Source of the DNA: Candidatus Eremiobacterota bacterium
Lineage (GTDB): Bacteria > Vulcanimicrobiota > Vulcanimicrobiia > Vulcanimicrobiales > Vulcanimicrobiaceae
Direction of reading: 5' to 3'
Length of the DNA: 64,000 nt
Assembly: GCA_019240525.1 (NCBI GenBank)
Contig: JAFAYE010000001.1
Coordinates: 1,957,300-2,021,299, forward strand
Shown piece after piece: positions 1 to 64,000 of the stretch. How positions within the stretch are numbered: position 1 is the stretch's first letter; each line of letters starts with the position of its first letter. Position numbers and translations under genes: made by a program. The notes under the pieces were generated by a model, which was not told the DNA's origin, ran no database searches, and saw only the letters and a list, made by a program, of their open reading frames with translations.

Positions 1-486
1 CTCGGCCATTGTCCAGTATGGTGCGATCTGCCCGCGCGGCACGTACGAATAGGGCTGATTGGGAGGTCCCGAAGGACTCATGCCTTCTTGATCCCATCCA
101 TCGAGCTTGCAATCGGTGCCGGGCAGCTTGCCCTGACCGTCGCAGGCGGCAAAGAAGGCTGCCGATCCGTGACCGACGTCCCACTTCGTGGCGAGATTGC
201 GAGGCTTCAGCTCTATCTTGCGCCCGTTTTCGTCGTAGCCGTATGTCGCGGTGGTCGCGCCCGGGAAACCCATAAAAAGGTTGTTGAACGAGCGATTCTC
301 CTGAACGACGAAAACGACGTGCGAAATCGGCGATCCTTTCGAACTGGTCGCCGGGAGCATGCTCGTTCTGGAGAAATTTGAAACGCCGCCTGGGGCGTGC
401 TCCGCACTGGAGCAGGCACTCGCGATCAAGGCGACGCCGGCCGCACCGCAGAGCGCCAGAATACGAAATCGCTTCACTGCGTTCAT
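1..486 (-). CDS. AcpA/phospholipase C-like phosphoesterase lipoprotein (3' end outside window)
   Basis: Reading leftward from an ATG at 486, 162 codons are open to the window edge, so only the N-terminal third is seen. A signal peptide ending LIASAC gives a lipoprotein. The family signature follows: [16 protein letters not shown], whose Glu-Asn pair binds metal in AcpA-type phosphatases, then GKLPGTDCKLDGWD and YVPRGQIAPYWTMAE. The last stretch resembles the minus-strand paralogs at 13794-16601 more than the plus-strand ones. An in-frame ATG two codons upstream (492) is an alternative start. The gene follows the sedolisin gene at 496-1596 after 9 bases, so the two are probably cotranscribed. 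It probably hydrolyses phosphomonoesters or phospholipid head groups at the cell surface; the substrate is unknown. Confidence 0.8.
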   Translation of the reverse strand, partial: MNAVKRFRILALCGAAGVALIASACSSAEHAPGGVSNFSRTSMLPATSSKGSPISHVVFVVQENRSFNNLFMGFPGATTATYGYDENGRKIELKPRNLATKWDVGHGSAAFFAACDGQGKLPGTDCKLDGWDQEGMSPSGPPNQPYSYVPRGQIAPYWTMAE

Positions 487-495
487 CTCCATTTA

Positions 496-1596
496 TTAGA
501 ACGCGCCGATGCCGTTGGGCGTTCCCCAGCCGGAAGGGCCGGAATAAGTGCCGTATTCGCCGGTTCCCGCTCGGCAAAGATAGCTGCCGACCAGCCGCTT
601 CGGGCAGCCGCTGATTCCCCCGCGCTCGATCGCGTGCAAATATCTTTTGCGCCGCTCGTCCGTCAAGTTCCAGAGATGTTTGCCGCCGTCTTGCAACGAC
701 GCGTTTCCTGCCAGCGCAAAGACACCACCGATCAGGGGCGCCGAGATGCTCGTGCCCGTGGCCGTCATCCATCCGCGGTAGCCATACGTATCGTATAACG
801 CAACGTGCCGCGCGACGGCCGCGACGTCGTTGCCGGTGCGCATCGAACAGCGAGGATCGTGCTGCCATTGCGGCTTCGCGATCTTCGAGCAGCCCGCGCC
901 TGTATCGAGCCAGACGCTCTCGCTGAACGTCCTTCCCTGTTGGGTGAGCACGGTACCGCCGACGGAGACGACGTTGATGTAGTCGGCTGGGTCCTGCATG
1001 CCGTAGCCGCTGTCGCCCGCGCTCGCAACGTACGCGACACCGGCCGTTTCGAAAGCATCGCCCGAGGCGAAGCCGCTGTCGCCACCCCAGCTATTGGTAA
1101 CGATATGTGCGCCGAGCTTGACGGCCTCGACTTCAGCCGCATAGAGGTTGACCGAAGCGTCAGTTCGCGCTTCGACAAGATAGATGGTGCACTTGGGGCA
1201 ACTCGCCGAAACCATTTCGACGTCGAGATCGATCTCGTTGCCCCAGCTGACGTCGCCCTGCGGATACTTGCCCTCTCGACCCTCTTGGTTGAACTTGCGA
1301 AAGGAGGCGGTTCCGAGGTCGTAGGTTGCGCGATACGTCGCGAGGTCATCCACCACGTGAGGATTGTCAAAAGCGTCGACGATCGCGACGATCTGTCCGC
1401 TGCCGTTGCTCGATGACGGTAAATGATAGGCAGCTTGCAATTCGGCCGGTCCCCAACCGGGCGGCATCGTCGCGGTTGCGTGCGGGCCTTGGTATCTTTG
1501 CGCAAGAGTTGGCGCACGCAAAAAACTGCCGGCGTTGCACGCAGCAACGCCGGCAGTGAGAAAGAGCGAAGCCGCAAACGTTCGCAGTGCGTTCAC
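496..1596 (-). CDS. Sedolisin-family (S53) serine-carboxyl peptidase, lipoprotein
   Basis: The protein has 366 residues and a GTG start. The signal peptide ends GVAAC, giving a lipobox Cys at 20. The catalytic domain starts almost at once, with [21 protein letters not shown] near residues 56-76. The sedolisin catalytic set is visible: Glu121 and Asp125 in NEIDLDVE, oxyanion Asp195 in SAGDSGYG, and nucleophile Ser283 in TGTSISAP. There is no room for the roughly 170-190-residue Pro-kumamolisin prodomain usual in this family. The C-terminus GWGTPNGIGAF is shared by all five paralogs here. It lies between the downstream phosphoesterase gene and the sedolisin gene at 1613-2821 (16-base gap). By family knowledge it should cleave proteins at low pH; activity without a propeptide is unproven. 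Confidence 0.88.
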   Translation of the reverse strand: MNALRTFAASLFLTAGVAACNAGSFLRAPTLAQRYQGPHATATMPPGWGPAELQAAYHLPSSSNGSGQIVAIVDAFDNPHVVDDLATYRATYDLGTASFRKFNQEGREGKYPQGDVSWGNEIDLDVEMVSASCPKCTIYLVEARTDASVNLYAAEVEAVKLGAHIVTNSWGGDSGFASGDAFETAGVAYVASAGDSGYGMQDPADYINVVSVGGTVLTQQGRTFSESVWLDTGAGCSKIAKPQWQHDPRCSMRTGNDVAAVARHVALYDTYGYRGWMTATGTSISAPLIGGVFALAGNASLQDGGKHLWNLTDERRKRYLHAIERGGISGCPKRLVGSYLCRAGTGEYGTYSGPSGWGTPNGIGAF

Positions 1597-1612
1597 GGCC
1601 CGTTCGTCGTAT

Positions 1613-2821
1613 TTAGAAGGCGCCGATACCGTTGGGCGATCCCCATCCGGTCGGGCCGGAGTACGTGCCGAACTGCTTGGTTCCGGCCGTGCACACGTAC
1701 GTGCCCGAGTACTGCGTCGGACACTTGTTCAGCGTGCCGCTGGTGATGTAGTGGAGGTATTTCGCGCGGACCTTCTTTTTCGCCGTCCAGAAGTTTTTGC
1801 CGCCGTCTTGCTTGGTCGCGTTTCCGGCAAGGCCAAAGACTCCCGCCATCAACGGCGACGAGACACTCGTGCCGCCGACCGTTCCCCATGCGCCGTGCGG
1901 ATAGGAATCGTAGAGCGACACATTCCAGGCGACCGCGGTGATGTCGTTACCGATGCGCTCCGCGCATTTCGGATCTTTCTGCCACGAAGGCTTTGCAACC
2001 ACCGAGCAGCCGCCGCCGCTATCCGGCCAGACGACTTCGCTGTATTTCGAGCTGGCTTCGGAGAGCAAGGTGCCGCCGACCGAAACGACGGTCGTGTAGT
2101 CGGCCGGATCCTGCATGCCGTAGCCGCTATCGCCGGCACTGGCGAGATAGGTGACGCCCTTGGTATCGAAGTCACCGCCCGAGGAACTGCCGCCGCCGCC
2201 GCCCCAGCTGTTGCTGACGATGTGTGCGCCAAGCGTCACGGCCTCTTGCTCGGCCGCGTAGAGGTTCGTGCCGCTGTTGTCGTTCGCTTCGATCAGATAG
2301 ATCGTGCAATTCGGACAGCTCGCCGAAACCATTTCGACATCGAGATCGATCTCAACGCCCCAGCCGCTGTTGGCGACGGGGTAGTTGCTTTGCTGTCCGC
2401 TCTGGTTGTACTTATAGAAGTTCGCTGTGGGAAGGCCAAAGTACGAACGGTAAGCGGCGAGATCCGAGGCCACGTTTGGATTGTCGTAGGCATCGACGAT
2501 CGCGACGATCTGGCCCGATCCTTTGCTGGACGAGGGAAGATTGTACGCCGCTTCGAGGTTGGGTGCGCCCCAGCCGGCGACGTCGGGGTTGATGGCTCCG
2601 GGCGCATGAATGATCAGCGCATCGCACTGCATCCGATTGCCCGTGCGGGGGCCGTCGCAGGCGCGTTTCGCCGTATGCCGCGTCTGCCAATCCGGTGCCG
2701 AATTCGAAGATGCGGCCGATTGGCCGCCTGCTGCCGGAAGGCTCGTCGAGCCTCCGCTGCTGCATGCCGAAACAGAAGCCGCCAAAACAAGCAGCCCGGC
2801 AAGCCTTAAGGGTCCGTTCAC
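1613..2821 (-). CDS. Sedolisin-family (S53) peptidase, lipoprotein
   Basis: The protein has 402 residues. The GTG start follows a strong AAGGAG ribosome site six bases upstream. Lipobox Cys is at 20 (SVSAC). A low-complexity linker leads to [20 protein letters not shown]. Catalytic residues by homology are Glu157/Asp161 (VEIDLDVE), Asp231 (SAGDSGYG) and Ser319 (GGTSVSSP). No Pro-kumamolisin domain is present. It is the first gene of a minus-strand run (2821 to beyond position 1) of two sedolisins and one phosphoesterase. It is divergent from the phosphoesterase at 2893; the 71 bases between must hold both promoters, but no clear consensus is seen there. It is probably anchored to the outside of the cell and digests extracellular protein. 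Confidence 0.88.
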
Positions 2822-2892
2822 GAGAGCTCCTTTTTAGAATCGTCTGGGAAAGACCATGGGTTCCCGCTCGGCCGGCCAATAACCTCGACTCC

Positions 2893-4245
2893 GTGCCACG
2901 TACGAACGTCACCTATCTCGCGGCGGCCGTGCTTAGCGTCGCGGTCGCCGCCTGCGCGCAACCCTCCGCGCCGCTGCCCGTTGCAGCGAACGAGCTGGGA
3001 TCGATGTCGTTGGCGAGTGGGGCCGGGAAGATCCGCCATATAGTTTTCATCGTGCAAGAGAATCGCAGCTTCAACGATCTGTTCTACGGTTATCCCGGCG
3101 CGTACACGGTCTCCGAAGGAAAAGATTCGAAGGGGACGACCGTCGAGCTCGAGCCGGTCAGTCTGCGGTTTACCTACGAGATCGACCACTCGGCAGCGGC
3201 GATGTTCGCCGCGTGCGACGGCCGCGGCAAACTGCCCGGTACGAAATGCCGAATGGACGGTTTCGACAAGGAATACGTGGACCGGCGGCCTCGCGGGGTG
3301 AAGCATCCGCAGTATGCGTACGTGCCGGCGACAGACTCCAAGCCGTACTTCGATATGGCCCACGAATGGGTGCTCGCCGACCGCATGTTTCAATCGCAAC
3401 TCGACGAAAGTTTCGTCGCTCATCAATACGTCATCGCGGCGCAAGCGCAGTCGAGCGTCGATTTGCCGGGCGGCGCGTGGGGATGCCAGGTTGGCCCGAG
3501 CGATTCGGTGAGCACCATCGAGGCCGATCGGTCGTACGGCGCGTTGCAGCGGCCGTGCTTCGATTATCAGACGCTCGGTGACGAACTCGACCGCGCTCGG
3601 CGCAGCTGGCGTTTCTATTCGAGCATGTACGCGACTCCGTCGAGCGACTCGGGCGCGGTCTGGTCGAGTTATCAGGCCGTGCGCCACATTTACAGCGGTC
3701 CCGATTGGTCGAAGGTCATCTATCCCCAGAAGCGTTTTCTCACCGACGTTCCCGCCGGAAAGCTGGCCAGCTTTACCTGGATTACGCCAATCTGTGCCAA
3801 CTCCGACCATACCAACTGCGGCGGCGGCTTCGGCCCTTCGTGGGTGGCGGCGCTCGTCAATACCATCGGCAAGAGCAAGTTCTGGAACTCCACCGCGATC
3901 TTCGTGCAATGGGACGATTGGGGCGGTCTCTACGATCCTGTTGCTCCGCCATACGAAGACTACGACGGGCTGGGATTTCGCGTTCCGCTGCTCGTGATAT
4001 CGCCCTACGCGCGAAAGAACCACGTGTCACACGTGCAGTACGAGACCTCCAGCGTCTTACGCTTCGCCGAAGATCTTTTTGGTTTGGGTCAGCTCGCGGT
4101 TTCGGATCGGCGAGCCGCATCGCCGGCCGCCGATTGCTTCGATTTCACGCAGGCGCCGCGAGCCTTCGTCCCGATTCAGGCGCCCAAAGGCATCGGCTTC
4201 TTTTTACATCAGCACGAAGACGATCGCATTCCCGACTCACAATGA
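2893..4245 (+). CDS. AcpA/phospholipase C-like phosphoesterase lipoprotein
   Basis: The frame is open from 2695, but the start is placed at the GTG at 2893. This gives a signal peptide with lipobox VAAC (Cys21), a 450-residue length matching the paralogs, and no overlap with the divergent gene. Family features: [12 protein letters not shown] with Glu56-Asn57, ESFVAHQ with Ser173 as candidate nucleophile, NSDH at 303-306, and WDDWGGLYD with Asp341-Asp342. In Francisella AcpA the equivalent Glu-Asn, Ser and Asp-Asp form the metal/phosphate site. The C-terminal part ([30 protein letters not shown]) is typical of the PF04185 family. The substrate could be phosphomonoesters or phospholipids. It is convergent with the sedolisin at 4297, with a hairpin between them. 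Confidence 0.85.
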
Positions 4246-4247
4246 AA

Positions 4248-4277
4248 AAACGGCGGGCGCTTGTGCGCTCGCCGTTT
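4248..4277. terminator. Bidirectional hairpin terminator between convergent genes
   Basis: A 13-base stem (AAACGGCGGGCGC, loop TTGT, GCGCTCGCCGTTT, one G-T wobble) starts two bases after the TGA of the plus-strand phosphoesterase and 20 bases before the stop of the minus-strand sedolisin. A-rich and T-rich ends on both sides let it act as an intrinsic terminator in both directions. Confidence 0.8.
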
Positions 4278-4296
4278 CTCTCGCGATGTGCTCTGG

Positions 4297-5535
4297 CTAG
4301 TAGGCCTTCACGCCGTTGGGACTTCCCCAGCCGGCAGGGCCGGAGTAGGTGCCGTACTGTTTGGTGCCGGCCGTACAGAGATATTCGTCGTTACACGAGC
4401 CGTCGTTTCCGACGCTGATGTAATGCAGCTCTTTGTTGCGTTTCTTGGCTTTGAGTTTCCAGAAATGTTCGGCTGCATTCTGCGAGCTTGCATTTCCGGC
4501 TAACGCAAAGACGGCCGCGGTCATCGGACTCGCGGCGCTGGTGCCGCATTCGACGATCCAGCCGCCAGAGCCGTAGGTATCGTACTCGGCGACACCCGGA
4601 TTGCAGCCCGCTTCGGATGAGACGTCGGAATCGGTGCGATACTTGCAATCGGGATCTTTCTGCCACGCCGGCTTTGGCTGGCCGAGGCTGGCGCCGGTGC
4701 CATTGTCGGAGCAGCCGCCGCCCGCATCGGACCAAACGGTTTCGCTATACTTCGAACCGCTCTTGGTCAGCTGCGTGCCGCCGGCCGAAACGACGCTGCC
4801 GAAATATTCCGGCGGCCCGTTTTCGTTATAACCATCGTCGCCCGACGCGGCGATGTATTCCACACCAGGGCTCTCGAAATACGATTCCGACCAGCCGCAG
4901 GTCGAGCCGGCGCAGAGGTAGCTATTGCTAACGATATGCGCGCCGAGCGTCACCGCTTCGGCGACGGCCGTTTCGAGATCGCTCGTGTTGTTGCTGTTGG
5001 CTTCGATCAGGTAGATCGTGCACTTTGGACATCCGGCCGAAACCATGTCGACGTCGAGGTCTTCCTCGGTGCCCCAGCCGGTGTTCCCGGACGGATAGTT
5101 GCTCGTTTGTCCTTCTTGATTGTATTTGGTGAAGTTTGCCGTACCCAAGCCATATTGGGTGCGATAGGCTGCTAGATCGGAGGCGACTTTTGGATTGTCG
5201 TACGCATCCACGATCGCGACGATCTGTCCCGCGCCATTCGTGGACGAGGGTAGATTATACGCCGTTTGAAGATCGGTCGGACCTAAGCCGCTCGGCACCA
5301 AATGACTGATCGTGCCGTTAACGGTGAGCGCCATACACTCGTTCTTGCGGGCGACCATCGGACAGTCGGCATGCGCGAGATTCTTGGCTTTCCACTGAGG
5401 AACGTAGGCGCTTCGCGATGCTGCGCTCTGCGCGCCGCCGCCGGCGGAGGGTACGTTCGACGATCCGCCGGCGTTACAGGCGGCGATCGTCAGCGCCGCC
5501 GCGACCGGCAGCAAAATCTTAAGCGAAGGGTTCAT
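4297..5535 (-). CDS. Sedolisin-family (S53) peptidase, lipoprotein, cysteine-rich variant
   Basis: The start is the ATG at 5535 after AAAGGAGCATTC. The open frame runs further upstream, but that part overlaps the neighbour and lacks a signal peptide. The protein has 412 residues with lipobox TIAAC (Cys20). Catalytic set: Glu157/Asp161 (TEEDLDVD), Asp233 (AASGDDGYN), Ser333 (ECGTSAASP). Compared with the paralogs at 496 and 1613 it has extra cysteines: two near 208-213, one in SSEAGCNPG (311) and one just before the catalytic GTS (330). These suggest extra disulfides. It shares the cysteine-rich pattern with 6951-8168. It is the third of three tandem sedolisin genes (8168 to 4297) with similar leaders, which look like recent duplications. 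Confidence 0.88.
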   Translation of the reverse strand: MNPSLKILLPVAAALTIAACNAGGSSNVPSAGGGAQSAASRSAYVPQWKAKNLAHADCPMVARKNECMALTVNGTISHLVPSGLGPTDLQTAYNLPSSTNGAGQIVAIVDAYDNPKVASDLAAYRTQYGLGTANFTKYNQEGQTSNYPSGNTGWGTEEDLDVDMVSAGCPKCTIYLIEANSNNTSDLETAVAEAVTLGAHIVSNSYLCAGSTCGWSESYFESPGVEYIAASGDDGYNENGPPEYFGSVVSAGGTQLTKSGSKYSETVWSDAGGGCSDNGTGASLGQPKPAWQKDPDCKYRTDSDVSSEAGCNPGVAEYDTYGSGGWIVECGTSAASPMTAAVFALAGNASSQNAAEHFWKLKAKKRNKELHYISVGNDGSCNDEYLCTAGTKQYGTYSGPAGWGSPNGVKAY

Positions 5536-5564
5536 GAATGCTCCTTTATCGTCACTGTGTGACC

Positions 5565-5590
5565 GAGGCGGGCGCGATCGCGCCCGCCTC
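5565..5590. terminator. Perfect 26-base palindrome between sedolisin genes
   Basis: GAGGCGGGCGCGA is followed directly by its exact reverse complement, in the 80-base gap between the sedolisin genes at 4297-5535 and 5616-6869. The related hairpin at 6897 has the same position and the same GAGGCGGGCGC core. No T tract follows in the direction of transcription, so it may act as a processing or mRNA-stability element rather than a full terminator. Confidence 0.55.
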
Positions 5591-5615
5591 CCCTTTCGTA
5601 GAACCGAGCGGTGCG

Positions 5616-6869
5616 CTAATACGCGCCGATGCCGTTGGGCGTTCCCCAACCGGTTGGACCTGAATAGGTACCGTACTGTTTGGTGCCGGCGGTGCAAAGA
5701 TAACTGCCGCCGCAGGAGCCGTCGCTGCCGCTGCTGATGACCCACAGATCCTTTTTCAGCGCCTTTTTCTTGAGCGTCCAGAAGGTCTTGCCGCCAACTT
5801 GTTTGGAGGCATTACCCGCAAGCCCGAAGATGCCGGCGTTCAGCGGCGAGGATTCGCTGGTGCCGCCATAAACGGCCCAGCCACCGTTACCGTAGGTGTC
5901 GTAAATCGCGGCGCCGCCCGCATTCGGATTGGCCGCGGCCGCTACGTCGTTTGCGGTCCGATACGTGCATCCCGGATCGTGCTGCCACGACGGTTTCGTC
6001 ACGGTCGAGCAACCGCCGCCCGTGCCGTTCCAGACCGTCTCGTTATAACCGCGTTTTACGTTCGTATCCGTTGTTAGGCTGGTGCCTCCGACCGCGACAA
6101 CCGTGTCGAACTGCGCCGGAGCGCCGATGCCGTAGCCACTGTCGCCGGCGGAAGCGAGATACTCCACGCCGGGAGCGCCGTAGTCGGTCCCATAGCCGCA
6201 CGTGCCGCTGCAACCGCTTCCACTATAGCTATTGGTGATGATGTGCGCGCCCAATTTCACGGCCTCGACTTCGGCTGCGCCGAGATCGCTGAACGAATTC
6301 GAGTTCGCCTCGATGAGATAGATGGTGCAGTTCGGACAGCTTGCCGAGACCATATCGACGTCGAGGGCCTCCTCCACGCCCCAGCCGGTGTTGCCCGTTG
6401 GGTAGTTTTTCGTCTGTCCCGTTTGGTTGTACTTGGTGAAGTTCGCAACCGGCAATTTAAAGAAGTTGCGGTAGACCGTGAGGTCGGTTGTGATGTCGGG
6501 ATTGTCGTAGGCGTCGACGATCGCGACGATCTGGCCCGATCCCTTGGTCGACGACGGAAGGTTATACGCCGCTTCGAACTGAGCGGGGGTGAAGCCGCCG
6601 CCGGGTCCCGACCCGCCATCGGGCACGATCTGAGGACCGACGCGCTCGAGGGCCGTGCAGTGTGCGAAGCCGGGGCCGGCATCGGGGCAGGCCGCCCGGA
6701 CGTTTGCGCCCCATCGCTGAGATTCTCTGCCGGCCGGCATTTGTGCGCCGGATTGGCCGGATTGATTGGTGCCGCCGGTCGCCGGCATATTCGACGATCC
6801 GCCGGCGTTACACGCGGCGATCGTCAGCGCCGCCGCAATCGGCAGCAAGACTTTGAAATTCGGGTTCAA
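5616..6869 (-). CDS. Sedolisin-family (S53) peptidase, lipoprotein
   Basis: The protein has 417 residues. The TTG start at 6869 is supported by AAAGGAG six bases upstream and by an N-terminus (MNPNFKVLLPIAAALTIAAC) nearly identical to that of the next paralog. Lipobox Cys is 20. Catalytic residues by homology: Glu166/Asp170 (VEEALDVD), Asp243 (SAGDSGYG), Ser338 (GGTSESSP). An extra pair of cysteines sits at 220-224 (GCSGTC). A linker of about 75 residues, rich in Gly/Ser/Pro, separates the lipid anchor from the catalytic domain, and there is no recognisable propeptide. The gene is in the middle of the three-gene sedolisin run; the hairpins at 5565 and 6897 flank it. Confidence 0.88.
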   Translation of the reverse strand: MNPNFKVLLPIAAALTIAACNAGGSSNMPATGGTNQSGQSGAQMPAGRESQRWGANVRAACPDAGPGFAHCTALERVGPQIVPDGGSGPGGGFTPAQFEAAYNLPSSTKGSGQIVAIVDAYDNPDITTDLTVYRNFFKLPVANFTKYNQTGQTKNYPTGNTGWGVEEALDVDMVSASCPNCTIYLIEANSNSFSDLGAAEVEAVKLGAHIITNSYSGSGCSGTCGYGTDYGAPGVEYLASAGDSGYGIGAPAQFDTVVAVGGTSLTTDTNVKRGYNETVWNGTGGGCSTVTKPSWQHDPGCTYRTANDVAAAANPNAGGAAIYDTYGNGGWAVYGGTSESSPLNAGIFGLAGNASKQVGGKTFWTLKKKALKKDLWVISSGSDGSCGGSYLCTAGTKQYGTYSGPTGWGTPNGIGAY

Positions 6870-6896
6870 GAGTGCTCCTTTGTCGTCACTGTGTGA

Positions 6897-6926
6897 GAGA
6901 GGCGGGCGCAGTAGCGCCCGCCTCTC
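6897..6926. terminator. Hairpin between sedolisin genes
   Basis: A 13-base stem, GAGAGGCGGGCGC, with loop AGTA and its complement, lies in the 81-base gap between 6951-8168 and 5616-6869. It shares its core and its flanking GTCACTGTGTGA sequence with the palindrome at 5565, so gene and leader were probably duplicated together. No U tract follows on the minus strand. Confidence 0.55.
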
Positions 6927-6950
6927 GTTTCGTGTTTACTGAGACTTCTG

Positions 6951-8168
6951 CTAGTACGCGCCGACGCCGTGGGGCGATCCCCAGCCGATCGGTGCGCCGT
7001 AGGTGCCGAACTGCTTGGTTCCGGCGGTGCAGAGGTAGCTGCCGCCGCACGAGCCGTTGCTGCCGACGCTGATGTAGTTTAAGTCCTTGCTTCGCTTCTT
7101 TTTCTTGAGGGTCCAGAACTTCTGGCCCGCGTTCTGCGAGCTGGCATTACCGGCGAGAGCAAAAACGCCCGCGTTCAACGGCGAGGCCGCGCTGGTGCCG
7201 CATTCGACGATCCAGCCGCCGGAGCCGTAGGTGTCGTACTCGGCGACACCCGGACTGCAGCCGGCTTCCGACGAGACGTCGGCGTCGGTGCGCGAGGAGC
7301 AACTCGGATCCTTCTGCCATGACGGCTTGGTGACGCCGGTGGCGCAACCGCTGCCCGCGTCATTCCAGACCGTTTCGTTATACTTCGAACCGCTCTTGCT
7401 CAGTTGCGAGCCGCCGACGGCGACGACGCTGTCGAGTACCGAGGGCGCGCCGATGTTGTTATACGCTTCGTCGCCCGAAGCGGCGAGATAGACGACGCCC
7501 GGGGTGTCGAAGTACGTGGAGAAGGCCGTGTCGCCGCAGTCGGTGCTGCCGTAGCAGATCCAGCTGTTGCTTACGATGTGCGCGCCGAGTGAAACGGCCG
7601 TCGCTTCGGCCTCTTCCATTCCGGTGATGCTGCCGTCAGACTCGATCAGCGCGATCGAGCACTTCGGACAAGCGGCAGAGACCATGTCAACGTCGAGGTC
7701 TTCCTCGGTTCCCCAGCCGGTGCTTCCCTGCGGGTAGCCGCTCTGCTGTCCGTGTTCGTTGTATTTATTGAAGGTCGCGGTTCCCAAACCGAACTGCGTT
7801 CGGTACGCCGCGAGGTCGGTGGCGATTTTCGGATTGTCGTACGCATCGACGATGGCAACGAGTTGCCCCGCGCCGCCGGTCGATGACGGTAAGTCGTACG
7901 CGGTTTCCAAATCGGACGGGAACAAACCGCTGGGACTGTTCAGATGCGAAATTCCGGTGACGTTCAGCGCCAAGCACGTGGGCTTGCCGACGACCATCGG
8001 GCAGGCGCGCGTCGCTTGATGTCGCGCTTCCCACTGCGGCATGTGCGCCGATTGGCTGGAGAGCGCGGTGCCGCCGGTTGCCGGCACGCTCGAAGAGCCG
8101 CCTGCGCTACAAGCGGCGATTGCCAGCGCCGCAACGAGCGGCGCCGCAAGTTTGAAAGTTACGTTCAC
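6951..8168 (-). CDS. Sedolisin-family (S53) peptidase, lipoprotein, cysteine-rich variant
   Basis: The protein has 405 residues and a GTG start behind TAAGGAG. Lipobox AIAAC gives Cys20. Catalytic residues: Glu155/Asp159 (TEEDLDVD), Asp233, Ser326 (ECGTSAASP). The oxyanion motif is SGDEAYN instead of SGDSGYG: the Asp stays but the two following residues differ, so kinetics may differ. Extra cysteines match those of 4297-5535 (SSEAGC and the Cys before GTS), which groups these two as a subfamily. It is the first gene of the minus-strand sedolisin run. The 173-base gap to the divergent phosphoesterase at 8342 presumably holds both promoters; no clear consensus is visible. Confidence 0.88.
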   Translation of the reverse strand: MNVTFKLAAPLVAALAIAACSAGGSSSVPATGGTALSSQSAHMPQWEARHQATRACPMVVGKPTCLALNVTGISHLNSPSGLFPSDLETAYDLPSSTGGAGQLVAIVDAYDNPKIATDLAAYRTQFGLGTATFNKYNEHGQQSGYPQGSTGWGTEEDLDVDMVSAACPKCSIALIESDGSITGMEEAEATAVSLGAHIVSNSWICYGSTDCGDTAFSTYFDTPGVVYLAASGDEAYNNIGAPSVLDSVVAVGGSQLSKSGSKYNETVWNDAGSGCATGVTKPSWQKDPSCSSRTDADVSSEAGCSPGVAEYDTYGSGGWIVECGTSAASPLNAGVFALAGNASSQNAGQKFWTLKKKKRSKDLNYISVGSNGSCGGSYLCTAGTKQFGTYGAPIGWGSPHGVGAY

Positions 8169-8341
8169 AAAAGCTCCTTAAGGAAGTGAGATCGGTCTGG
8201 GGAGTCGGCTTTACTTAGTAACGGGCGGTCCCGTTGCCTGCATGAAGAAGAAAGCGGATGCCGAGAGCGGAACGGCCGGGCGCCCGCCCGTACTGTTTGA
8301 GGGAAGGAAGGCCGCCCGCAGCGCGGCATTCTTGCCATTCT

Positions 8342-9694
8342 ATGGGCAAGCGGCGCTTTTTGCTTGGAGTTTTGCTGTTGGCGTTGGCCGGATGCGGGGC
8401 GGCCGGCTCGTCACTGGTCGTTCCCGCGCGCAGCGACGCCGTATTGCAAGCCGTGAACGCGACGGGCGCGGGAAAAATCAAACACGTCGTTTACATCGTT
8501 CAAGAGAACCGTAGCTTCGACGATCTCTTTCAAGGCTATCCGGGTGCCGATACCGTTTCGAGCGGCCAAGATTCAAAAGGCAAAACAATCCGCCTCGCGC
8601 CGGTGCCGCTCGGCGACAAGTACGTGCTCGACCATTCGCTGGGTGCAATGCTGACGGATTGTAACGGTACCGGCAGCCTGCCCGGAACCGATTGCCGCAT
8701 GAACGGTTTCGATCGAGAAATTCATTTTTTAGGTCCAAAGCACGTCAAGTATCCGATGTACGTCTACGTGCCGCAGAGCGATTCGAAGCCATATTTCGAT
8801 ATGGCGCACGAAGGCGTGCTCGCCGACCGCATGTTCCAATCACAGCTCGATGAAAGCTTCGTGGCCCATCAGTACATCATTGCGGCGCAGGCCGCGTCGA
8901 GCGTTAACTTGCCGAATCTCACCTGGGGTTGCCACGGCGGCCACGACGACACCGTCACCACGCTCATGCAAGATCGCGAGATCGGACCTTCGATCAAACC
9001 CTGTTACGATTATCAGACGCTCGGCGACGAACTCGATGCGGCGAAACTCTCGTGGAGATTCTACGCCGCGGCGTTCGGAAGCGCGTCGAGCGATGGAGGT
9101 TCGTTCTGGTCGGGTTATCAGGCCGTCAAACACATTCGTGACGGACCGGATTGGAAAAAAGTGATCTCGCCGAACTGGCGCTTCATCACCGACGTGCGCA
9201 AGGGCGAGCTGGCAGACTTCACCTGGATCACGCCGGTCTGCGACGACTCCGATCACGTCAACTGCAAGGGCGGCTTCGGACCGTCGTGGGTTGCAGCGCT
9301 GGTCAACGCCGTGGGCAAGAGCAAGTTCTGGAACACGACGGCGATATTCGTGCAGTGGGACGATTGGGGCGGTCTTTACGATCACGTTCCGCCGCCATAC
9401 GAAGATTACGACGGTCTGGGTTTTCGCGTGCCGCTCATCGTCATCTCGCCGTACGCGCGGCGCGGCCGCGTCTCGCACGTTCAATACGAGACGGCGAGCG
9501 TTCTGCGCTTCGCCGAAGACCTTTGGGGTTTGAACCAACTCGCCGCCGCCGATCTGCGCGCAAACTCACCGGCCAGGGATTGCTTCGATTTCGCGCACGC
9601 GCCGCGACCGTTCGTGAAAATCAAGGCGCCGTTGCCGCCCTCGTTCTTTATGCACAATCGCGCCGAGAACTACTTTGCGCCCGATTATGAGTAG
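8342..9694 (+). CDS. AcpA/phospholipase C-like phosphoesterase lipoprotein
   Basis: The start is placed at the ATG at 8342, which gives [18 protein letters not shown], a textbook lipoprotein signal (Cys18). The open frame begins earlier (8258) but that part has no signal character. The protein has 450 residues. Signature motifs: [12 protein letters not shown] (Glu55-Asn56), [16 protein letters not shown] with the candidate Ser nucleophile, CDDSDHVNC, and [14 protein letters not shown]. Its stop overlaps the start of the next gene by eight bases (GATTATGAGTAG), so translation of the pair is probably coupled. It is the first of four tandem plus-strand paralogs (8342-13788) that look like a duplication series. 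The substrate is unknown; surface phosphate release is the simplest reading. Confidence 0.86.
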
Positions 9695-11015
9695 ACGGTT
9701 CGTCGCGGCGCTGCTGGCGCTGGGGCTGGCGGCATGTTCTCAGAGCGTCCAACCAACGCTGCCGGCGGCTTCGCCCAGCTCCCCTCCCGCCACCGGCGCC
9801 GGCAAGATCACGCACGTCGTCTACATCATTCAAGAGAACCGCAGCTTCGATAACTTGTTCCAAGGGTATCCGCGCGCCGACACCGTTTCGAGCGGCAAAG
9901 ATTCGAAGGGGAAGACCATCGCGCTGGTGCCGTTGTCGCTGACGACCGTTTACGGCCCCGATCATTCGGCGGAAGCGATGTTCACCGATTGTCGCGGCAC
10001 CGGCAAACTTGCCGGCACTAAATGCCGCATGGACGGTTTCGATCGCGAAGGAGTGGTGAATCCGCCGCCGGGGGTCAAGCATCCAACGTACGTGTACGTG
10101 CCGCATGCCGAATCGAAGCCATATTTCGATATGGCCCACGAATGGGTGCTCGCCGACCGGATGTTTCAGTCGCAGCTCGACGACAGCTTCGTCGCCCATC
10201 AATATGCCATTGCCGCGCAGGCGCACTCGAGCGTTAATCTTCCCTTCGGACCGTGGGGCTGCTCGGGTGGAAAGGCCGACTTCGTCGGGACCATCACGCA
10301 GCAACGAACCGGCGGCGGTGATCAAGAACCATGCTTCAACTACAGGACGCTCGGCGACGAGCTCGACGGCGCGCGCCTGAGCTGGCGTTTCTACACCACT
10401 GTCTATACCGATCCGTTTCAGGGGATTTGGTCGGGATACCAAGCCGTCAAGCATATCTTCAAGGGTCCCGATTGGAAGACCGACATCATCACGCCACAAA
10501 AGCAATTTTTGCGTGACGTCCGGCACGGCAAGCTGGCCAGCTTCACGTGGATTACGCCCCTGTGCGCCGATTCCGATCACCCGGGCTGCGGCGGCGGCTT
10601 CGGCCCATCGTGGGTGACGTCGCTGGTCAACGCGGTCGGCCAGAGCAAGTTTTGGAATTCGACGGCGATCTTCGTGCAATGGGATGACTGGGGCGGACTC
10701 TACGATCACGTGCCGCCGCCGTTCGAAGACTACGATAGCCTCGGCTTTCGCGTGCCGCTGCTGGTGATTTCGCCGTACGCAAAGAAGAACTACGTCTCGC
10801 ACGTGCAGTACGAATCGTCGAGCGTCTTGCGATTCGCCGAAGATCTCTTCGGCCTCGCCCAGCTTTCGGCGGCCGATGCACGGGCAACGTCGCCCGCAAC
10901 GGATTGCTTCGATTTTTCTCGCCCACCGCGCACGTTCGTGCCGATTGCGGCGCCGGAGCCGGCGGCCTTTTTCGCCGGCCAGGCGGCCGACCCGCGGATG
11001 CCCGACGATCAATGA
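9687..11015 (+). CDS. AcpA/phospholipase C-like phosphoesterase lipoprotein
   Basis: The start is the ATG at 9687 ([17 protein letters not shown], lipobox Cys17), overlapping the previous gene's stop; an upstream TTG at 9675 would only add four residues. The protein has 442 residues. Glu50-Asn51 lie in [20 protein letters not shown] carries the Ser candidate, and [11 protein letters not shown] the Asp pair. The region around [16 protein letters not shown] is shared with neighbours, and substitutions are scattered, so the copies are not extremely recent. The stop TGA overlaps the next start by three bases (ATGA). It is the second gene of the four-gene operon. Confidence 0.86.
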
Positions 11016-12418
11016 GGCGTTTATTGGTCGTGTTGCTTGCCGCGTTGTGCGGTGGGTGCGGAGGCGCCCTTCCCTTCGACTTCGCTCAGGGCAGGCTCGC
11101 TCAGGGTGACACGTTGCCCCTTGGACAGGCTCAGGGTGACACGTTGCCGTCGATGCAGAGCGCTCCAGCGTTGCGGGCGCTCAACGCGACGGGCGCCGGG
11201 AAGATCACGCACGTCGTTTATATCGTTCAGGAAAACCGCAGTTTCGATAACCTTTTCCAAGGCTACCCGGGGGCCGATACGGTTTCCGTGGGCATGGATT
11301 CTCACGGTCACCGAGTGCGGCTCAAGGCGCGGAGCCTGGCTTATTTGCAATCCATCGACCATTCCGCACAAGCGATGTTCGAGGCATGCGACGGAACCGG
11401 AAGCATTCCGGGCACGCACTGTCGCATGGACGGATTTAATCTCGAGGCCTCATGGCCGCCATTCCAAACCGATCCGCAATATCTTTACGTTCCCCACACC
11501 GAGTCAAAGCCGTATTTCGACATGGCGCACGAATGGGTGCTTGCCGATAAGATGTTTGCATCGCAACTCGACGATAGCTTCGTCGCGCACCAGTATGCGA
11601 TCGCGGCGCAGGCCGACTCCGCGGTCGATCTGCCCGTTTCGGAATGGGGTTGCGGCGGCGGCAAGGGCGATACGATACCGACGATCGTCAAGAATCGCGA
11701 TCCAAATGGACCGGTAATCTCGCCGTGCTTTGATTATACGACCTTGGCCGACGAGCTCGACAAGGCGAAGCTTTCGTGGCGGTTTTATGCCAGCGCCTTC
11801 GGCAAGGATTCGAGCCAGCCCGGAGCCGAGTGGTCGGCGTATCGTGCCGTTCGCCACATTCGCTACGGCGCCGGTTGGAAGAACGTTATCTCGCCGAACT
11901 GGACCTTCATCACCGACGTTCGCGCGGGCAAGCTCGCCAACTTCACCTGGATCACGCCGGTCTGTCACGACTCCGACCATACGAATTGCGGCGGCGGACA
12001 CGGCCCGTCGTGGGTTGCGGCGCTCGTGAACACCATCGGTAAGAGCAAGTTCTGGAACTCGACCGCGATCTTCGTGCAGTGGGACGACTGGGGAGGCTTG
12101 TACGATCACGTAGCGCCGGCGTACTTGGGTCTCGATAGCGTCGGCTTTCGAGTTCCGTTGCTGATCATCTCGCCGTACGCGAAGGCTGACTACGTTTCGC
12201 ACGTGCATTACGAGACGGCGAGCGTGCTGCGCTTTGGTGAAGATCTCTTCGGTTTGGATCAGCTCGCCGCGGCCGATCGCCGCGCGGCCTCGCCGGCCGC
12301 GGACTGTTTCGACTTCAGTATGAAGCCGCGGCCATTCGTCAAGATCGCCGCGCCGCTGCCGCCCAAATTCTTCATGCACTCACGCGACGAAGATTACTTC
12401 GCCCCGGATTATGAGTAG
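11012..12418 (+). CDS. AcpA/phospholipase C-like phosphoesterase, repeat-derived linker
   Basis: The start is the ATG at 11012, overlapping the previous stop. The protein has 468 residues. The N-terminus [16 protein letters not shown] is a weaker lipoprotein signal (Cys16). Residues about 20-46 are encoded by copies of the genome-wide palindromic repeat and contain RLAQGDTLP and GQAQGDTLP. This adds about 20 residues between the lipid anchor and the enzyme domain. The enzyme domain has Glu74-Asn75 (IVQENRSF), [17 protein letters not shown] and [11 protein letters not shown], so the catalytic set is complete. The insertion lies in a linker where length is probably tolerated. Third gene of the tandem operon. 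Confidence 0.85.
   Translation: MRRLLVVLLAALCGGCGGALPFDFAQGRLAQGDTLPLGQAQGDTLPSMQSAPALRALNATGAGKITHVVYIVQENRSFDNLFQGYPGADTVSVGMDSHGHRVRLKARSLAYLQSIDHSAQAMFEACDGTGSIPGTHCRMDGFNLEASWPPFQTDPQYLYVPHTESKPYFDMAHEWVLADKMFASQLDDSFVAHQYAIAAQADSAVDLPVSEWGCGGGKGDTIPTIVKNRDPNGPVISPCFDYTTLADELDKAKLSWRFYASAFGKDSSQPGAEWSAYRAVRHIRYGAGWKNVISPNWTFITDVRAGKLANFTWITPVCHDSDHTNCGGGHGPSWVAALVNTIGKSKFWNSTAIFVQWDDWGGLYDHVAPAYLGLDSVGFRVPLLIISPYAKADYVSHVHYETASVLRFGEDLFGLDQLAAADRRAASPAADCFDFSMKPRPFVKIAAPLPPKFFMHSRDEDYFAPDYE
11069..11145. repeat. Palindromic-repeat copies inside a phosphoesterase gene
   Basis: Two or three degenerate copies of the recurrent element (CTTCGAC...GCTCAGGGTGACAC, then GGACAGGCTCAGGGTGACAC) lie just after the signal-peptide codons of the gene at 11012. 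They are read as Arg/Gln/Gly/Asp-rich linker. The segment after the last copy, ACGTTGCCG then GATGCAGAGCGCTCCA, is shared with the next gene. The element was therefore probably present before that duplication or spread with it. Confidence 0.8.
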
Positions 12419-12426
12419 GTGACGCC

Positions 12427-13788
12427 GTGAGAATCGGGATACGTCTTGCACGCGCCGCGGCCGGCGTTGGGTTCGCTGCCATGCTGGCGGCCTGCGCCGC
12501 CCCTCTTCGACAGGCTCAGGGTGACACGTTGCCGGCGATGCAGAGCGCTCCAACGTTGCGGGCGCTCAACGCGACGGGCGCTGGAAAAATTACGCACGTC
12601 GTTTACGTCGTGCAAGAGAACCGCAGCTTCAACGACATGTTCCAAGGCTATCCCGGCGCGTACACGGTCGCCAGCGGCAAGGACTCGAAAGGGAAGACCA
12701 TCGCGCTGCGGTCCGTCAGTCTCAAAGATGTGTACGACGTCGGCCACGGAGCCAGCGACATGATCGCCGCGTGCAACGGTACCGGCAAGCTGCCGGGCAC
12801 GCATTGCCGCATGAACGGTTTCAATTTAGAAAGTTCTTTTGGGGGACCGCCCAACCCGCAGTACGTCTACGTGCCGCACGTCGAATCCAAGCCCTATTGG
12901 GATATGGCCCACGAGTTCGTGTTGGCCGATCATATGTTTCAGTCGCAACTCGACGAAAGCTTCGTCGCACATCAGTACATCATCGCGGCGCAGGCGCAAT
13001 CGAGCGTCGACGTGCCCGAGGGACCGTGGGGCTGCGAAGGCGGTGTTTACGATACGGTCGAGACAATTAATTCGCGGCGGGAGACGGGCGGTTCGCAGCG
13101 GCCCTGCTTCGACTATCAAACGCTCGGCGATGAGTTCGATCGGGCGCATCTGAGCTGGCGCTTCTACACGAGCACCTATAATAAGCCGCTCAGCGGTCTG
13201 TGGTCGGGGTATCAGGCGGTCAAACACATCGTCTACGGCCCCGACTGGAAACGAAACATCATCACGCCGCAGAAGAGCTTCCTCACCGACGTGAAGAGCG
13301 GCAAGCTCGCGAGTTTCACCTGGATCACGCCGCTCTGTCCCGATTCCGACCATCTCGACTGCGGCGGCGGCTTTGGTCCCTCATGGGTCTCCAGTGTCGT
13401 TAATGCCGTCGGCGAGAGCAAGTTTTGGGATTCGACGGTGATCTTCGTGCAGTGGGACGATTGGGGCGGTCTTTACGATCCGGTTCCCCCGAAGTACTTA
13501 GATTACGACAGCACGGGCTTTCGCGTTGGATTGATCGTCATCTCTCCGTATGCGAAGCAAAACTACGTATCGCACGTGCCCTACGAGACGGCGAGCGTGC
13601 TGCGATTTGGCGAAGACTTGTTCGGCGTCGGCCAGCTCTCGGACGCCGACCGCCGCGCTACCTCACCGGCGGCCGATTGTCTCGATTTCTCGAAAAAGCC
13701 GCGCAAGTTCGTCCCGATCAAAGCGCCGCAAAACGCCCAGTTCTTCTTGAACCAGGCTAACGACGGCCGAATTCCGGACGACCAGTAA
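12427..13788 (+). CDS. AcpA/phospholipase C-like phosphoesterase lipoprotein
   Basis: The GTG start at 12427 lies eight bases after the previous stop. The signal peptide ends AAMLAAC (Cys23). One copy of the palindromic repeat directly follows it and is read as PLRQAQGDTLP. The protein has 453 residues with [37 protein letters not shown] and [11 protein letters not shown], so the metal/nucleophile set is intact. The segment [21 protein letters not shown] is nearly identical to that of the preceding gene, pointing to duplication of the pair. Last gene of the plus-strand phosphoesterase operon; six bases separate it from the convergent gene at 13794. Confidence 0.86.
   Translation: MRIGIRLARAAAGVGFAAMLAACAAPLRQAQGDTLPAMQSAPTLRALNATGAGKITHVVYVVQENRSFNDMFQGYPGAYTVASGKDSKGKTIALRSVSLKDVYDVGHGASDMIAACNGTGKLPGTHCRMNGFNLESSFGGPPNPQYVYVPHVESKPYWDMAHEFVLADHMFQSQLDESFVAHQYIIAAQAQSSVDVPEGPWGCEGGVYDTVETINSRRETGGSQRPCFDYQTLGDEFDRAHLSWRFYTSTYNKPLSGLWSGYQAVKHIVYGPDWKRNIITPQKSFLTDVKSGKLASFTWITPLCPDSDHLDCGGGFGPSWVSSVVNAVGESKFWDSTVIFVQWDDWGGLYDPVPPKYLDYDSTGFRVGLIVISPYAKQNYVSHVPYETASVLRFGEDLFGVGQLSDADRRATSPAADCLDFSKKPRKFVPIKAPQNAQFFLNQANDGRIPDDQ
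12505..12527. repeat. Palindromic-repeat copy in phosphoesterase gene
   Basis: A single copy, CTTCGACAGGCTCAGGGTGACAC, sits directly after the lipobox codons of the gene at 12427 and is read in frame as LRQAQGDT. It occupies the position equivalent to the copies in the preceding paralog. Confidence 0.85.
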
Positions 13789-13793
13789 GGCTG

Positions 13794-15152
13794 CTATTCG
13801 TCGTCGACCGGTACGCCCGAAGGCGGCCGCCGGAGAAAGAACGATCGCGAATAGGTCGCGGGTATTTTTTCGAACCGGCGCGGCCGGTGACCGAAACGAA
13901 AGATGTTGGCGATGCTGGTCGTCGTCGCATCGGTCGTTCCGAGCCGCCCGAGCTGCCAGGTGTCTTCGATAAAGCGTACGATGCTGCCGAACTCGTAGAC
14001 GGTATGTGATATCTCGTTTTTCGGGACGTAGGGCGAAATGACGATCATTGGGACGCGAAATCCCGGGCCGCCCTGGTCGTCGAGTTTCGGCGGTTTTACA
14101 GGATCGTAAAAGCCTCCCCAATCGTCCCAGGTCACCACGATCGCCGTCGAATTCCAATAGCGGCTGTCGCCGATCGCATTGACGATGTCGGCGACCCACG
14201 ACGGTCCCGTATCGGAACCATAACCCGGATGATCGGAGTCCATGCCGTCGGGGATCACCCACGACATCGCCGGCAATGCGTCGTTCGCAACGTCGGTGAA
14301 AAAGTTCGTCGGCGGCGTGGAAACGTGAGCGTTCCATTCGTCTTTGTTCTTGAAGATCGCCGACACGGCCAAGAATGCACTCCATTGTGCGCCGGCACTA
14401 TTGCGCCAGCTCGGCGTGTAATACTTCCAGGAAACCTTCTTAGAGTCGAGCAGATCGGCGAGCGTCGTATAGCTGAAGCACGGGTACGGCCCTTTGTCGC
14501 GCTCGTAGACCAGCCCATTGCTAATGACCGACGTCGCGGTGCCGGGCGGCGCGTTGCAGCCCCATGGAAAATGCGTTGGAATGTCGATGATGCTGCGCTT
14601 GGGACCGATCCTCGTGTCGCCGCGAATCAGATCCTGGTGTGCGGTGAAGCTTTCGCTGCCCTGGGTTTGAAACAACTTGTCGGCGATGGCGTATTGCGAT
14701 GCCAGCGTCCAATAGGGTTGAATCTGCTGCGGATCGACGTATTGATAGGGGGCCGAACCCTCGGTTTTGCCGGTGCCGCGCTCGATCAAATTGAACGCAT
14801 CCATGTTACCGTCGCGATAGGCGGTCTTGTATGCGGGGTAGGTGTGATTGAGCGAGTCGCTGCTCAGCAAGCTGACGCGCTTGAGCGAGATCGGTTCGGT
14901 TTTTGCTTTCGAGCCGGTCCCCGTCCGCATTTTTCCCGTCGTCGTTCCGGTCACGCCGGGGAACGTCGCGAAGAAGTCGTTAAAGCTGCGATTCTCTTGA
15001 ATCACCAGCACGATGTGGGTGATTGGAGTAGCGGCGGAATGCGCGGCGAATGGCGACGAACTCTCGGGCAGCGCGGTGACGGCATGACCGCCGCAGCCGG
15101 TAACGCCCAGACTCGCGGCTAACGCGAGCGTTGGCGCCGGGCGCGCAAGCAT
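13794..15152 (-). CDS. AcpA/phospholipase C-like phosphoesterase lipoprotein (second subfamily)
   Basis: The protein has 452 residues with an ATG start. Signal peptide MLARPAPTLALAASLGVTGC (Cys20). It belongs to a second subfamily with those at 15159 and 19113. ENRSFNDFFATFPG, SFTAHQDLIRGDT and YEFGSIVRFIEDTWQLGRLGTTD replace the corresponding plus-strand motifs. The DSDH, WDDWGGFYDPV and GFRVPMIVISPY blocks are kept, so the catalytic core is complete. It is the last gene of a minus-strand operon (20459 to 13794) also holding a type III polyketide synthase and a sulfotransferase. It follows the gene at 15159 by six bases. The substrate may be related to the product of that pathway, but this is speculative. 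Confidence 0.85.
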   Translation of the reverse strand: MLARPAPTLALAASLGVTGCGGHAVTALPESSSPFAAHSAATPITHIVLVIQENRSFNDFFATFPGVTGTTTGKMRTGTGSKAKTEPISLKRVSLLSSDSLNHTYPAYKTAYRDGNMDAFNLIERGTGKTEGSAPYQYVDPQQIQPYWTLASQYAIADKLFQTQGSESFTAHQDLIRGDTRIGPKRSIIDIPTHFPWGCNAPPGTATSVISNGLVYERDKGPYPCFSYTTLADLLDSKKVSWKYYTPSWRNSAGAQWSAFLAVSAIFKNKDEWNAHVSTPPTNFFTDVANDALPAMSWVIPDGMDSDHPGYGSDTGPSWVADIVNAIGDSRYWNSTAIVVTWDDWGGFYDPVKPPKLDDQGGPGFRVPMIVISPYVPKNEISHTVYEFGSIVRFIEDTWQLGRLGTTDATTTSIANIFRFGHRPRRFEKIPATYSRSFFLRRPPSGVPVDDE

Positions 15153-15158
15153 CAGGCC

Positions 15159-16601
15159 TTACTCGGTATCGACGGGCAGCCCGGACGGCTTTTGATGAAG
15201 GAAAAACGCCTTCTTGTAACTCGACGGAATCGTCGCGAACGGCCGCGGCGATTGATTGAGATCGAACATATCGTTCATGCTGTTGGTCGTGCTGTCGGTC
15301 GTGCCGAGCCGCCCTAAGTTGAACGTGTCTTCGATGAACGCGATGATGCTGCCGAACTCGTACACGGTGTGGGAGACGTAACCACCTTGACTGCCGTTTC
15401 CGATCTTAACGTAGGGCGAGACGACCAACATCGGAACGCGAAAACCGGGGCCGCCTTGATTGTCGAGCGGCAACGGCGGCGGCACCGGATCGTAAAAGCC
15501 GCCCCAGTCGTCCCAGACGACGATGACCGCCGTGGAGTTCCAATACTGGCTTTGCCCGATCGCATTCACGACTTGGGCGATCCAAGACGGACCCGTATCG
15601 GGAGCTTTGCCCGGATGATCGGAGTTAGCCGCGTCCGGAATTACCCACGACATCGCGGGAAGCGTGCCGGCGCTGATATCATTGAAGATCGTCGTTTCGG
15701 GCCAAACGACCTTGGTGCCCCACTCGGGGCCGTAGCGTACCGGCGCGATGACGTCGAACGCGTCCCACAACGCGGGCAACGTTCCGTCGACGAGCTGCGG
15801 CGTATAGTACTTCCACGAAACACTCTTCGCGTCGAGGAGGTCGCGCAGGGTCCGATAGCTGCTCGAGCCGTAGTCGGGGAACTGGTTCGAGCACGGAAAT
15901 GGGCCGGTGCCTCGGCTCAAGACCAGATACGTGTTGATCGTTGACGTCGCCGTTCCAGGTTTGGAATCGCAGCCCCACGCTGCCTGCGAGGTCGGGTCGT
16001 CGATCAAACTCTCGGTGTTGGCCGACGGCGGGTTGCAGACAACCGTAATGCAGGTACCGCCGCGAATGAGATCCTGGTGGGCGGTAAAGCTCGCGCTCCC
16101 CTGCGTTTGAAACATCTCGTCGGCGAGCCCCCATTGCGATGCAATCGTCCAATACGGCTGTACTTGCGACGGATTGACGTAGACGTAGGGAGCGCTGCCT
16201 TCGGGCCGGTTATTCGCCGTCTGAATGATCATGTTGAAGCCATCCATCTTCCCGCCGTTGTACGCGGTGAGATAACTGGTGTAGAGATGGTTCAGATCGC
16301 GCGGATCCTGGAGGTTGATTTCCTTGAGTTTGATGGCTTTCTTGCGGTATTGCATGCCGCGCTTGACGAGTTCGTAACCCGTCGTCGCGCTCGTGGCGTT
16401 GGGAAAGCCGGCGAAGAGATTATTGAAGCTGCGGTTCTCCTGAATCATCAGCACGACGTGTTGGATGGGCGTGCTCCCCGAACCACTTCGATGATGCACC
16501 GACGGGGTCGCGGGCGAGGACGAACCGGCACCGCCGCCGCTGCACGCCGCGAGCAGGAGCGTTGCGGCCGCCGCAAAGGCGGACCACCGCCCCGCGCTCA
16601 C
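15159..16601 (-). CDS. AcpA/phospholipase C-like phosphoesterase lipoprotein (second subfamily)
   Basis: The open frame extends to 17207, but that part lies antiparallel-free within the sulfotransferase gene in another frame and is not signal-like. The start is the GTG at 16601, overlapping the sulfotransferase stop (GTGA). This gives a 480-residue protein with signal ...TLLLAAC (Cys20). Motifs: HVVLMIQENRSFNNLFAGFPN, SASFTAHQDLIRG, DAANSDHPG, and VWDDWGGFYDPV. A region of about 30 residues between the nucleophile block and GCDSKPGTATS contains two extra cysteines (GTCITVVCNPPS), absent from its neighbours. The start/stop overlap implies translational coupling to the sulfotransferase. Confidence 0.86.
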   Translation of the reverse strand: MSAGRWSAFAAAATLLLAACSGGGAGSSSPATPSVHHRSGSGSTPIQHVVLMIQENRSFNNLFAGFPNATSATTGYELVKRGMQYRKKAIKLKEINLQDPRDLNHLYTSYLTAYNGGKMDGFNMIIQTANNRPEGSAPYVYVNPSQVQPYWTIASQWGLADEMFQTQGSASFTAHQDLIRGGTCITVVCNPPSANTESLIDDPTSQAAWGCDSKPGTATSTINTYLVLSRGTGPFPCSNQFPDYGSSSYRTLRDLLDAKSVSWKYYTPQLVDGTLPALWDAFDVIAPVRYGPEWGTKVVWPETTIFNDISAGTLPAMSWVIPDAANSDHPGKAPDTGPSWIAQVVNAIGQSQYWNSTAVIVVWDDWGGFYDPVPPPLPLDNQGGPGFRVPMLVVSPYVKIGNGSQGGYVSHTVYEFGSIIAFIEDTFNLGRLGTTDSTTNSMNDMFDLNQSPRPFATIPSSYKKAFFLHQKPSGLPVDTE

Positions 16602-17761
16602 GACACCTTCGCCCCGACGCGCTGCGCGATGGCCGCGACGTCGTAATCGAAGCGCCGAGCCACGTTGCTGGTGACCGCAACGATCTCGTCGAGCGTGGGC
16701 GCATCGAACGCCGGCTTGTAATAGTCGGGAAACGAAAGCTTCTCGTCGTATTTCTCGCGGCTCGCCTCGAAGCTGGGCGCATCGAGCTCGGTGTGCGCGA
16801 TGATGCGGTCGATGGTCCGCAGTGAATCGCTGCAAAGGTCTTCGTAGCGCACGATGCAGACGCTGCGCCGCAGCTCGGGATCGGCGTCGAGTTGGTCGGC
16901 GACGAAACCATAGACGTACGCCCAGTACCGCGCGCGCGACTGCGCCCAGCGCCCCTCGTCGAAGAGGCGGCGGATCTCGCGCAACTCTTCGGGCCGGCCG
17001 ACGTTGGCCATCACTTGCTTTGGTCCGAACTCGTGGTGCCCCGTGAGTTCGATGATCTCGATCTGTCGCGGATCGTCGCGCTCGATCTCGGCCCAAATGC
17101 GATCTTGCTTGATCAGCGAGGCGACGTGGTCGACCGGATTGCGAACGTAGAGCAGAAAACGGGCGTCGGGGAAGAGCTTGCGCAGATATTGCATGCGCAC
17201 GACGCACATAATCGCCTTGCTCACATAGCGGCTTCGGCCGCGCACGAGCGCCAGCTTGCGAAGATGCTCGCTGTAGAAGCGCTCGAAGGTTGGATTCGAC
17301 GTCGTGCCGTCGAGGACGCTGTAGTCTGACTCATCGTGAATCTGCGGGAAGAAATGCTCCCACAAGATCTCTTCACCCATCTCGGCGCTGTCGCGGGTCA
17401 CTTCGATGCGGTCGCGATGGATGCGGGGAACCGGTTTACGCATTGCATCGACCGGTATGCGCGGAAAGACTTTGTTCCAGACGTAGGGCATGTACGGCAT
17501 CAAAAAATCAGCGTACTTATGCGTTCCCACGTCGGGATGCTCGCTGAGCATCTGCAACGTGATCGTCGTGCCCGCGCGCGGAAGCCCGCAAATGTAGACG
17601 GGCCGGTCGACGCGCTGCCGCGCCAGGCTTCGGGCGAGCATGAGTGACTCGAAGTTGCCGAGTCCGACAAAGAGCGGAGCGGCCGCATGAACGCCCCGAA
17701 CGCTCCAATAGAAGGGACCAGGCACGGAGAATTTCTGCGGTGTCTTAGTGTCGGTAGCCAT
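16598..17761 (-). CDS. Sulfotransferase (PAPS-dependent, Sulfotransfer_3-like)
   Basis: The protein has 387 residues with an ATG start, six bases after the polyketide synthase gene. The 5'-phosphosulfate loop is visible as VYICGLPRAGTT (residues 55-66), and the 3'-phosphate site as YVRNPVDHVASL (205-215). Family knowledge: these enzymes move a sulfo group from PAPS to a hydroxyl or amine acceptor. Genes next to type III polyketide synthases often tailor the polyketide, so the acceptor may be its phenolic or pyrone product; this is inference. There is no signal peptide, so it should act in the cytoplasm or on the inner membrane face. Its stop overlaps the start of the phosphoesterase at 16601. 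Confidence 0.85.
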   Translation of the reverse strand: MATDTKTPQKFSVPGPFYWSVRGVHAAAPLFVGLGNFESLMLARSLARQRVDRPVYICGLPRAGTTITLQMLSEHPDVGTHKYADFLMPYMPYVWNKVFPRIPVDAMRKPVPRIHRDRIEVTRDSAEMGEEILWEHFFPQIHDESDYSVLDGTTSNPTFERFYSEHLRKLALVRGRSRYVSKAIMCVVRMQYLRKLFPDARFLLYVRNPVDHVASLIKQDRIWAEIERDDPRQIEIIELTGHHEFGPKQVMANVGRPEELREIRRLFDEGRWAQSRARYWAYVYGFVADQLDADPELRRSVCIVRYEDLCSDSLRTIDRIIAHTELDAPSFEASREKYDEKLSFPDYYKPAFDAPTLDEIVAVTSNVARRFDYDVAAIAQRVGAKVS

Positions 17762-17767
17762 CGCGGA

Positions 17768-19018
17768 CTATACTTTCTCGAAGAGCGCGCCGATTACCGT
17801 TAAGCCGGGGCCGAAGGCCATGCTCAAGACTTTGGTGCCTGTTGGGATATCGGGAGAGTCCACGACCAACTGCCAGATATGCGGCGCCGTCGCGGAAGCC
17901 ATGTTGCCGTGCTCGTAGAGAACCCGCCGGCTCAGGGCGACCGCCGATTCCTCGATGCCGAGTTTGCCGCGGATCTGATTGAGAATCGCCGGGCCGCCGG
18001 GATGGATGGCAAAGGTCATCGACGATTTCTCGCGTTCGAAGTCGAGGCCGACCTGCGCGCAGATTGTTTCGACGAACGCGCCGATCGAATCGCGAATCAT
18101 GAAGGGTACGCGCTTGGAGAGCGACATGTCGAACTGCAGCGGACCGGGGCGCAAGGTCATCTCGGGTAGCGAATCGGGAAGAATGAATTCGTCGATCGCC
18201 AAAACCTTCAGTCCGCCGCGGCGACCGCTCTTCTGGAACTCACTCTGCGGATAGGCCGCGTACTTGATGAAGCCGTCGGCAAAAAGCGTGGACGTGACGA
18301 AATTGTCGGGTTCGTCGCCAAGCAAATCGAAGTGCAAGGAGAGAAACTCGGTGTGCACGACATCCACGCGCTGCTTGGGTTTGGGAAGCGAAACGAACGA
18401 CGATCCCACCAGTCCGACCGCGGTTCGGATCGCCGGAAACGCGCCATAGCATCCCATGTGGTAGGAATGGGTGACGCCGACACCGAGCCAGCCGCGACGC
18501 GAAAGGAAGGTCTGCACCGGACTGGGCGAGACGTATCCCGAGCAGCTGACGTGCACGATGTCGTTGGGGGGCTCGAGTTGCCCGTCGCGATAGGCGCGCT
18601 CGAAAACGTTGCAGGCAACTTCTTCGAATAAGTTCATGCGCTCGTCGAGCGTCTCGCCGGTGGGACTGCGCAGATTGCCGTGACGGCGAACCAAATCCGA
18701 AGGATGCTCCGGATCGTCGGTGACAAAGCGCGAGGTCAGCACGCTCACTTGACGCCGCGCGATGTATTCCGACGACGTGCCGTATCGCGCCATCCGTGCT
18801 TGCAGCATGCGCTCGACTTCCGCGCGTTCGGCGGCATCGTCGAGCTTGCGCGCGGCGCATTGCGCCAAGGTCATGAAGTGCGCCTGGATCGGCTTGAGCT
18901 CGTCCTGAGGAACGGACGGCGTGACTTCGATGCGTTCGAAATCGGATAAGACGACCGGTACCGTGCCGAACGGGGGCTTGGGGTCGATTTTGCCGAGCGA
19001 TCGTTCTAAAGTGCGCAT
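17768..19018 (-). CDS. Type III polyketide synthase (chalcone/stilbene synthase superfamily)
   Basis: The protein has 416 residues from the ATG at 19018; an in-frame TTG at 19033 would add five residues, and neither start has a clear ribosome site. The thiolase-fold triad is visible: Cys190 in YHMGCYGAFPA, His339 in FAIHPGGPAI and Asn372 in EHGNMASAT. HVSCSGYVSPSP and LFADGFIKY are further family blocks. Type III enzymes extend acyl-CoA starters with malonyl-CoA to alkylresorcinols, alkylpyrones or similar; the product cannot be told from sequence alone. The operon order (phosphoesterase, this gene, sulfotransferase, two phosphoesterases) suggests a sulfated lipid or phenolic product. Confidence 0.88.
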   Translation of the reverse strand: MRTLERSLGKIDPKPPFGTVPVVLSDFERIEVTPSVPQDELKPIQAHFMTLAQCAARKLDDAAERAEVERMLQARMARYGTSSEYIARRQVSVLTSRFVTDDPEHPSDLVRRHGNLRSPTGETLDERMNLFEEVACNVFERAYRDGQLEPPNDIVHVSCSGYVSPSPVQTFLSRRGWLGVGVTHSYHMGCYGAFPAIRTAVGLVGSSFVSLPKPKQRVDVVHTEFLSLHFDLLGDEPDNFVTSTLFADGFIKYAAYPQSEFQKSGRRGGLKVLAIDEFILPDSLPEMTLRPGPLQFDMSLSKRVPFMIRDSIGAFVETICAQVGLDFEREKSSMTFAIHPGGPAILNQIRGKLGIEESAVALSRRVLYEHGNMASATAPHIWQLVVDSPDIPTGTKVLSMAFGPGLTVIGALFEKV

Positions 19019-19112
19019 AGGAAACCGTTGCAAACGTTCGCCGTCTGCGCCTTTCTTCCATTTGCTGCGCTACCCGCGCTATCGTTGATAATCGTCACTA
19101 ATCCTGGTTATC

Positions 19113-20459
19113 TTATTCGGTGTCCACCGGCTGGTTCGAGGGTGGACGCCGCAGCAAATATGATTTCGAATACTCACTTCCGATCCGCACGAATGCTCGC
19201 GGCGTTTGCGAGAAGTCGAAAAAATCGTTCGCAAAGTCAGACGACGTGACGTCGGTCGTTCCCAACCGTCCCAAGTTCCAGTTGTCTTCGAGGAATCGAA
19301 CGATGCTTCCGAACTCATATTGATAATGCGATACGTACCCGGCTTTGGCATACGGCGAAACTGCAATGAACGGAACGCGAAATCCCAAGCCGCCGTAACG
19401 ACGATTTCCCGGTGGTGCGACGTGATCGTACCATCCGCCCCAATCGTCCCATACGATCAAGATTGCCGTCGTCTTCCAAGCATCGCTCGCGCCGATCGCA
19501 TCGACGACTTGCGCCACCCACGACGGGCCCGTGTCGGAGCTTTGGCCGGGATGGTCGGAGTTGTGAAAATCGGGAATGACCCATGCGACCGACGGAAGCG
19601 TGCCGCGGCTGATATCGGTGAAGACGTCGGTCTCGGGCGATACGACGTTCGACCAGTCGGCGCCCAAGCGCACGGCATGGATCGCAGCAAATGCGTTCCA
19701 AAGATTGCCGCCGATCGTTCCCGCCGCCGGCGTATAGTAGCGCCACGACACGGCGGACTTGTCGAGCAGGTCGGCGAGCGTTTCGTACGACATGCACGGG
19801 AACGGGCCGGTGAAAACGCTGTATTTATTGCTTACCGAAATCAGCGAAGTCCGCGTTGCGGGCGGTGCGTTGCAACCCCAGGGCTCAGCCGTCGGAAAGT
19901 CGATGAGGCTTTCGCCGCTTCCGATCTCGGTGCCACCGCGAATCAAGTCCTGATGCGCGGTAAAACTGCCGCTGCCTTGCGTCTGGAATGTATGATCGGC
20001 CAAGACGTATTGCTTGGCGAGATCCCAATACGGTGCGATCTGCGTGGGATCGACGTAGCGATAGACGTACGTTCCCGACATCCGCCCGATCGGAACAGTA
20101 TCGAAGCCGTTCATCTTCCCGCCGTTCCAGTCTCGCCGCCAAAAGTTGTAGCCGTTGTTCGGAGAGATCGGACTCGCCAGCGTGCTCTCTTTTAACCGGA
20201 TCGATCCGCCGTTGTGGGTCTTGCCACGGGTGGCTCCGTCGGCGCCCGGAAACGTCGCGAAGAGATTGTCGAACGTTCGGTTTTCCTGAACGAGGATCAC
20301 GACGTGGGTGAAGTACTTGCCTTTCGCCGCGGGCGGCGGAGGCGCCAAGTACGGCGACCCGGCGGAGCCGCCTCCGCCGCAACCAGCGAGCAATGCGAAT
20401 GTGGCAGTGAAAAGGAGCGCGAGCACCACGACGCGCCGCGCGGGATCGGGGACGGGCAT
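19113..20459 (-). CDS. AcpA/phospholipase C-like phosphoesterase lipoprotein (second subfamily)
   Basis: The protein has 448 residues with an ATG start. The signal peptide ends FALLAGC (Cys27). Motifs: HVVILVQENRTFDNLFATFPG, SGSFTAHQDLIRGGT, FHNSDHPG, VWDDWGGWYDHVAPP and YEFGSIVRFLEDNWNLGRLGTTD. It is the first gene of the minus-strand operon running through the polyketide synthase. Its start codon shares two bases with the start of the divergent sua5 gene (CATG at 20457-20460). Its promoter therefore lies inside sua5 coding sequence. The 94 bases between its stop and the polyketide synthase start hold no clear hairpin, so readthrough is plausible. Confidence 0.86.
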   Translation of the reverse strand: MPVPDPARRVVVLALLFTATFALLAGCGGGGSAGSPYLAPPPPAAKGKYFTHVVILVQENRTFDNLFATFPGADGATRGKTHNGGSIRLKESTLASPISPNNGYNFWRRDWNGGKMNGFDTVPIGRMSGTYVYRYVDPTQIAPYWDLAKQYVLADHTFQTQGSGSFTAHQDLIRGGTEIGSGESLIDFPTAEPWGCNAPPATRTSLISVSNKYSVFTGPFPCMSYETLADLLDKSAVSWRYYTPAAGTIGGNLWNAFAAIHAVRLGADWSNVVSPETDVFTDISRGTLPSVAWVIPDFHNSDHPGQSSDTGPSWVAQVVDAIGASDAWKTTAILIVWDDWGGWYDHVAPPGNRRYGGLGFRVPFIAVSPYAKAGYVSHYQYEFGSIVRFLEDNWNLGRLGTTDVTSSDFANDFFDFSQTPRAFVRIGSEYSKSYLLRRPPSNQPVDTE

Positions 20460-21507
20460 GATATTAAAGGTATCGGCCGAGGCCGGGGGTCATCCCTTCC
20501 GCGTGCCCATCGTGGCCGCCGGACCCCAGAGCATCGCCCAAGCGGCCGGCCTGTTGCGCGCCGGGGAGCTCGTCGCATTTCCGACCGAGACCGTCTACGG
20601 CTTGGGGGCGCTTGCTTTCAACGTGGAGGCCGTCGCCAAAATCTTCGAAGTCAAACGGCGGCCGGCATTCGACCCGCTGATCGTCCACATTCTCGATCGC
20701 TCGATGCTCGAGGAGGTCACGCTCGGCTTGACGCCTCTGGGCGAAAAGCTCGCCGCGGAGTTTTGGCCGGGCCCGCTGACCCTCGTCCTGCCCAAGGCCG
20801 CGAACGTTTCAGCCTTAGTAACTGCCGGCTTGCCGACGGTCGCGGTTCGAATGCCGGCCCAGCCGGTTGCCCGAGCACTGCTGACGGCGGTTGGGGCTCC
20901 CATTGCGGCGCCGAGTGCGAATCCGTTCGGCGGCTTGAGCCCGACGCGCGCCGGGCACGTGGCCGAAGGCCTCGGCGATCGCGTTGGTTTGATCCTTGAC
21001 GGCGGTCCAACCGAGCACGGCATCGAGTCCACCGTGGTCGCGCTCGAACCCGAGCCCGAACTGCTCCGCCCGGGCGCGGTCGCGCTCGAAGAGATCGAGC
21101 GCATCGCCGGACCGCTGCTACGCGGCGGCCGCGGTTCGGTTCGTGCGCCGGGCCAGCTCGAGCTGCATTATGCGCCGCGAACGCCTTTACGAATCGTCGA
21201 TCCGGCCACGGTTCCGAAGGCGCAGCGGCAGGCGGCCGGCGTGGTCACCCTGCGCGAGGAGTTCGGCGGATATGCCGCGTCGCGCGTCCTTTCGTCCAAT
21301 GGCAATCTGCGCGAAGCCGCAGGCCGTTTCTTTGACATCTTGCACGAGCTCGATTCGCTCGGACTCGAACGGATCGACGCGCAGGCGTTGCCTGAGCATG
21401 GGCTGGGAATGGCGATGATGGATCGGCTACGTCGGGCGGCGGCGAGCCGAAACGCTTCCGGCTCGCCAAGCGTTATGCCCTTGAACACCGAAGAAGGAAA
21501 GCTATGA
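20458..21507 (+). CDS. sua5: L-threonylcarbamoyladenylate synthase (Sua5/YrdC/YwlC)
   Basis: The protein has 349 residues from the ATG at 20458. It makes threonylcarbamoyl-AMP from threonine, bicarbonate and ATP, the first step in t6A37 modification of ANN-decoding tRNAs, in the cytoplasm. The YrdC domain (about 15-200) shows ELVAFPTETVYGLG, KRRPAFDPLIVHI and APSANPFGGLSPT. A C-terminal Sua5 domain follows (about 225-345), so this is the long two-domain form. A later GTG at 20501 would also keep the domain, but the longer start gives the usual lead-in. The frame open to 20308 would overlap the divergent phosphoesterase. The stop overlaps the next gene by four bases (ATGA). Confidence 0.9.
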   Translation: MILKVSAEAGGHPFRVPIVAAGPQSIAQAAGLLRAGELVAFPTETVYGLGALAFNVEAVAKIFEVKRRPAFDPLIVHILDRSMLEEVTLGLTPLGEKLAAEFWPGPLTLVLPKAANVSALVTAGLPTVAVRMPAQPVARALLTAVGAPIAAPSANPFGGLSPTRAGHVAEGLGDRVGLILDGGPTEHGIESTVVALEPEPELLRPGAVALEEIERIAGPLLRGGRGSVRAPGQLELHYAPRTPLRIVDPATVPKAQRQAAGVVTLREEFGGYAASRVLSSNGNLREAAGRFFDILHELDSLGLERIDAQALPEHGLGMAMMDRLRRAAASRNASGSPSVMPLNTEEGKL

Positions 21508-22829
21508 AGTCGTTTTCAGAACTGTCGGCCCGCGCGAGCGTCATCACCGCGCTGCTCGCTATATTGTGCACGGGCGCGGCGCCGGCCGTGTTGCCATATC
21601 AGGTTGCGGAGGACGTTTCGCAGAGTTTCGGGCTTCTGACAACGACCTATTACGACACGGTCGATCCGCAAGTCTTATTGGCGGCTGCCGGCAATGCGCT
21701 CGTGCAAACGGCGCACAAGAAAGGCGTATCGATTCCTGCGCCCGCCCTGCGGGTCGAAGGCGATCGCGATGCGACCTTGGCGGCGCTCGACGACGCGATC
21801 TTGCGCACGGCGCGCGCGGCGCATGCCTCGCCCAACGATTTTGCGTACGCAGTTATCGATGCGATGGCCAAAGCCACGAACGACCGCTACACACAGTTCT
21901 TCACCCCCGACGAGTTCAAACAATTTAACGAAGCGCTCGATCCGCGGCGCATCGGCGGCATCGGCGTGATGATCGAGCCCGACGCCGCGTCGGGGTGCGT
22001 TCGCGTTACCTACGTTCTCCCAAGTACTCCCGCGGAACGCGCCGGAGTTCAAGTGGGCGACATCATCGTCGCGGTCGACTCCGTACCCACGAAAGGCGTT
22101 CCCGTCGATGCCGTCAGCGGACGCTTGCGCGGCAAGCCCGGTACCGTCGTGGCGGTGACGCTCCAGCGTGCGCATCCGGCGGTCGTGAGCATTACGCGCG
22201 CCGACGTGCAGCCCCCGACGGTTGTCTTCAAGATGCTCGCCGACGGAATCGGCTACATTTGGGTCATGGAGTTCGGACGCGCGACACCAAGCGAGTTCGA
22301 TACTGCCATCTCGCGATTGACTCAGCTCGGCGCGAAGGCGCTGGTGCTCGATCTTCGCAACGATGGCGGCGGATACGTCAACTCGGCGCTCGATATCAGC
22401 TCGCGTTTCATTGCCAATAAGGCAATCGTCACCGTCGAAGAGCGCGGGAAGCGCGCGACCACCATTGACGCCGACGCCAATCCGTCGATCTCACTTCCAG
22501 TCACGGTGCTCGTCAATCAGTTTACCGCATCGGCCTCGGAGATCACCGCCGGCGCCCTGCAAGACGACGGAATCGGCAAGCTCGTCGGCGCGCGCACCTT
22601 CGGCAAAGGTGTAATGCAAACGCTGACGCCGCTTCCTGACGGCGCGGCAATCAAGATCACGACGGCGCACTATCTCACGCCCAGCAACCGCGACATCAAC
22701 CTGCGCGGAATCGATCCGGACCTGCGTATCGAGGAGAGTCGGGACGCGCGCTTCGGCGACATCGCGACCGACGCGCAGTTACGCGCGGCCATCGTTTTGC
22801 TGCAGAAGAAGATCGCGGAAAAGGGTTAG
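21504..22829 (+). CDS. S41-family C-terminal processing peptidase with PDZ domain
   Basis: The protein has 441 residues, its ATG overlapping the sua5 stop. An N-terminal signal or membrane segment (12-30) is followed by a PDZ domain (about 148-230, IGGIGVMI...PAERAGVQVGDIIVAV). The tail-specific protease domain follows. Catalytic Ser345 is in TASASEITAG and Lys368 in TFGKGVMQ, the Ser-Lys dyad of CtpA/Prc enzymes. LDLRNDGGGYVNSA is the usual core strand. It should cleave C-terminal tails of exported proteins in the periplasm or outside the membrane. It converges with the gene at 22826 with stops overlapping (TTAG). Confidence 0.9.
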   Translation: MKSFSELSARASVITALLAILCTGAAPAVLPYQVAEDVSQSFGLLTTTYYDTVDPQVLLAAAGNALVQTAHKKGVSIPAPALRVEGDRDATLAALDDAILRTARAAHASPNDFAYAVIDAMAKATNDRYTQFFTPDEFKQFNEALDPRRIGGIGVMIEPDAASGCVRVTYVLPSTPAERAGVQVGDIIVAVDSVPTKGVPVDAVSGRLRGKPGTVVAVTLQRAHPAVVSITRADVQPPTVVFKMLADGIGYIWVMEFGRATPSEFDTAISRLTQLGAKALVLDLRNDGGGYVNSALDISSRFIANKAIVTVEERGKRATTIDADANPSISLPVTVLVNQFTASASEITAGALQDDGIGKLVGARTFGKGVMQTLTPLPDGAAIKITTAHYLTPSNRDINLRGIDPDLRIEESRDARFGDIATDAQLRAAIVLLQKKIAEKG

Positions 22830-23245
22830 CCGCGGCGGCGGACGAGCCGCACCTGCCGCCCATCGCGCTCGAAGGTTACCTCGTCCATGAGGCGGCGCAT
22901 CAAAAAGATCCCGAACCCGCGACCGCGGTCGTCCGGCTCGACCTTCGAGCAAGCGGACGGCTCGTTGAATCCGCGGCCGCTGTCACAAATTTCGATGGCG
23001 AGCGCTTCGTCGTCAAAGCTGCAGTTAACCACGATCTTCCGAGCGGGCGTTTCCCCACCATGTTCGACCGCGTTGCTGAGCGCTTCGCCCGCCGCCAGCC
23101 GAATGTCGGAGAGAGCGTCTTCGGTGAATCCGCACTCGGCCGCGAAGGCTGCCACGCTGCGCCGCGCTAACGGAACGTTCCGCACGTCGCTCGTATAGGC
23201 GACGCGGTACTCTCGTTTCGGGGGCGTCGCCGACGTGGTGGTCAC
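22826..23245 (-). CDS. RsbW/SpoIIAB-type ATP-binding anti-sigma kinase-like protein
   Basis: The protein has 139 residues with a GTG start. A single HATPase_c_2 domain fills it. The N box is AGEALSNAVEHGG, G1 is CDSGRGFNEP and G2 is DDRGRGFGIFLMRRLMDEV. Such proteins bind ATP and either phosphorylate an anti-anti-sigma factor or hold a sigma factor. No partner (STAS protein, sigma factor or phosphatase) is adjacent, so the target is unknown. No membrane segment is present. It stands alone, convergent to the peptidase gene; the tRNA gene is 96 bases upstream on the opposite strand. Confidence 0.8.
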   Translation of the reverse strand: MTTTSATPPKREYRVAYTSDVRNVPLARRSVAAFAAECGFTEDALSDIRLAAGEALSNAVEHGGETPARKIVVNCSFDDEALAIEICDSGRGFNEPSACSKVEPDDRGRGFGIFLMRRLMDEVTFERDGRQVRLVRRRG

Positions 23246-23341
23246 CGTGAAGTTTTCCCGGGCCTGGCGGAGGCTTAAACCTCACGCGGCGCGCGGCGAA
23301 GAGGAGGGCGCAGCAAGCGCGAAACTGCGGGGTGAGAGAGC

Positions 23342-23417
23342 GGGCGATTAGCTCAGCTGGGAGAGCGCCTCCCTTACAAGGAGGATGTCGGCGGTTCGAG
23401 CCCGTCATCGCCCACCA
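23342..23417 (+). tRNA. tRNA-Val (anticodon TAC)
   Basis: A 76-base cloverleaf: acceptor GGGCGAT pairs with ATCGCCC; the D arm contains TAGCTCAGCTGGGAGAGC; the anticodon stem CCTCC/GGAGG holds loop CTTACAA with TAC; the T arm is GGCGGTTCGAGCCCGTC. Discriminator A and an encoded CCA (23415-23417) end it. It reads valine GTA codons. A cluster of palindromic repeats starts four bases later. Confidence 0.97.
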
Positions 23418-23420
23418 TAA

Positions 23421-23612
23421 GCAATGCTTCGACAGGCTCAGCATGACAGCACTGATGTCACCCTGAGCTTGTCGAAGGGTCGTCAGCAGCGATGCTTCGA
23501 CAGGCTCAGCACGACAGCGCTCGACAGGCTCAGCATGACAGTGCTGATGTCACCCTGAGCTTGTCGAAGGGTCGTCAGCAGCAATGCTTCGACAGGCTCA
23601 GCATGACAGTGC
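23421..23612. repeat. Cluster of six palindromic repeats after tRNA-Val
   Basis: Six copies of a 23-25-base element occur in alternating orientation (TGCTTCGACAGGCTCAG..TGACAG and TGTCACCCTGAGCTTGTCGAAGGG). The first pair (23426-23449 and 23455-23479) can fold into a long hairpin with a five-base loop. A unit of roughly 93 bases (pair plus GTCGTCAGCAG spacer) is repeated twice. This resembles REP/BIME clusters. Position suggests a role in ending or processing the tRNA transcript, but that is inference. Confidence 0.88.
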
Positions 23613-23645
23613 TTCGAGAGCCGCAGCATAGCGAGGGAGGAGATT

Positions 23646-24458
23646 TTGTTGACCAATAACGGGGAGCCGGCAACCGCGGTTCGCGTCGAGCGCGATGGCG
23701 ACATCGCGATCCTGACGATGAATCGTCCGCAGAAGCGCAACGCGCTTTCGCTGCAAACGATGCGAGAGCTCGAGGCCGCGCTTGCCGGAATCGCCTCGGA
23801 CGTGCGCGCGGTGATCTTGCGCGCCGAGGGTCCGGCGTTTAGCGCGGGCCACGATTTGCGCGAACTCGTTGGGGGTGACGAAGAAAGCTATCGTGCCGTT
23901 TTCGATGCCTGCGTTGATCTGATGGCTCGGATCGCTGCGGTGCCGCAGCCGGTCATCGCGGAGGTCGCCGGCGTTGCAACCGCCGCGGGCTGTCAGCTCG
24001 TTGCGGCATGCGATTTGGCCGTTGCCTCGAGCACGGCGACGTTTGCGACACCGGGCGTGCGCATTGGGCTGTTTTGCAGCACGCCGATGGTGGCGCTCAC
24101 CCGCGCGATCGGGCGCAAGCGTGCCATGGAGATGCTGCTGACGGGAGATCCGATCGACGCACCGACGGCGCTGTCGTGGGGTTTGGTTAATCGCGTCGTT
24201 TCGCCCGAACGCCTTCATGAGGAAACGCTCGCGCTCGCGCGCAAGATCGCCACGTCGAGCGGCACGATTATCGCGCTCGGCAAGGCGGCATTTTACGCGC
24301 AGATCGAGCTCAGCGCGAAGGACGCCTACGACTACACGAAGGCAGTCATGACATCGAATGCACTCGAGGCAGACGCGAGCGAAGGGATCACCGCATTTTT
24401 CGAGCGGCGTTCCCCGAAATGGAAGGAAGCGATGCAGGGGATGCCCGAGGACCGTTGA
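23646..24458 (+). CDS. Enoyl-CoA hydratase/isomerase (crotonase) family protein
   Basis: The protein has 270 residues. Adjacent TTG codons at 23646 and 23649 are possible starts behind GGAGGAG. The crotonase fold is clear: LTMNRPQKRNALS, oxyanion-hole stretches FSAGHDLREL and VATAAGCQLVAACDLAVAS, then RKRAMEMLLTGDPIDAPTALSWGLVNRVV. It resembles the ECHDC3 branch (SAGHDL, FATPGVRIGLFCSTP). The Glu pair of true enoyl-CoA hydratases is not evident, so hydratase activity is doubtful; isomerase, hydrolase or other acyl-CoA chemistry is possible. No fatty-acid oxidation genes are adjacent. Confidence 0.85.
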   Translation: MLTNNGEPATAVRVERDGDIAILTMNRPQKRNALSLQTMRELEAALAGIASDVRAVILRAEGPAFSAGHDLRELVGGDEESYRAVFDACVDLMARIAAVPQPVIAEVAGVATAAGCQLVAACDLAVASSTATFATPGVRIGLFCSTPMVALTRAIGRKRAMEMLLTGDPIDAPTALSWGLVNRVVSPERLHEETLALARKIATSSGTIIALGKAAFYAQIELSAKDAYDYTKAVMTSNALEADASEGITAFFERRSPKWKEAMQGMPEDR

Positions 24459-24575
24459 AGCCCGACCGCCCGCGGCGCTCGCGTGTGGGCAGTGTGCGCC
24501 GGCGATCGCAAAAAACGTCGCCCACACCCGGTATGCGTGAACCCGACAAAAAGGGATTCGCGCGTACGCGACGGC

Positions 24576-24604
24576 AGGAGGGCTCGCTTATGGCGAGCCC
24601 TCCT
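24576..24604. terminator. GC-rich hairpin downstream of the crotonase gene
   Basis: A perfect 12-base stem, AGGAGGGCTCGC, with loop TTATG and its complement, lies in the 201-base gap between the crotonase and DUF5693 genes. No T tract follows. It is probably a terminator or transcript end-protecting structure; the rest of the gap shows nothing recognisable. Confidence 0.5.
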
Positions 24605-24659
24605 GTGATTGTGAGCGTTTGCAGCGAAACGGAGAGATCGGTCGAATGAGAGGCGCTTC

Positions 24660-26657
24660 GTGACGCTCTTTTCCCCGCGAACGCGCTATGCCGCCCTCGT
24701 CTTGATCGTTGCCCTCCTTGCCTGCCTCGTGGTCGCGCTCTTTCGCGCGCGCACGGAGTCGCACGCGCGGCGCGTCGAGCTGGCGATGGATTTCACCGAT
24801 TTCGCCGCGCTCGCGCGTTCGTACGACTACAATCAGGCAGCCTTTCTCATCGCTCTGCGCCGCGCGGGTTTGACGTCGCTGGCGTTGACCGAAGAGCTAG
24901 GCGCGAATGTCGGATACGACGGCAAGGCCTATGTTACAACCGGCGCGGCGCTCCTGAATCAGGCGCGGATCTCACCGATCGGCGACCCGCTGCTCGCGCG
25001 CCTCGTTGCCACGCATCGCATTGCCAATGGCGCGGTCTATCTGCTGATTTCCGACGCTGCGACGTACCATCGCTACCGCGCGCAGCTCGCGTTGCATTTT
25101 ATGCCGCGCAGCATCCGCGTCTTGCGCTCGGCGCGGCCATGGCTGATCGAAGTTCGCACCCAGATCGACTACTTTAACTCAATCGGATTGGGCATTGCCA
25201 CCGATCAGGTCGAGCTGGCTCGGCGCCTTGCGTTGCTGGTGGTACCGCGCTTTCAAAACGACGAACGCTTTGCCGCGCCGCAAATCGACGCGCTCTTCGA
25301 CGACCTGTTGCGTTACGACCCCAAGGTTTCGACGGTTATCTTCTTCGGCCTGAGCAATCAGGTGATGGGATATCCCGACCACTTACAGGCGGCGGCCGAC
25401 GCTTTCAAGCGTCACATCTTTAATTTCGGCTCGATCGAAACGTACGACGCCAGCCAAGTTCAGAAAGGGAACGATACGCTCGCGCGGCTCATTCCCGGGC
25501 GAACCGTTCGCGTCCAAGCGATCGCCAAGACCGAGCTCGACAAGCTCAAGCTCGACGACGTCGTCGCGCGGTATGTCTTGGGCGTGCGCGAGCGCAACGT
25601 TCGCGTCGTTTATCTGCGGCCGTGGGCGCATCAAGACGGTAATCTATCGATCGAGGCGACAAACGTCGAGATGGTCAAGGCCATTAGCGATCAGTTACGG
25701 GCCGATGGCTACCGGCTCGGACGCGCGACGCCGATTCCGCAATATCACGGCAATAATCGTGTGCTCGTCGGTGTGGCGGCGCTCGCGGTGCCGTCAATCT
25801 TCGTGCTGCTCCTCGACTTCTTCGGCTGGTACCGGCGGCGTCTCGCCGCGGCCGCCTACGCGGGAACAGTCGTCCTCTACCTAGCCGGAACGCTCACGCA
25901 CCACGACCTCGCCATACGCTCGGCCATCGCATTGGCGGGCGCGCTGCTCTTTGCGACCGCCGCGTTACTCGCATTAATCCCGGCGTGGAATGAGCTTCCC
26001 GCGCGCGACACCCGCACGCAGCTGGCGCGCAGCCTGGGCTGGACGCTCGTCGCGGTTGGCGTCGCATTGCTGGGCGCGCTCGTCGTCGTCGGCGTGATGA
26101 GCTCACCGCTGGCGATGGAGGAGATCGAACGTTTTCGCGGCGTGCGGCTCGTGCTCGCATTGCCGCCGCTGCTCGCGCTGATCCTCTACCTCTTCGAACG
26201 GCGATTCGGTTCGGGCACGCAGCGCGCTCGCGACGTTTTTCTCTCGCCCGTGCTGACCTATCAGCTGCTGGCGGGCGTCGCGATCGTTGCGCTCGGAGCG
26301 CTAATGATCGTCCGCAGCGGCAACGACAGCGACGTCTCGCCGACGGCCTTCGAGCTTTCGCTGCGCCACGTGCTGACTCACGTGCTCAGCGTACGGCCGC
26401 GTTTCAAGGAGTTCTTGATCGGCTTTCCCTGCATGATGCTGCTGCCGGCGCTATTGCCGCTTCATCGGCGCGCCGTCGGCTGGTTGTTGGCCTTGGGAAT
26501 CGGCGTCGGCATCGGCGATGTCATCGATACTTTCTCGCACTTACACACGCCCCTCGAAGTCTCAATCTTGCGCGTGATCAACGGGCTGGTCGTCGGTGCG
26601 ATTATCGGCGCAATCGCGATCGCGATCTACCGGCGCGTGCCTGCGACGACGGGATAA
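24660..26657 (+). CDS. DUF5693 family membrane protein
   Basis: The protein has 665 residues with a GTG start. One N-terminal membrane segment (about 8-28) precedes an extracytoplasmic domain of about 340 residues (YDYNQAAFLIALRRAGLTSLALTEE...; VYLRPWAHQDGNLS). Roughly eight hydrophobic helices follow from about 370 to the end. This architecture and the position directly before csaB match DUF5693 proteins, which commonly neighbour csaB in other phyla. The function is unknown; the association suggests cell-wall polysaccharide export, polymerisation or pyruvylation. The stop overlaps the csaB start by one base (TAATG). Confidence 0.8.
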   Translation: MTLFSPRTRYAALVLIVALLACLVVALFRARTESHARRVELAMDFTDFAALARSYDYNQAAFLIALRRAGLTSLALTEELGANVGYDGKAYVTTGAALLNQARISPIGDPLLARLVATHRIANGAVYLLISDAATYHRYRAQLALHFMPRSIRVLRSARPWLIEVRTQIDYFNSIGLGIATDQVELARRLALLVVPRFQNDERFAAPQIDALFDDLLRYDPKVSTVIFFGLSNQVMGYPDHLQAAADAFKRHIFNFGSIETYDASQVQKGNDTLARLIPGRTVRVQAIAKTELDKLKLDDVVARYVLGVRERNVRVVYLRPWAHQDGNLSIEATNVEMVKAISDQLRADGYRLGRATPIPQYHGNNRVLVGVAALAVPSIFVLLLDFFGWYRRRLAAAAYAGTVVLYLAGTLTHHDLAIRSAIALAGALLFATAALLALIPAWNELPARDTRTQLARSLGWTLVAVGVALLGALVVVGVMSSPLAMEEIERFRGVRLVLALPPLLALILYLFERRFGSGTQRARDVFLSPVLTYQLLAGVAIVALGALMIVRSGNDSDVSPTAFELSLRHVLTHVLSVRPRFKEFLIGFPCMMLLPALLPLHRRAVGWLLALGIGVGIGDVIDTFSHLHTPLEVSILRVINGLVVGAIIGAIAIAIYRRVPATTG

Positions 26658-27742
26658 TGGCTCGGGTGTTGCTCTCCGGCTACTACGGTTTTGGGAACTT
26701 CGGAGACGAGGCGCTCTTGGAAGTAATCGTCGCGAACATTCGCCGCCGTTTTCCGTCTTCACAGCTCGAGGTACTCTCGGCAACGCCTAAAGCAACCGCG
26801 GCGGCCCACCGGGTCGAAGCGGCTCCGCGATGGGATTGGCGCGCGATTCGCGCCGCGATCGCACGTGCCGACGTCGTGCTCTCCGGCGGCGGGGGCCTGC
26901 TCCAGAACGCGACGAGTCTGCGCAGCCTCCTTTACTACGCCGGAATTCTACGCGAAGCGATTCGCGCGCACCGCAAGACGATGATCTTTGCCCAATCGAT
27001 CGGACCGCTCGACTTTTGGGGTCGTCTCGTCGTGCATTACTTTTGCGCCGGTACGAATCGCGCGACGGTGCGCGATTCGCGCTCGCGTTTGCTCCTGGCG
27101 AAGCTTCTTTCAAACACCCCGGTCGAGCAGACCGCCGATCCGGTCTTTTTGTATGAAGCGCCGCACGACGTCGATCTGCGCAACGACGGCCTTGGTCCGG
27201 AGAGCGGACCCTACGCCGCCATCAGCGTTCGCCCATCGCCTGCATTGCGCGACGCGCCCGCGGTGATCGGACGCGCGGTCGACCGGCTCGCCGATCGCCA
27301 TGGCATTCGTTCGGCCTTCGTGGCATTGGGAGGCGCCTCCGACGCGGCGGCGGCGACCGACGTGATCCGAGCCTGCAAATCGAGCCCGGTGCTCTTGCCC
27401 GAATGCACCCCGGCCAAGGCGGCGTCGATTCTACGCGGGGCGCGGGTCGTAGTCGGAATGCGCTTACATGCGCTCATTCTCGCCGCGCGTTATGCCGTTC
27501 CATTTCTCGCCATCGCCTACGATCCAAAGGTTTCCGCACTCTGCGACGACTTGCGCTATCCGCTGCCGCGGCTTTGGAGCGTGGGCGAACGCCGGCCGCT
27601 CGACGACGCAATCGATGCTCTGGTCGACCGGCTCGTGGACGAGCGCGAAACGCTGCGCTCGCATCTGTCCGAGTGCCGCGAACGCATCGTCGCCGCGGCC
27701 GAACGCAACTTCGACGTGCTCGGCGAGTTGATTGACGCATGA
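26657..27742 (+). CDS. csaB: Polysaccharide pyruvyl transferase CsaB
   Basis: The protein has 361 residues. It transfers pyruvate from phosphoenolpyruvate to secondary cell-wall polysaccharide, making the ketal that SLH-domain proteins bind. Motifs: LLSGYYGFGNFGDEALL at the N-terminus, VVLSGGGGLLQNATSLRSLLYY, FAQSIGPL, then a GT-B-like second half with VVGMRLHALILAARY and PFLAIAYDPKV. Cytoplasmic, no signal peptide. It lies in an operon between DUF5693 and ileS, overlapping both by 1-4 bases. No SLH-domain protein is seen in this window. Confidence 0.9.
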   Translation: MARVLLSGYYGFGNFGDEALLEVIVANIRRRFPSSQLEVLSATPKATAAAHRVEAAPRWDWRAIRAAIARADVVLSGGGGLLQNATSLRSLLYYAGILREAIRAHRKTMIFAQSIGPLDFWGRLVVHYFCAGTNRATVRDSRSRLLLAKLLSNTPVEQTADPVFLYEAPHDVDLRNDGLGPESGPYAAISVRPSPALRDAPAVIGRAVDRLADRHGIRSAFVALGGASDAAAATDVIRACKSSPVLLPECTPAKAASILRGARVVVGMRLHALILAARYAVPFLAIAYDPKVSALCDDLRYPLPRLWSVGERRPLDDAIDALVDRLVDERETLRSHLSECRERIVAAAERNFDVLGELIDA

Positions 27743-30687
27743 ACGATTCGCCAAAAGATTATCGCGCGACACTGAACTTGCCAAAGACGAGCTTTCCAAT
27801 GAAGGCCGAACTGCCGGCGCGCGAGCCGGCACGCCTGGATTGGTGGCGCGAGCATCGAACCTACGAGCGGCGATTGGAACGCAACGCGGGCAACGGCGCT
27901 TGGATTCTCCATGACGGGCCGCCCTACGCCAACGGCGACCTTCACATGGGACATTTCCTCAACATGGTGCTCAAAGACGTCTTCATCAAGATTGCTTTGC
28001 TTGACGGCAAGTACGCCAAATTCGTTCCGGGTTGGGACATGCACGGGCTGCCGATCGAATACGAGACGCTCAAGTATCTGGGCATCAAGGATTTTCACGC
28101 GATCGATCCGCTCGAACTGCGCGAACGCTGCGCGGAGCGCGCGCTCTTTTGGCTCGACCGGCAGCGCTCTCAACGCGAGCGCATGGGCAACTTCGGCTAT
28201 TTCGACCGCCCCTACCGCACCATCGATCCCTCGTTCGAAGCCACCATCGTCAATGCGCTCGCCGACTTGGCAGAAAAACAGCAGATCTACAAGGGCCTGC
28301 GCTCGACGCTTTGGTGCATTCACGATGAAACCGCGCTCGCCGAAGCCGAAATCGAATACGAGCCGCGTGTCTCACCCTCGATTTACGTTCGCTTCCCGGC
28401 ATCGGAAGAACAGGCCAAACGGATTTACGACGTCATGCTTCGACAGGCTCAGCATGACACTGACCAGGCTCAGAATGACAGTGACGCGGCTGCGCATGAC
28501 ACGCCCGATGTCACCCTGAGCTTGTCGAAGGGTGAACAGGCTCAGCATGACACGCCCGATGTCACCCTGAGCCTGTCGAAGGGTGACCCGGCTGGGCACG
28601 ACACAGAGCAGCCGGCGAAGGTCGCTTTTCTCATTTGGACGACGACGCCGTGGACGTTGCCCGCGAACGCGGCGATCGCTTTGCGCCCGGATGCGAGCTA
28701 TGGACTCTACCGCGTCGGTGACGAAGCGGTTATCGTTGCCGAAGCTCTGGCCGAACGCGCGCTCGGCGAACGCTTTGCCGAGGCGCGCCTGCTGGGACGC
28801 GCGCGCGGTGAAGAGCTCGACGATCTCGCCGTGCGCCATCCGTTCGCGGATCGCGACTCGGTGGTCGTGCTAGCCGATTATGTCGATTTGGAAACCGGAA
28901 CCGGGGCGGTTCATACCGCGCCGGGTCACGGCGCCGACGATTTCGATACGGGCCTCAAATACGGATTGGCGATAATCAATCCGGTCGACGCTGCCGGTCG
29001 CTTCACGAAAGAAGCCGGACCCTATGCCGGTATGCAAATTTTCGATGCCAATGCGAAGATAATCGAAGATCTGCGCGCAGCCGGCATGTTGTGGAAAGCG
29101 GCCGAATACGAACATTCCTATCCGCACTGTTGGCGGTGCCACAATCCCGTGATCTTTCGTGCCACCGCGCAATGGTTTCTCGCGATGGACCAAAACCTGT
29201 TGCGACAGCACGCAATTGACGCGACCGACGGCGTCGAGTATACGCCCCAATGGGGGCGCGCTCGCCAGCGGCAAATGATCGAGACGCATCCGGAATGGTG
29301 CCTGTCGCGGCAGCGCACGTGGGGCACGCCGATCCCTTCGCTGCTCTGCGTTCAATGCGGTGAAGCGATCCTGGATGCGCGGGTGGCGCGACTGGCGGCG
29401 AAGCGCTTTGCCGAAGTCGGCGCTAGTGCGTGGTGGAGCGATCCCGTGCAGGTCTATCTGCCGCACGATTTTTCGTGTCCAACGTGCCGCGGCACGCAGT
29501 TCGAAAAAGAGAAGAACATCGTCGACATTTGGTTCGAGTCGGGCGTAACGCATTTGGCGGTACTCGGGCGCGACGGGATGCCGTGGCCGGCCGATTTGGT
29601 GCTCGAAGGCGGCGATCAATTTCGCGGCTGGTTTCGCAGCTCGCTGATCACCGGCGCCGCCATCAAAGGCCGCGCCCCATATCGCCGCGTCATGAAGAAC
29701 GGATGGGTGAACGACGAGCAGGGGCGCCCCATGTCGAAGTCGCGGGGCACGGGCATCGAAGCGCTCGAGGCCATGTCGAAGTGGGGCGCCGACGTGCTGC
29801 GTTTGTGGGCCGCGTCTGTCGAGCCGATCGACGACGTTCGTTTCGGCCCCAACGTCGTCGATCAGGTGGGCCGCGTCTACCGCAATCTTCGCAATCGCAT
29901 GCGCTTCATGATCTCGAACATCGAGGATCTTCCGTCCGGCGCGGTCGTTGCGCGCGAGGCGATGGAACCAATCGATCGGCTCGCCTGCAGCGTGGCCGAC
30001 GCATTCGTCGCCGGGGTCAAAGCCGCGTACGACCGTTGCGAAATCCACGAAGCGTATCTGCGCATCGTCGAGTTCGAAAGTAGCGTTTCAAGCCTCTATT
30101 TCGACGCGCTCAAAGATCCGCTCTATTCGCGCGGGCTCGACGACCCTCGCCGGCGCAGCGCGCAATCCGCGCTGCTTTACGTGCTACGCCGCTTTCTCAC
30201 CGCGCTCGCGCCGGTGCTGTCGTTCACCGCCGAAGAAGCGTGGCAAGCCGTTCCCCCCTCGCTGCGTGGCGACGCGGCGAGTATCTTCGATACGTCCTTC
30301 GACGTTGCGCGCCACCGCTCGTTCGACAACGACGTACGGCTCTGGCAACAGCTGCGCGACTTGCGTGCGCGCGTCGCGGCCGTGAGCGAGCCACGCGATT
30401 TTGAAGCGACGATTCTGCTCGAGGTCACGCCGGCGGCCTATCGCCGCCTTGACGCGCTCGGCGATAATTTGCGCGAAGCGCTCGTCGTATCGGAGCTTCG
30501 TCTGGTTGAGAGCGAACGAAGCGACGGCAAAGCGGACGACGGGATCGTGGAGTTCGCGCTGCTGCGCGCGCAGGGCGAAAAGTGCATCCGCTGCTGGAAG
30601 TATCGTCAACTCGGAACCGACCCGGCGAATCCGTCGATTTGCGCCGACTGCGCGCAGGTCGTGCGCTCTTTGCGGGCCGCCGGTTAA
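27739..30687 (+). CDS. ileS: Isoleucyl-tRNA synthetase with repeat-derived insertion
   Basis: The protein has 982 residues, its ATG overlapping the csaB stop. It charges tRNA-Ile. The HIGH motif is HMGH (69-72) after DGPPYANGDL, and the KMSKS-type motif is RPMSKSRGTG near 665. The editing domain begins with IWTTTPWTLPANAAI. A C-terminal zinc site, CIRCWKYRQLG...CADC, is present. Residues about 233-290 are encoded by five palindromic-repeat copies and read as MLRQAQHDTD...VTLSLSKGD. They sit in the variable loop just before the WTTTPWTLP strand, where other IleRS proteins carry about 15-20 unconserved residues. The gene is otherwise intact and presumably essential, since no second ileS is seen. 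Convergent with tgt, stops overlapping. Confidence 0.95.
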   Translation: MNDSPKDYRATLNLPKTSFPMKAELPAREPARLDWWREHRTYERRLERNAGNGAWILHDGPPYANGDLHMGHFLNMVLKDVFIKIALLDGKYAKFVPGWDMHGLPIEYETLKYLGIKDFHAIDPLELRERCAERALFWLDRQRSQRERMGNFGYFDRPYRTIDPSFEATIVNALADLAEKQQIYKGLRSTLWCIHDETALAEAEIEYEPRVSPSIYVRFPASEEQAKRIYDVMLRQAQHDTDQAQNDSDAAAHDTPDVTLSLSKGEQAQHDTPDVTLSLSKGDPAGHDTEQPAKVAFLIWTTTPWTLPANAAIALRPDASYGLYRVGDEAVIVAEALAERALGERFAEARLLGRARGEELDDLAVRHPFADRDSVVVLADYVDLETGTGAVHTAPGHGADDFDTGLKYGLAIINPVDAAGRFTKEAGPYAGMQIFDANAKIIEDLRAAGMLWKAAEYEHSYPHCWRCHNPVIFRATAQWFLAMDQNLLRQHAIDATDGVEYTPQWGRARQRQMIETHPEWCLSRQRTWGTPIPSLLCVQCGEAILDARVARLAAKRFAEVGASAWWSDPVQVYLPHDFSCPTCRGTQFEKEKNIVDIWFESGVTHLAVLGRDGMPWPADLVLEGGDQFRGWFRSSLITGAAIKGRAPYRRVMKNGWVNDEQGRPMSKSRGTGIEALEAMSKWGADVLRLWAASVEPIDDVRFGPNVVDQVGRVYRNLRNRMRFMISNIEDLPSGAVVAREAMEPIDRLACSVADAFVAGVKAAYDRCEIHEAYLRIVEFESSVSSLYFDALKDPLYSRGLDDPRRRSAQSALLYVLRRFLTALAPVLSFTAEEAWQAVPPSLRGDAASIFDTSFDVARHRSFDNDVRLWQQLRDLRARVAAVSEPRDFEATILLEVTPAAYRRLDALGDNLREALVVSELRLVESERSDGKADDGIVEFALLRAQGEKCIRCWKYRQLGTDPANPSICADCAQVVRSLRAAG
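28436..28606. repeat. Five palindromic-repeat copies inside ileS
   Basis: Copies in both orientations (28436-28460, 28464-28481, 28509-28532, 28535-28552, 28560-28584), with a shared ACGCCCGATG spacer before each inverted copy, fill about 170 bases of the ileS coding sequence. All are read without a stop. Some copies are degenerate (CCAGGCTCAGAATGACAG), suggesting age or selection for an open frame. Confidence 0.9.
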
Positions 30688-31766
30688 TCCGCGGCGGACC
30701 GGGCGAAACTCTCCCAGTCTCCGGATTCAATCGCGGCACGCGCATCGCGCATCATCGCATTGAGAAAGTAAACGTTATGGTAGGAGAGCAGCCGCGGTCC
30801 CAGCATCTCCCTTGCTCGAAAGCAGTGCGATAAAAAGGCGCGCGTATAGGTCGTACAGGTCGAGCAGTCGCACCGGCGATCCAGCGCCGAGACGTCGTCG
30901 ACAAAAGCGGCATTGAAGATATTGAGCTCGCCGTCGTGGGTCATGGCCCGGCCGTTGCGGCCGCAGCGAGTCGGATAGACGGAATCGAAGCAGTCGATAC
31001 CACAATCGATGGCCGCGAGTAGATCACGCGCCGTACCAATGCCCATAAGATAACGCGGCTTCTCCTCGGGAAGAAGGAGCGCGGTCGAGCGAGCGGCCGC
31101 GTACATCTCCTCCCGCGACTCGCCGACGGAGAGCCCGCCGATTGCGTAGCCCGGAAAATCGAGATCGAGAAGCTCGCGGGCGCTCCGCTTGCGCAGCTCG
31201 GGATTCAGACCTCCTTGGACGATGGCGAAGAGCAGCGTTCCCTCACGTTTGGGTACGGCTGCCGACCGCCGCGCCCAGTCGCTGGTCAAACGTACCGATT
31301 CCTCGAGTTGCTCGCGCGAGGCGGGCAGTTTGACGCAGACGTCGAGAACCATGGCGACGTCGACTCCGAGCCGCTGCTGGAATTGAACGACGCTCTCCGG
31401 GGTTAAACGCTGCTCGCTACCGTCGAGATGCGAAGAGAACGTGACACCGTCGGCATCGAGGCGGCGCCGGTTCTCAAGGCTGAAGATTTGAAAACCGCCC
31501 GAGTCGGTGAGTATCGGCCCGTCCCACGCCATAAAGCGGTGCAGACCGCCTGCCGCCTCGATCGGCTCGATGCCGGGGCGTAGCCAAAGATGATAGGTGT
31601 TTGCCAGCACGATCTGCGTTTGGGTAGTCCGCAACTCGTCGGGAGTGAGGCCCTTGACCGTCGCGGCCGTTCCGACCGGCATGAAGCAGGGCGTTTCCAC
31701 GTCGCCGTGCGCCAAATGCATACGTCCGCGTCGCGCGTTGCCGTCCTTGACTAAAAGATCGAACAC
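30684..31766 (-). CDS. tgt: tRNA-guanine (queuine) transglycosylase
   Basis: The start is the GTG at 31766 (then FDLLVKDGNARRGRM), giving 360 residues; the frame open to 32000 overlaps rluD and is rejected. It exchanges guanine 34 for preQ1 in GUN-anticodon tRNAs. Motifs: FMPVGTAATVKGL, LANTYHLWLRPG, DSGGFQIFSL with a catalytic Asp, VQGG, GGLSVGE, MGIG, and DSVYPTRCGRNG with the second Asp. The zinc site is CDCSTC...TRAFLSHCFR...SYHN. It is last in a minus-strand operon rluD-tgt, four bases after rluD. No queuosine biosynthesis gene is seen nearby. Confidence 0.95.
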   Translation of the reverse strand: MFDLLVKDGNARRGRMHLAHGDVETPCFMPVGTAATVKGLTPDELRTTQTQIVLANTYHLWLRPGIEPIEAAGGLHRFMAWDGPILTDSGGFQIFSLENRRRLDADGVTFSSHLDGSEQRLTPESVVQFQQRLGVDVAMVLDVCVKLPASREQLEESVRLTSDWARRSAAVPKREGTLLFAIVQGGLNPELRKRSARELLDLDFPGYAIGGLSVGESREEMYAAARSTALLLPEEKPRYLMGIGTARDLLAAIDCGIDCFDSVYPTRCGRNGRAMTHDGELNIFNAAFVDDVSALDRRCDCSTCTTYTRAFLSHCFRAREMLGPRLLSYHNVYFLNAMMRDARAAIESGDWESFARSAAD

Positions 31767-31770
31767 GCAA

Positions 31771-32667
31771 CTACGCCGATGACACGATGTTCCGCGCGCG
31801 CGCGTACGCCGGCGGCGGAGCGACTTCGAACTCCATGGGCGATCCCGTGCGCGGGTGAAGAAAGGCGAGCCGCCAGGCATGCAGAGCTTGACCGGCGAGA
31901 TCGAAGCGCGCTTCCTTCTTGCCGTACTGCGGGTCGTTGAGTATGGGGTGGCCCGCGGCGGCCAAGTGCACGCGGATCTGATGCGTCCGTCCCGTCTCAA
32001 GGCGGAAGAGCAGCTCGGCGTGCCGTGGGAAGCGTTCGCGCAGTTCGTAATGCGTGATTGCCGGCTTGCCCGCGTTGACGATGGCGAAATTTAAACGATT
32101 GCGCGGATTGCGTCCGATCGGACCTTCGATCGTGCCGCGCGCATTCTCGGGAACGCCGCAGACGATGCCCAGATACTCGCGCTCGATCGCGCGCGCTTTC
32201 ATCGCCGCGCCGAGCGAGCGCAAACTCTCGTCGCGCTTGGCGACGACCAAGAGTCCGGACGTGTCGCGATCCAGCCGGTGAACGAGGCCGGGACGCAGCG
32301 CATCGCCAGGAAGCGCTTCGCCGACGTGGGCCAAGAGTGCATTAACGAGCGTTCCGCTTCGCGTGCCGTGCGCCGGATGGGTGACCATTCCCGCGGGTTT
32401 ATCGATCACCAAGAGGTCGTCGTCTTCGTAGAGCACGGCGAGCTCGATGCGTTCGGGCGTGGCAATAAGCGGCGCCGCCGCCGCGATCTCAAACTGCAGC
32501 ACGTCGCCCGCCTCCAGTATTAGGCTGGGTTTGGCGGGCGTGCCGTTGGCAAGGATCGCTCCGTCTTTTGCCTGCTGGGCGACTTGCGAGCGCGAAATGC
32601 CCGTGAGCGCGGCAACGACGACGTCAACACGCTTTCCCGCTTGATCAGCGGTGACGACGTGTAACAA
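31771..32667 (-). CDS. rluD: RluA/RluD-family pseudouridine synthase
   Basis: The start is taken as the TTG at 32667 (then LHVVTADQAGKRVD), giving 298 residues and a 23-base overlap with lspA. The frame open to 32763 lies inside lspA. An N-terminal S4-like domain (SRSQVAQQAKDGAILANG) precedes the synthase domain, with catalytic Asp in HRLDRDTSGLLVVAK near 132, then GRTHQIRVHLAAAGHPI. It isomerises uridines in 23S rRNA. Next to lspA, as in many bacteria. Confidence 0.9.
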   Translation of the reverse strand: MLHVVTADQAGKRVDVVVAALTGISRSQVAQQAKDGAILANGTPAKPSLILEAGDVLQFEIAAAAPLIATPERIELAVLYEDDDLLVIDKPAGMVTHPAHGTRSGTLVNALLAHVGEALPGDALRPGLVHRLDRDTSGLLVVAKRDESLRSLGAAMKARAIEREYLGIVCGVPENARGTIEGPIGRNPRNRLNFAIVNAGKPAITHYELRERFPRHAELLFRLETGRTHQIRVHLAAAGHPILNDPQYGKKEARFDLAGQALHAWRLAFLHPRTGSPMEFEVAPPPAYARARNIVSSA

Positions 32668-33190
32668 GGCTCGAGAGCAAGAGCAGCCCGACGCCGATGG
32701 TGATGCACGAATCGCCGACGTTGAAGATGTTAGGCCAAATGCGGTAAAAGTCGATGAAGTCAATGACGTGGCCGTAATGCAGACGGTCGACGATGTTGCC
32801 GATCGCGCCGCCGACGATCATGCCGAATGCGATTCGCACCACCAGCGATCGTGCCGCGGCCTCGCGGAAGCTGAACCAGAAGAGCACCAGCACGACGATC
32901 GCCATTGCGATGAGCAACACCGCATTGTTGCCGAAAAGGCCGAAAGCGCCGTGGATGTTGCGTTCGTACGTCCAGCAGAGAAAGTGCGAGATGACGACGT
33001 GACCGTTATGATCGCCGCAGAGTCCGCTGAAGAATGCCGTCGGCGTCAGCGATAGAATGAGTCGCTTGGTGTATTGATCGGCCCACAGCACCGCAATGGC
33101 GACCGCCGCAATGACGAGCGTATTACTGAAGTTAGATGTTCGGTTGCGGGACAAACTGGTAGAACCATCCTGCGACGTTGAGGAATGCAT
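32645..33190 (-). CDS. lspA: Prolipoprotein signal peptidase (signal peptidase II)
   Basis: The protein has 181 residues from an ATG at 33190 inside ccdA; an in-frame TTG at 33154 would shorten the unusual 20-residue lead. Four membrane helices are expected. The aspartyl dyad is visible: Asp135 in GNIVDRLHYGHVIDF and Asp160 in FNVGDSCI. It removes signal peptides after lipidation. It matters here because the window encodes over fifteen predicted lipoproteins and also lgt, 670 bases away on the other strand. It overlaps both neighbours, rluD by 23 bases and ccdA by up to 59. Confidence 0.93.
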   Translation of the reverse strand: MHSSTSQDGSTSLSRNRTSNFSNTLVIAAVAIAVLWADQYTKRLILSLTPTAFFSGLCGDHNGHVVISHFLCWTYERNIHGAFGLFGNNAVLLIAMAIVVLVLFWFSFREAAARSLVVRIAFGMIVGGAIGNIVDRLHYGHVIDFIDFYRIWPNIFNVGDSCITIGVGLLLLSSLVTRRHR

Positions 33191-33860
33191 CGTTGACTAA
33201 AACCAACCCGACGACGATGAGGAATGCGCCGGCACCGAACTCGATGGCGCGGAGCGTCGGTCGAATGCGGCGCAACAGCGGCAGCACCGCGCCGACCGCG
33301 CCGGCCGCAATGAGAAACGGCACCGCCAAACCCAGACAGTAGAACGCGAGCAATAGCGCGGCCTGCGCGCTGTGCTGCTGCGAGGCGATCGCGAGGATGC
33401 CTGCGAGGATTGGCCCGATGCATGGCGACCATCCGGCGGCGAAGGCCATACCGACGAGCCACGACGTCCAAAACGTCGCCCGCTCGTGCCGCAGATGCAA
33501 ACGCGCATCCATCATGAGCCACGGGATTTGAATCATCCCCATCATATGCAGGCCCAGCACGACGACAATCGCCCCGCCGATCTGAGCGATCAGAACGCGG
33601 TTTGCCGCCAAGGTGGTGCCGATTTCACTGGCACTCAGACCGAGGGCAATGAAGATGAGGCTGAAGCCGACGACAAAAGCAGCAGCATGCGCCAGGGTTT
33701 GAACGCGCGCTCGCGCCGTCGTTTCGGCTTGCAGATCCTCCACGCTTTCGCCGGTCAATAGCGAAAGATACGCCGGCACGAGCGGGAGGACGCACGGCGA
33801 GACGAAGGAAACGAGGCCCGCAAGGAAGGCGATGCCGGCGGTAATGTGTGTCGTGGGCAT
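33132..33860 (-). CDS. ccdA: CcdA/DsbD-type thiol-disulfide membrane transporter
   Basis: The protein has 242 residues with an ATG start and six predicted membrane helices. The two cysteines that shuttle electrons are in FVSPCVLPLVPAYLSLLTG (helix 1) and GWSPCIGPILAGIL (helix 4). It moves reducing power from cytoplasmic thioredoxin across the membrane, for cytochrome c maturation or disulfide reduction of exported proteins. No thioredoxin-like partner or cytochrome gene is adjacent. First gene of the minus-strand operon ccdA-lspA-rluD-tgt. Confidence 0.92.
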   Translation of the reverse strand: MPTTHITAGIAFLAGLVSFVSPCVLPLVPAYLSLLTGESVEDLQAETTARARVQTLAHAAAFVVGFSLIFIALGLSASEIGTTLAANRVLIAQIGGAIVVVLGLHMMGMIQIPWLMMDARLHLRHERATFWTSWLVGMAFAAGWSPCIGPILAGILAIASQQHSAQAALLLAFYCLGLAVPFLIAAGAVGAVLPLLRRIRPTLRAIEFGAGAFLIVVGLVLVNDAFLNVAGWFYQFVPQPNI

Positions 33861-33879
33861 GCGACTTCGATGGTTAGGA

Positions 33880-34740
33880 ATGCAGCACTGGTTTACCTAT
33901 CCGACGAATATCGACCCCGTCGCGATCCATCTGGGACCGCTGCGGATTCATTGGTATGGCATCGCCTATTTGGTCGCGTTCATCTGCGTCTATTTCTGGA
34001 TGAGCCGCCCCGCCGGGCGACGGCGCCTGGGACTGACCAAGGAGCAGATCCAAGACTTCCTCTTTTATGCGTTGGTCGGTGTGCTCGTCGGCGGGCGCAC
34101 CTTCTTCGTGATCAACGACATCATCAGCAAGCACGACGCGTCCTTTTACTTTTCCAATCCGATCAATTTCATCGCCGTCTGGAACGGCGGGATGGCCTTC
34201 CATGGCGGCTTGGTCGGCGTACTGCTGGCGATCTGGCTCTTCATTCGAAAGCATCCGGGATTGAAATACGTGGTGCTCGGCGACGAAGTCGTGATGATGC
34301 TGCCGGTCGGGATCACGCTGGTCCGTCTGGTCAATTTCATCAACGACGAGCTTTGGGGCGACGCCTGCCGGCCGGATCGGCCGTGGTGCCTGCGTTTTCC
34401 CGCCGCCCCCGATCAAGGCGTGCTCTATCGCCATCCGTCGCAGCTCTACGAGGCGATCCTCGATATTCTCACGCTACCGATTCTCTTGATCGTCTACCGC
34501 TTCAAACCCAAAGACGGCGTCGTTGCGTGGACCTGGTTCACGCTGTACGGCATCACGCGCTCGCTCGCCGAGCTCTGGCGTCAGGCCGACTTCACCTGGA
34601 TGGCCATCACGGGCGGCCAGCTCTATGCGTTGCCGATGATCCTCATCGGCATCATCGGCGTCGTTTATTGCGCGACGCGCCCCGGCCCGCGAACTGAAGC
34701 TCGCCCGATCTCAACGCAGCGCGTGCGCAGCTCATCCTGA
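33880..34740 (+). CDS. lgt: Prolipoprotein diacylglyceryl transferase
   Basis: The protein has 286 residues from the ATG at 33880 (MQHWFTYPTNIDPVAIHLGP), which aligns with the usual Lgt start; ATGs at 33859 and 33832 are in frame but add unconserved residues. It adds diacylglycerol to the lipobox Cys. Motifs: IHWYGIAYLVAF, FHGGLVG, RLVNFINDELWG (the usual G after the first R-x is V here), and YRHPSQLYEA. Multi-pass membrane protein. First of a plus-strand set lgt-yggS-sepF-divIVA-leuB. Confidence 0.95.
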   Translation: MQHWFTYPTNIDPVAIHLGPLRIHWYGIAYLVAFICVYFWMSRPAGRRRLGLTKEQIQDFLFYALVGVLVGGRTFFVINDIISKHDASFYFSNPINFIAVWNGGMAFHGGLVGVLLAIWLFIRKHPGLKYVVLGDEVVMMLPVGITLVRLVNFINDELWGDACRPDRPWCLRFPAAPDQGVLYRHPSQLYEAILDILTLPILLIVYRFKPKDGVVAWTWFTLYGITRSLAELWRQADFTWMAITGGQLYALPMILIGIIGVVYCATRPGPRTEARPISTQRVRSSS

Positions 34741-34784
34741 GCGCAACCGAAGGGATCGAGGGCGTCGCCGAGCGCTATCTCGCG

Positions 34785-35432
34785 TTGCGGAATGCCATCG
34801 GCGACGAGCTCGCCCGCTGCGGACGTTTCGGCGCGACGGTGACCGTCGTCGGCGTCAGTAAGGGCCAGGCCGCCGCGACGATTGCCGGAGCGATTGACGC
34901 CGGCTTGCGAGATATCGGCGAAAACTATCTGCAAGAAGCACTGCGCAAGCTTTCCTCCCTGCCGCCCGTCCGCACGCATTATGTCGGGCACCTTCAAACG
35001 AACAAGGCCAAAGCGGTCGCGGCGGCCTTTGACATGGTGCAGAGCATCGACCGTGCAGCGGCAGGCCGCGCACTCTCGAAGGCGGCGCTCGAGCTCGGCA
35101 AGCAGCTGCCGATTTTGCTGCAGCTCAACGTCTCGCCCGTCGAACGGTTCGGATGCCCGCCATCCGAGGCCGAGCAGCTTGCTGAAACGCTCCGCGGCCA
35201 GTCGGGCTTGCGGCTCGAGGGCGTCATGGCGATTGGGCCGCTCGGCCTGGGCCGCGATGAAATTCGTAAAGCCTTCGAGCTGGCAGCCAAGACGTTGGAC
35301 CGTATAGGTGGAAGTACGCTGTCCATCGGCATGTCTGGAGATTGGCGGGAAGCGTTGCAGGCGGGTTCGACGATGTTGCGCATCGGCGAAGCGCTCTTCG
35401 GCCCGCGTCCGGTGAAGGAGATTGCGCGGTGA
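34785..35432 (+). CDS. yggS: YggS/PLPBP-family pyridoxal phosphate homeostasis protein
   Basis: The TTG at 34785 is the first conventional start, giving 215 residues. However, the usual N-terminal helix (…AERYLALRNAIG) continues upstream to a CTG at 34737 that overlaps the lgt stop. PLP Lys26 is in VVGVSKGQ, then DIGENYLQEALRK, HYVGHLQTNK and LRIGEALFG. It buffers PLP in the cytoplasm. Genes of this family commonly precede sepF and divIVA, as here. The stop overlaps the sepF start (GTGA). Confidence 0.9.
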   Translation: MRNAIGDELARCGRFGATVTVVGVSKGQAAATIAGAIDAGLRDIGENYLQEALRKLSSLPPVRTHYVGHLQTNKAKAVAAAFDMVQSIDRAAAGRALSKAALELGKQLPILLQLNVSPVERFGCPPSEAEQLAETLRGQSGLRLEGVMAIGPLGLGRDEIRKAFELAAKTLDRIGGSTLSIGMSGDWREALQAGSTMLRIGEALFGPRPVKEIAR

Positions 35433-35842
35433 GCATGTTTAGTAAGATTGGTTCGTTCTTTTCGATTCGCGACGACGAGGAAGAAGTTTACACCGACGAG
35501 GCGGCGTCGTCGCGCGTCGTGCCGTTTTCGATGGCCGGACGGCGTGGGGGGACGCAAGTCAGCGTCTATTCGCCGCGAAGCTACCAAGACGTCGTCGAAA
35601 TCGCCGACTCGTTGCGAAACCGGCAAGTCGTCATCGTGAATCTGCAAAACGCCGACCGGACGCTGCTTCAGCGCGTCGTCGATTTCACGTCGGGCGTGGC
35701 TTATACGATTGACGGCAAGATTCAGAAGCTCGCCGAATCCATCTATCTGGTCGTTCCGGCCGGGATCGTCGTCAATGCCGCCGGCTTGCGCGATTCGATG
35801 ATGGCCGACGGCACGTTTGATTTCATGACGAACAGAACGTAG
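35429..35842 (+). CDS. sepF: SepF cell-division protein
   Basis: The protein has 137 residues from the GTG at 35429, which has AAGGAG eight bases upstream; the ATG at 35435 is an alternative. The N-terminal amphipathic helix (MFSKIGSFFS) should bind membrane. The SepF fold follows: VSVYSPRSYQDVVEIADSLRNRQVVIVNLQNAD, RRVVDF-like LQRVVDFTSGVAYTIDGKIQKL, and VVPAGI. It tethers FtsZ filaments to the membrane in lineages without ZipA. It lies between yggS and divIVA, the classic division cluster order. Confidence 0.94.
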   Translation: MSMFSKIGSFFSIRDDEEEVYTDEAASSRVVPFSMAGRRGGTQVSVYSPRSYQDVVEIADSLRNRQVVIVNLQNADRTLLQRVVDFTSGVAYTIDGKIQKLAESIYLVVPAGIVVNAAGLRDSMMADGTFDFMTNRT

Positions 35843-35852
35843 GAAGCACGCA

Positions 35853-36404
35853 ATGCAAAAAATCACACCGGTCGATATCCAGCACAAGACCTTCAAAAAG
35901 GCGCTGCAGGGGTACGATCGTGCCGACGTCGACGGCTTTCTCGACGAAATCATCGAGACGCTCGAAGACGAAGCCCAGCATCGCGCCGCGCTCGAAGCCG
36001 AAATCGCCGACCTCAAGGAACGCGTGAGCCATTTCAAGGCGATGGAAGAATCGCTGCAAAACACGCTGGTGCTTGCTCAGCGCACCGCCGACGAGGTTAA
36101 AGCGTCGTCGCACAAGGAAGCCGATTTGATTCGCGAACAGGCGCGGATGGCCGGCGAGCGCGAGATCGCGGGCTACAACGACGCAATCGCGGACGTTCGC
36201 CGGGAGCATCAGCGCGCCGTCGAATCCGCCGAGAAGGCGCGTAGCGAGCTGCGAAGTTTGCTGATGACGCATCTCGCATTGCTCGAGCGCGCCGATAGCG
36301 CCAAGCCAAACGGCGAATCCCCGAGCGCGGCGGCGCCGCCTTCGGAACCACCGCCCGAACCGGCAGCAAAAAAAGACGACACGACGCGAATCACCGTCTA
36401 CTAG
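35853..36404 (+). CDS. divIVA: DivIVA-family polar/septal scaffold protein
   Basis: The protein has 183 residues with an ATG start ten bases after sepF. The N-terminal membrane-binding domain (ITPVDIQHKTFKKALQGYD then VDGFLDEI) is followed by a long coiled coil (about 30-155). A Pro/Ala/Ser-rich acidic tail (158-175) ends in TTRITVY. It recognises curved membrane at septa and poles and recruits partners. A tail this short and disordered is common outside Bacillota. Confidence 0.93.
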   Translation: MQKITPVDIQHKTFKKALQGYDRADVDGFLDEIIETLEDEAQHRAALEAEIADLKERVSHFKAMEESLQNTLVLAQRTADEVKASSHKEADLIREQARMAGEREIAGYNDAIADVRREHQRAVESAEKARSELRSLLMTHLALLERADSAKPNGESPSAAAPPSEPPPEPAAKKDDTTRITVY

Positions 36405-36438
36405 CCTGCGCTCCGTCGCCAACCCGCGCGTCGCCGTC

Positions 36439-37488
36439 TTGCCCGGGGACGGCATCGGCCCCGAGGTAACGCTTGCCGCGGTTCGCGTGCTCAACTCCGT
36501 TCGTCCCGACGTTACCTGCGAGCAAGCCCTGGTGGGCGGCGCCGCGCTCGCACGCGGGCTGCGCGCGCTTCCCGCGCAGACGCGCGCGCTCTGCGACGCA
36601 AGCGACGCGGTGCTCTTCGGCAGCGTCGGCCTGCCTGAGTACGAAGAGAAGCCGCTCGTCGAACGTCCGGAATACGCGCTCTTCTTGCTGCGCCGTGACT
36701 ACGAGCTCTACGCCAATCTTCGCCCGGTCCGAGTCTTCGCCGGGTTGGAAGGCGCGTCGCCGCTGCGAACCGAGATCGTGCGCGGGATTGATCTGCTCGT
36801 CGTGCGCGAGCTGACCGGTGGCATTTACTATGGGAAACCCAAAGAACAGCGCTGCGTGGACGGCGTCGACGAAGCCGTCGATACGATGATCTACCGGTCA
36901 CCGGAGATCGAGCGGATCGCGCGCGTTGCCTTCGATCTCGCTCGCGCGCGCCGCAAGCGTCTCACTTCGGTTGACAAGCAGAACATTCTCGAGACGTCGC
37001 GTCTGTGGCGCCGCGTCGTTAACGACGTCGCCCGCGACTATCCCGACGTCGCGCTCGACCATCTCCTCGTCGATACCGCGGCGATGCAGCTCGTGCAACG
37101 GCCCCGCGATTTCGATGTAATCGTTACCGAGAACATGTTCGGCGACATTCTCTCGGACGAAGCGGCAATACTGACGGGGTCGATCGGAACCTTACCGAGC
37201 GCGAGCATGGGCGTGCGCGGTTCACCGCGGCGCCGGTTCGGTCTTTACGAGCCGATCGGCGGGACGGCGCCGACTCTCGCCGGCAAGAACGTCGCCAACC
37301 CCACGGCTTCGATTCTTTCCGCGGCGATGCTGCTGCGCCACTCCCTCGACGACGAAGCGAGCGCCGTGCGGATCGAGTGCGCGGTTAACGGTGCCTTCGC
37401 CGACGGTGTTCGCACCGCCGACGTCGCCGAATCTGCCGGCGCGGTCTCGACCGGGGCGTTCACCGACGCCGTCATCGAAAAACTGTAG
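36439..37488 (+). CDS. leuB: 3-isopropylmalate dehydrogenase
   Basis: The TTG at 36439 is the only conventional start. It would remove the first beta strand (RVAVLPGDGIGPEV), so the true start is probably the CTG at 36406, just after the divIVA stop. From 36439 the protein has 349 residues. It oxidises 3-isopropylmalate in leucine synthesis. Motifs: PGDGIGPEV, LFGSVGLPEYE, LYANLRPVRVF, RELTGGIYYGKP, the TSVDKQNILETSRLWR block, ENMFGDILSDEAAILTGSIG, and YEPIGGTAPTLAGKNVANPTA. No other leucine gene is seen nearby. Confidence 0.92.
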   Translation: MPGDGIGPEVTLAAVRVLNSVRPDVTCEQALVGGAALARGLRALPAQTRALCDASDAVLFGSVGLPEYEEKPLVERPEYALFLLRRDYELYANLRPVRVFAGLEGASPLRTEIVRGIDLLVVRELTGGIYYGKPKEQRCVDGVDEAVDTMIYRSPEIERIARVAFDLARARRKRLTSVDKQNILETSRLWRRVVNDVARDYPDVALDHLLVDTAAMQLVQRPRDFDVIVTENMFGDILSDEAAILTGSIGTLPSASMGVRGSPRRRFGLYEPIGGTAPTLAGKNVANPTASILSAAMLLRHSLDDEASAVRIECAVNGAFADGVRTADVAESAGAVSTGAFTDAVIEKL

Positions 37489-37578
37489 CCCTTCGCAGGA
37501 TACTCGCGGCAGCGGCCGATTGGGGCAGCACCTTGGTGGGCACATGGTTGTCTCGCAACGTTTTTGTGGGAGATTCTC

Positions 37579-39693
37579 ATGCCCGACCGCAAGCAGAATA
37601 ATCTCGTTCGCTATTCCGACCAGGAACTTACGCGAGCACCCGGCGGGGAAACGCATCAAACCACGCAGAGTGGCGCGCCACCGTTAACGACTCAGCAAGG
37701 AACCCCGGTTTCGGACGATCAGAACTCGCTGAAAATCGGAGCGCGCGGCCCGACCGTCCTGGAAGATTTTCATTTTCGCGAAAAGATCTTCCATTTCGAT
37801 CACGAGCGAATTCCCGAACGCGTCGTGCACGCCCGGGGATTCGGAGCGCATGGCTTCTTCGAAACGTACGAGTCGCTTGCCGACGTTACCAAAGCCGATA
37901 TCTTTGCGCGAGCCGGTGAAAGAACGCCGGCTTTCGTGCGCTTTTCCACGGTCGCCGGCAACAAGGGCTCGAGCGACATGGCGCGCGACGTGCGAGGCTT
38001 TGCGGTAAAGCTCTACACGAAGCAAGGCAACTGGGATCTCGTCGGCAACAACATTCCGGTCTTTTTCATCCAGGATGCAATCAAGTTCCCCGACATAATT
38101 CACGCGGCCAAGGACGAGCCGGACTGCGGCTTTCCTCAAGCGCAAACCGCGCACGACAATTTTTGGGACTTTATTTCGCTGACGCCCGAGGCGACCCACA
38201 TGGCGATGTGGATCATGTCGGATCGCGCAATTCCGCGCGCGTTCCGATTCATGGAAGGCTTCGGCGTTCATACCTTTCGTCTGGTCAATGCCCAGGGGCG
38301 CTCGACGTTCGTCAAATTCCACTGGAAGCCGAAGTTGGGGATGCAGTCGGTCCTCTGGAACGAGGCGCTCAAGATTAGCGGCGCCGATCCGGACTTTCAT
38401 CGGCGCGACTTGTGGAACTCTATTTCGGCGGGAGACTTCCCGGAATGGGAGCTGGGACTGCAGCTCTTCGGCGACGATTTTGCCGGCAGGTTCGAGTTCG
38501 ACGTGCTCGACCCGACGAAGTTGGTGCCCGAAGAAGACGTTCCGATCCGCCGGGTCGGGCGACTCGTACTCGACCGCACCGTCGACAACTTCTTCTTGGA
38601 GACCGAGCAAGTCGCGTTTTGCACGCAGAATATCGTCCCGGGGATCGACTTCAGCAACGATCCACTCTTGCAGGGCCGCAACTTTTCCTACCTAGACACG
38701 CAGCTCAAGCGTTTGGGAAGCCCGAACTTTACGTTTCTCCCGATCAACGCGCCGAAGTGCCCCTTTTCAACCTTGCAGCAAGACGGTCACATGGCGTTTC
38801 GCAATCCGCCGGGACGAGCGAACTACGAGCCCAACTCGTGGGGCGCCGGAGGCGGCGGCCCGCGCGAGGATCCACAGAACGGATTTCGCAGTTTCCCGGC
38901 CGAGGAAGCGGGTCCGAAAGTGCGCGAACGCAGCGAAACTTTTGCCGACCACTTCAGCCAAGCCCGCCAGTTTTACGTGAGTCAAACGGAGATCGAGCGA
39001 CGTCATATCGTCAACTCCTTCGTCTTCGAGCTCAGCAAGGTGCAGGCGCCCGCCATTCGCAAACGGATGGTATCGCAGTTGCGCAACGTGCACGAGGAAC
39101 TGGCCCGCGCGATTGCCGATGGATTACGCTTGCGCGAGATGCCCGACGCCGCGCCCGCCGCTCGCCCGACTCGTGAGGATCTCAAAGAATCGCCGGCGTT
39201 GAGCATTTTGAAAAATGGCCCGAAGACGTTCGCGGGCCGCAAGTTGGGCGTGCTGACTGCCGACGGCGTTGACGCGGAGTTGCTCGCCGGTCTACGCACC
39301 GCGGCGAAGTCCGGGGGCGTTACCGTGGAGATCGTCGCTCCACAGGTTGGTGGCGTGAAGGCTGCAGACGATTCGTGGATCACCGCCGACCAAAAGATCG
39401 ACGGGGCACCGTCGGTTGTCTACGACGCCGTTGCCTTGATGCTCTCCGAAGCCGGCGCCGCGTTGTTCGCCGGCAGTGCGGTCGCGGTCGACTTTGTGAG
39501 CGATGCTTACGCCCACTGCAAGTTCATCGGATATACCGCTGCGGCGGTGCCCCTGATGGAACGCGCGGGAATATCCTTCGACGGCGACGAGGGCTTGATA
39601 CAACTCACGAAGGATGGCGATGCCGGCGCGTTCTTAAACGCGTGCGGTGCGCTGCGCGTATGGGCGCGTGAGCCCAAGGTCAACAACGCTTAG
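37579..39693 (+). CDS. katE: Large-subunit (clade II, KatE/HPII-type) catalase
   Basis: The start is the ATG at 37579 with GGGAG seven bases before it, giving 704 residues. It converts hydrogen peroxide to water and oxygen with heme. His84 lies in [15 protein letters not shown], the distal Asn in [11 protein letters not shown] (157/158), and the proximal heme Tyr near 371 in [14 protein letters not shown]. The C-terminal part from about 540 ([20 protein letters not shown]) is the DJ-1/PfpI-like domain that defines the large-subunit clade. No signal peptide. The 90-base gap after leuB shows no clear promoter or OxyR-like site. Convergent with the gene at 39690, stops overlapping. Confidence 0.95.
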
Positions 39694-40052
39694 ACGTGCG
39701 CGGTTTCGGCGGCGACCGTGCGGCCGATGAAGTCGATGAAGCGCACGCGCACGGTCGCGTGCTCGCGCGGATGCTCGCCGATCCAGACCGCGCGCCAGCG
39801 CGCGAGCGCGTCGCGTTTCATCGCCGCAATAGTATCGTCGTCGGTCTCGATGTAGGATTGTAAATCGAGGCTGACGACCAGCGTCGTTTGAGGACGAATA
39901 TCCAGCCCCATCACGAGGCCGGCGTAGCGGTGTTTCAGCGGCGCCAGTGCGGCGAGCTCGGCGTCGCTGCGTTGCTGCTGCGGCGCCGTCGAAGTGCAGG
40001 CCGCGACGAGAACGGCCAGCGTGAGATGGCGAGCTCGGCGCAGATCGGTCAT
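39690..40052 (-). CDS. Small lipoprotein of unknown function
   Basis: The protein has 120 residues with an ATG start. The signal peptide ends [10 protein letters not shown] (Cys19), so it is probably lipidated. The rest ([27 protein letters not shown], then [12 protein letters not shown]) has alternating hydrophobic strands and no domain that I recognise. It stands alone between the catalase and the flagellar genes, divergent from 40097 with a 44-base gap. Confidence 0.7.
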
Positions 40053-40096
40053 CGCCCGGAAACGGTTCGGCTACGGCGCAGCGCTACCATGCGTTG

Positions 40097-40447
40097 ATGG
40101 ACGGCATTGCTTGGGCGGCAAGCGCAATGGTCGCCGCGCGAACGCGACTCGAAATCGCCACCGAGAACTTGGCGAACGTTTCGACCGACGGATTTCGGCC
40201 GGTCGGCGCGCGTGGCGTCTTGACGGCCCGCGGGGTGACGATCTTTCGGGAGCCTGCGCGCGAACAGGCCGCGCCGCGAGCGGCCGGACGCGCGATTACG
40301 GCGCCGCGCCTTTCCAACGGGGTCGACGCAATCGCCGAAATGATCGACGTCCTCGCTGCCGAGCGTTCCTTCGAAAGCGCACAAAAGGCCGCGACGGCGA
40401 TCGATCTCTCACGTCAAAAGGCCGCCGAAGCGGCGCGAATTCAATAG
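40097..40447 (+). CDS. Minimal flagellar rod/hook-like protein
   Basis: The protein has 116 residues from the ATG at 40097 (a TTG at 40094 adds one residue). The N-terminus MDGIAWAASAMVAARTRLEIATENLANVSTDGF carries the flagellar rod signature (ENLANVSTDGF). The C-terminus AEMIDVLAAERSFESAQKAATAIDLSRQKA matches the C-terminal helix of rod proteins. Only about 50 residues lie between, so it is close to FlgB/FlgC size but with the FlgF/FlgG-like end pattern. Probably a proximal rod component, or a degenerate FlgF. Ten bases separate it from the next gene. Confidence 0.7.
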   Translation: MDGIAWAASAMVAARTRLEIATENLANVSTDGFRPVGARGVLTARGVTIFREPAREQAAPRAAGRAITAPRLSNGVDAIAEMIDVLAAERSFESAQKAATAIDLSRQKAAEAARIQ

Positions 40448-40457
40448 GAGCCTTTGA

Positions 40458-41186
40458 ATGGATCGGGCGCTTTTTGCCGCCGCCAGCGGCATGGCCGCGC
40501 AGCAGCGCAATCTCGACACGATCGCGGAGAACCTCGCCAATGCAGGCGTCGTTGGTTTCAAGGGCTCGGCGCAGCGTTTCGCCGAGCTGGTGGCGCCGGG
40601 TCAAGGAGGGTTGGGAACCGCTGCGCTCGGCGCACAAGTCATCTTCGCGCAAGGGAAGCTAGCGCGAAGTGCCGGCCCGTTCGATCTCGCGATCGACGGC
40701 GCCGGCTTCTTCGCTTTGGCCGATGCGCGCGGGCGCCGCTTCTATACGCGCGATGGTGAGTTCGCTCGCTCGGCCGATGGAACGCTTCGCAATCAGCGCG
40801 ACTATCGTTTGCAAGGCGTCAAGATTCCAGCCGATGCGTTGACGGCAACCGTCGCGCCCGACGGCGCGGTCACCGCAACGTTCGCAAAAGGCAGTCGTGT
40901 GGTTGGACATATTCGGCTGACTGAGTTTGCCGTTCCGCAGCAACTTCGGGCGATTGACGGCGCGCTCTTCGAAGCGACCGCGAAATCGGGCAACCCCCGC
41001 CAGATCGTTCCCGGCGGCGACGACGGGCCAAAGCTGCGCTTCGGCATGCTCGAAGAATCGAACGTCACCATCGTCGATGCGATGATGCAAATTCTGACCG
41101 CCCAGCGGGCCTACGAAGCGAACGCGAAAGGCGTACAAGCAGCGGACGAGATGCTGCGGATTGCGAACAACTTGCAACGTGCGTAG
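40458..41186 (+). CDS. flgG: Flagellar distal-rod protein, FlgG/FlgF family
   Basis: The protein has 242 residues with an ATG start behind GGAG. Rod signature AAASGMAAQQRNLDTIAENLANAGVVGFKG is at the N-terminus, the central domain holds DGAGFFALADARGRRFYTRDGEFARSADG, and the C-terminal helix is AQRAYEANAKGVQAADEMLRIANNLQR. It assembles into the flagellar rod outside the membrane. At 242 residues it is nearer FlgF (about 250) than FlgG (about 260), so FlgF is an alternative. Two further partial copies of its 3' end lie downstream (41889 and about 43783). The operon is broken after this gene by minus-strand genes. Confidence 0.85.
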   Translation: MDRALFAAASGMAAQQRNLDTIAENLANAGVVGFKGSAQRFAELVAPGQGGLGTAALGAQVIFAQGKLARSAGPFDLAIDGAGFFALADARGRRFYTRDGEFARSADGTLRNQRDYRLQGVKIPADALTATVAPDGAVTATFAKGSRVVGHIRLTEFAVPQQLRAIDGALFEATAKSGNPRQIVPGGDDGPKLRFGMLEESNVTIVDAMMQILTAQRAYEANAKGVQAADEMLRIANNLQRA

Positions 41187-41213
41187 CAGAGACGAAGCGA
41201 CGAGTCTGGCCCT

Positions 41214-41708
41214 TTACCTAAAGGCTGCGGGCTGCGGACTAGACATCCCGTCGATGATTTGCCAATCCGATCCCACCTTTAGCCACGTGTGCATAACACG
41301 CGTGGTGGAAGGCGTTCCATTCCCGTTCTTATCAACCCACTCAAACGTGATCCAGTAAAACGACGCTGCGAGACTCCCGGTTACCTGGATGTCGGCACGC
41401 TTAAACCCGATGGTCTTAAACCTCAGGCCTTTGCCGGTTTTCGAGGTGATCCAGTCCGTAATGTGATCTTTGCGAACGGGTGCGGTGCTGACCGACGGCC
41501 AGCCAAGGAAGTCTGCGTTCCAGAGACTGCGATACTTGGTCAAATCGTTTGCCTGAACGAAGCTCCAGTACGCGATCTCACGGCTCCAAATGACACCCTT
41601 GGTCGTGGCGGTTGCCGACGGGGTTGCTCCTGGGGTTGCACTCGCTGCCGCACCAGTCAAGACCCCGGTCACGGCGCATAGGACGATGACTTGCCAGTAC
41701 TTAGACAT
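41214..41708 (-). CDS. Secreted NTF2/SnoaL-like protein
   Basis: The protein has 164 residues. A signal peptide (about 1-24, ends GAAASA) precedes a Thr/Ala/Pro-rich linker and an NTF2-like fold. Characteristic parts are FVQANDLTKYRSLWNADFLGWPS and then TWLKVGSDWQIIDGMSSP, the usual last strand of SnoaL/DUF4440 domains. Similar domains bind small hydrophobic ligands or act as isomerases or decoys; no activity can be assigned. It lies in the insertion between flgG and the rest of the flagellar genes, opposite to their transcription. Confidence 0.7.
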   Translation of the reverse strand: MSKYWQVIVLCAVTGVLTGAAASATPGATPSATATTKGVIWSREIAYWSFVQANDLTKYRSLWNADFLGWPSVSTAPVRKDHITDWITSKTGKGLRFKTIGFKRADIQVTGSLAASFYWITFEWVDKNGNGTPSTTRVMHTWLKVGSDWQIIDGMSSPQPAAFR

Positions 41709-41785
41709 ATTGTCTCGATCTGAAGTAAGCGTGATTAGCAGTCTTGGCGCGCTATACCAGCCTCCGCGAAAGTGACGCTATTCGT

Positions 41786-41878
41786 TCATCTAATGATGGC
41801 AGCCTTCACGGCCGTTGCCACGGATCTGATTCTGGTGAGCAGTGCCTCGCTCTTGGTGTCTTTTCGTAGGCTTTTCAT
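41786..41878 (-). CDS. Possible 30-residue cationic peptide
   Basis: The ATG at 41878 has an excellent ribosome site (TTAGGAGTGCAT before ATG). The product is about 30 residues with nine Lys/Arg and an amphipathic pattern (MKSLRKDTKSEALL... ending KAAIIR). It lies 100 bases downstream of the ComP-like sensor gene and upstream of the secreted NTF2-like gene on the same strand. No signal sequence. It could be a leader, a signalling peptide or chance. The strong ribosome site is the main support. Confidence 0.4.
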   Translation of the reverse strand: MKSLRKDTKSEALLTRIRSVATAVKAAIIR

Positions 41879-41888
41879 ATGCACTCCT

Positions 41889-41948
41889 AAGGGCGTCCAG
41901 GCTGCAGATGAGATGCTGCGCATCGCCAACAACTTGCAGCGTGGATGA
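41889..41948 (+). pseudogene. Fragment of a flgG/flgF 3' end
   Basis: Twenty codons read KGVQAADEMLRIANNLQRG then stop, identical in protein to the end of the gene at 40458 except for the last residue. At DNA level about ten codons differ synonymously. It is therefore a piece of a diverged, once-selected homologue and not a recent local copy. There is no start or upstream coding part. Confidence 0.85.
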
Positions 41949-41978
41949 ACGAACTGATGCGCGGTCAAACGCGTCGAG

Positions 41979-43715
41979 TCAAAGCGTAGGGACTGCCTCC
42001 ATAGCCGGGTGACGGGCAGTTAACCAAAGGTACGCCGCTCCGGAACGGTGCGCTAGTGCTGCGAGGGTCTCAACTTCGCCGGGTAAGTAATGCGTGCGAT
42101 CCCGCTTGGGTCCGCAGGCGACGAATCCGACGACCTGCGTGTGCGCCGTCATCGGTAATAGCAGCGAGCCGCGGAGCGGATGTTCCGGTTCGTCGCATTC
42201 AAACGCTTCGTTGAAGCCCCGCAGCCGAAGCACGGCCAGGTCGTCCACGGCAAAGAGCCGCGGCAGGTCGTGCGAGTGCGGGGTGGCCAGGACGAACGAC
42301 GATCCCTCCGCCGCATAGATCGCGACGAAGTCGCTGTCGAGTCGCGTGCGAAGCGCGTCGTACGTTTGCGTGAGAAGGCGCTGCGGGTCGGGGATCAGAT
42401 CGATCTCTTTGGTAAACCGCCGGAGCGCCTGTAAGGCCAACACTTGCGCTCTGAAGATGAGCTGGTTTAGAGCGTGCTCGACCCGCCGGTGCGCACTCGT
42501 CAGCAGAACGCCTAATAACACGGCGAGAGCGAGTTCCCCGACGATCGCGAAGCGCGATTCCTCCAGCCAGTGATGGGCGACCCACTCGACGAGCGCTAGC
42601 AACGCGACGATGGCCGTCGTCAACATTCCGTAAACGAGCGCGCGGCTGACGACTAGCCGTATGTCAAACAGCCGGTGTTTGAGAATGGTGTACGCGAGCG
42701 CCATCGGAGCGAGCGCGAAGAAAATAACCGCAACGTTGTTCCACCAAATCGGCAAGAATATTCCGAGCGTACCCTGGAAAAAGCCGGTGATCAGATTCGG
42801 CACAAACGCTAGCGTCATTGCCGCGACCATCCAGCGCAGCCGATTGCGTTCTTCCGGACCGACGGTGGCATACCGCGCGAGCAAAACGAAGATTGCAACC
42901 GAAAACAAACCGTAGAACGTCACGTTGTTAATAGGGATAAGCACGACGGCTGAGCCGACGTTGCCAATAGCGTACAGCATCCCGACGGCCACATTCAGCG
43001 CTGCAAAAGCCGGGGCTACTCCGAAGAGCACGATCCGCTCGGCTGCGAGGGCCGGTCCCCTAAGCCGTACGTCGGGGAAGCGTAGCGCAAACGAGAACAG
43101 GGCCGCAGCACCCGCCGAGGCGGCGACGGCCTGAACGAGAGACACCGCCAATAGCGCTTGGAACGACAAGTATTCAACGTACAGCGTACCGCTGTCGCAC
43201 ATACTGAAGGCAAATAAATAGAACGCCCATGTGACGGCACTCGGGCGAACGAGCACCAGCGTCGCGGCGACGAGAATAAAGAAGATCAATGCCGAGCAAG
43301 CGAGGAGGTCAGTGATATTGTCGACGAGCGTTCGTGGACGGGGATGCGCGACGACGGTAACCGTTTTTCCGGTCGTGAGGGGCAGCTCCATGGCGCGCCC
43401 GTCTCGGCCGACCGACGCATAGCTCACCATCCATCTGTCCGCAGCCGGCATTCGTTCCAGGGCGATGCGGTCTCCGGTCCGCAACCCGGCCCCAGCGGCG
43501 TCACGGTCAACGTCGGTGACGACACCGGAAGGGTTGGCTGAGAATCCAAACGTCGCCCACGGGTGCCAGGGTAACAACATCTCGACGCCGGCCATCGCGA
43601 CCGGGATCGCCGTCAATGCGATAATAACCGCTGCCCGCAGCAGCGCCCGGGCCTTCATAACACCGGACTTCTCTGTAGGCTGCGTGGCGGCCCGCAGGCG
43701 GCGAGGCTCATTCAT
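41979..43715 (-). CDS. ComP-like membrane sensor with PDZ and GAF domains, no kinase
   Basis: The ATG at 43715 gives 578 residues; an ATG at 43658 is also possible, and the frame is open to 43844. Layout: one membrane helix (about 25-47), an extracytoplasmic PDZ-like segment (GVVTDVDRDAAGAGLRTGDRI, 64-84), then seven or eight helices (about 133-400). The cytoplasmic end is a GAF-like domain (RRFTKEIDLIPDPQRLLTQTYDALR to the C-terminus). PDZ plus multiple helices resembles the input half of the ComP pheromone receptor. The histidine-kinase DHp and ATPase domains are absent, so it would need a partner or act as a ligand sensor only. Confidence 0.75.
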   Translation of the reverse strand: MNEPRRLRAATQPTEKSGVMKARALLRAAVIIALTAIPVAMAGVEMLLPWHPWATFGFSANPSGVVTDVDRDAAGAGLRTGDRIALERMPAADRWMVSYASVGRDGRAMELPLTTGKTVTVVAHPRPRTLVDNITDLLACSALIFFILVAATLVLVRPSAVTWAFYLFAFSMCDSGTLYVEYLSFQALLAVSLVQAVAASAGAAALFSFALRFPDVRLRGPALAAERIVLFGVAPAFAALNVAVGMLYAIGNVGSAVVLIPINNVTFYGLFSVAIFVLLARYATVGPEERNRLRWMVAAMTLAFVPNLITGFFQGTLGIFLPIWWNNVAVIFFALAPMALAYTILKHRLFDIRLVVSRALVYGMLTTAIVALLALVEWVAHHWLEESRFAIVGELALAVLLGVLLTSAHRRVEHALNQLIFRAQVLALQALRRFTKEIDLIPDPQRLLTQTYDALRTRLDSDFVAIYAAEGSSFVLATPHSHDLPRLFAVDDLAVLRLRGFNEAFECDEPEHPLRGSLLLPMTAHTQVVGFVACGPKRDRTHYLPGEVETLAALAHRSGAAYLWLTARHPAMEAVPTL

Positions 43716-43782
43716 TTCGCGGCTGCGAATTGGCAACATCCGCGAGGTAGCATAGCGGCATGAAGCTGCATCTGCGTTTTGT

Positions 43783-43814
43783 TGCGGATCGCCAACAACC
43801 TGCAGCGTGGATAG
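43783..43814 (+). pseudogene. Second fragment of a flgG 3' end at the operon junction
   Basis: About 11 codons (LRIANNLQRG, stop) match the 3' end of flgG and the fragment at 41889. The stop overlaps the GTG start of the next flagellar-operon gene (GTGGATAG). This is therefore probably the original flgG/next-gene junction, left after the body of a flgG-like gene was lost or displaced. Ends are accurate to about two bases. Confidence 0.75.
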
Positions 43815-44001
43815 TCTAACGGCGCGACGAGCCGGCGAATTCATCGAAGCGCTGCTGCTCGCGCCGATTCTGCGTCCGATGATTGCGCAAGGCGGTATGC
43901 TCGGCGATTATGAGCTCGACATGCTCGCACATACGATTGCGCGGCACGACAGCCGCGGCTTTGCCGCACTCATTGCGGCTCGTTTGGAGCAAGCGCCTTG
44001 A
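43807..44001 (+). CDS. Small protein of the flagellar operon, possibly FlgJ-like
   Basis: The protein has 64 residues, with a GTG start overlapping the flgG remnant stop. The sequence ARRAGEFIEALLLAPILRPMI then GDYELDMLAHTIARHDSRGFAALIAARL loosely recalls the rod-binding domain at the start of FlgJ (phi-E-A-phi-phi... and A-x-x-I/L-A), but is shorter. It sits directly before fliA with a four-base overlap. Function by position only: rod assembly or an export helper. Confidence 0.6.
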   Translation: MDSLTARRAGEFIEALLLAPILRPMIAQGGMLGDYELDMLAHTIARHDSRGFAALIAARLEQAP

Positions 44002-44675
44002 TCGATGAAGCCACCCGCGAAGAATGCGTGCGAACGTTACTCCCACTCGTCCGGAGAGCGGCGCGGCGGCTCAAGCGGCTCGTGCCGAACCTCGACCTCG
44101 ACGATCTCGTCGGTGACGGCAGCGTCGGACTCATTCGCGCCGTCGACTCGTTCGATCCGCTCCGCGGACCGCAGCTCGGCGAGTACGCGCGCCGCCTCAT
44201 CGTCGGCGCCATGCTCAACGGAATCCGTCGTATGGATCCCGTCTCCGAGCGCGCGCGGCGCATCGTGCGCGACGGCGAAAACCAGCGATACACGCTTGCA
44301 GCGGCGCGCGGCGCCGTGCCGAGCGCGCGGGAGATGGAGGGCCGGTGCCCCGGCTACAGCCGGGCCATCGCGGCGGCCTATCGCGGACAGCCGCTCTCGC
44401 TTGACGCGCCGCTACCCAGAGGCGAATCGCTTGCGGATGATTGGAACGACGATCCGGCGCGCATCGTCGAAACGCGGCTTGATCGAGCGCGGCTTGCGGA
44501 AATGCTCGCCACGCTCCCGCAGCGACAGCGAACGCTGCTCTCGTTGCACTACTTCGATGAAACCTCGCTGCGCAGCATCAGCAAACGCCTGGCGATTTCC
44601 CCGCAACGAGCTTCGCAGCTTCACACGAGCGCGCTGGAAAAACTAAAACGCCAAGCTCATGCTCCGCCGCCTTGA
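43998..44675 (+). CDS. fliA: Flagellar RNA polymerase sigma factor (sigma-28 type)
   Basis: The protein has 225 residues. The TTG start overlaps the previous stop (TTGA). Region 2 shows LVRRAARRL, LDLDDLVGDGSVGLIRAVDSFDP and YARRLIVGAMLNGIRRMDPVSERARRIV, a pattern typical of FliA/WhiG. Region 4 has RLAEMLATLPQRQRTLLSLHYFDETSLRSISKRLAISPQRASQLHTSALEKLK. It should direct transcription of late flagellar and chemotaxis genes. No FlgM-like anti-sigma gene is recognised nearby. Confidence 0.9.
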   Translation: MIDEATREECVRTLLPLVRRAARRLKRLVPNLDLDDLVGDGSVGLIRAVDSFDPLRGPQLGEYARRLIVGAMLNGIRRMDPVSERARRIVRDGENQRYTLAAARGAVPSAREMEGRCPGYSRAIAAAYRGQPLSLDAPLPRGESLADDWNDDPARIVETRLDRARLAEMLATLPQRQRTLLSLHYFDETSLRSISKRLAISPQRASQLHTSALEKLKRQAHAPPP

Positions 44676-44967
44676 GCTCGAGGAGTCCAGTGCCGGCCTT
44701 CCGTTGCAGGTCGGCGGGAGCCGTTCGGAAGCGATTGTCCCGATCGTCGCAGAGAACGAACTCGAAACCGCCCTCTTGCCGCACGATCAGCCGCGTTGGG
44801 TCAAAGACGCGGTTGCCGTTTCGCAGCGAGCCCGCGACATCATCGCCAAACTGCGACCGGCGGCGGTGCACGTTCTCTCGTTCTGGGATCACCGCATCCG
44901 TGCCGTCGTAATCGGCGATCGTCGCGTGCACGTCGATGCCAGCGGCTGCTACCGCATTGATTTCTAA
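44659..44967 (+). CDS. Unknown small protein after fliA
   Basis: The protein has 102 residues with an ATG inside the end of fliA (17-base overlap). It has no signal peptide or membrane helix. Sequence features: VGGSRSEAIVPIVAENELETALLPHDQPRWVKDAVAVSQRA, then HVLSFWDHRIRAVVIGDRRVHVDASGCYRIDF. I do not recognise a family. The overlap with fliA suggests cotranscription and perhaps a flagellar or regulatory role; a mostly beta C-terminus is likely. Confidence 0.6.
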   Translation: MLRRLELEESSAGLPLQVGGSRSEAIVPIVAENELETALLPHDQPRWVKDAVAVSQRARDIIAKLRPAAVHVLSFWDHRIRAVVIGDRRVHVDASGCYRIDF

Positions 44968-45077
44968 CCACCGAAGGGCATCAAATGGGAAAGGACGGCA
45001 ATCGCCACGGTCACCGTCCCAACGAAGACGAAAGAGATAAGCGCTCTGGTTACCAATAGTACGTCGTACACGTCCAT
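44964..45077 (-). CDS. Possible 37-residue single-helix membrane protein
   Basis: From the ATG at 45077 a 37-residue product reads MDVYDVLLVTRALISFVFVG then a second hydrophobic stretch and HLMPFGG. Nearly all of residues 6-31 are hydrophobic, so one membrane helix is likely. The ribosome site is weak. The stop overlaps the end of the unknown gene on the other strand. Real small membrane proteins look like this, but chance cannot be excluded. Confidence 0.35.
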   Translation of the reverse strand: MDVYDVLLVTRALISFVFVGTVTVAIAVLSHLMPFGG

Positions 45078-45097
45078 AGGCCATACTCTGACACGCA

Positions 45098-45124
45098 AGC
45101 CTGGTAAAGCACTGCGACCAGGCT
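45098..45124. terminator. Weak hairpin between small protein and gpmI
   Basis: An eight-base stem, AGCCTGGT/ACCAGGCT, with an 11-base loop lies 31 bases from the gpmI stop. It may end the minus-strand glycolysis operon. No T tract is evident. Low confidence. Confidence 0.35.
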
Positions 45125-45155
45125 GGGATTCGCCTGAATTTTCGAAAGCAGCGCC

Positions 45156-46703
45156 TTATGACGGCGCGAACAAATTCGTACCGGTCATGCGCTCGGGAAT
45201 CGGCAAGCCCATGAGTGAGAGCAAGGTGGGTGCGACGTCACCAAGCCTTCCGCCGCGGGCCAGCGTGCCGTGCAAGTCTCGTGCAACCAAAACAAAGGGC
45301 ACCGGGCTCGTCGTGTGGGCGGTCAAAGGATTGCCGCCGGCATCGAGCTTCTCTTCAGCATTGCCGTGATCCGCGGTGATGACGAGCAGCGCGTTGGCAT
45401 CCAGTGCCGCGGCGCTTAAACGTCCGATGCACTCGTCGAGAACTTCCAATGACGCGACCGTCGGGTCCCACTTGCCCGTATGGCCAACCATGTCGGCATT
45501 GGCGTAGTTCATGATGATGGTGTCGTACGTTCCTGCGGCGATTGCGGCAACGGCAGCCTGCGTGATTTCGCGCGCCCGCATTGCGGGCGCCAAATCGTAG
45601 GTTGGAATCGAGCGGTCCGACGGGATCAAGGTTCGATCTTCGCCCTCGAACTGGTCTTCGCGTCCGCCGTTGAAAAAGTAGGTCACGTGCGCGTATTTTT
45701 CCGTTTCCGCGAGTCGCAGCTGTCGTAAGCCTTCGCGGGAAAGAACTTCGCCGAAGGTATCGTATTGCGGCCGCGGTCCGAAGAGCACCGGATTGGTATA
45801 CGTCTCGTCGTACTTCGTCATCGTGGCGAAGAATGGATTGAAATACGTCTTCGAAGTAAAGACGCCGAAGTCGTCGTCAAAATAGATTGTGGTTCCGTGA
45901 TTGAAGGCCGTTGCGAGCTGGCGCGCCCGATCCGGACGGAAGTTAAAGAAGATAAATGCATCACCGTCCTCGATCGGACGCGCCGATCCCACGATGGTCG
46001 GCAGAACGAATTCGTCATCTTCGCCGCGTGCATAGCCCCCCCGCACGGCCTCCCGCGCGTCGTCCGCGCGGTGCTCCGCCTCGCCGTTTGCCAGCAGTTG
46101 GTAGGCGAGCTGCGTGCGCTCCCAGCGCCGGTCGCGATCCATGGCATAGAATCGTCCGGTCACGCTGGCGATCGAACCGGAGCGCCCAACCGAAGCGAGT
46201 TTCGATTCGAGTCGATCGACGTAGCCCAATGCCGAACGCGGCGGCGTGTCGCGACCGTCGAGAAAGCATTGAATGCCGAGCGGAACGCCGGCAGCGACCG
46301 CGGCGTCGATCAAAGCGAAGAGGTGCTCGATCGAGCTATGGACGCGACCGTCGGAGAGTAAACCCATCAAGTGGAGCTTCCCGCCGCTCTGTCGCACGTG
46401 CGCAACCGCGCGCGCCAAGTTTTCGTTCCGCGCGAAATCACCGTCGGCGATGGCGGCGTCGATGACGGTGACGCCTTGGGCGACGACCCGCCCGCTGCCG
46501 AGATTCATGTGCCCGACCTCGCTATTTCCCATCACGCCCTTCGGCAGGCCGACGGCTTCGCCCGAGGCGTCGAGCATCGTGTGCGGATAGCGTTCTAAGA
46601 GCGCGCGCCAGTGCGGAAGCTGCGCGGCCGCGATGGTATTGCCGTACGCTTCATCGCGGCATCCCCAGCCGTCGAGAACCGTCAAAATCAGCGGACGATA
46701 CAC
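45156..46703 (-). CDS. gpmI: 2,3-bisphosphoglycerate-independent phosphoglycerate mutase
   Basis: The protein has 515 residues with a GTG start. It interconverts 3- and 2-phosphoglycerate using two metals and a phosphoserine. The nucleophile is Ser61 in MGNSEVGHMNLGSGR; metal residues include Asp11 in VLDGWG and the DHGNAEE block near the C-terminus. HTTSPVPFVLV is also characteristic. Last gene of the rqcP-whiA-gapA-pgk-tpiA-gpmI series, 15 bases after tpiA. Confidence 0.96.
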   Translation of the reverse strand: MYRPLILTVLDGWGCRDEAYGNTIAAAQLPHWRALLERYPHTMLDASGEAVGLPKGVMGNSEVGHMNLGSGRVVAQGVTVIDAAIADGDFARNENLARAVAHVRQSGGKLHLMGLLSDGRVHSSIEHLFALIDAAVAAGVPLGIQCFLDGRDTPPRSALGYVDRLESKLASVGRSGSIASVTGRFYAMDRDRRWERTQLAYQLLANGEAEHRADDAREAVRGGYARGEDDEFVLPTIVGSARPIEDGDAFIFFNFRPDRARQLATAFNHGTTIYFDDDFGVFTSKTYFNPFFATMTKYDETYTNPVLFGPRPQYDTFGEVLSREGLRQLRLAETEKYAHVTYFFNGGREDQFEGEDRTLIPSDRSIPTYDLAPAMRAREITQAAVAAIAAGTYDTIIMNYANADMVGHTGKWDPTVASLEVLDECIGRLSAAALDANALLVITADHGNAEEKLDAGGNPLTAHTTSPVPFVLVARDLHGTLARGGRLGDVAPTLLSLMGLPIPERMTGTNLFAPS

Positions 46704-46718
46704 GTTGGCGACGCAATA

Positions 46719-47462
46719 CTACGCTGCGGCGGCGATCAGGTCGGCGAAGCCGAACGGGTCGAGGGACGCGCCGCCGATGAGGCCGCCGTTAACGTTCGGG
46801 CGAGCCAGATACGCGGTAACGTTCCCCGCATTCATGCTTCCGCCGTAGAGAATCGGCGTCATGTCGAGGCCGGGAACGCACGACCGAATGAGCGACATGA
46901 CCCGATCGGCCTCGATGGGATCGCAGTTCTCTCCACTGCCGATCGCCCAGATCGGCTCGTAAGCGAGCACGATTCCCGCGAGCGTCTCGCGTGGCACGCC
47001 GTCGAAGGCCGCTCGAACCTGCGCGACGACTCGGTCGTCGGTTTTGCCCGCCGTCCGCTCGTCGAGCGACTCGCCCACCGCGACAATCGGCACCATCTGC
47101 TGTGCCAGCGCGGTGCGGACTTTGAGATTGACGGTTCGATCGGTTTCGTTGTTCGCCGCGCGTCGTTCGGAGTGGCCGAGGATGACGTGCGAGACCCCGA
47201 ACTCACGCAGCATCGGGGCGCTCACCTCGCCGGTGTAGGGGCCTTCGAGCTCCCAATGCATCGTCTGGGCGCCGAGGCGAATGCGCGTACCGCTCAGCCG
47301 TACCGAGGCTGTCGCGATCGCGGTAAAGGGCGGCGCGATCACGATCTCAACTGCAGCCGGCAAGGAGTCGGCCCTGGGCAAGAATGCATCCAAGAACTCC
47401 GCCGTTGCTGCCGCAGTCTTGTGCATCTTCCAGTTGGCGGCGACGAGCGTTCTAATGCTCAA
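46719..47462 (-). CDS. tpiA: Triosephosphate isomerase
   Basis: The start is the TTG at 47462 (247 residues), overlapping the pgk stop by 11 bases; the open frame to 47774 lies inside pgk. It interconverts dihydroxyacetone phosphate and glyceraldehyde 3-phosphate. Lys12 (AANWKMHK), His97 (VILGHSERR) and Glu169 (VLAYEPIWAIG) form the active site. YGGSMNAGN and GGLIGGASL are the phosphate-binding loops. Cytoplasmic. Confidence 0.96.
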   Translation of the reverse strand: MSIRTLVAANWKMHKTAAATAEFLDAFLPRADSLPAAVEIVIAPPFTAIATASVRLSGTRIRLGAQTMHWELEGPYTGEVSAPMLREFGVSHVILGHSERRAANNETDRTVNLKVRTALAQQMVPIVAVGESLDERTAGKTDDRVVAQVRAAFDGVPRETLAGIVLAYEPIWAIGSGENCDPIEADRVMSLIRSCVPGLDMTPILYGGSMNAGNVTAYLARPNVNGGLIGGASLDPFGFADLIAAAA

Positions 47463-48630
47463 GCGCGGCGACCCCGGGGAGCGTCTTGCCTTCCAAGAAC
47501 TCGAGCGTCGCGCCGCCGCCCGTCGAAACGAACGTCGTCTTGGCGGCAAAGCCGAGCATCTGCGCGGCCGCCGCAGCATCGCCGCCGCCGACCACGCTGG
47601 TGGCGCCCGCTTTCGTTGCGCTCGCGATCGCCTCGCCGACGACCTCTGTCCCGTGGCGATAGGCCTCACGCTCGTACACGCCCATCGGTCCGTTGAAGAC
47701 GATCGTCTTCGCGCCCAGAATTGTCTGCGCGTACGTTCGTGCGGTCTGCGGTCCGATATCGAGGATCTTTGCATCGCCGACGTCGGCGATCTTCACAACG
47801 CGTGCATCGGGCGCTTCCAGGCTCGGCGCGACCACCGCATCCGAGGGCAACTCAAGACGAACGTTTCGAGCTTTCACGGCGGCGAGCATGCGGCGCGCCG
47901 GTTCGAGGTCGTCGTCGCGCAACGATGTGCCAACGTTCACACCTCGCGCCGCCAGTAGCGTGTTCGCCATCCCGCCTCCAATGCAGAACGCGTCGACAAG
48001 CTGCGCTAGACGCTCCAAGAATCCGAGCTTATCTTTGATTTTTGCGCCGCCGATCGCGCAGACGAATGGCTTGGCCGGACGATCGACCAGGCGCGAAAGC
48101 GCCGAAAGTTCGGCTTCCATCAGCAGGCCGGCGGCATGGGGAAGCAGATGGGCAACGCCTTCGGTCGAGGCGTGCGCCCGGTGAGCGGTTGCAAACGCGT
48201 CGTTGACGTAGATGTCGCCGAGCGAGGCGAGTTGCTTGGAAAACTCCGGATCGTTGCGCTCTTCCTCGACGTGAAAGCGCACGTTCTCCAAAAGCAGCAC
48301 GTCGCCGTCGCGCAGCTGCGCAACGGCGTCTTGCGCGGGCGCCCCAACGCAATCGTCGGCAAAGTGCACGGCGATGTCGAGACGGTCGGAAAGAGCTTGC
48401 GCGAGCGGACGCAATGAGTAGCGGGGATCGGCCTTGCCGTCGGGACGACCCAGATGTGAGAGAATGACCGTGTGGGCGCCCTGCTCGTGCAGCCGGCGCA
48501 GCGTCGGAAGCGCCGCATCGACGCGCGTGTAATCGAGAATCTCTCCGTCGGAGAGCGGCACGTTGAGATCCTCGCGCACCAAAACGCGCTTTCCCCGAAC
48601 TTCGAGGTCGCTCAACCGCGTCAACGGCAC
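47452..48630 (-). CDS. pgk: Phosphoglycerate kinase
   Basis: The start is the GTG at 48630 (then PLTRLSDLEVRGKRVLVREDLNVPL), giving 392 residues, the family length; the frame open to 48714 overlaps gapA. It makes ATP from 1,3-bisphosphoglycerate. Motifs: VREDLNVP, LSHLGRPDGK, LLENVRFHVEEE, NDAFATAHRAHAS, GGAKIKDKL, the VFNGPMGVYE block, and GGGDAAAAA. Gap of 14 bases after gapA. Confidence 0.96.
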   Translation of the reverse strand: MPLTRLSDLEVRGKRVLVREDLNVPLSDGEILDYTRVDAALPTLRRLHEQGAHTVILSHLGRPDGKADPRYSLRPLAQALSDRLDIAVHFADDCVGAPAQDAVAQLRDGDVLLLENVRFHVEEERNDPEFSKQLASLGDIYVNDAFATAHRAHASTEGVAHLLPHAAGLLMEAELSALSRLVDRPAKPFVCAIGGAKIKDKLGFLERLAQLVDAFCIGGGMANTLLAARGVNVGTSLRDDDLEPARRMLAAVKARNVRLELPSDAVVAPSLEAPDARVVKIADVGDAKILDIGPQTARTYAQTILGAKTIVFNGPMGVYEREAYRHGTEVVGEAIASATKAGATSVVGGGDAAAAAQMLGFAAKTTFVSTGGGATLEFLEGKTLPGVAALEH

Positions 48631-48644
48631 TTGAGTTTTGAGCT

Positions 48645-49658
48645 CTAGACTTTTGCCGGCACCGACGCGAGCACCATCGCCGTGAGCTCGGCGAGCCGGC
48701 ACGAATAACCCCACTCGTTATCGTACCAGGCGGCGATCTGAACGAGATCGCCGTTGGCGTTGTTGAGCTTGGCATCGATGATCGAACTGTGCGGATTCTT
48801 TTTGAAGTCGCTCGAGACGAGTTCTTCCTCGGTATAAGCAACGTACTTGCTCAGCGCGCCTTGCGCCGCAGTGCGCAGGATCGCATTGAGGTCGGCGCGT
48901 GTCGTGGGCTTGCGCGTCTGCGCGACGAGATAGATCATGGAGACGGTCGGAGTTGGAACGCGCAACGCGAACCCGTCGAAGGTTCCTTCGACTTGGGGGA
49001 TCGTCAAATAGAGCGCCTTGGCCGCGCCGGTGGACGTGGGCACGATGTTCGTCGCGGCATTGCGCGCGCGGCGCGGATCCTTATGCGGGCCATCGAGCAC
49101 GTTTTGATCGTTTGTATACGAGTGAATGGTGGTCATGAAGCCCTTGATCCAGCCGAGGGAATCGATAACCGGTTTGACGGCCGTCGCCAGGCAGTTGGTG
49201 GTACACGAAGCGTTCGAGATCACGTGATGCGTCGCCGGATCGTAGCGATCGTCGTTGACTCCCAACACGATCGTGATATCTTCGCCTTTGGCGGGCGCCG
49301 AGATAATCACTTTCTTCGCCCCGCCGCCGTCGATGTGCGCGCGCGCCTTCGCCGCGTCGGTGAAGAGGCCCGTCGATTCGATCACGACGTCGACGCCTAA
49401 ATCCTTCCATGGCAGCTTGCCGGGATCGCGTTCGGCGAAAACGTCGATCGCGCGGCCATCGATGCTCAGCTTGCCGTCCTTCGCAGTAACCTCGCCGTCG
49501 TAGATCCCGTAATTGCTATCGTACTTAAAGAGATGGGCGCACTGCTGCGCGTCGGTCAAATCGTTAACGGCGGCGATTTGAATCTCGGGATGGCGTTCGG
49601 CGATTGCTTTGGTGAAGTTTCGTCCAATGCGGCCGAAGCCGTTAATCCCAATGCGCAT
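48645..49658 (-). CDS. gapA: Glyceraldehyde-3-phosphate dehydrogenase
   Basis: The protein has 337 residues with an ATG start. GINGFGRIGRN binds the nucleotide, and Asp33 (AAVNDLTD) favours NAD over NADP. Catalytic Cys152 is in SNASCTTNCLA, with His near 179 in TIHSYTND. NNANGDLVQIAAWYDNEWGYS ends the catalytic domain. It lies directly downstream of whiA (eight-base gap), an arrangement also found in Actinobacteria and Bacillota. Confidence 0.97.
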   Translation of the reverse strand: MRIGINGFGRIGRNFTKAIAERHPEIQIAAVNDLTDAQQCAHLFKYDSNYGIYDGEVTAKDGKLSIDGRAIDVFAERDPGKLPWKDLGVDVVIESTGLFTDAAKARAHIDGGGAKKVIISAPAKGEDITIVLGVNDDRYDPATHHVISNASCTTNCLATAVKPVIDSLGWIKGFMTTIHSYTNDQNVLDGPHKDPRRARNAATNIVPTSTGAAKALYLTIPQVEGTFDGFALRVPTPTVSMIYLVAQTRKPTTRADLNAILRTAAQGALSKYVAYTEEELVSSDFKKNPHSSIIDAKLNNANGDLVQIAAWYDNEWGYSCRLAELTAMVLASVPAKV

Positions 49659-49666
49659 GATCGCGT

Positions 49667-50533
49667 TTACCGGATGGCTTTCGCGCTTACCTGCCCCGCC
49701 CGCAAGTGCTCGGCGAGACGGGAAAGCGCACCGAGGCGGCCGCTCACCGTGGGTTTGGAGATCGGGGGCGCGCAGCGGCGCCCAAGCTCCGTGAGCGACT
49801 CATCAGGATGCTTGAGACGAAGCTCCGCAACTTCACGCAATGCGGGCGTCAGCCGGTTCAAGCCGTAGGCGCTGCGGACATATTCGATGACCTGACGTTG
49901 TGCGGCGGCGGCTTGAGCGCTGCGCTCGAGATTCGCCGCCTCGGTGTTGACCAAGCGATGAATGCGATTCTTCGTTTCACGCAGCGCGCGCACGTCTTCG
50001 AGGACGAGCACCGCGCCGTAGGCGCCGAGGTGCGTGAGCAACTCGGCGATAGCGTCGAAGTCTTTGTAGTACAGAACGAAGCGGCCTTTTCGCCGAGCCG
50101 CTTTTGCCGGAACGCCGGCGCTGCGCATCATCCAGCTCAAGCGTGACGCCACTGTCTCGTCGCGCGCGACGAACTCGAGATGATATCCGTGCGCCCCTGC
50201 GGCCAGCGAACCACATGCAAGGAATGCGGCGCGCACTTCGATGAGACGATCGCATTTGTGGATGGGCTTTGGCGGCACGTGCAGCAGCCGTTCCGGGATC
50301 GCGATTGCAAACGTCGGGAGGCGGTGCAACCGCGTGGGCAGCCGAGTTTCGATCGGATGCGACTTGCGCTCGTCGAGCAACGACCAAAAGAGACGCGCAA
50401 CGGCGTTGCGATGCGTAACGAACTCGCCGCAAACGTTGCCATAGAGCGCGAGGCCGGCGAGCAATGCTTCGCGGCAATGCGGCGCGCTCGGAACCTCACG
50501 CGCAAGCGCGTCTTTGGTGTCGGCCGAGATCAT
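49667..50533 (-). CDS. whiA: WhiA-type DNA-binding regulator
   Basis: The protein has 288 residues from the ATG at 50533, which overlaps the rqcP stop (ATGA); a GTG at 50539 is also in frame. The N-terminal part resembles the LAGLIDADG-derived WhiA fold (FLACGSLAAGAHGYHLEFV, then GRFVLYYKDFDAIAELLTHLGA). The C-terminal helix-turn-helix is TPALREVAELRLKHPDESLTELGRRCAPPISKPTVSGRLGALSRL. WhiA controls division and sporulation genes in Actinobacteria and affects division in Bacillus. Here it precedes gapA. No sporulation genes are seen. Confidence 0.92.
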   Translation of the reverse strand: MISADTKDALAREVPSAPHCREALLAGLALYGNVCGEFVTHRNAVARLFWSLLDERKSHPIETRLPTRLHRLPTFAIAIPERLLHVPPKPIHKCDRLIEVRAAFLACGSLAAGAHGYHLEFVARDETVASRLSWMMRSAGVPAKAARRKGRFVLYYKDFDAIAELLTHLGAYGAVLVLEDVRALRETKNRIHRLVNTEAANLERSAQAAAAQRQVIEYVRSAYGLNRLTPALREVAELRLKHPDESLTELGRRCAPPISKPTVSGRLGALSRLAEHLRAGQVSAKAIR

Positions 50534-50802
50534 AACCACTCACTCTCGTCGCGCCGGCTATCGAGAATCTCGTAGAGATCGGCGGGCTTGAGGCTCGGCG
50601 TCACGCGTAACGGAACCTCACGCACGCGAACGGTGACATATTTCGTCGCGTAATGGATCTCCAAAACATCGCCGGGCTTTACCTGATACCCAGGCTTGAG
50701 CGGCTTGCCGTCTTTGGCGATGCGGCCGTGCTCGAGTGCCTCGTGCGCCTCGCTGCGACGCTTGGCGAGCCGAGAGACCTTCATGAATTTATCGAGCCGC
50801 AC
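50530..50802 (-). CDS. rqcP: S4-domain RNA-binding protein, RqcP-like
   Basis: The protein has 90 residues with a GTG start. An S4 domain fills it: MRLDKFMKVSRLAKRRSEAHEALEHGRI, then DGKPLKPGYQVKPGDVLEIHY. Length and sequence match RqcP (YabO), which binds 23S rRNA and tRNA and aids poly-alanine tailing of stalled chains with RqcH. In Bacillus it sits after mazG/yabN; here mazG is 2.8 kb away. First gene of the minus-strand operon into whiA and glycolysis, so its promoter lies in 50803-50877. Confidence 0.85.
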   Translation of the reverse strand: MRLDKFMKVSRLAKRRSEAHEALEHGRIAKDGKPLKPGYQVKPGDVLEIHYATKYVTVRVREVPLRVTPSLKPADLYEILDSRRDESEWL

Positions 50803-50838
50803 CGGCGTTCTTTCGGTGTCGCAACGGTACAGGCCCCG

Positions 50839-50866
50839 TTGACACTATCGCGATATATCGTATAAT
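50839..50866 (+). promoter_or_regulatory. Consensus sigma-70 promoter with embedded palindrome for padR
   Basis: TTGACA (50839-50844), a 16-base spacer and TATAAT (50861-50866) match the housekeeping consensus perfectly. The spacer contains the palindromes ATCGCGAT and CGATATATCG, a likely operator. Transcription would begin near 50873, only a few bases before the padR ATG at 50878, so the mRNA is probably leaderless. No ribosome site is present. Confidence 0.85.
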
Positions 50867-50877
50867 GTTCAAATATT

Positions 50878-51393
50878 ATGGATACAAACTATTGGAGTAA
50901 CCCGGGCCCCGATTGGTGGGGCTGGCACGGCGGTCGGCGCGGTATGCGCCGCATGCGCCGAGGTCTGCTCAAGCTGGCCGTTCTCAAGCTCTTGTCGGAA
51001 GTGCCGCGACACGGTTACGACCTCATTCGCACCGTGCGCGAACGGGGCTGGGGCGGCGGGGCCGGCTCGGTTTATCCCATCTTGACCGCTCTCGAGGGAG
51101 CCGGCCTGATCGCGGGGCGCGAGGAAGGCGAGCGGCGCATCTATCAGATCACCGAAGAAGGGAAACGGCTTCTCGGCGAGCATGCCGCCGAGCTGGAGCG
51201 GATTCTCAATGAGGATGACGGCGCGGCAGAAGGCGTCAATCCAATGGGGGATCGGCTTCGCGAATCGGCGGATAAGCTGATGCGCGCGGTCTCTGCGCTA
51301 GGTCCGTCGTCGAAGCCCGAAACCATCGAGCGAGCGTGCGAGTTGCTCAATGGAGCCCGCAAAGGGTTGTACGAACTTCTAGCCGAGGAGTAA
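50878..51393 (+). CDS. PadR-family transcriptional regulator
   Basis: The protein has 171 residues with an ATG start. A Trp/Gly/Arg-rich lead (WSNPGPDWWGWHGGRRGMRRMRRG) precedes the winged helix: LLKLAVLKLLSEVPRHGYDLI, GSVYPILTALEGAGLI and GERRIYQITEEGKRLL. A C-terminal helical dimerisation region follows. PadR regulators usually repress a neighbouring membrane or efflux gene and themselves until a small molecule binds. The MATE gene follows after eight bases, so it is the likely target. The leader of aromatic and charged residues before the DNA-binding domain is seen in several PadR proteins. Confidence 0.93.
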   Translation: MDTNYWSNPGPDWWGWHGGRRGMRRMRRGLLKLAVLKLLSEVPRHGYDLIRTVRERGWGGGAGSVYPILTALEGAGLIAGREEGERRIYQITEEGKRLLGEHAAELERILNEDDGAAEGVNPMGDRLRESADKLMRAVSALGPSSKPETIERACELLNGARKGLYELLAEE

Positions 51394-51401
51394 GAGTCAT
51401 T

Positions 51402-52793
51402 ATGGCGCAGGCTCAGGCGACGCGCCGCCACGGAGTGAACGTTTTCGAGGAGGGCAAGCCGATGTGGCAGATCCTCCTCGTTTTTCTCGTGCCGCTGATG
51501 CTGAGCAACGTCTTGCAATCGGCGTCGCAGACGATGGCGAGCATTTGGATCGGCCGATTGATCTCGACGCAGGCGCTCGGAGCAATCTCGGCGGTCTTTC
51601 CAATCGTCTTCTTGCTCTTCTCATTCGTCTTCGGCGTTTCGAGCGGCGCGAGCGTCCTGGTTGGACAAGCCTTCGGAGCCCGCGACCTTCACAAGGTCAG
51701 GCGCATCGCCGGAACCGTTTTGGGCGCGGCGCTCTATCTCGGGATTATTGTGGCGATCGTCGGCGCCTTGGGGTCGACGGCCGTGCTGAGCTGGCTGCGA
51801 ACGCCGCCCGACATCATCGCGCAATCCGATGCGTATGCGAAGGTCATCTTCCTAACGATGCCCGTCTTTTTTGTCTACTTCGTCTACGCGACGATTTTGC
51901 GCGGAACCGGCGATTCCACCACGCCATTTTACACGCTCATCGTCTCTTCGGTGCTGGCAATCGCCATCACGCCGCTCTTTATCGTGGGCACCTTCGGGTT
52001 GCCCAAGCTGGGCGTGGTCAGTCCGGCGATAGCGGCATTAATCGCCAATACGACGGCTATGGCGTGGCTGCTCTACTACTTGCAGCGTCGCGACCACCCG
52101 TTGAAGTTCAACCGAGAGATGCTTCGCGATCTGCTGATCGACTGGAAAATCCTCGGGGGCGTCGTTCGCATCGGCGTGCCGACGGGCTTTCAGGTGATGA
52201 TGGTTTCGCTCGCTGAGATCGCCGTGATCTCGTTTGTGAATCGTTTTGGATCGGGCGCGACGGCGGCGTACGGCGCGGTGAATCAGGTCATCGGGTACGT
52301 GCAGTTTCCCGCCATCTCCATCGGCATCGCCGCCTCAATTTTCGGCGCCCAGTGTATCGGCGCGCGACGCGAAGATAAACTCGGAAGCGTTATTCGTTCC
52401 GCGGTCGGCCTGAACTACGTCGTCGGTGGTATCATCATCGGCCTCTGTTATCTCTTTGCCTGGGCGATTTTGGGGTGGTTCATTACCGATCCGCAAACCC
52501 TGCAGATCGCACACCAGCTGCTGATGATCACGCTGTGGAGCTATCTGTTCTTTGGAAACTCCGCGGTTCTCAGCGGCGTCATGCGCGGCAGCGGCACGGT
52601 ACTCTGGCCGACGATCAACGGCGTCTTCGCGATCTGGGCCGTCGAGGTTCCGGTGGCGTATTTCTTGATGCATCGCATTGGCCTCGACGGTGTCTGGCTT
52701 GGCTACCCGATCTCGTACTGCGTCGTGTTAACGCTGCAGTTCTGCTATTACGAGTTCGTTTGGAAGCGCAAGACGCACGAGCGCCTGGCCTGA
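51402..52793 (+). CDS. MATE-family multidrug efflux transporter
   Basis: The start is the ATG at 51402 (463 residues); the frame open from 51336 overlaps padR. GAGGAG lies 11 bases upstream. Twelve membrane helices are expected. MATE signatures: PLMLSNVLQSASQTMASIWIGRL in helix 1-2, GQAFGARDLHKVRRI, and GVPTGFQVMMVSLAEIAVISFVNRFG in the second half. It exports drugs or metabolites in exchange for sodium or protons. It forms a two-gene unit with padR, which probably controls it. Confidence 0.93.
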   Translation: MAQAQATRRHGVNVFEEGKPMWQILLVFLVPLMLSNVLQSASQTMASIWIGRLISTQALGAISAVFPIVFLLFSFVFGVSSGASVLVGQAFGARDLHKVRRIAGTVLGAALYLGIIVAIVGALGSTAVLSWLRTPPDIIAQSDAYAKVIFLTMPVFFVYFVYATILRGTGDSTTPFYTLIVSSVLAIAITPLFIVGTFGLPKLGVVSPAIAALIANTTAMAWLLYYLQRRDHPLKFNREMLRDLLIDWKILGGVVRIGVPTGFQVMMVSLAEIAVISFVNRFGSGATAAYGAVNQVIGYVQFPAISIGIAASIFGAQCIGARREDKLGSVIRSAVGLNYVVGGIIIGLCYLFAWAILGWFITDPQTLQIAHQLLMITLWSYLFFGNSAVLSGVMRGSGTVLWPTINGVFAIWAVEVPVAYFLMHRIGLDGVWLGYPISYCVVLTLQFCYYEFVWKRKTHERLA

Positions 52794-53231
52794 TCAGGCG
52801 CTGGGCGGAGGTTGCTGCTGGGCTTGCGTTAGGCGGATGGTAAAGGCGGCGAGCGTGCGTCCGCGCGACGTGAAGCGGACGGTATAGACTCCCGGCCCGG
52901 GCCAGGTCACGCCGCCAAAACCAACCACCGCGCGCTGACTCATCTGATCCGGACGAAACGCAATGTCGGCGATTGCTTGCGCGGCAATCGGTTCGCCCTG
53001 TTCGGGAAGAATCTCGACGCGGCACTGCATCAAGAATCCGGGCAACGATCGCTGAAAACCGAAAACGACGAACAACATGCCGGTCGTCACCGGAAAGACT
53101 GGTGAGGTGAGTTGCTCGGCGATGTTGTGAAACGTGACGCGCCCGAACGGATCGGTGCTGAAATTGTCGCAAGCAAACGCCATCTGCACGGTAACGTCGT
53201 CGGCCACTCTGATCTGCCCGGAGTCGTTCAC
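52794..53231 (-). CDS. Conserved protein of unknown function, DUF6941-like
   Basis: The start is the GTG at 53231, overlapping the stop of the hotdog gene (GTGA); the frame open to 53855 lies inside other genes. The protein has 145 residues. [27 protein letters not shown] resembles the start of DUF6941 proteins (FLCDxA...), and a beta-rich C-terminus ([25 protein letters not shown]) follows. No signal or membrane segment. It is last in the mazG operon; its stop abuts the MATE stop on the other strand. Function unknown. Confidence 0.65.
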
Positions 53232-53644
53232 GATAAGCCCTCGCGTTGGTGGCGTTGTTTTGCTTTTGGTGTCACGCACGTGCCCGACGCACGGCAAACG
53301 ACCGCCGGTGGGTCGAGCAGCTCGGCTGCGCTCTCGCCGAGATCGGGACGCGCCGTAATGACTTTGCGCGCCTCGAACTCCATCCGTCGCGAGGTCTTTC
53401 CGATCTTGACGAGGCGCCCCTCCGCCTCGATATAGTCGCCGGCATAGGTGGGGGCGAGAAAGCGAATCTCGTCGTAGGCGGCAAAGAGCCCCTCGTCGCC
53501 ATCCAAGCGAACCAGCAACTCGGTCGCGACGTCGCCAAAGAGCGCGAGGATGCGGGCCCCGTCGACGAGATTGCCGCCGTAGTGAGCGTCCTGCGCGCTC
53601 ATGCGCACGCGAATTATCGCGCTGGAGCCTTCGCCAGTTGCCAT
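53228..53644 (-). CDS. Hotdog-fold enzyme similar to 3-aminobutyryl-CoA ammonia-lyase
   Basis: The start is the ATG at 53644 inside the mazG end (31-base overlap), giving 138 residues. The core [44 protein letters not shown] is the hallmark of Kal proteins. Kal removes ammonia from L-3-aminobutyryl-CoA in lysine fermentation. No other lysine-fermentation gene (kamA, kce, kdd) is in the window, so the true substrate may be another beta-aminoacyl-CoA or an ordinary hotdog acyl-CoA thioester. The C-terminus ([14 protein letters not shown]) is unremarkable. Confidence 0.75.
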
Positions 53645-54825
53645 AACTCCTCGAGTTCGTCGAACGAGAGATCGGAGAGACTCTTCCCGCCGGCCGCGAC
53701 GCGCTCTTCCATGAAAGAGAAGCGCCGGTAGAACTTTTCGTTCGCTTCGCGCATCGCGGTTTCGGCATCGATGCCCAGCGCCCGCGAGAGGTTGACCAAG
53801 GTGAACAGAACGTCGCCGAGCTCCTCGCGCACGTGCGGATCGTCTTGATGCGCACGGCGCGCGGCCGCGAGCTCGCCCAGCTCCTCCGAAAGCTTGTCGA
53901 GAACGCCGGCGACGCGCGGCCAATCGAATCCGACGCGGGCGGCCTTCTCCTGCATCCGCTGGCCGCGCTGAAGCGCGCCCAAATGTTTGGGAATTCCGTC
54001 GAGGCGGCTTCGCCGCGATCGGCCCGTCTTTTCGAGCGCTTTCAAACGTTCCCAATTCCGCCACTGCGCGTCGACATCTTCGATCACTGCGTCGCCGAAG
54101 ACGTGGGGGTGGCGCCGCACCATTTTGTTTGCAAGCGCGTCGATGACATCGGCAATGCTGAACTTTCCAACCTCGGTTGCGAGTTGGGCGTGGAAGAGCA
54201 CTTGCAGGAGCAGATCGCCGAGCTCTTCGCAGAGCCCGTCGAGGTGGGCGATTTCGATCGCATCGACGACTTCAAACGTTTCTTCGATCAAGTAGGGCAC
54301 CAAGGTGCGGTGCGTCTGTTCGCGGTCCCACGGACAGCCCATGCGCAGGCGCGCCATGATCTCAACCATGTCATCCCACGAGTGATGGCTCGATTGCGGC
54401 GGCAGCGGAACGAGCGGCATGGCGATGGTTGCGCAGAGCGCGGCCCGCGGGACGCCGGTGATGAGTTCGGTCGCAATCCCGCGCGCTTCGAGCGAGCGAA
54501 GCAACGAGGGCAGTCCTGGAAAATCCGAGAGCGGATTGCCGAGAACGCCGAGCCCTAATTGATCGCCGGGCGCGTCGCGTAAACGCGCGACGAAGCGCGC
54601 AATTTCCTCGTTGCTTCCGCGCACGAGCAGCGCCGGATCGTCGACCATGCCGGCAACGATCTCGACGCCGTGACGTTCCAGGTAACCGACGAGATCGGGC
54701 GGTGCGAGAAGAACCACCGCTCGTCCGATCGCGCGCAGCGCATCGAGAGTACCGATGGTGAGAAGTTTGGGATCGCCCGGCCCCAGACCGGCGATGCGAA
54801 CCAGCACGCTACGTGTGGTTCGCAT
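53614..54825 (-). CDS. mazG: MazG-family NTP pyrophosphohydrolase fused to an SAM-methylase-like domain (YabN type)
   Basis: The protein has 403 residues with an ATG start. The N-terminal part (about 8-140: [34 protein letters not shown]) has the tetrapyrrole methylase fold, as in Bacillus YabN. Two MazG units follow: [30 protein letters not shown]...[19 protein letters not shown], and a second [11 protein letters not shown]...[19 protein letters not shown]. The EExxE...ExxD pattern binds magnesium. It removes non-canonical NTPs. It lies between prsA and the Kal-like gene. Confidence 0.93.
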
Positions 54826-54837
54826 CCCGGGTTATGA

Positions 54838-55797
54838 CTACTTCGTCTGCGCCGGTGCGGGAGTAGCGGCCGAGCCACCCGATGCCGCCGGCGGCGCCAT
54901 TGCGGGCGGAGGCGGCGTTACGAAGAGTCCGGCAAACTGCTGATCGGTTACTTTGATGTCCGCCTTTTGCTGAAGACCTTGCAAGAACGGCTGAATCAGC
55001 GGCGCCTCTTGCTGCTGGCGCAAGGTATCGACAATTTGCGGCGTCACGCTGGCGAGCGTCGCCTTTTGGCCCGGCGTACGCGATTCGACTTGAATGATGT
55101 GATAGCCGAAGGGCGATTTGGTCGGCGGGCTGATCTGTCCGATAGGCGCCGAGAATGCGTATTTGTCGAAGGCCGGCACCATCTGGCCGCGCCGGAACGT
55201 GCCAAGATCGCCGCCTTTGTCCTTGGTGCCGGGATCGGTCGAATACTTCTTGGCGAGGTCGGAGAAATTCTGACCCGCCTTCAAGTCGGCTTCGACTTGG
55301 GTCGCCAGCGACAGATTCGGCACGAGAATGTGACGCGCGCTCACCTGTTCGGGCTTGTCGAACGTCGCGCGGTTTTTCTTGAAGTAGTCGTTGATCTGTG
55401 CCGGAGTGATCGTGACGTCTTTGGCGAGCGCCTTGTCGAGGATAAGTTGCTCGCGCAATGCCGAACGTACGTCGGTCTCGGTCAGACCGCGCGCCTTGAG
55501 CATCTCGTCCCACGAACCGCTCGGAAAGTTGGCTTTGATCTGATTTTCGCGAGCGTCGATCTCAGCGTCGGTGACGGTGATGTTATTGTTCTTGGCATAT
55601 TGCTCGATCAGCGTCTCCTGCACGAGCTGTTGCAGCACCGTGCGGCCCATTGGGCTACCTTCGAGGCGTTGATCGAAGGTCGACCGGCTGACCGGTTGAC
55701 CGTTCACCGTAGCAACCGAGCCGCCCGAGCACGCGGCAAGTGCCGTGCCCATGAGAAGTGCGGCGAGGCCCACGGTGATGCGTAGGGCTTTCGACAT
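54838..55797 (-). CDS. prsA: Foldase lipoprotein, PrsA/SurA-like peptidyl-prolyl isomerase
   Basis: The protein has 319 residues with an ATG start and SD AGCTAT weak. Lipobox TALAAC (Cys23) shows surface anchoring. An N-terminal SurA-N region (VNGQPVSRSTFDQRLEG...QETLIEQYAKNNNITVTDAEID) precedes a parvulin domain (about 150-245: VSARHILVPN, DLAKKYSTDPGTKDKGGDLGTFRRGQMVPAFDKYAFSAPIGQISPPTKSPFGYHIIQVE). A Pro/Ala-rich tail ends it. It should help exported proteins fold, probably including the many surface hydrolases encoded here. Confidence 0.92.
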   Translation of the reverse strand: MSKALRITVGLAALLMGTALAACSGGSVATVNGQPVSRSTFDQRLEGSPMGRTVLQQLVQETLIEQYAKNNNITVTDAEIDARENQIKANFPSGSWDEMLKARGLTETDVRSALREQLILDKALAKDVTITPAQINDYFKKNRATFDKPEQVSARHILVPNLSLATQVEADLKAGQNFSDLAKKYSTDPGTKDKGGDLGTFRRGQMVPAFDKYAFSAPIGQISPPTKSPFGYHIIQVESRTPGQKATLASVTPQIVDTLRQQQEAPLIQPFLQGLQQKADIKVTDQQFAGLFVTPPPPAMAPPAASGGSAATPAPAQTK

Positions 55798-55883
55798 GAT
55801 AGCTCCGTTATAAGGAAGGTTGGAGTGCGTAGGAAGCGGAGCCCAAGGCCCCGCGGTACGGCGCCCTGGGTTCGCGCGACGCG

Positions 55884-55918
55884 AAAGAGCTCCTCTAATC
55901 CGGCGGGCTAGGAGGCTC
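55884..55918 (-). terminator. Probable terminator after mfd
   Basis: Immediately after the mfd stop, read on the minus strand, GAGCCTCCT pairs imperfectly with AGGAGCTC across a 15-base loop, followed by TTT. It lies in the 121-base gap before prsA and could end mfd transcription; partial readthrough into prsA is possible. Confidence 0.4.
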
Positions 55919-58900
55919 CTAGATCGCTTCGAGCAGCTCGCGGAGCAAGGGCATCCAGGCGCCCGACGATGGCAGGTCGACGAGAATCCGCTGGTCGCCG
56001 AAGCGGAAGCGATTCTTCGTGAGCGATTGCACCTTCGGCAACGCCGCGGGGTTCAGTTCGAACCCCGAGCCTACACCGAGGGTGAGCCGGCGCTCGTCGA
56101 CGACGACCCGGGTGACGTGCTTGCGCAGGGCAATGGCCCGTAGCTTGGTGAGCTCGACGAGGTTCGCCAGCGGCGTTGGGAAAGCGCCGAACCGGTCGCG
56201 GACGCCGGCGGCGACCTCGTCGGCCTCCTCCTCGGTGCGGGCCTTGGCGAGTTGCTGGTAGACGGCGATCTTTTGCGAGACCTGCGAAATGTAGTCGTTC
56301 GGAATGAAGGCGTCGATCTTCACGTCGATAACCGCCTCGCGGCGATCTTCGAGCGCGCCAGGCGCACCGCGCCGGCGCGCGATCGCTTCGGCGAGCAGCT
56401 CGCAATAGGCGTCGAAACCAACCGACGCGATAAAGCCCGATTGCGCCGACCCCAGCAGATTGCCCGCACCGCGAATCTCCAAATCGCGCATCGCGATCTG
56501 CAAGCCCGAGCCAAGATGCGCAAACTCGCGAATCGCCTCGAGGCGAGCCTTCGCCTCTTCGGTCAACGCTTTGTGGCCCTGGTAGAGGAGATAGCAATAG
56601 GCCTGGTGATTCGAGCGGCCGACTCGTCCGCGCAGTTGATAGAGTTGCGCCAGCCCAAAGCGGTCGGAATCGTTGACGATCATTGTGTTGACGTTCGGTA
56701 TGTCGATCCCGTTTTCGATGATCGTCGTGGCGATAAGCACGTCGAGCTCACCGTCGATAAAGCGCTGCATCACCGGCTCGATCTCCGCTTCGCGCATTTG
56801 GCCGTGGCCGACACCGAGCCGAGCGCGCGGCACGAGCTGCTCGAGCGCATTGCGAACGCCGTAGATGGACTCGATGCGATTGTGCAAGTAGTAAACCTGG
56901 CCGCCGCGATCGAGCTCGGCGTCAATCGCGCGCTGTACGACGGCGTCGCTCGCGGGAACGACCATCGTCTTGATCGACATTCGGTTCTTTGGCGGGGTTT
57001 GAATCAGCGAAAGATCGCGCACGCCCATGAGCGACATGTGCAATGTGCGCGGAATCGGCGTGGCCGAGAGCGTCAACACGTCAACGGCAGCGCGATACTC
57101 TTTGAGGCGCTCTTTATGCATGACCCCGAAGCGCTGCTCTTCGTCGACGACGATCAGCCCGAGATCGGCGAATGCCACGTCTTTTTGCAGAAGGCGATGC
57201 GTACCGATGATGACGTCGACCTTTCCCTCGGCTAAATCCGAGAGAATGCGCTTCTGATCGGCCTTTGGCGTGAATCTGGAGAGCTCTTCGACGCGCACGG
57301 GGAACGCGCCGAAACGCGCACCGAAGGTGCGGTAGTGCTGATCGGCGAGGAGCGTCGTCGGCACCAGGACCGCCACTTGCTTCTTATCGGCGATCGCTTT
57401 GAAGGCCGCGCGCATCGCGACCTCGGTCTTACCGTAACCCACGTCGCCGCAGACCAAGCGGTCCATCGGCCGAGCCGATTCCATATCGCTTTTTGTCGCG
57501 AGGATGGCTTTGAGCTGATCGGGTGTCGGCTCGTACGGAAAGGCTTCTTCCATCTCGGCCTGCCACGTGGTGTCGGGGCTAAAGCTAAAACCGCGCGACG
57601 TCTCGCGTTCCGCATAGAGCGCAACCAGCTCGTCGGCGACTCTACCCAATGCTTCGGAAACGCGCGACTTGGTGCGCGCCCAATCCGCGCCGCCCATCTT
57701 GGAGAGTCGCGGCGTTGCACCCTCGGCCGCGGCGTACTTCGCGATCTGATGCATTTGGGTGACGGGCACGAGCATCCGGTCGCTGCCGGCATAACGAAGG
57801 TCGAGATAGTCTTGCGTCGCGCCGAGGATCGTCTCCGCGCGCAGGCCGAGGTACTGACCGATCCCGTGCACGGCATGCACGACGTAGTCGCCGACACGCA
57901 AGTCAGCAAGCGTAACCGGCACGCCTTCTTTAACGGCGCGCATTTTGACGCGCTTTGGCGGCGCGCCGAAAATCTCGCGGTCGCCGAGGACGCGTAGACG
58001 AAGGCTGGGAATCCGGAAGCCGGCCTCGATCGATCCGTGATGGATGAAAACGCCGCCGCGAGCGCGCTGTCCCACCGCGACGCCTGCCGCGCGCAGCAGG
58101 TCGGCGGTTCGCGACACGGCTGAACTTACGATGTGGACCGTCTCACCGGCAGCGCTCCACTCGCGCATCGCGTCGGCGAAGAGCGCGATTTGACGGCTGA
58201 AATGCTCGATCGCGATGCACTCGAAGACAAACGATTCCAGCGCGGCTGGAACCCATTGCAAGGATCCTGCGGCGCCTTCGATCGCTCCGGGAAGAATTAA
58301 CGTGGCCTGCTGCGCGAGTGCGCCGGAAAGCTCGGCCAAGGAAACCGGCGCCGCTCCGAGCTCGGCGGCAAGCGTTTCGTTCGCATCCTCGCCGGCCAGT
58401 AGTGTGTGGCGCTCGCGCAGGCGTTCGTCGTCGAGCGCGGCGGCCACGGCCGAGATCGTTGCGGGCTCGTCGAGCACCACCGCCGCGTCGTCGCGAAGGT
58501 AATCGAAGAGCGTCGCCGACAAACCGTCCGGGCGATCGCTCCACGGTGCGACGATCAGCGACTCGACCGGCGCATTGCTGCGTTGCGATTCGATTGCAAA
58601 GCTGCGCATCGATTCGATCGTGTCGCCGAAGAACTCGATACGAACCGGCGCGTCGGCCGTCGCCGCGAAGCAGTCGATGATTCCGCCGCGAACCGCATAC
58701 TCGCCAACCGCACTCACGACGTCTTGGCGCTCGTAGCCTAAATCGAAGAGACGCCGCTGCACCCGTTCGAAGCCGGCCTCGTCGCCCGTATTCAAGGCGA
58801 AGCGCATCGTATCGAACTCCTGCCTGGGCAGCACGTGCTGACGCACGGCCGCGATTGGCGCGAGCACGATGCGCGATGCGCCGCCGGCAAGATCGGCAAG

Positions 58901-59332
58901 CAGCGTAATCCGCGCGCTTCGCTCCGACGGACTTTCAATTGCTCCGACCGCTTCATCGCGCGAGCGAAGCAAGGCAACGCGGTCGGCATGCGCGCCGAGA
59001 TAATAGAGGAGGTCGGCAAAGGCACGCTCGGCCACATCCGGCGTCGGCACGATCACCAGCAAGGTTGCGCCTAGGGAACGTTGCAACGACGCAAAAAGCG
59101 CTGGCCGGGCCGCGGCAATGGTTTCGTGCAGTGTATAGGCGCCCGGCTTTCGCCCCGAGAGTCGCGAAAGCGAGCGAACGCGTTCGATCGTGCTCTGCCA
59201 CGGACGGCTTGCCTCGAGCGCCTCGAGCACATCGTTCGCATCACCGCCAATGTCATCCTGAGCCTGTCGAAGGATGGTGTGTGTGTCATCCTGAGCCTGT
59301 CGAAGGATGGCCTTGGCGCTGTCAACGGTCAT
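55919..59332 (-). CDS. mfd: Transcription-repair coupling factor
   Basis: The protein has 1137 residues. The ATG overlaps the upstream stop (ATGA). It removes stalled RNA polymerase and recruits UvrA. The UvrB-like N-terminal part holds RKPGAYTLHETIAA and DRLVLLRSRDEAV-like sequence; the RNA-polymerase-interacting CarD-like domain has LRVGDYVVHAVHGIGQYLGL; the translocase has Walker A GDVGYGKTEVAMRAAF (about 626-641), DEEQRFGVMHKERLK (about 727) and LSATPIPRTLHMSLMGVRDLS. A TRCF C-terminal domain ends it. Residues about 8-28 are encoded by two palindromic-repeat copies (ILRQAQDD twice), added to the N-terminus. The mfd-prsA-mazG order recalls the Bacillus yabM-yabN region. Confidence 0.96.
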   Translation of the reverse strand: MTVDSAKAILRQAQDDTHTILRQAQDDIGGDANDVLEALEASRPWQSTIERVRSLSRLSGRKPGAYTLHETIAAARPALFASLQRSLGATLLVIVPTPDVAERAFADLLYYLGAHADRVALLRSRDEAVGAIESPSERSARITLLADLAGGASRIVLAPIAAVRQHVLPRQEFDTMRFALNTGDEAGFERVQRRLFDLGYERQDVVSAVGEYAVRGGIIDCFAATADAPVRIEFFGDTIESMRSFAIESQRSNAPVESLIVAPWSDRPDGLSATLFDYLRDDAAVVLDEPATISAVAAALDDERLRERHTLLAGEDANETLAAELGAAPVSLAELSGALAQQATLILPGAIEGAAGSLQWVPAALESFVFECIAIEHFSRQIALFADAMREWSAAGETVHIVSSAVSRTADLLRAAGVAVGQRARGGVFIHHGSIEAGFRIPSLRLRVLGDREIFGAPPKRVKMRAVKEGVPVTLADLRVGDYVVHAVHGIGQYLGLRAETILGATQDYLDLRYAGSDRMLVPVTQMHQIAKYAAAEGATPRLSKMGGADWARTKSRVSEALGRVADELVALYAERETSRGFSFSPDTTWQAEMEEAFPYEPTPDQLKAILATKSDMESARPMDRLVCGDVGYGKTEVAMRAAFKAIADKKQVAVLVPTTLLADQHYRTFGARFGAFPVRVEELSRFTPKADQKRILSDLAEGKVDVIIGTHRLLQKDVAFADLGLIVVDEEQRFGVMHKERLKEYRAAVDVLTLSATPIPRTLHMSLMGVRDLSLIQTPPKNRMSIKTMVVPASDAVVQRAIDAELDRGGQVYYLHNRIESIYGVRNALEQLVPRARLGVGHGQMREAEIEPVMQRFIDGELDVLIATTIIENGIDIPNVNTMIVNDSDRFGLAQLYQLRGRVGRSNHQAYCYLLYQGHKALTEEAKARLEAIREFAHLGSGLQIAMRDLEIRGAGNLLGSAQSGFIASVGFDAYCELLAEAIARRRGAPGALEDRREAVIDVKIDAFIPNDYISQVSQKIAVYQQLAKARTEEEADEVAAGVRDRFGAFPTPLANLVELTKLRAIALRKHVTRVVVDERRLTLGVGSGFELNPAALPKVQSLTKNRFRFGDQRILVDLPSSGAWMPLLRELLEAI
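59250..59310. repeat. Two palindromic-repeat copies in the mfd N-terminal codons
   Basis: Two direct copies of TGTCATCCTGAGCCTG..TCGAAGGATGG (59250-59275, 59284-59310) are read in frame as ILRQAQDD with a short spacer. They lie eight codons after the mfd start. Confidence 0.85.
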
Positions 59333-60573
59333 ACGAGTCGCTCATTATACCAGCGCGGCGCGACGAGCGTTAGCAGCGGCAAGGTTGCGGCGATGCCGAG
59401 CGCGACGCTGAGGGGCGGCGCCGGCGTGGCAATAGCATCGGGAAGGTAACGAAGCAGCGAAGTGAACGAAAGCCCGATTGCCGTCCAGGCGGCGGGTGTG
59501 GTGGGTGCGAGTGCTGCCAGCGCGAGCAGCCAGGTTGCGTACCACGGATAGGGATTCGGCACGAGCATCCAGGCGCCGATTCCAAGCCAGATCCAGCCCT
59601 CGTCGTCATGCCGTCGCAGCAAAAAAATACCGCGCATTGCGAGCGTAGCGGCGAGCGTTGCGGCCAGCAATCCGGCGGGAACCCGCCCGAGCGGCGCGAT
59701 TATCGCTTGCAGCGATGCCTGCGGCGCATAAACGCCATGCGCTGCTGCCTGCGTCGCGACGCCGGCGACGAGCGGGATCGAGAACGCTGCGACGATAGCG
59801 ATTCCTACGGCAACGCCGATCCTTGCGCGCGTGGTGACGACGCCCAACGCAATCGCCGCGGCCGCTCCGGGCAGTTTAATCGATGCCGAAAGCGCCGCGA
59901 CCGCCCCTGCGAGCGACGCCGATCGTTCGCGCAGCAGTGCGAAACCGAGCAGCACGATCGCCAGCGCGAGTGCGTCGTTGTGTCCTTCCACGGCACACCA
60001 GATCGCGACCGGATTTAAACCGAACGTTGCTGCAGCCCGCAAGCGGCTCGCCGAATCGCCGCGATACGCGGCATAGATCAGCGCGATGCAGAGGAGAAAT
60101 GCCGCGCTCGATGCGACTCGAAACGCATCGAGCTGCGCCAGGACTCCTAGCGGGCCGAACACTGTCACCGTCCACCGCGCCAGGGTTACAAACGCGGGTC
60201 CATAGACGCAGATCGGAAATGCGCTCACCCATTGCGCTTGCGCGGCGTGTATCAACACATCGGCGCTCGCTGCGGGCGCATGCGCGTAGACGTTGAGTCC
60301 GAGGCGCGCCATTTCGCCATACGCTGCATATGCGTACACGTCGCTTGAAAAGAGAACGGGTGAACTCCACGCGATTGCCAGCGCCAGGGTCGCGCATGCG
60401 AGCAGCAAGCCGAACGCCGGCGGCTGGGCACGATGAAGGGCTCGCCAATAGAAGAAAGCCGCGGCGCCAATGCTCGCACAGAGCAGCGCCAGCGGCAGTG
60501 CACCGCGGGCGCCCCAATCGGTGACGACGACGAGCGGTTGCCCGACGGCGCCGCTTGGGACGAGCGGCGTCAT
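59329..60573 (-). CDS. Polytopic membrane glycosyltransferase-like protein
   Basis: The start is the ATG at 60573, overlapping the ligase stop (ATGA); the frame open to 60828 lies in the ligase gene. The protein has 414 residues and about ten membrane helices. Motifs resemble GT-C/GT87 mannosyltransferases: SSDVYAYAAYGEMARLGLNVY with the loop Asp of the first extracellular segment, CVYGPAFV, FGLNPVAIWCAVEGHNDALAL and PNPYPWYATWLLAL. It probably uses polyprenyl-phosphate sugars outside the membrane to extend an envelope glycan. Its stop overlaps the mfd start. Confidence 0.75.
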   Translation of the reverse strand: MTPLVPSGAVGQPLVVVTDWGARGALPLALLCASIGAAAFFYWRALHRAQPPAFGLLLACATLALAIAWSSPVLFSSDVYAYAAYGEMARLGLNVYAHAPAASADVLIHAAQAQWVSAFPICVYGPAFVTLARWTVTVFGPLGVLAQLDAFRVASSAAFLLCIALIYAAYRGDSASRLRAAATFGLNPVAIWCAVEGHNDALALAIVLLGFALLRERSASLAGAVAALSASIKLPGAAAAIALGVVTTRARIGVAVGIAIVAAFSIPLVAGVATQAAAHGVYAPQASLQAIIAPLGRVPAGLLAATLAATLAMRGIFLLRRHDDEGWIWLGIGAWMLVPNPYPWYATWLLALAALAPTTPAAWTAIGLSFTSLLRYLPDAIATPAPPLSVALGIAATLPLLTLVAPRWYNERLV

Positions 60574-61865
60574 GAGACGGCCGCGACTCCGACCCCGATC
60601 AAAATCCACCACGCGCCGCCGACCTTTGGATAGAAGATGAGGTAGTCGACGATTTGATGCAGTGCGAGCGCCAAGGTCGCGGCAATCGCGGCAACGACCC
60701 ACGGTGACGCGCTGCGCAAACGTGCAACGCGCGGAAATCCCGTCAACGCGATGAAGATTGCGGCGAGCAGTCCGATCGTTGCAGCCGCAAGCAAGATTCC
60801 GCCTTCGGCCAACGCCTGCAGGTACCAACTATTGGCATGCGTGCGGATTCCGAAGACGCCGTACGATGCCAAGAGAAGCTCGAAGTTCCCCGCGCCGACT
60901 CCGAAGAGCGAATGGCTCAGCCACATCCGCCACGCCGCGTGCCAAAGCTCGCCACGGTTGCCGACGCCTCCGGCATACATACTTGGTTCGAATGACGCGC
61001 GAAGCACCGCGGGGGTGCGCGCGTAGATCGCCCACCACGCGCCGCCGGCCAGGCCGGCGATCAATCCGTAGAGGCCTCGGCGCAGCGAGCTCCACGCGCG
61101 TCGCCCTCCGGCTACGGCGAGCACGACCCCGACGACGGCCAATGCAGCCCACCCGGCGCGAGAGAAGGAAAGAATCTCGGCGCAAACGGCGAGCGCTAAG
61201 GCAACGTCGATCAGGGCGCTGCGCGCAACAAAGGTCCAGGCGCCGAGTGCAGCAACAGCGATTTCGCAATAACCCGCGAGCTGATTTGGCCCTTCGAGCA
61301 GGCCGGCGATACGCGGAACGACGGCGGAGCCAATGTACAGTCCCGATGGCGCGCCGATGAACTCTTGCACGAGTGCCGAGAGCGCGACGGCAATGGCGGC
61401 AATTGCAACAGCATTGCGCAGTGCCGCGTCGTCCGCGTCGAGCCGGTAACCAACGAATGCCGCGACGAAAAGAGCCGCATACTCAACGACTTTGAACCCC
61501 TCGCGAAGCACGGCCTCGCGCGCAACGGCCTCGCTCGCCGACAGCAGCGTAGCAATGAGCACGAGCGCGAGCGCGCCGAGCAGCATCGCCGGTCGCCGAT
61601 TGCGTAACGTCGCGAAAGCGCCCGCATACGTTGAGAGGCCGAGCAGCACGCCGAGCAGCGCCACCTTCGCAAGCGTTATCGACGTGCCCAGCACTTCGTG
61701 CGCGAAAGCGATCGGAGCCGTCAGCACGAGCGCACAGAGACCGTAGGCGGGGCGGCGCGCCGTCAGCAGTGCAACGGCGATGAAAATCGCGACGAAGAGT
61801 GCGGCCGACGGCGGATCGAGTGCGACGGGGGCGACGAAGCGGTCGACGACCGGGCGGTACGTCAA
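60570..61865 (-). CDS. O-antigen ligase/polymerase (Wzy_C) family membrane protein
   Basis: The protein has 431 residues with a TTG start. About eleven membrane helices are expected. The Wzy_C core shows LLEGPNQLAGYCEIAV, SFSRAGWAALAVVGV and HSLFGVGAGNFELLLASYG...THANSWYLQALAEGGIL, the large loop with the catalytic His and Arg of WaaL-type enzymes. It either polymerises O-units or joins glycan to a lipid or protein acceptor. Twelve bases after the glycosyltransferase gene. Confidence 0.85.
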   Translation of the reverse strand: MTYRPVVDRFVAPVALDPPSAALFVAIFIAVALLTARRPAYGLCALVLTAPIAFAHEVLGTSITLAKVALLGVLLGLSTYAGAFATLRNRRPAMLLGALALVLIATLLSASEAVAREAVLREGFKVVEYAALFVAAFVGYRLDADDAALRNAVAIAAIAVALSALVQEFIGAPSGLYIGSAVVPRIAGLLEGPNQLAGYCEIAVAALGAWTFVARSALIDVALALAVCAEILSFSRAGWAALAVVGVVLAVAGGRRAWSSLRRGLYGLIAGLAGGAWWAIYARTPAVLRASFEPSMYAGGVGNRGELWHAAWRMWLSHSLFGVGAGNFELLLASYGVFGIRTHANSWYLQALAEGGILLAAATIGLLAAIFIALTGFPRVARLRSASPWVVAAIAATLALALHQIVDYLIFYPKVGGAWWILIGVGVAAVS

Positions 61866-61877
61866 CGCATCAGCTTT

Positions 61878-62834
61878 TCACGAGCGATCGATGTCGCTGA
61901 TGAGATAGAGAGGACGCCCTTTGACCTCGTCGTACACGCGCCCCAGATATTCGCCGAGAATACCTAAACTCATGAGCTGCACGCCGCCAAGGAAAAGGAC
62001 GACGACGATCGTCGAGGCCCAACCAGGCGTGTAACCGGGCGGAGTCAAGCTAAAGAGCTTGAACGCGATCACGATCAAGGCGTAGACGAACGCGATGGCG
62101 CTGACGACAAATCCGAAGTATGAGGCAAAGCGCAGCGGAATGTCGGAGAACGACGTGATCCCGTCCATTGCGAAGCGAAACATTTTGCCGAGCGGATATT
62201 TCGTGGCGCCCGAATATCGAATGTCGCGATCGTACTCGATCGCCGTTTGGTTGAAACCGACCCAGCTGACCATGCCGCGCAAGAATCGATTGCGTTCCGG
62301 CGAGCGGCGCAGGGCGTCGACGACGCGCCGGCTCATCAAGCGGAAATCGCCCGTATCGAGCGGTATCGCGACCTTCGTCAACCGCCGGATGATGCGGTAG
62401 AACGCGCCGGCGGTGAACAGCTTGAAACGGCTCTCGCCCGGACGCGCCTTGCGAACGGCGTAGACGACGTCGTAGCCCTCGCGCCACTTTCGCAAGAAGG
62501 CATCGATCAGCTCGGGCGGGTCTTGCAGATCGCCGTCCATCAAGACGACCGCATCGCCCCGCGCGATGTCGAGACCGGCCGTGGCGGCGAGCTGATGGCC
62601 GAAGTTGCGCGAGAGATTGACCAGCACGACGTGCGGCCGCCGTTCGAGTACGCGCCGCACGGCGGCCGCCGTTTCGTCGCGGCTGCCATCGTTGACGAGC
62701 ACGATCTCGCTATCGACCTCGGTACCAAGACGATCCAGGACGTGACCGATCCGCTCGAGCAAGGGCGCGACGTTCGCGGCCTCGTTGTAGAGCGGCACGA
62801 CGATACTGAGCAAGGGACGCGCGGCGGGTGCCAT
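61878..62834 (-). CDS. Family 2 glycosyltransferase with C-terminal membrane anchor (GtrB/DPM1-like)
   Basis: The protein has 318 residues with an ATG start. The GT2 domain holds LSIVVPLYNEAANVAPLL, EIVLVNDGSRDETA, DAVVLMDGDLQDPPELI (DxD-like metal site) and DFRLMSRRVVDALR, then two C-terminal helices (about 235-260, 270-292). Such enzymes load a sugar on undecaprenyl phosphate at the inner membrane face. It is the first gene of the operon with the ligase and GT-C-like genes, so it may supply their donor. 43 bases from the divergent lipoprotein gene. Confidence 0.9.
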   Translation of the reverse strand: MAPAARPLLSIVVPLYNEAANVAPLLERIGHVLDRLGTEVDSEIVLVNDGSRDETAAAVRRVLERRPHVVLVNLSRNFGHQLAATAGLDIARGDAVVLMDGDLQDPPELIDAFLRKWREGYDVVYAVRKARPGESRFKLFTAGAFYRIIRRLTKVAIPLDTGDFRLMSRRVVDALRRSPERNRFLRGMVSWVGFNQTAIEYDRDIRYSGATKYPLGKMFRFAMDGITSFSDIPLRFASYFGFVVSAIAFVYALIVIAFKLFSLTPPGYTPGWASTIVVVLFLGGVQLMSLGILGEYLGRVYDEVKGRPLYLISDIDRS

Positions 62835-62877
62835 TCAGACAAGGATTTTCAACGTCGCGGGGGCAGAACCAGCCGAC

Positions 62878-63429
62878 ATGTTCAAAGTGCGGCTTTGGAT
62901 TGCGCTCGTGCTCGCACTTGTGGGCTGCAGCCATACCGCTCGCGTCACAGCTTCGCACCCGCCTGCCGGGGGCCGGCCGCGCGCTTCCGTTACCGCTCCT
63001 TCGACACCGGCCGCCTCACCGGCGGCGACGTCGGCCGCCACTTCAACGGCGCCGGTGGTCACTCCATCGAGCGTTTCTTCCGCGAGCGGTAAGCAGGCGA
63101 CGGTGCTTCCGCCGGCGCCCAAGAAAGTTGCACGGCTATTGCCGGCCGCTGCGCCGCAGATACTCGGCGTCGCGATCAGCGAGACCTTGGTGCATCCGGG
63201 CGATCGAGTTTTTGGGCGAGTGGTGACGACGTCGAATGTCGCCAGCGTCGAAGCGCGGATCGGCGGATACGCGGTGAGCCTTGCAAAAGTCGGTGTCGGA
63301 CGGTTCGAGTTGACCTACACCGTCGGCCCGCTGCCCTGGTTTGTCCACGGTAATTTTACGATGCAGGTCATCGCTCACAATACGCGCGGCGATACGGTGA
63401 CCCGCGATGTTCCGCTCACCGTTCGATGA
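62878..63429 (+). CDS. Lipoprotein with disordered linker and Ig-like C-terminal domain
   Basis: The protein has 183 residues with an ATG start. Signal MFKVRLWIALVLALVGC (Cys17) gives a lipoprotein. Residues 25-90 are Pro/Ala/Ser/Thr-rich. The C-terminal 90 residues (GVAISETLVHPGDRVFGRVVTTSNVASVEARIGGYAVSL...HGNFTMQVIAHNTRGDTVTRDVPLTV) look like one beta-sandwich. Function unknown; surface exposure is likely. It stands alone; the 203 bases to the next gene show nothing recognised beyond AT-rich patches near 63510. Confidence 0.7.
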   Translation: MFKVRLWIALVLALVGCSHTARVTASHPPAGGRPRASVTAPSTPAASPAATSAATSTAPVVTPSSVSSASGKQATVLPPAPKKVARLLPAAAPQILGVAISETLVHPGDRVFGRVVTTSNVASVEARIGGYAVSLAKVGVGRFELTYTVGPLPWFVHGNFTMQVIAHNTRGDTVTRDVPLTVR

Positions 63430-63632
63430 GCTGCGTCACAGACATGGGCTATTCTAATCTAACGTCTACGCATTAACGGAGCGGCGCATGCTATAGTGCG
63501 CTCGCGAACAGAGCGCGGACGCACGACAATTGCAGGGCTACCATATAGAAAGTCGGCGCGTCCCCGGTTCGTCGAGTGCACGCGACGGCAGGCGGGCTAC
63601 CGCCGTTGCGTGCCCTCGTCTTTATCGACGGT

Positions 63633-64000
63633 TCAGCGCGCCGGAGTGGTTCTTTGGAGAACGACGATGTCGTCGCGATCGCTGATCACCGTGTAGCGGC
63701 CATCATCAACGGCTCGCCGTACTGCGGGTTCGTCCACGGCGTGGGATCGCGGCGAATAGTGCGTTCGGTCGTAAACGAACCACCGTTGCCCGCCAAAGCC
63801 GATGGAGGCTTTCGGGTCGAGGGCGAGATGCGCGAAGATTTCATCTTGTGCCCCGACATCGGCTTGGCGAGGCAGCCTCGCGAGCGTTCGTTCCAGCAAT
63901 ACGTCGTGCGCGTTTGGGAAGCGGTAGAGGAAATACCAGTACTCCATCGGACTGGCAAAAATGGTGATCCATATGGATGCGGCGGTCCCGGCAGCCACCA
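63633..64000 (-). CDS. DUF2079-like membrane protein, C-terminal part (start outside window)
   Basis: The frame is open from the window's right edge to a stop at 63633; a GTG at 63998 is unlikely to be the true start because the sequence begins in mid-domain. One hydrophobic stretch (AASIWITIFASPMEYWYFLYRFPNA) is followed by VGAQDEIFAHLALDPKASIGFG and GRYTVISDRDDIVVLQR. These resemble the end of DUF2079 proteins, where residues near VxAQxxLxPHLxxR occur. Function unknown; polytopic membrane protein. Confidence 0.6.
   Translation of the reverse strand, partial: VAAGTAASIWITIFASPMEYWYFLYRFPNAHDVLLERTLARLPRQADVGAQDEIFAHLALDPKASIGFGGQRWFVYDRTHYSPRSHAVDEPAVRRAVDDGRYTVISDRDDIVVLQRTTPAR

Follow-up and report, generated by a model that had tools for sequence, protein, structure and literature searches.

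In a family of Candidatus Eremiobacterota, which are uncultured soil bacteria, the final 60 bases of flgG form a hotspot for site-specific integration. In the window, the 64,000-nucleotide stretch of DNA analysed here, the array reads flgG-tail 1-cassette 1-P.tail 2-cassette 2-(P).tail 3-next gene, where the tails are copies of the flgG 3' end and P is one half of an attachment site of the type used by large serine recombinases (LSRs). The explanation that we favour, and consider probable, is that integrase-less, gene-healing cassettes stack at the flgG end and depend on a Ccr-like LSR, acting in trans, for their mobility.

The flgG locus and its three tails

The features of the locus are as follows.

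40458..41186, plus strand: flgG-like rod gene of the FlgE/F/G family and target of integration (NCBIfam profile matches)
41127..41186, plus strand: tail 1, the working flgG 3' end from core to stop (cut and uncut sites aligned)
41187..41864, no strand: cassette 1, missing from empty-site congeners
41214..41708, minus strand: cassette 1 gene, DUF4440/NTF2-like (Pfam PF14534, 1e-7)
41865..41888, plus strand: P half-site of an LSR-type attachment site, CGTAGGCTTTTCATATGCACTCCT (PWM score; motif also at the attR of genome G014)
41889..41948, plus strand: tail 2 (B' half), probably a displaced flgG 3' end, with synonymous differences (sequence alignment)
41949..43768, no strand: cassette 2, common with the flgG site of G086, a genome of another genus
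41979..43658, minus strand: cassette 2 gene, encoding a multi-pass membrane protein whose C-terminus has a GAF-like domain (start at 43658 inferred)
43732..43762, plus strand: GGCAAC..TAGCAT..ATG block resembling a promoter directed outward, towards the next flagellar gene (by eye)
43769..43781, plus strand: probable P half-site remnant, CATCTGCGTTTTG, left of tail 3 (compared with CATCTGCTTTTTATATGCAC, G001 right end)
43782..43814, plus strand: tail 3, a shortened remainder of the native flgG 3' end that marks the original junction (shares the next ORF's GTG, as empty sites do)
43807..44001, plus strand: next flagellar-operon ORF, 64 aa, GTG start at 43807 (directly 3' of flgG in empty-site congeners)
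43998..44675, plus strand: fliA/whiG-family sigma factor gene (TIGR02479, 2e-34, under the curated cutoff)

The target gene matches the NCBIfam profiles TIGR03506 (2.4e-56) and TIGR02488, flgG (6.2e-55, with a score under the family cutoff), and the "flgF" upstream of it (40094-40447) has 117 aa, fewer than in several relatives. Tail 1 starts at the Lys codon at 41127, where the AA at 41127-41128 is the core centre, and runs to the stop at 41186; it probably arrived with cassette 1. The longest ORF for the cassette 2 gene extends to 43844, similarity to G086 stops just upstream of the start at 43658, and the GAF-domain match at the protein C-terminus is weak. By its appearance the block at 43732-43762 might be an outward promoter for the next flagellar gene, which we offer as a suggestion only. 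Promoter-like blocks resembling it were seen by eye at the corresponding position in G004, G007, G029 and G096.

A preliminary description of this DNA had reported three copies of the flgG end, and all three (41127-41186, 41889-41948 and 43782-43814) were recovered by alignment and by self-comparison of the 64 kb window, the tail-to-tail matches having E-values of 9e-8 and 5e-5. The second copy had been described as encoding the same protein with synonymous differences only; this holds up to the last residue, which is Ala in tail 1 and Gly in tail 2 (82% identity over 55 nt). Tail 3 matches tail 2 over 33 nt (91% identity) and, as previously proposed, overlaps the start of the next flagellar gene, with the GTG at 43807 inside the tail as in empty sites. 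The tails are under codon-level constraint: differences among the extra tails at codon positions 1, 2 and 3 are 0.056, 0.059 and 0.488, respectively. This near-exclusive third-position variation looks as if each extra tail once served as the working flgG end. Since synonymous sites are near saturation between species (flgG 64-75% nucleotide identity), the exact crossover is not provable from the tail sequences.

Empty and occupied sites among relatives

Of 17 congeneric genomes, nine have an empty junction, in which flgG overlaps the next ORF, and eight have it interrupted, with differing cargo; the adjacent junction is uninterrupted in all congeners compared. Duplicated flgG tails were found in 10 species of 5 genera. 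Insertion is at one gene end in every case, and none of the arrays disrupts flgG. The cassettes, about 0.4-2 kb in size, mostly contain one to three genes and never ccr. The preliminary reading of repeated integration at the flgG 3' end is therefore well founded: the uninterrupted gene order expected in relatives is present in the nine congeners, and flgG fragments flank differing cargo in other species. We rejected the contrary expectation, a functional layout conserved with its fragments over large distances, because site and tail recur while cargo changes and many congeners are empty.

It had also been suggested that the extra tails are leftovers of a second, tandem flgF/flgG pair that lost its body, and the tails are indeed flgG-derived and in operon orientation. 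Upstream of them, however, lies a shared unrelated motif, the half-site described below, instead of continuing flgG sequence, and none of the relatives examined has a tandem second copy of flgG at the locus, the congeners showing one gene and an empty site. We consider this origin extremely improbable.

Cassette 2 matches the G086 flgG site with 87% nucleotide identity over 655 bp and, on a second contig, with 84% over 1,331 bp, whereas flgG itself is 64% identical between the two genera. One cassette thus occupies the flgG site of two genera, and cassettes move between genera; the tail of the shared cassette is 82% identical between them. A GNAT cassette is common to G004 and G029, while G111, their congener, is empty. 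No counterpart of the cassette 1 gene turned up when 148 other genomes of the phylum were searched.

The P half-site and serine recombinase elements

A non-flgG motif, CGTMTGCTTTTYATATGCACNCC, is common to the region upstream of most extra tails. In the window, the P half-site takes up the 24 bp immediately left of tail 2 and has a PWM score of 47.5, the next best score being 5.1. The gaps between tails had been described as filled by cassettes, but 41865-41888 is a conserved recombination half-site and not filler. A pattern search of 149 genomes gave 10 matches in 8 genomes, of which nine directly adjoin flgG tails and one lies close to the flgG junction, while the reversed-pattern control gave 0 among the genomes listed. 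Where intact, the P half stops at one constant flgG codon. We discarded the reading of the P half as coding sequence: it is in frame with the tail (RLLFICTPKGV), but its variation, judged by eye, has no third-position bias, and the P' arm of G014 is a better explanation.

That no integrase is present, as initially noted, applies both to the locus and to the 97%-complete window genome, which has no match to PF07508, the Recombinase domain typical of LSRs. Despite this, an LSR is found at the flgG site of one congener (G014) and a different LSR in another genus (G129). In G014, a larger element cuts flgG at the core, its right end carries the P half motif, and the LSR gene lies 32 bp from attR. 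The LSR, a 609-aa protein, has a Resolvase domain (PF00239, 2.6e-20), a Recombinase domain (PF07508, 9.4e-24) and a Zn-ribbon, PF13408, under its cutoff; its best NCBIfam match is SCCmec CcrB (1.4e-27, 96.6 bits, against an equivalog cutoff of 900). The element lies on two contigs, the connection between which is not assembled, and joining both its ends yields an attP that is an imperfect palindrome (18 of 23 arm positions; 0 of 20,000 shuffles), and shares a short core with attB in flgG. Because the element ends join into a palindromic attP, the extra tails resemble attR-type LSR sites (P.B'). In G129, the second LSR lies beside a split flgG and a phage tail gene is present; full elements thus leave flgG cut in both genomes, and the FlgG C-terminus is altered in both.

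Phages contained only distant LSRs related to that of G014 (at most 28% identity among the matches listed), and no homologue of the P half, the flgG tail or the G014 LSR was found in viral contigs. A tyrosine-recombinase core was dropped as a candidate after the LSR was found beside attR in G014. In the literature searched, no paper matched the terms used for flgG as a serine-recombinase site.

Routes of cassette movement and comparable systems

In the model that we favour, autonomous LSR elements would use the flgG 3' end as attB, cutting flgG, and small integrase-less cassettes would use a derived site, P.B', in which the P half of an LSR element is fused to an flgG tail. A cassette circle would consist of flgG tail, stop, one to three genes and P half, and would recombine with the flgG core so that the cassette's own tail is joined to flgG. 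Since the cassette supplies this tail, flgG would be healed and stay intact while unrelated genes accumulate; the previous tail would be displaced downstream, behind a P half, and repeated rounds would give a stacked array as in the window. Movement of the cassettes as circles, exchange catalysed in trans by a Ccr-like LSR and entry of each new cassette beside flgG are all inferred. The intact flgG of array genomes agrees with, without proving, an excised circle that restores its target on integration. Neither a circle nor a strain-level pair with and without a cassette was seen.

Besides the lack of any observed circle or strain pair, several observations count against the cassette model: no LSR of the G014 kind is present in the window genome or other array genomes, the two contigs of the G014 element are not joined, the CcrB match of its LSR falls far short of the equivalog cutoff, and half-sites at array right ends are degraded or unrecognisable in G004, G006 and G007. 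The model also requires exchange between attR-type and attB sites, whereas characterised serine integrases recombine neither attR-type with attB nor attR with attR without a directionality factor (PMC3783163). RecA recombination is therefore its main rival. Homologous recombination between flgG tails, perhaps after natural transformation, would insert and remove cassettes as circles, and the P half would be part of a ~80 bp repeat inherited from former LSR elements. The P half and tail do form direct repeats of ~80 bp with 75-89% identity between cassettes, the array genomes are without an LSR, the site pairs in question are not used by known LSRs (PMC3783163), and the 82% identity of the shared cassette's tail makes exchange inside the tail possible. 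We nevertheless regard this route as unlikely, because insertion is always at one gene end, though flgG offers far longer homology elsewhere, and intact P halves all end at the same flgG codon. Moreover, over their 57 bp the donor and recipient tails share just ~80% identity, and tails of this length and similarity make poor RecA substrates.

Full elements at the flgG site, together with some visibly deleted right ends, could also suggest that arrays are relics of successive LSR elements that were stripped in place, by deletion, of their recombinase and most of their cargo, in which case the small cassettes would never have been mobile as such. This strikes us as quite improbable: a full element leaves flgG cut, yet flgG is intact in all arrays; a second tail cannot arise by deletion; all-against-all comparison revealed no LSR remnant in the inserts; and the same small cassettes are found again in other genera.

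It is also possible, though we are inclined to doubt it, that the locus works like an integron but with a serine recombinase. Its platform would be the flgG 3' end and its cassette sites P.flgG-tail hybrids, between which an LSR in trans would excise and insert cassettes; tails would be kept by selection, since each must serve as a flagellar protein end. The array does resemble those of integrons in that small cassettes are stacked, each with one recombination site, their cargo varies but is of similar kinds, and a platform lies at one end. In contrast to integrons, neither attC nor IntI was recognised, the sites here are double-strand and flgG-derived, the closest recombinase is a serine recombinase, and genes lie in either orientation.

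Other known systems share parts of the gene-healing, cassette-stacking arrangement that we favour. Islands with tyrosine integrases that restore tRNA or protein-gene 3' ends carry a replacement end, and the displaced end marks their far side. Both ends are similarly placed here, but the half-site is tied to a serine recombinase and several units are stacked without an integrase of their own. LSR prophages and islands of the TP901-1, phiC31 and SPbeta type have in common with G014 and G129 an attP that is nearly palindromic, a short common core and a recombinase gene next to the element end, and with G129 also a phage tail gene. The window cassettes differ in having neither a recombinase nor an attL-type site, and their target gene is intact.

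The array appears analogous to composite and pseudo-SCC islands at rlmH, but its target gene, its phylum and its scale are new. As in SCC/ECC, the 3' end of a conserved gene (there rlmH/orfX) is targeted and the gene end kept, gene tails flank and separate the cassettes as direct repeats, the best profile match is a Ccr-like serine recombinase, and att sites are dyad-symmetric. Stacked SCC elements likewise have variant gene-end copies as direct repeats and include recombinase-free members (PMC7029136, PMC6222049). Unlike SCC/ECC, the target is flgG in Eremiobacterota, the tail carried is 57 bp long versus about 18 bp in SCC repeats, and the cassettes lack ccrAB and ccrC (ccr is also absent from pseudo-SCC) in a genome without PF07508. 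The only related LSR, that of G014, scores far under the Ccr cutoffs, and flgG is not healed by the element that carries it.

The duplicated flgG tail is an easy marker for a gene-acquisition hotspot in a mostly uncultured soil phylum, one at which gene movement between genera is evident. Our results suggest that composite-SCC-like stacking is not confined to Firmicutes and that a cassette site that is reusable and self-healing can be formed by the end of a protein gene. Movement of P.B' cassettes by an LSR, if it occurs, would call into question the rule that attR-type sites are inert and would offer a tool for serial integration. Since full elements cut a flagellar rod gene and cassettes spare it, the site may also affect motility.

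The flgG end in the window and its relatives

The 3' end of flgG, or tail (from the Lys codon at a recombination core centred on AA to the stop codon), is present three times in the window, which sits on a contig that accounts for 2.79 Mb of the 2.8 Mb genome, and all three copies lie where the preliminary description had placed them.

Copies of the flgG end in the window
41127-41186, working end of flgG (copy 1)
41889-41948, flgG end, copy 2
43782-43814, flgG end, copy 3

Comparison of the whole 64 kb window with itself matched copies 1 and 2 at E = 9e-8. The claim that copy 2 encodes the same protein with synonymous changes holds for 18 residues and fails at the last one (Ala in copy 1, Gly in copy 2). 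Copy 3 does overlap the start of the next flagellar gene, a 64-aa ORF, as had been described, since the GTG start codon at 43807 lies within it.

The relatives compared are Candidatus Eremiobacterota MAGs (incomplete genomes). The uninterrupted order sought in the preliminary description is found in nine congeners (G002, G005, G008, G009, G010, G012, G015, G016 and G017), where flgG directly overlaps or abuts the 64-aa ORF, followed by a fliA/whiG-family sigma gene, with 184-190 nt between flgG and fliA. The junction is filled in the window genome (G000), G001, G003, G004, G006, G007 and G013, with inserts of 0.6 to 2.6 kb, and in G014, with an insert of >10 kb. No insert separates the next ORF from fliA in any of these congeneric genomes, empty or filled; the hotspot is therefore specific to the flgG end.

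A search of 99 genomes of the family with the 19-residue tail as query likewise located such fragments elsewhere: duplicated tails stand behind flgG in ten species of five genera (G000, G001, G003, G006, G013, G036, G086, G097, G101 and G102; two each in G001, G086 and G097). The window genome has two extra tails, the third tail copy being too short for this search. Pairs drawn from 13 extra tails differ on average by 0.056/0.059/0.488 per site at codon positions 1/2/3, and pairs of working flgG ends by 0.047/0.009/0.528. Such third-position bias is expected if extra tails served as working ends until recently; a few of them are already gaining replacements.

Other features of the window were also observed. 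The flgF-like gene (40094-40447) encodes 117 aa, compared with 188 aa in G014; its middle looks deleted in the window genome, G002, G004 and G007, because more sequence lies between its N- and C-terminal parts in several relatives. A REP-like repeat (CTTCGACAGGCTCAGCATGACA / TGTCACCCTGAGCTTGTCGAAGG) at 28435-28610 is in frame within ileS (27739-30687), adding a segment such as MLRQAQHDTDQAQNDSDAAAHDTPDVTLSLSKGEQAQHDTPDVTLSLSKG to isoleucyl-tRNA synthetase; it is also found in tandem at 23420-23629, just past tRNA-Val, and similar-looking repeats follow flgG in G097, G098 and G102. Tandem paralogue arrays, about 65-74% identical in DNA, occupy 496-20459 and by eye comprise several large secreted phosphoesterase-like and several S53-peptidase-like proteins.

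A common half-site and shared cassettes

Directly upstream of most extra tails stands a common non-flgG sequence, CGTMTGCTTTTYATATGCACNCC (the P half), after which flgG resumes from its Lys codon. A pattern built from G000, G001, G003 and G013, searched with up to two mismatches in 149 genomes of the phylum, gave ten matches in eight genomes; the reversed pattern gave none among the genomes listed. Nine of the ten matches abut flgG tails, and the tenth, in G096, is followed after ~140 bp by the next flagellar ORF. On a weight matrix to which it contributed, the window site at 41865 reaches 47.5 (next best in the 64 kb window, 5.1), and the G014 site, which the matrix did not include, reaches 40.0 (next best in that locus, 2.7). 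Shorter versions of the motif, found left of copy 3 (43769-43781), in G096 and in G129 (another genus), run on into a later part of the tail or into the next ORF, and we read them as putative deletions or other crossover positions.

G086, a member of a different genus, likewise carries cassette 2 (41949-43768, a membrane protein with a GAF-like domain) at its flgG site, with 87% nucleotide identity over 655 bp including site and tail. A second G086 contig has more of the cassette gene (84% over 1,331 bp), the similarity stopping ~46 bp before the inferred start codon. The flgG bodies of these two genomes are 64% identical, and of the many paralogues of the cassette 2 gene in the phylum none but that in G086 is as similar. 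G004 and G029, also of different genera, have a GNAT acetyltransferase cassette in common (82% nucleotide identity over 552 bp; flgG, 66%), and the flgG site is empty in G111, a congener of G029. At 6890 in the G004 locus, a degraded site separates the first two genes from the GNAT gene, making this insert a two-cassette array. A search of the other 148 genomes at 1e-12 gave no match to the gene of cassette 1 (41187-41864, DUF4440/NTF2-like). Cargo genes, found on either strand, encode DUF4440, SnoaL, glyoxalases, GNAT, antibiotic-biosynthesis monooxygenase, MarR, RidA, alpha/beta hydrolase, a HigB-like toxin with an HTH partner, DUF1905, bactofilin and Uma2. GGCAAC..TA..ATG blocks facing the next flagellar gene (window 43732-43762; cassette right ends in G004, G007, G029 and G096) may provide a promoter or start for a flagellar gene parted from flgG by insertion.

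Elements that split flgG

On one G014 contig the cut in flgG falls at the same core, AATGCTAAGGGAGT then TCACATAAAGAGGC, and on a second contig >10 kb of foreign DNA precedes a flgG tail bearing the same P half. The recombinase gene, starting 32 bp from attR, encodes a 609-aa protein that has both a Resolvase and a Recombinase domain, plus a zinc-ribbon match below its cutoff. Its best NCBIfam matches, CcrB (1.4e-27) and CcrC (9.7e-16), are both far below equivalog cutoffs; among proteins with solved structures, it is related in sequence to TP901-1 integrase and weakly to SPbeta YokA. Joining both ends of the element, which is split over two contigs, gives the attP GTTGCCTTTTTGTATGCACTCCT-AA-GGGAGTTCACATAAAGAGGCAAC, whose arms agree at 18 of 23 positions (0 of 20,000 shuffles as good). 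The P' arm was left out of the motif definition, and the arm match is therefore an independent check.

A 21 kb prophage-like element splits flgG on a single contig in G129 (L164-L165, G129:C4:1664500-1688500). It carries a phage tail gene, with a different serine recombinase beside its left end; its arms agree at 17 of 23 positions, and its core is ~10 bp downstream. Lysogeny may affect motility in this organism, because the element truncates FlgG after ...NAKGVQARNA. The flgG of G120 (L161-L163, G120:C4:574500-620500) is split slightly further upstream, by an island of 43 kb; the cargo of this island includes a SIR2/STALD-domain gene and a DUF4062 gene among others, which are candidate defence genes, and no recombinase was recognised in it. 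The island ends resemble short inverted repeats (GTGCC.CGTAAT).

A cassette model and its precedents

The array in the window has the order flgG-tail1-cassette1-P.tail2-cassette2-(P).tail3-next gene. Each cassette would be a circle with a P.B' (attR-type) site, B' being its own flgG tail, and would recombine with the core within flgG; the incoming tail would join flgG and the former tail would shift behind the P half, giving exactly the observed array. Entry order, circularity and enzyme are what we infer here. This model is challenged mainly by the behaviour of characterised serine integrases, which do not, unaided, recombine an attR-type site with attB (PMC3783163). It is possible instead that RecA recombination through repeats of ~80 bp inserts or removes cassettes.

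For stacked flgG cassettes entering by site-specific recombination, cassette chromosomes offer a partial precedent by analogy. The attB of SCCmec CcrAB is in the 3' region of rlmH, the att sites of ECC are direct repeats of ~50 bp that show dyad symmetry in both attR and the circle junction, and more than one attR site is often present (PMC6222049); composite SCC islands hold several orfX-end variants as direct repeats (PMC7029136). The flgG arrays share a principle with composite and pseudo-SCC islands but differ from them in target gene, phylum, recombinase and scale. The flgG cassettes have neither the rlmH site nor ccr genes, and are thus SCC-like in operation, not an SCC. The end of flgG is a real, recurrent, site-specific hotspot, whose cassettes leave the target gene whole.
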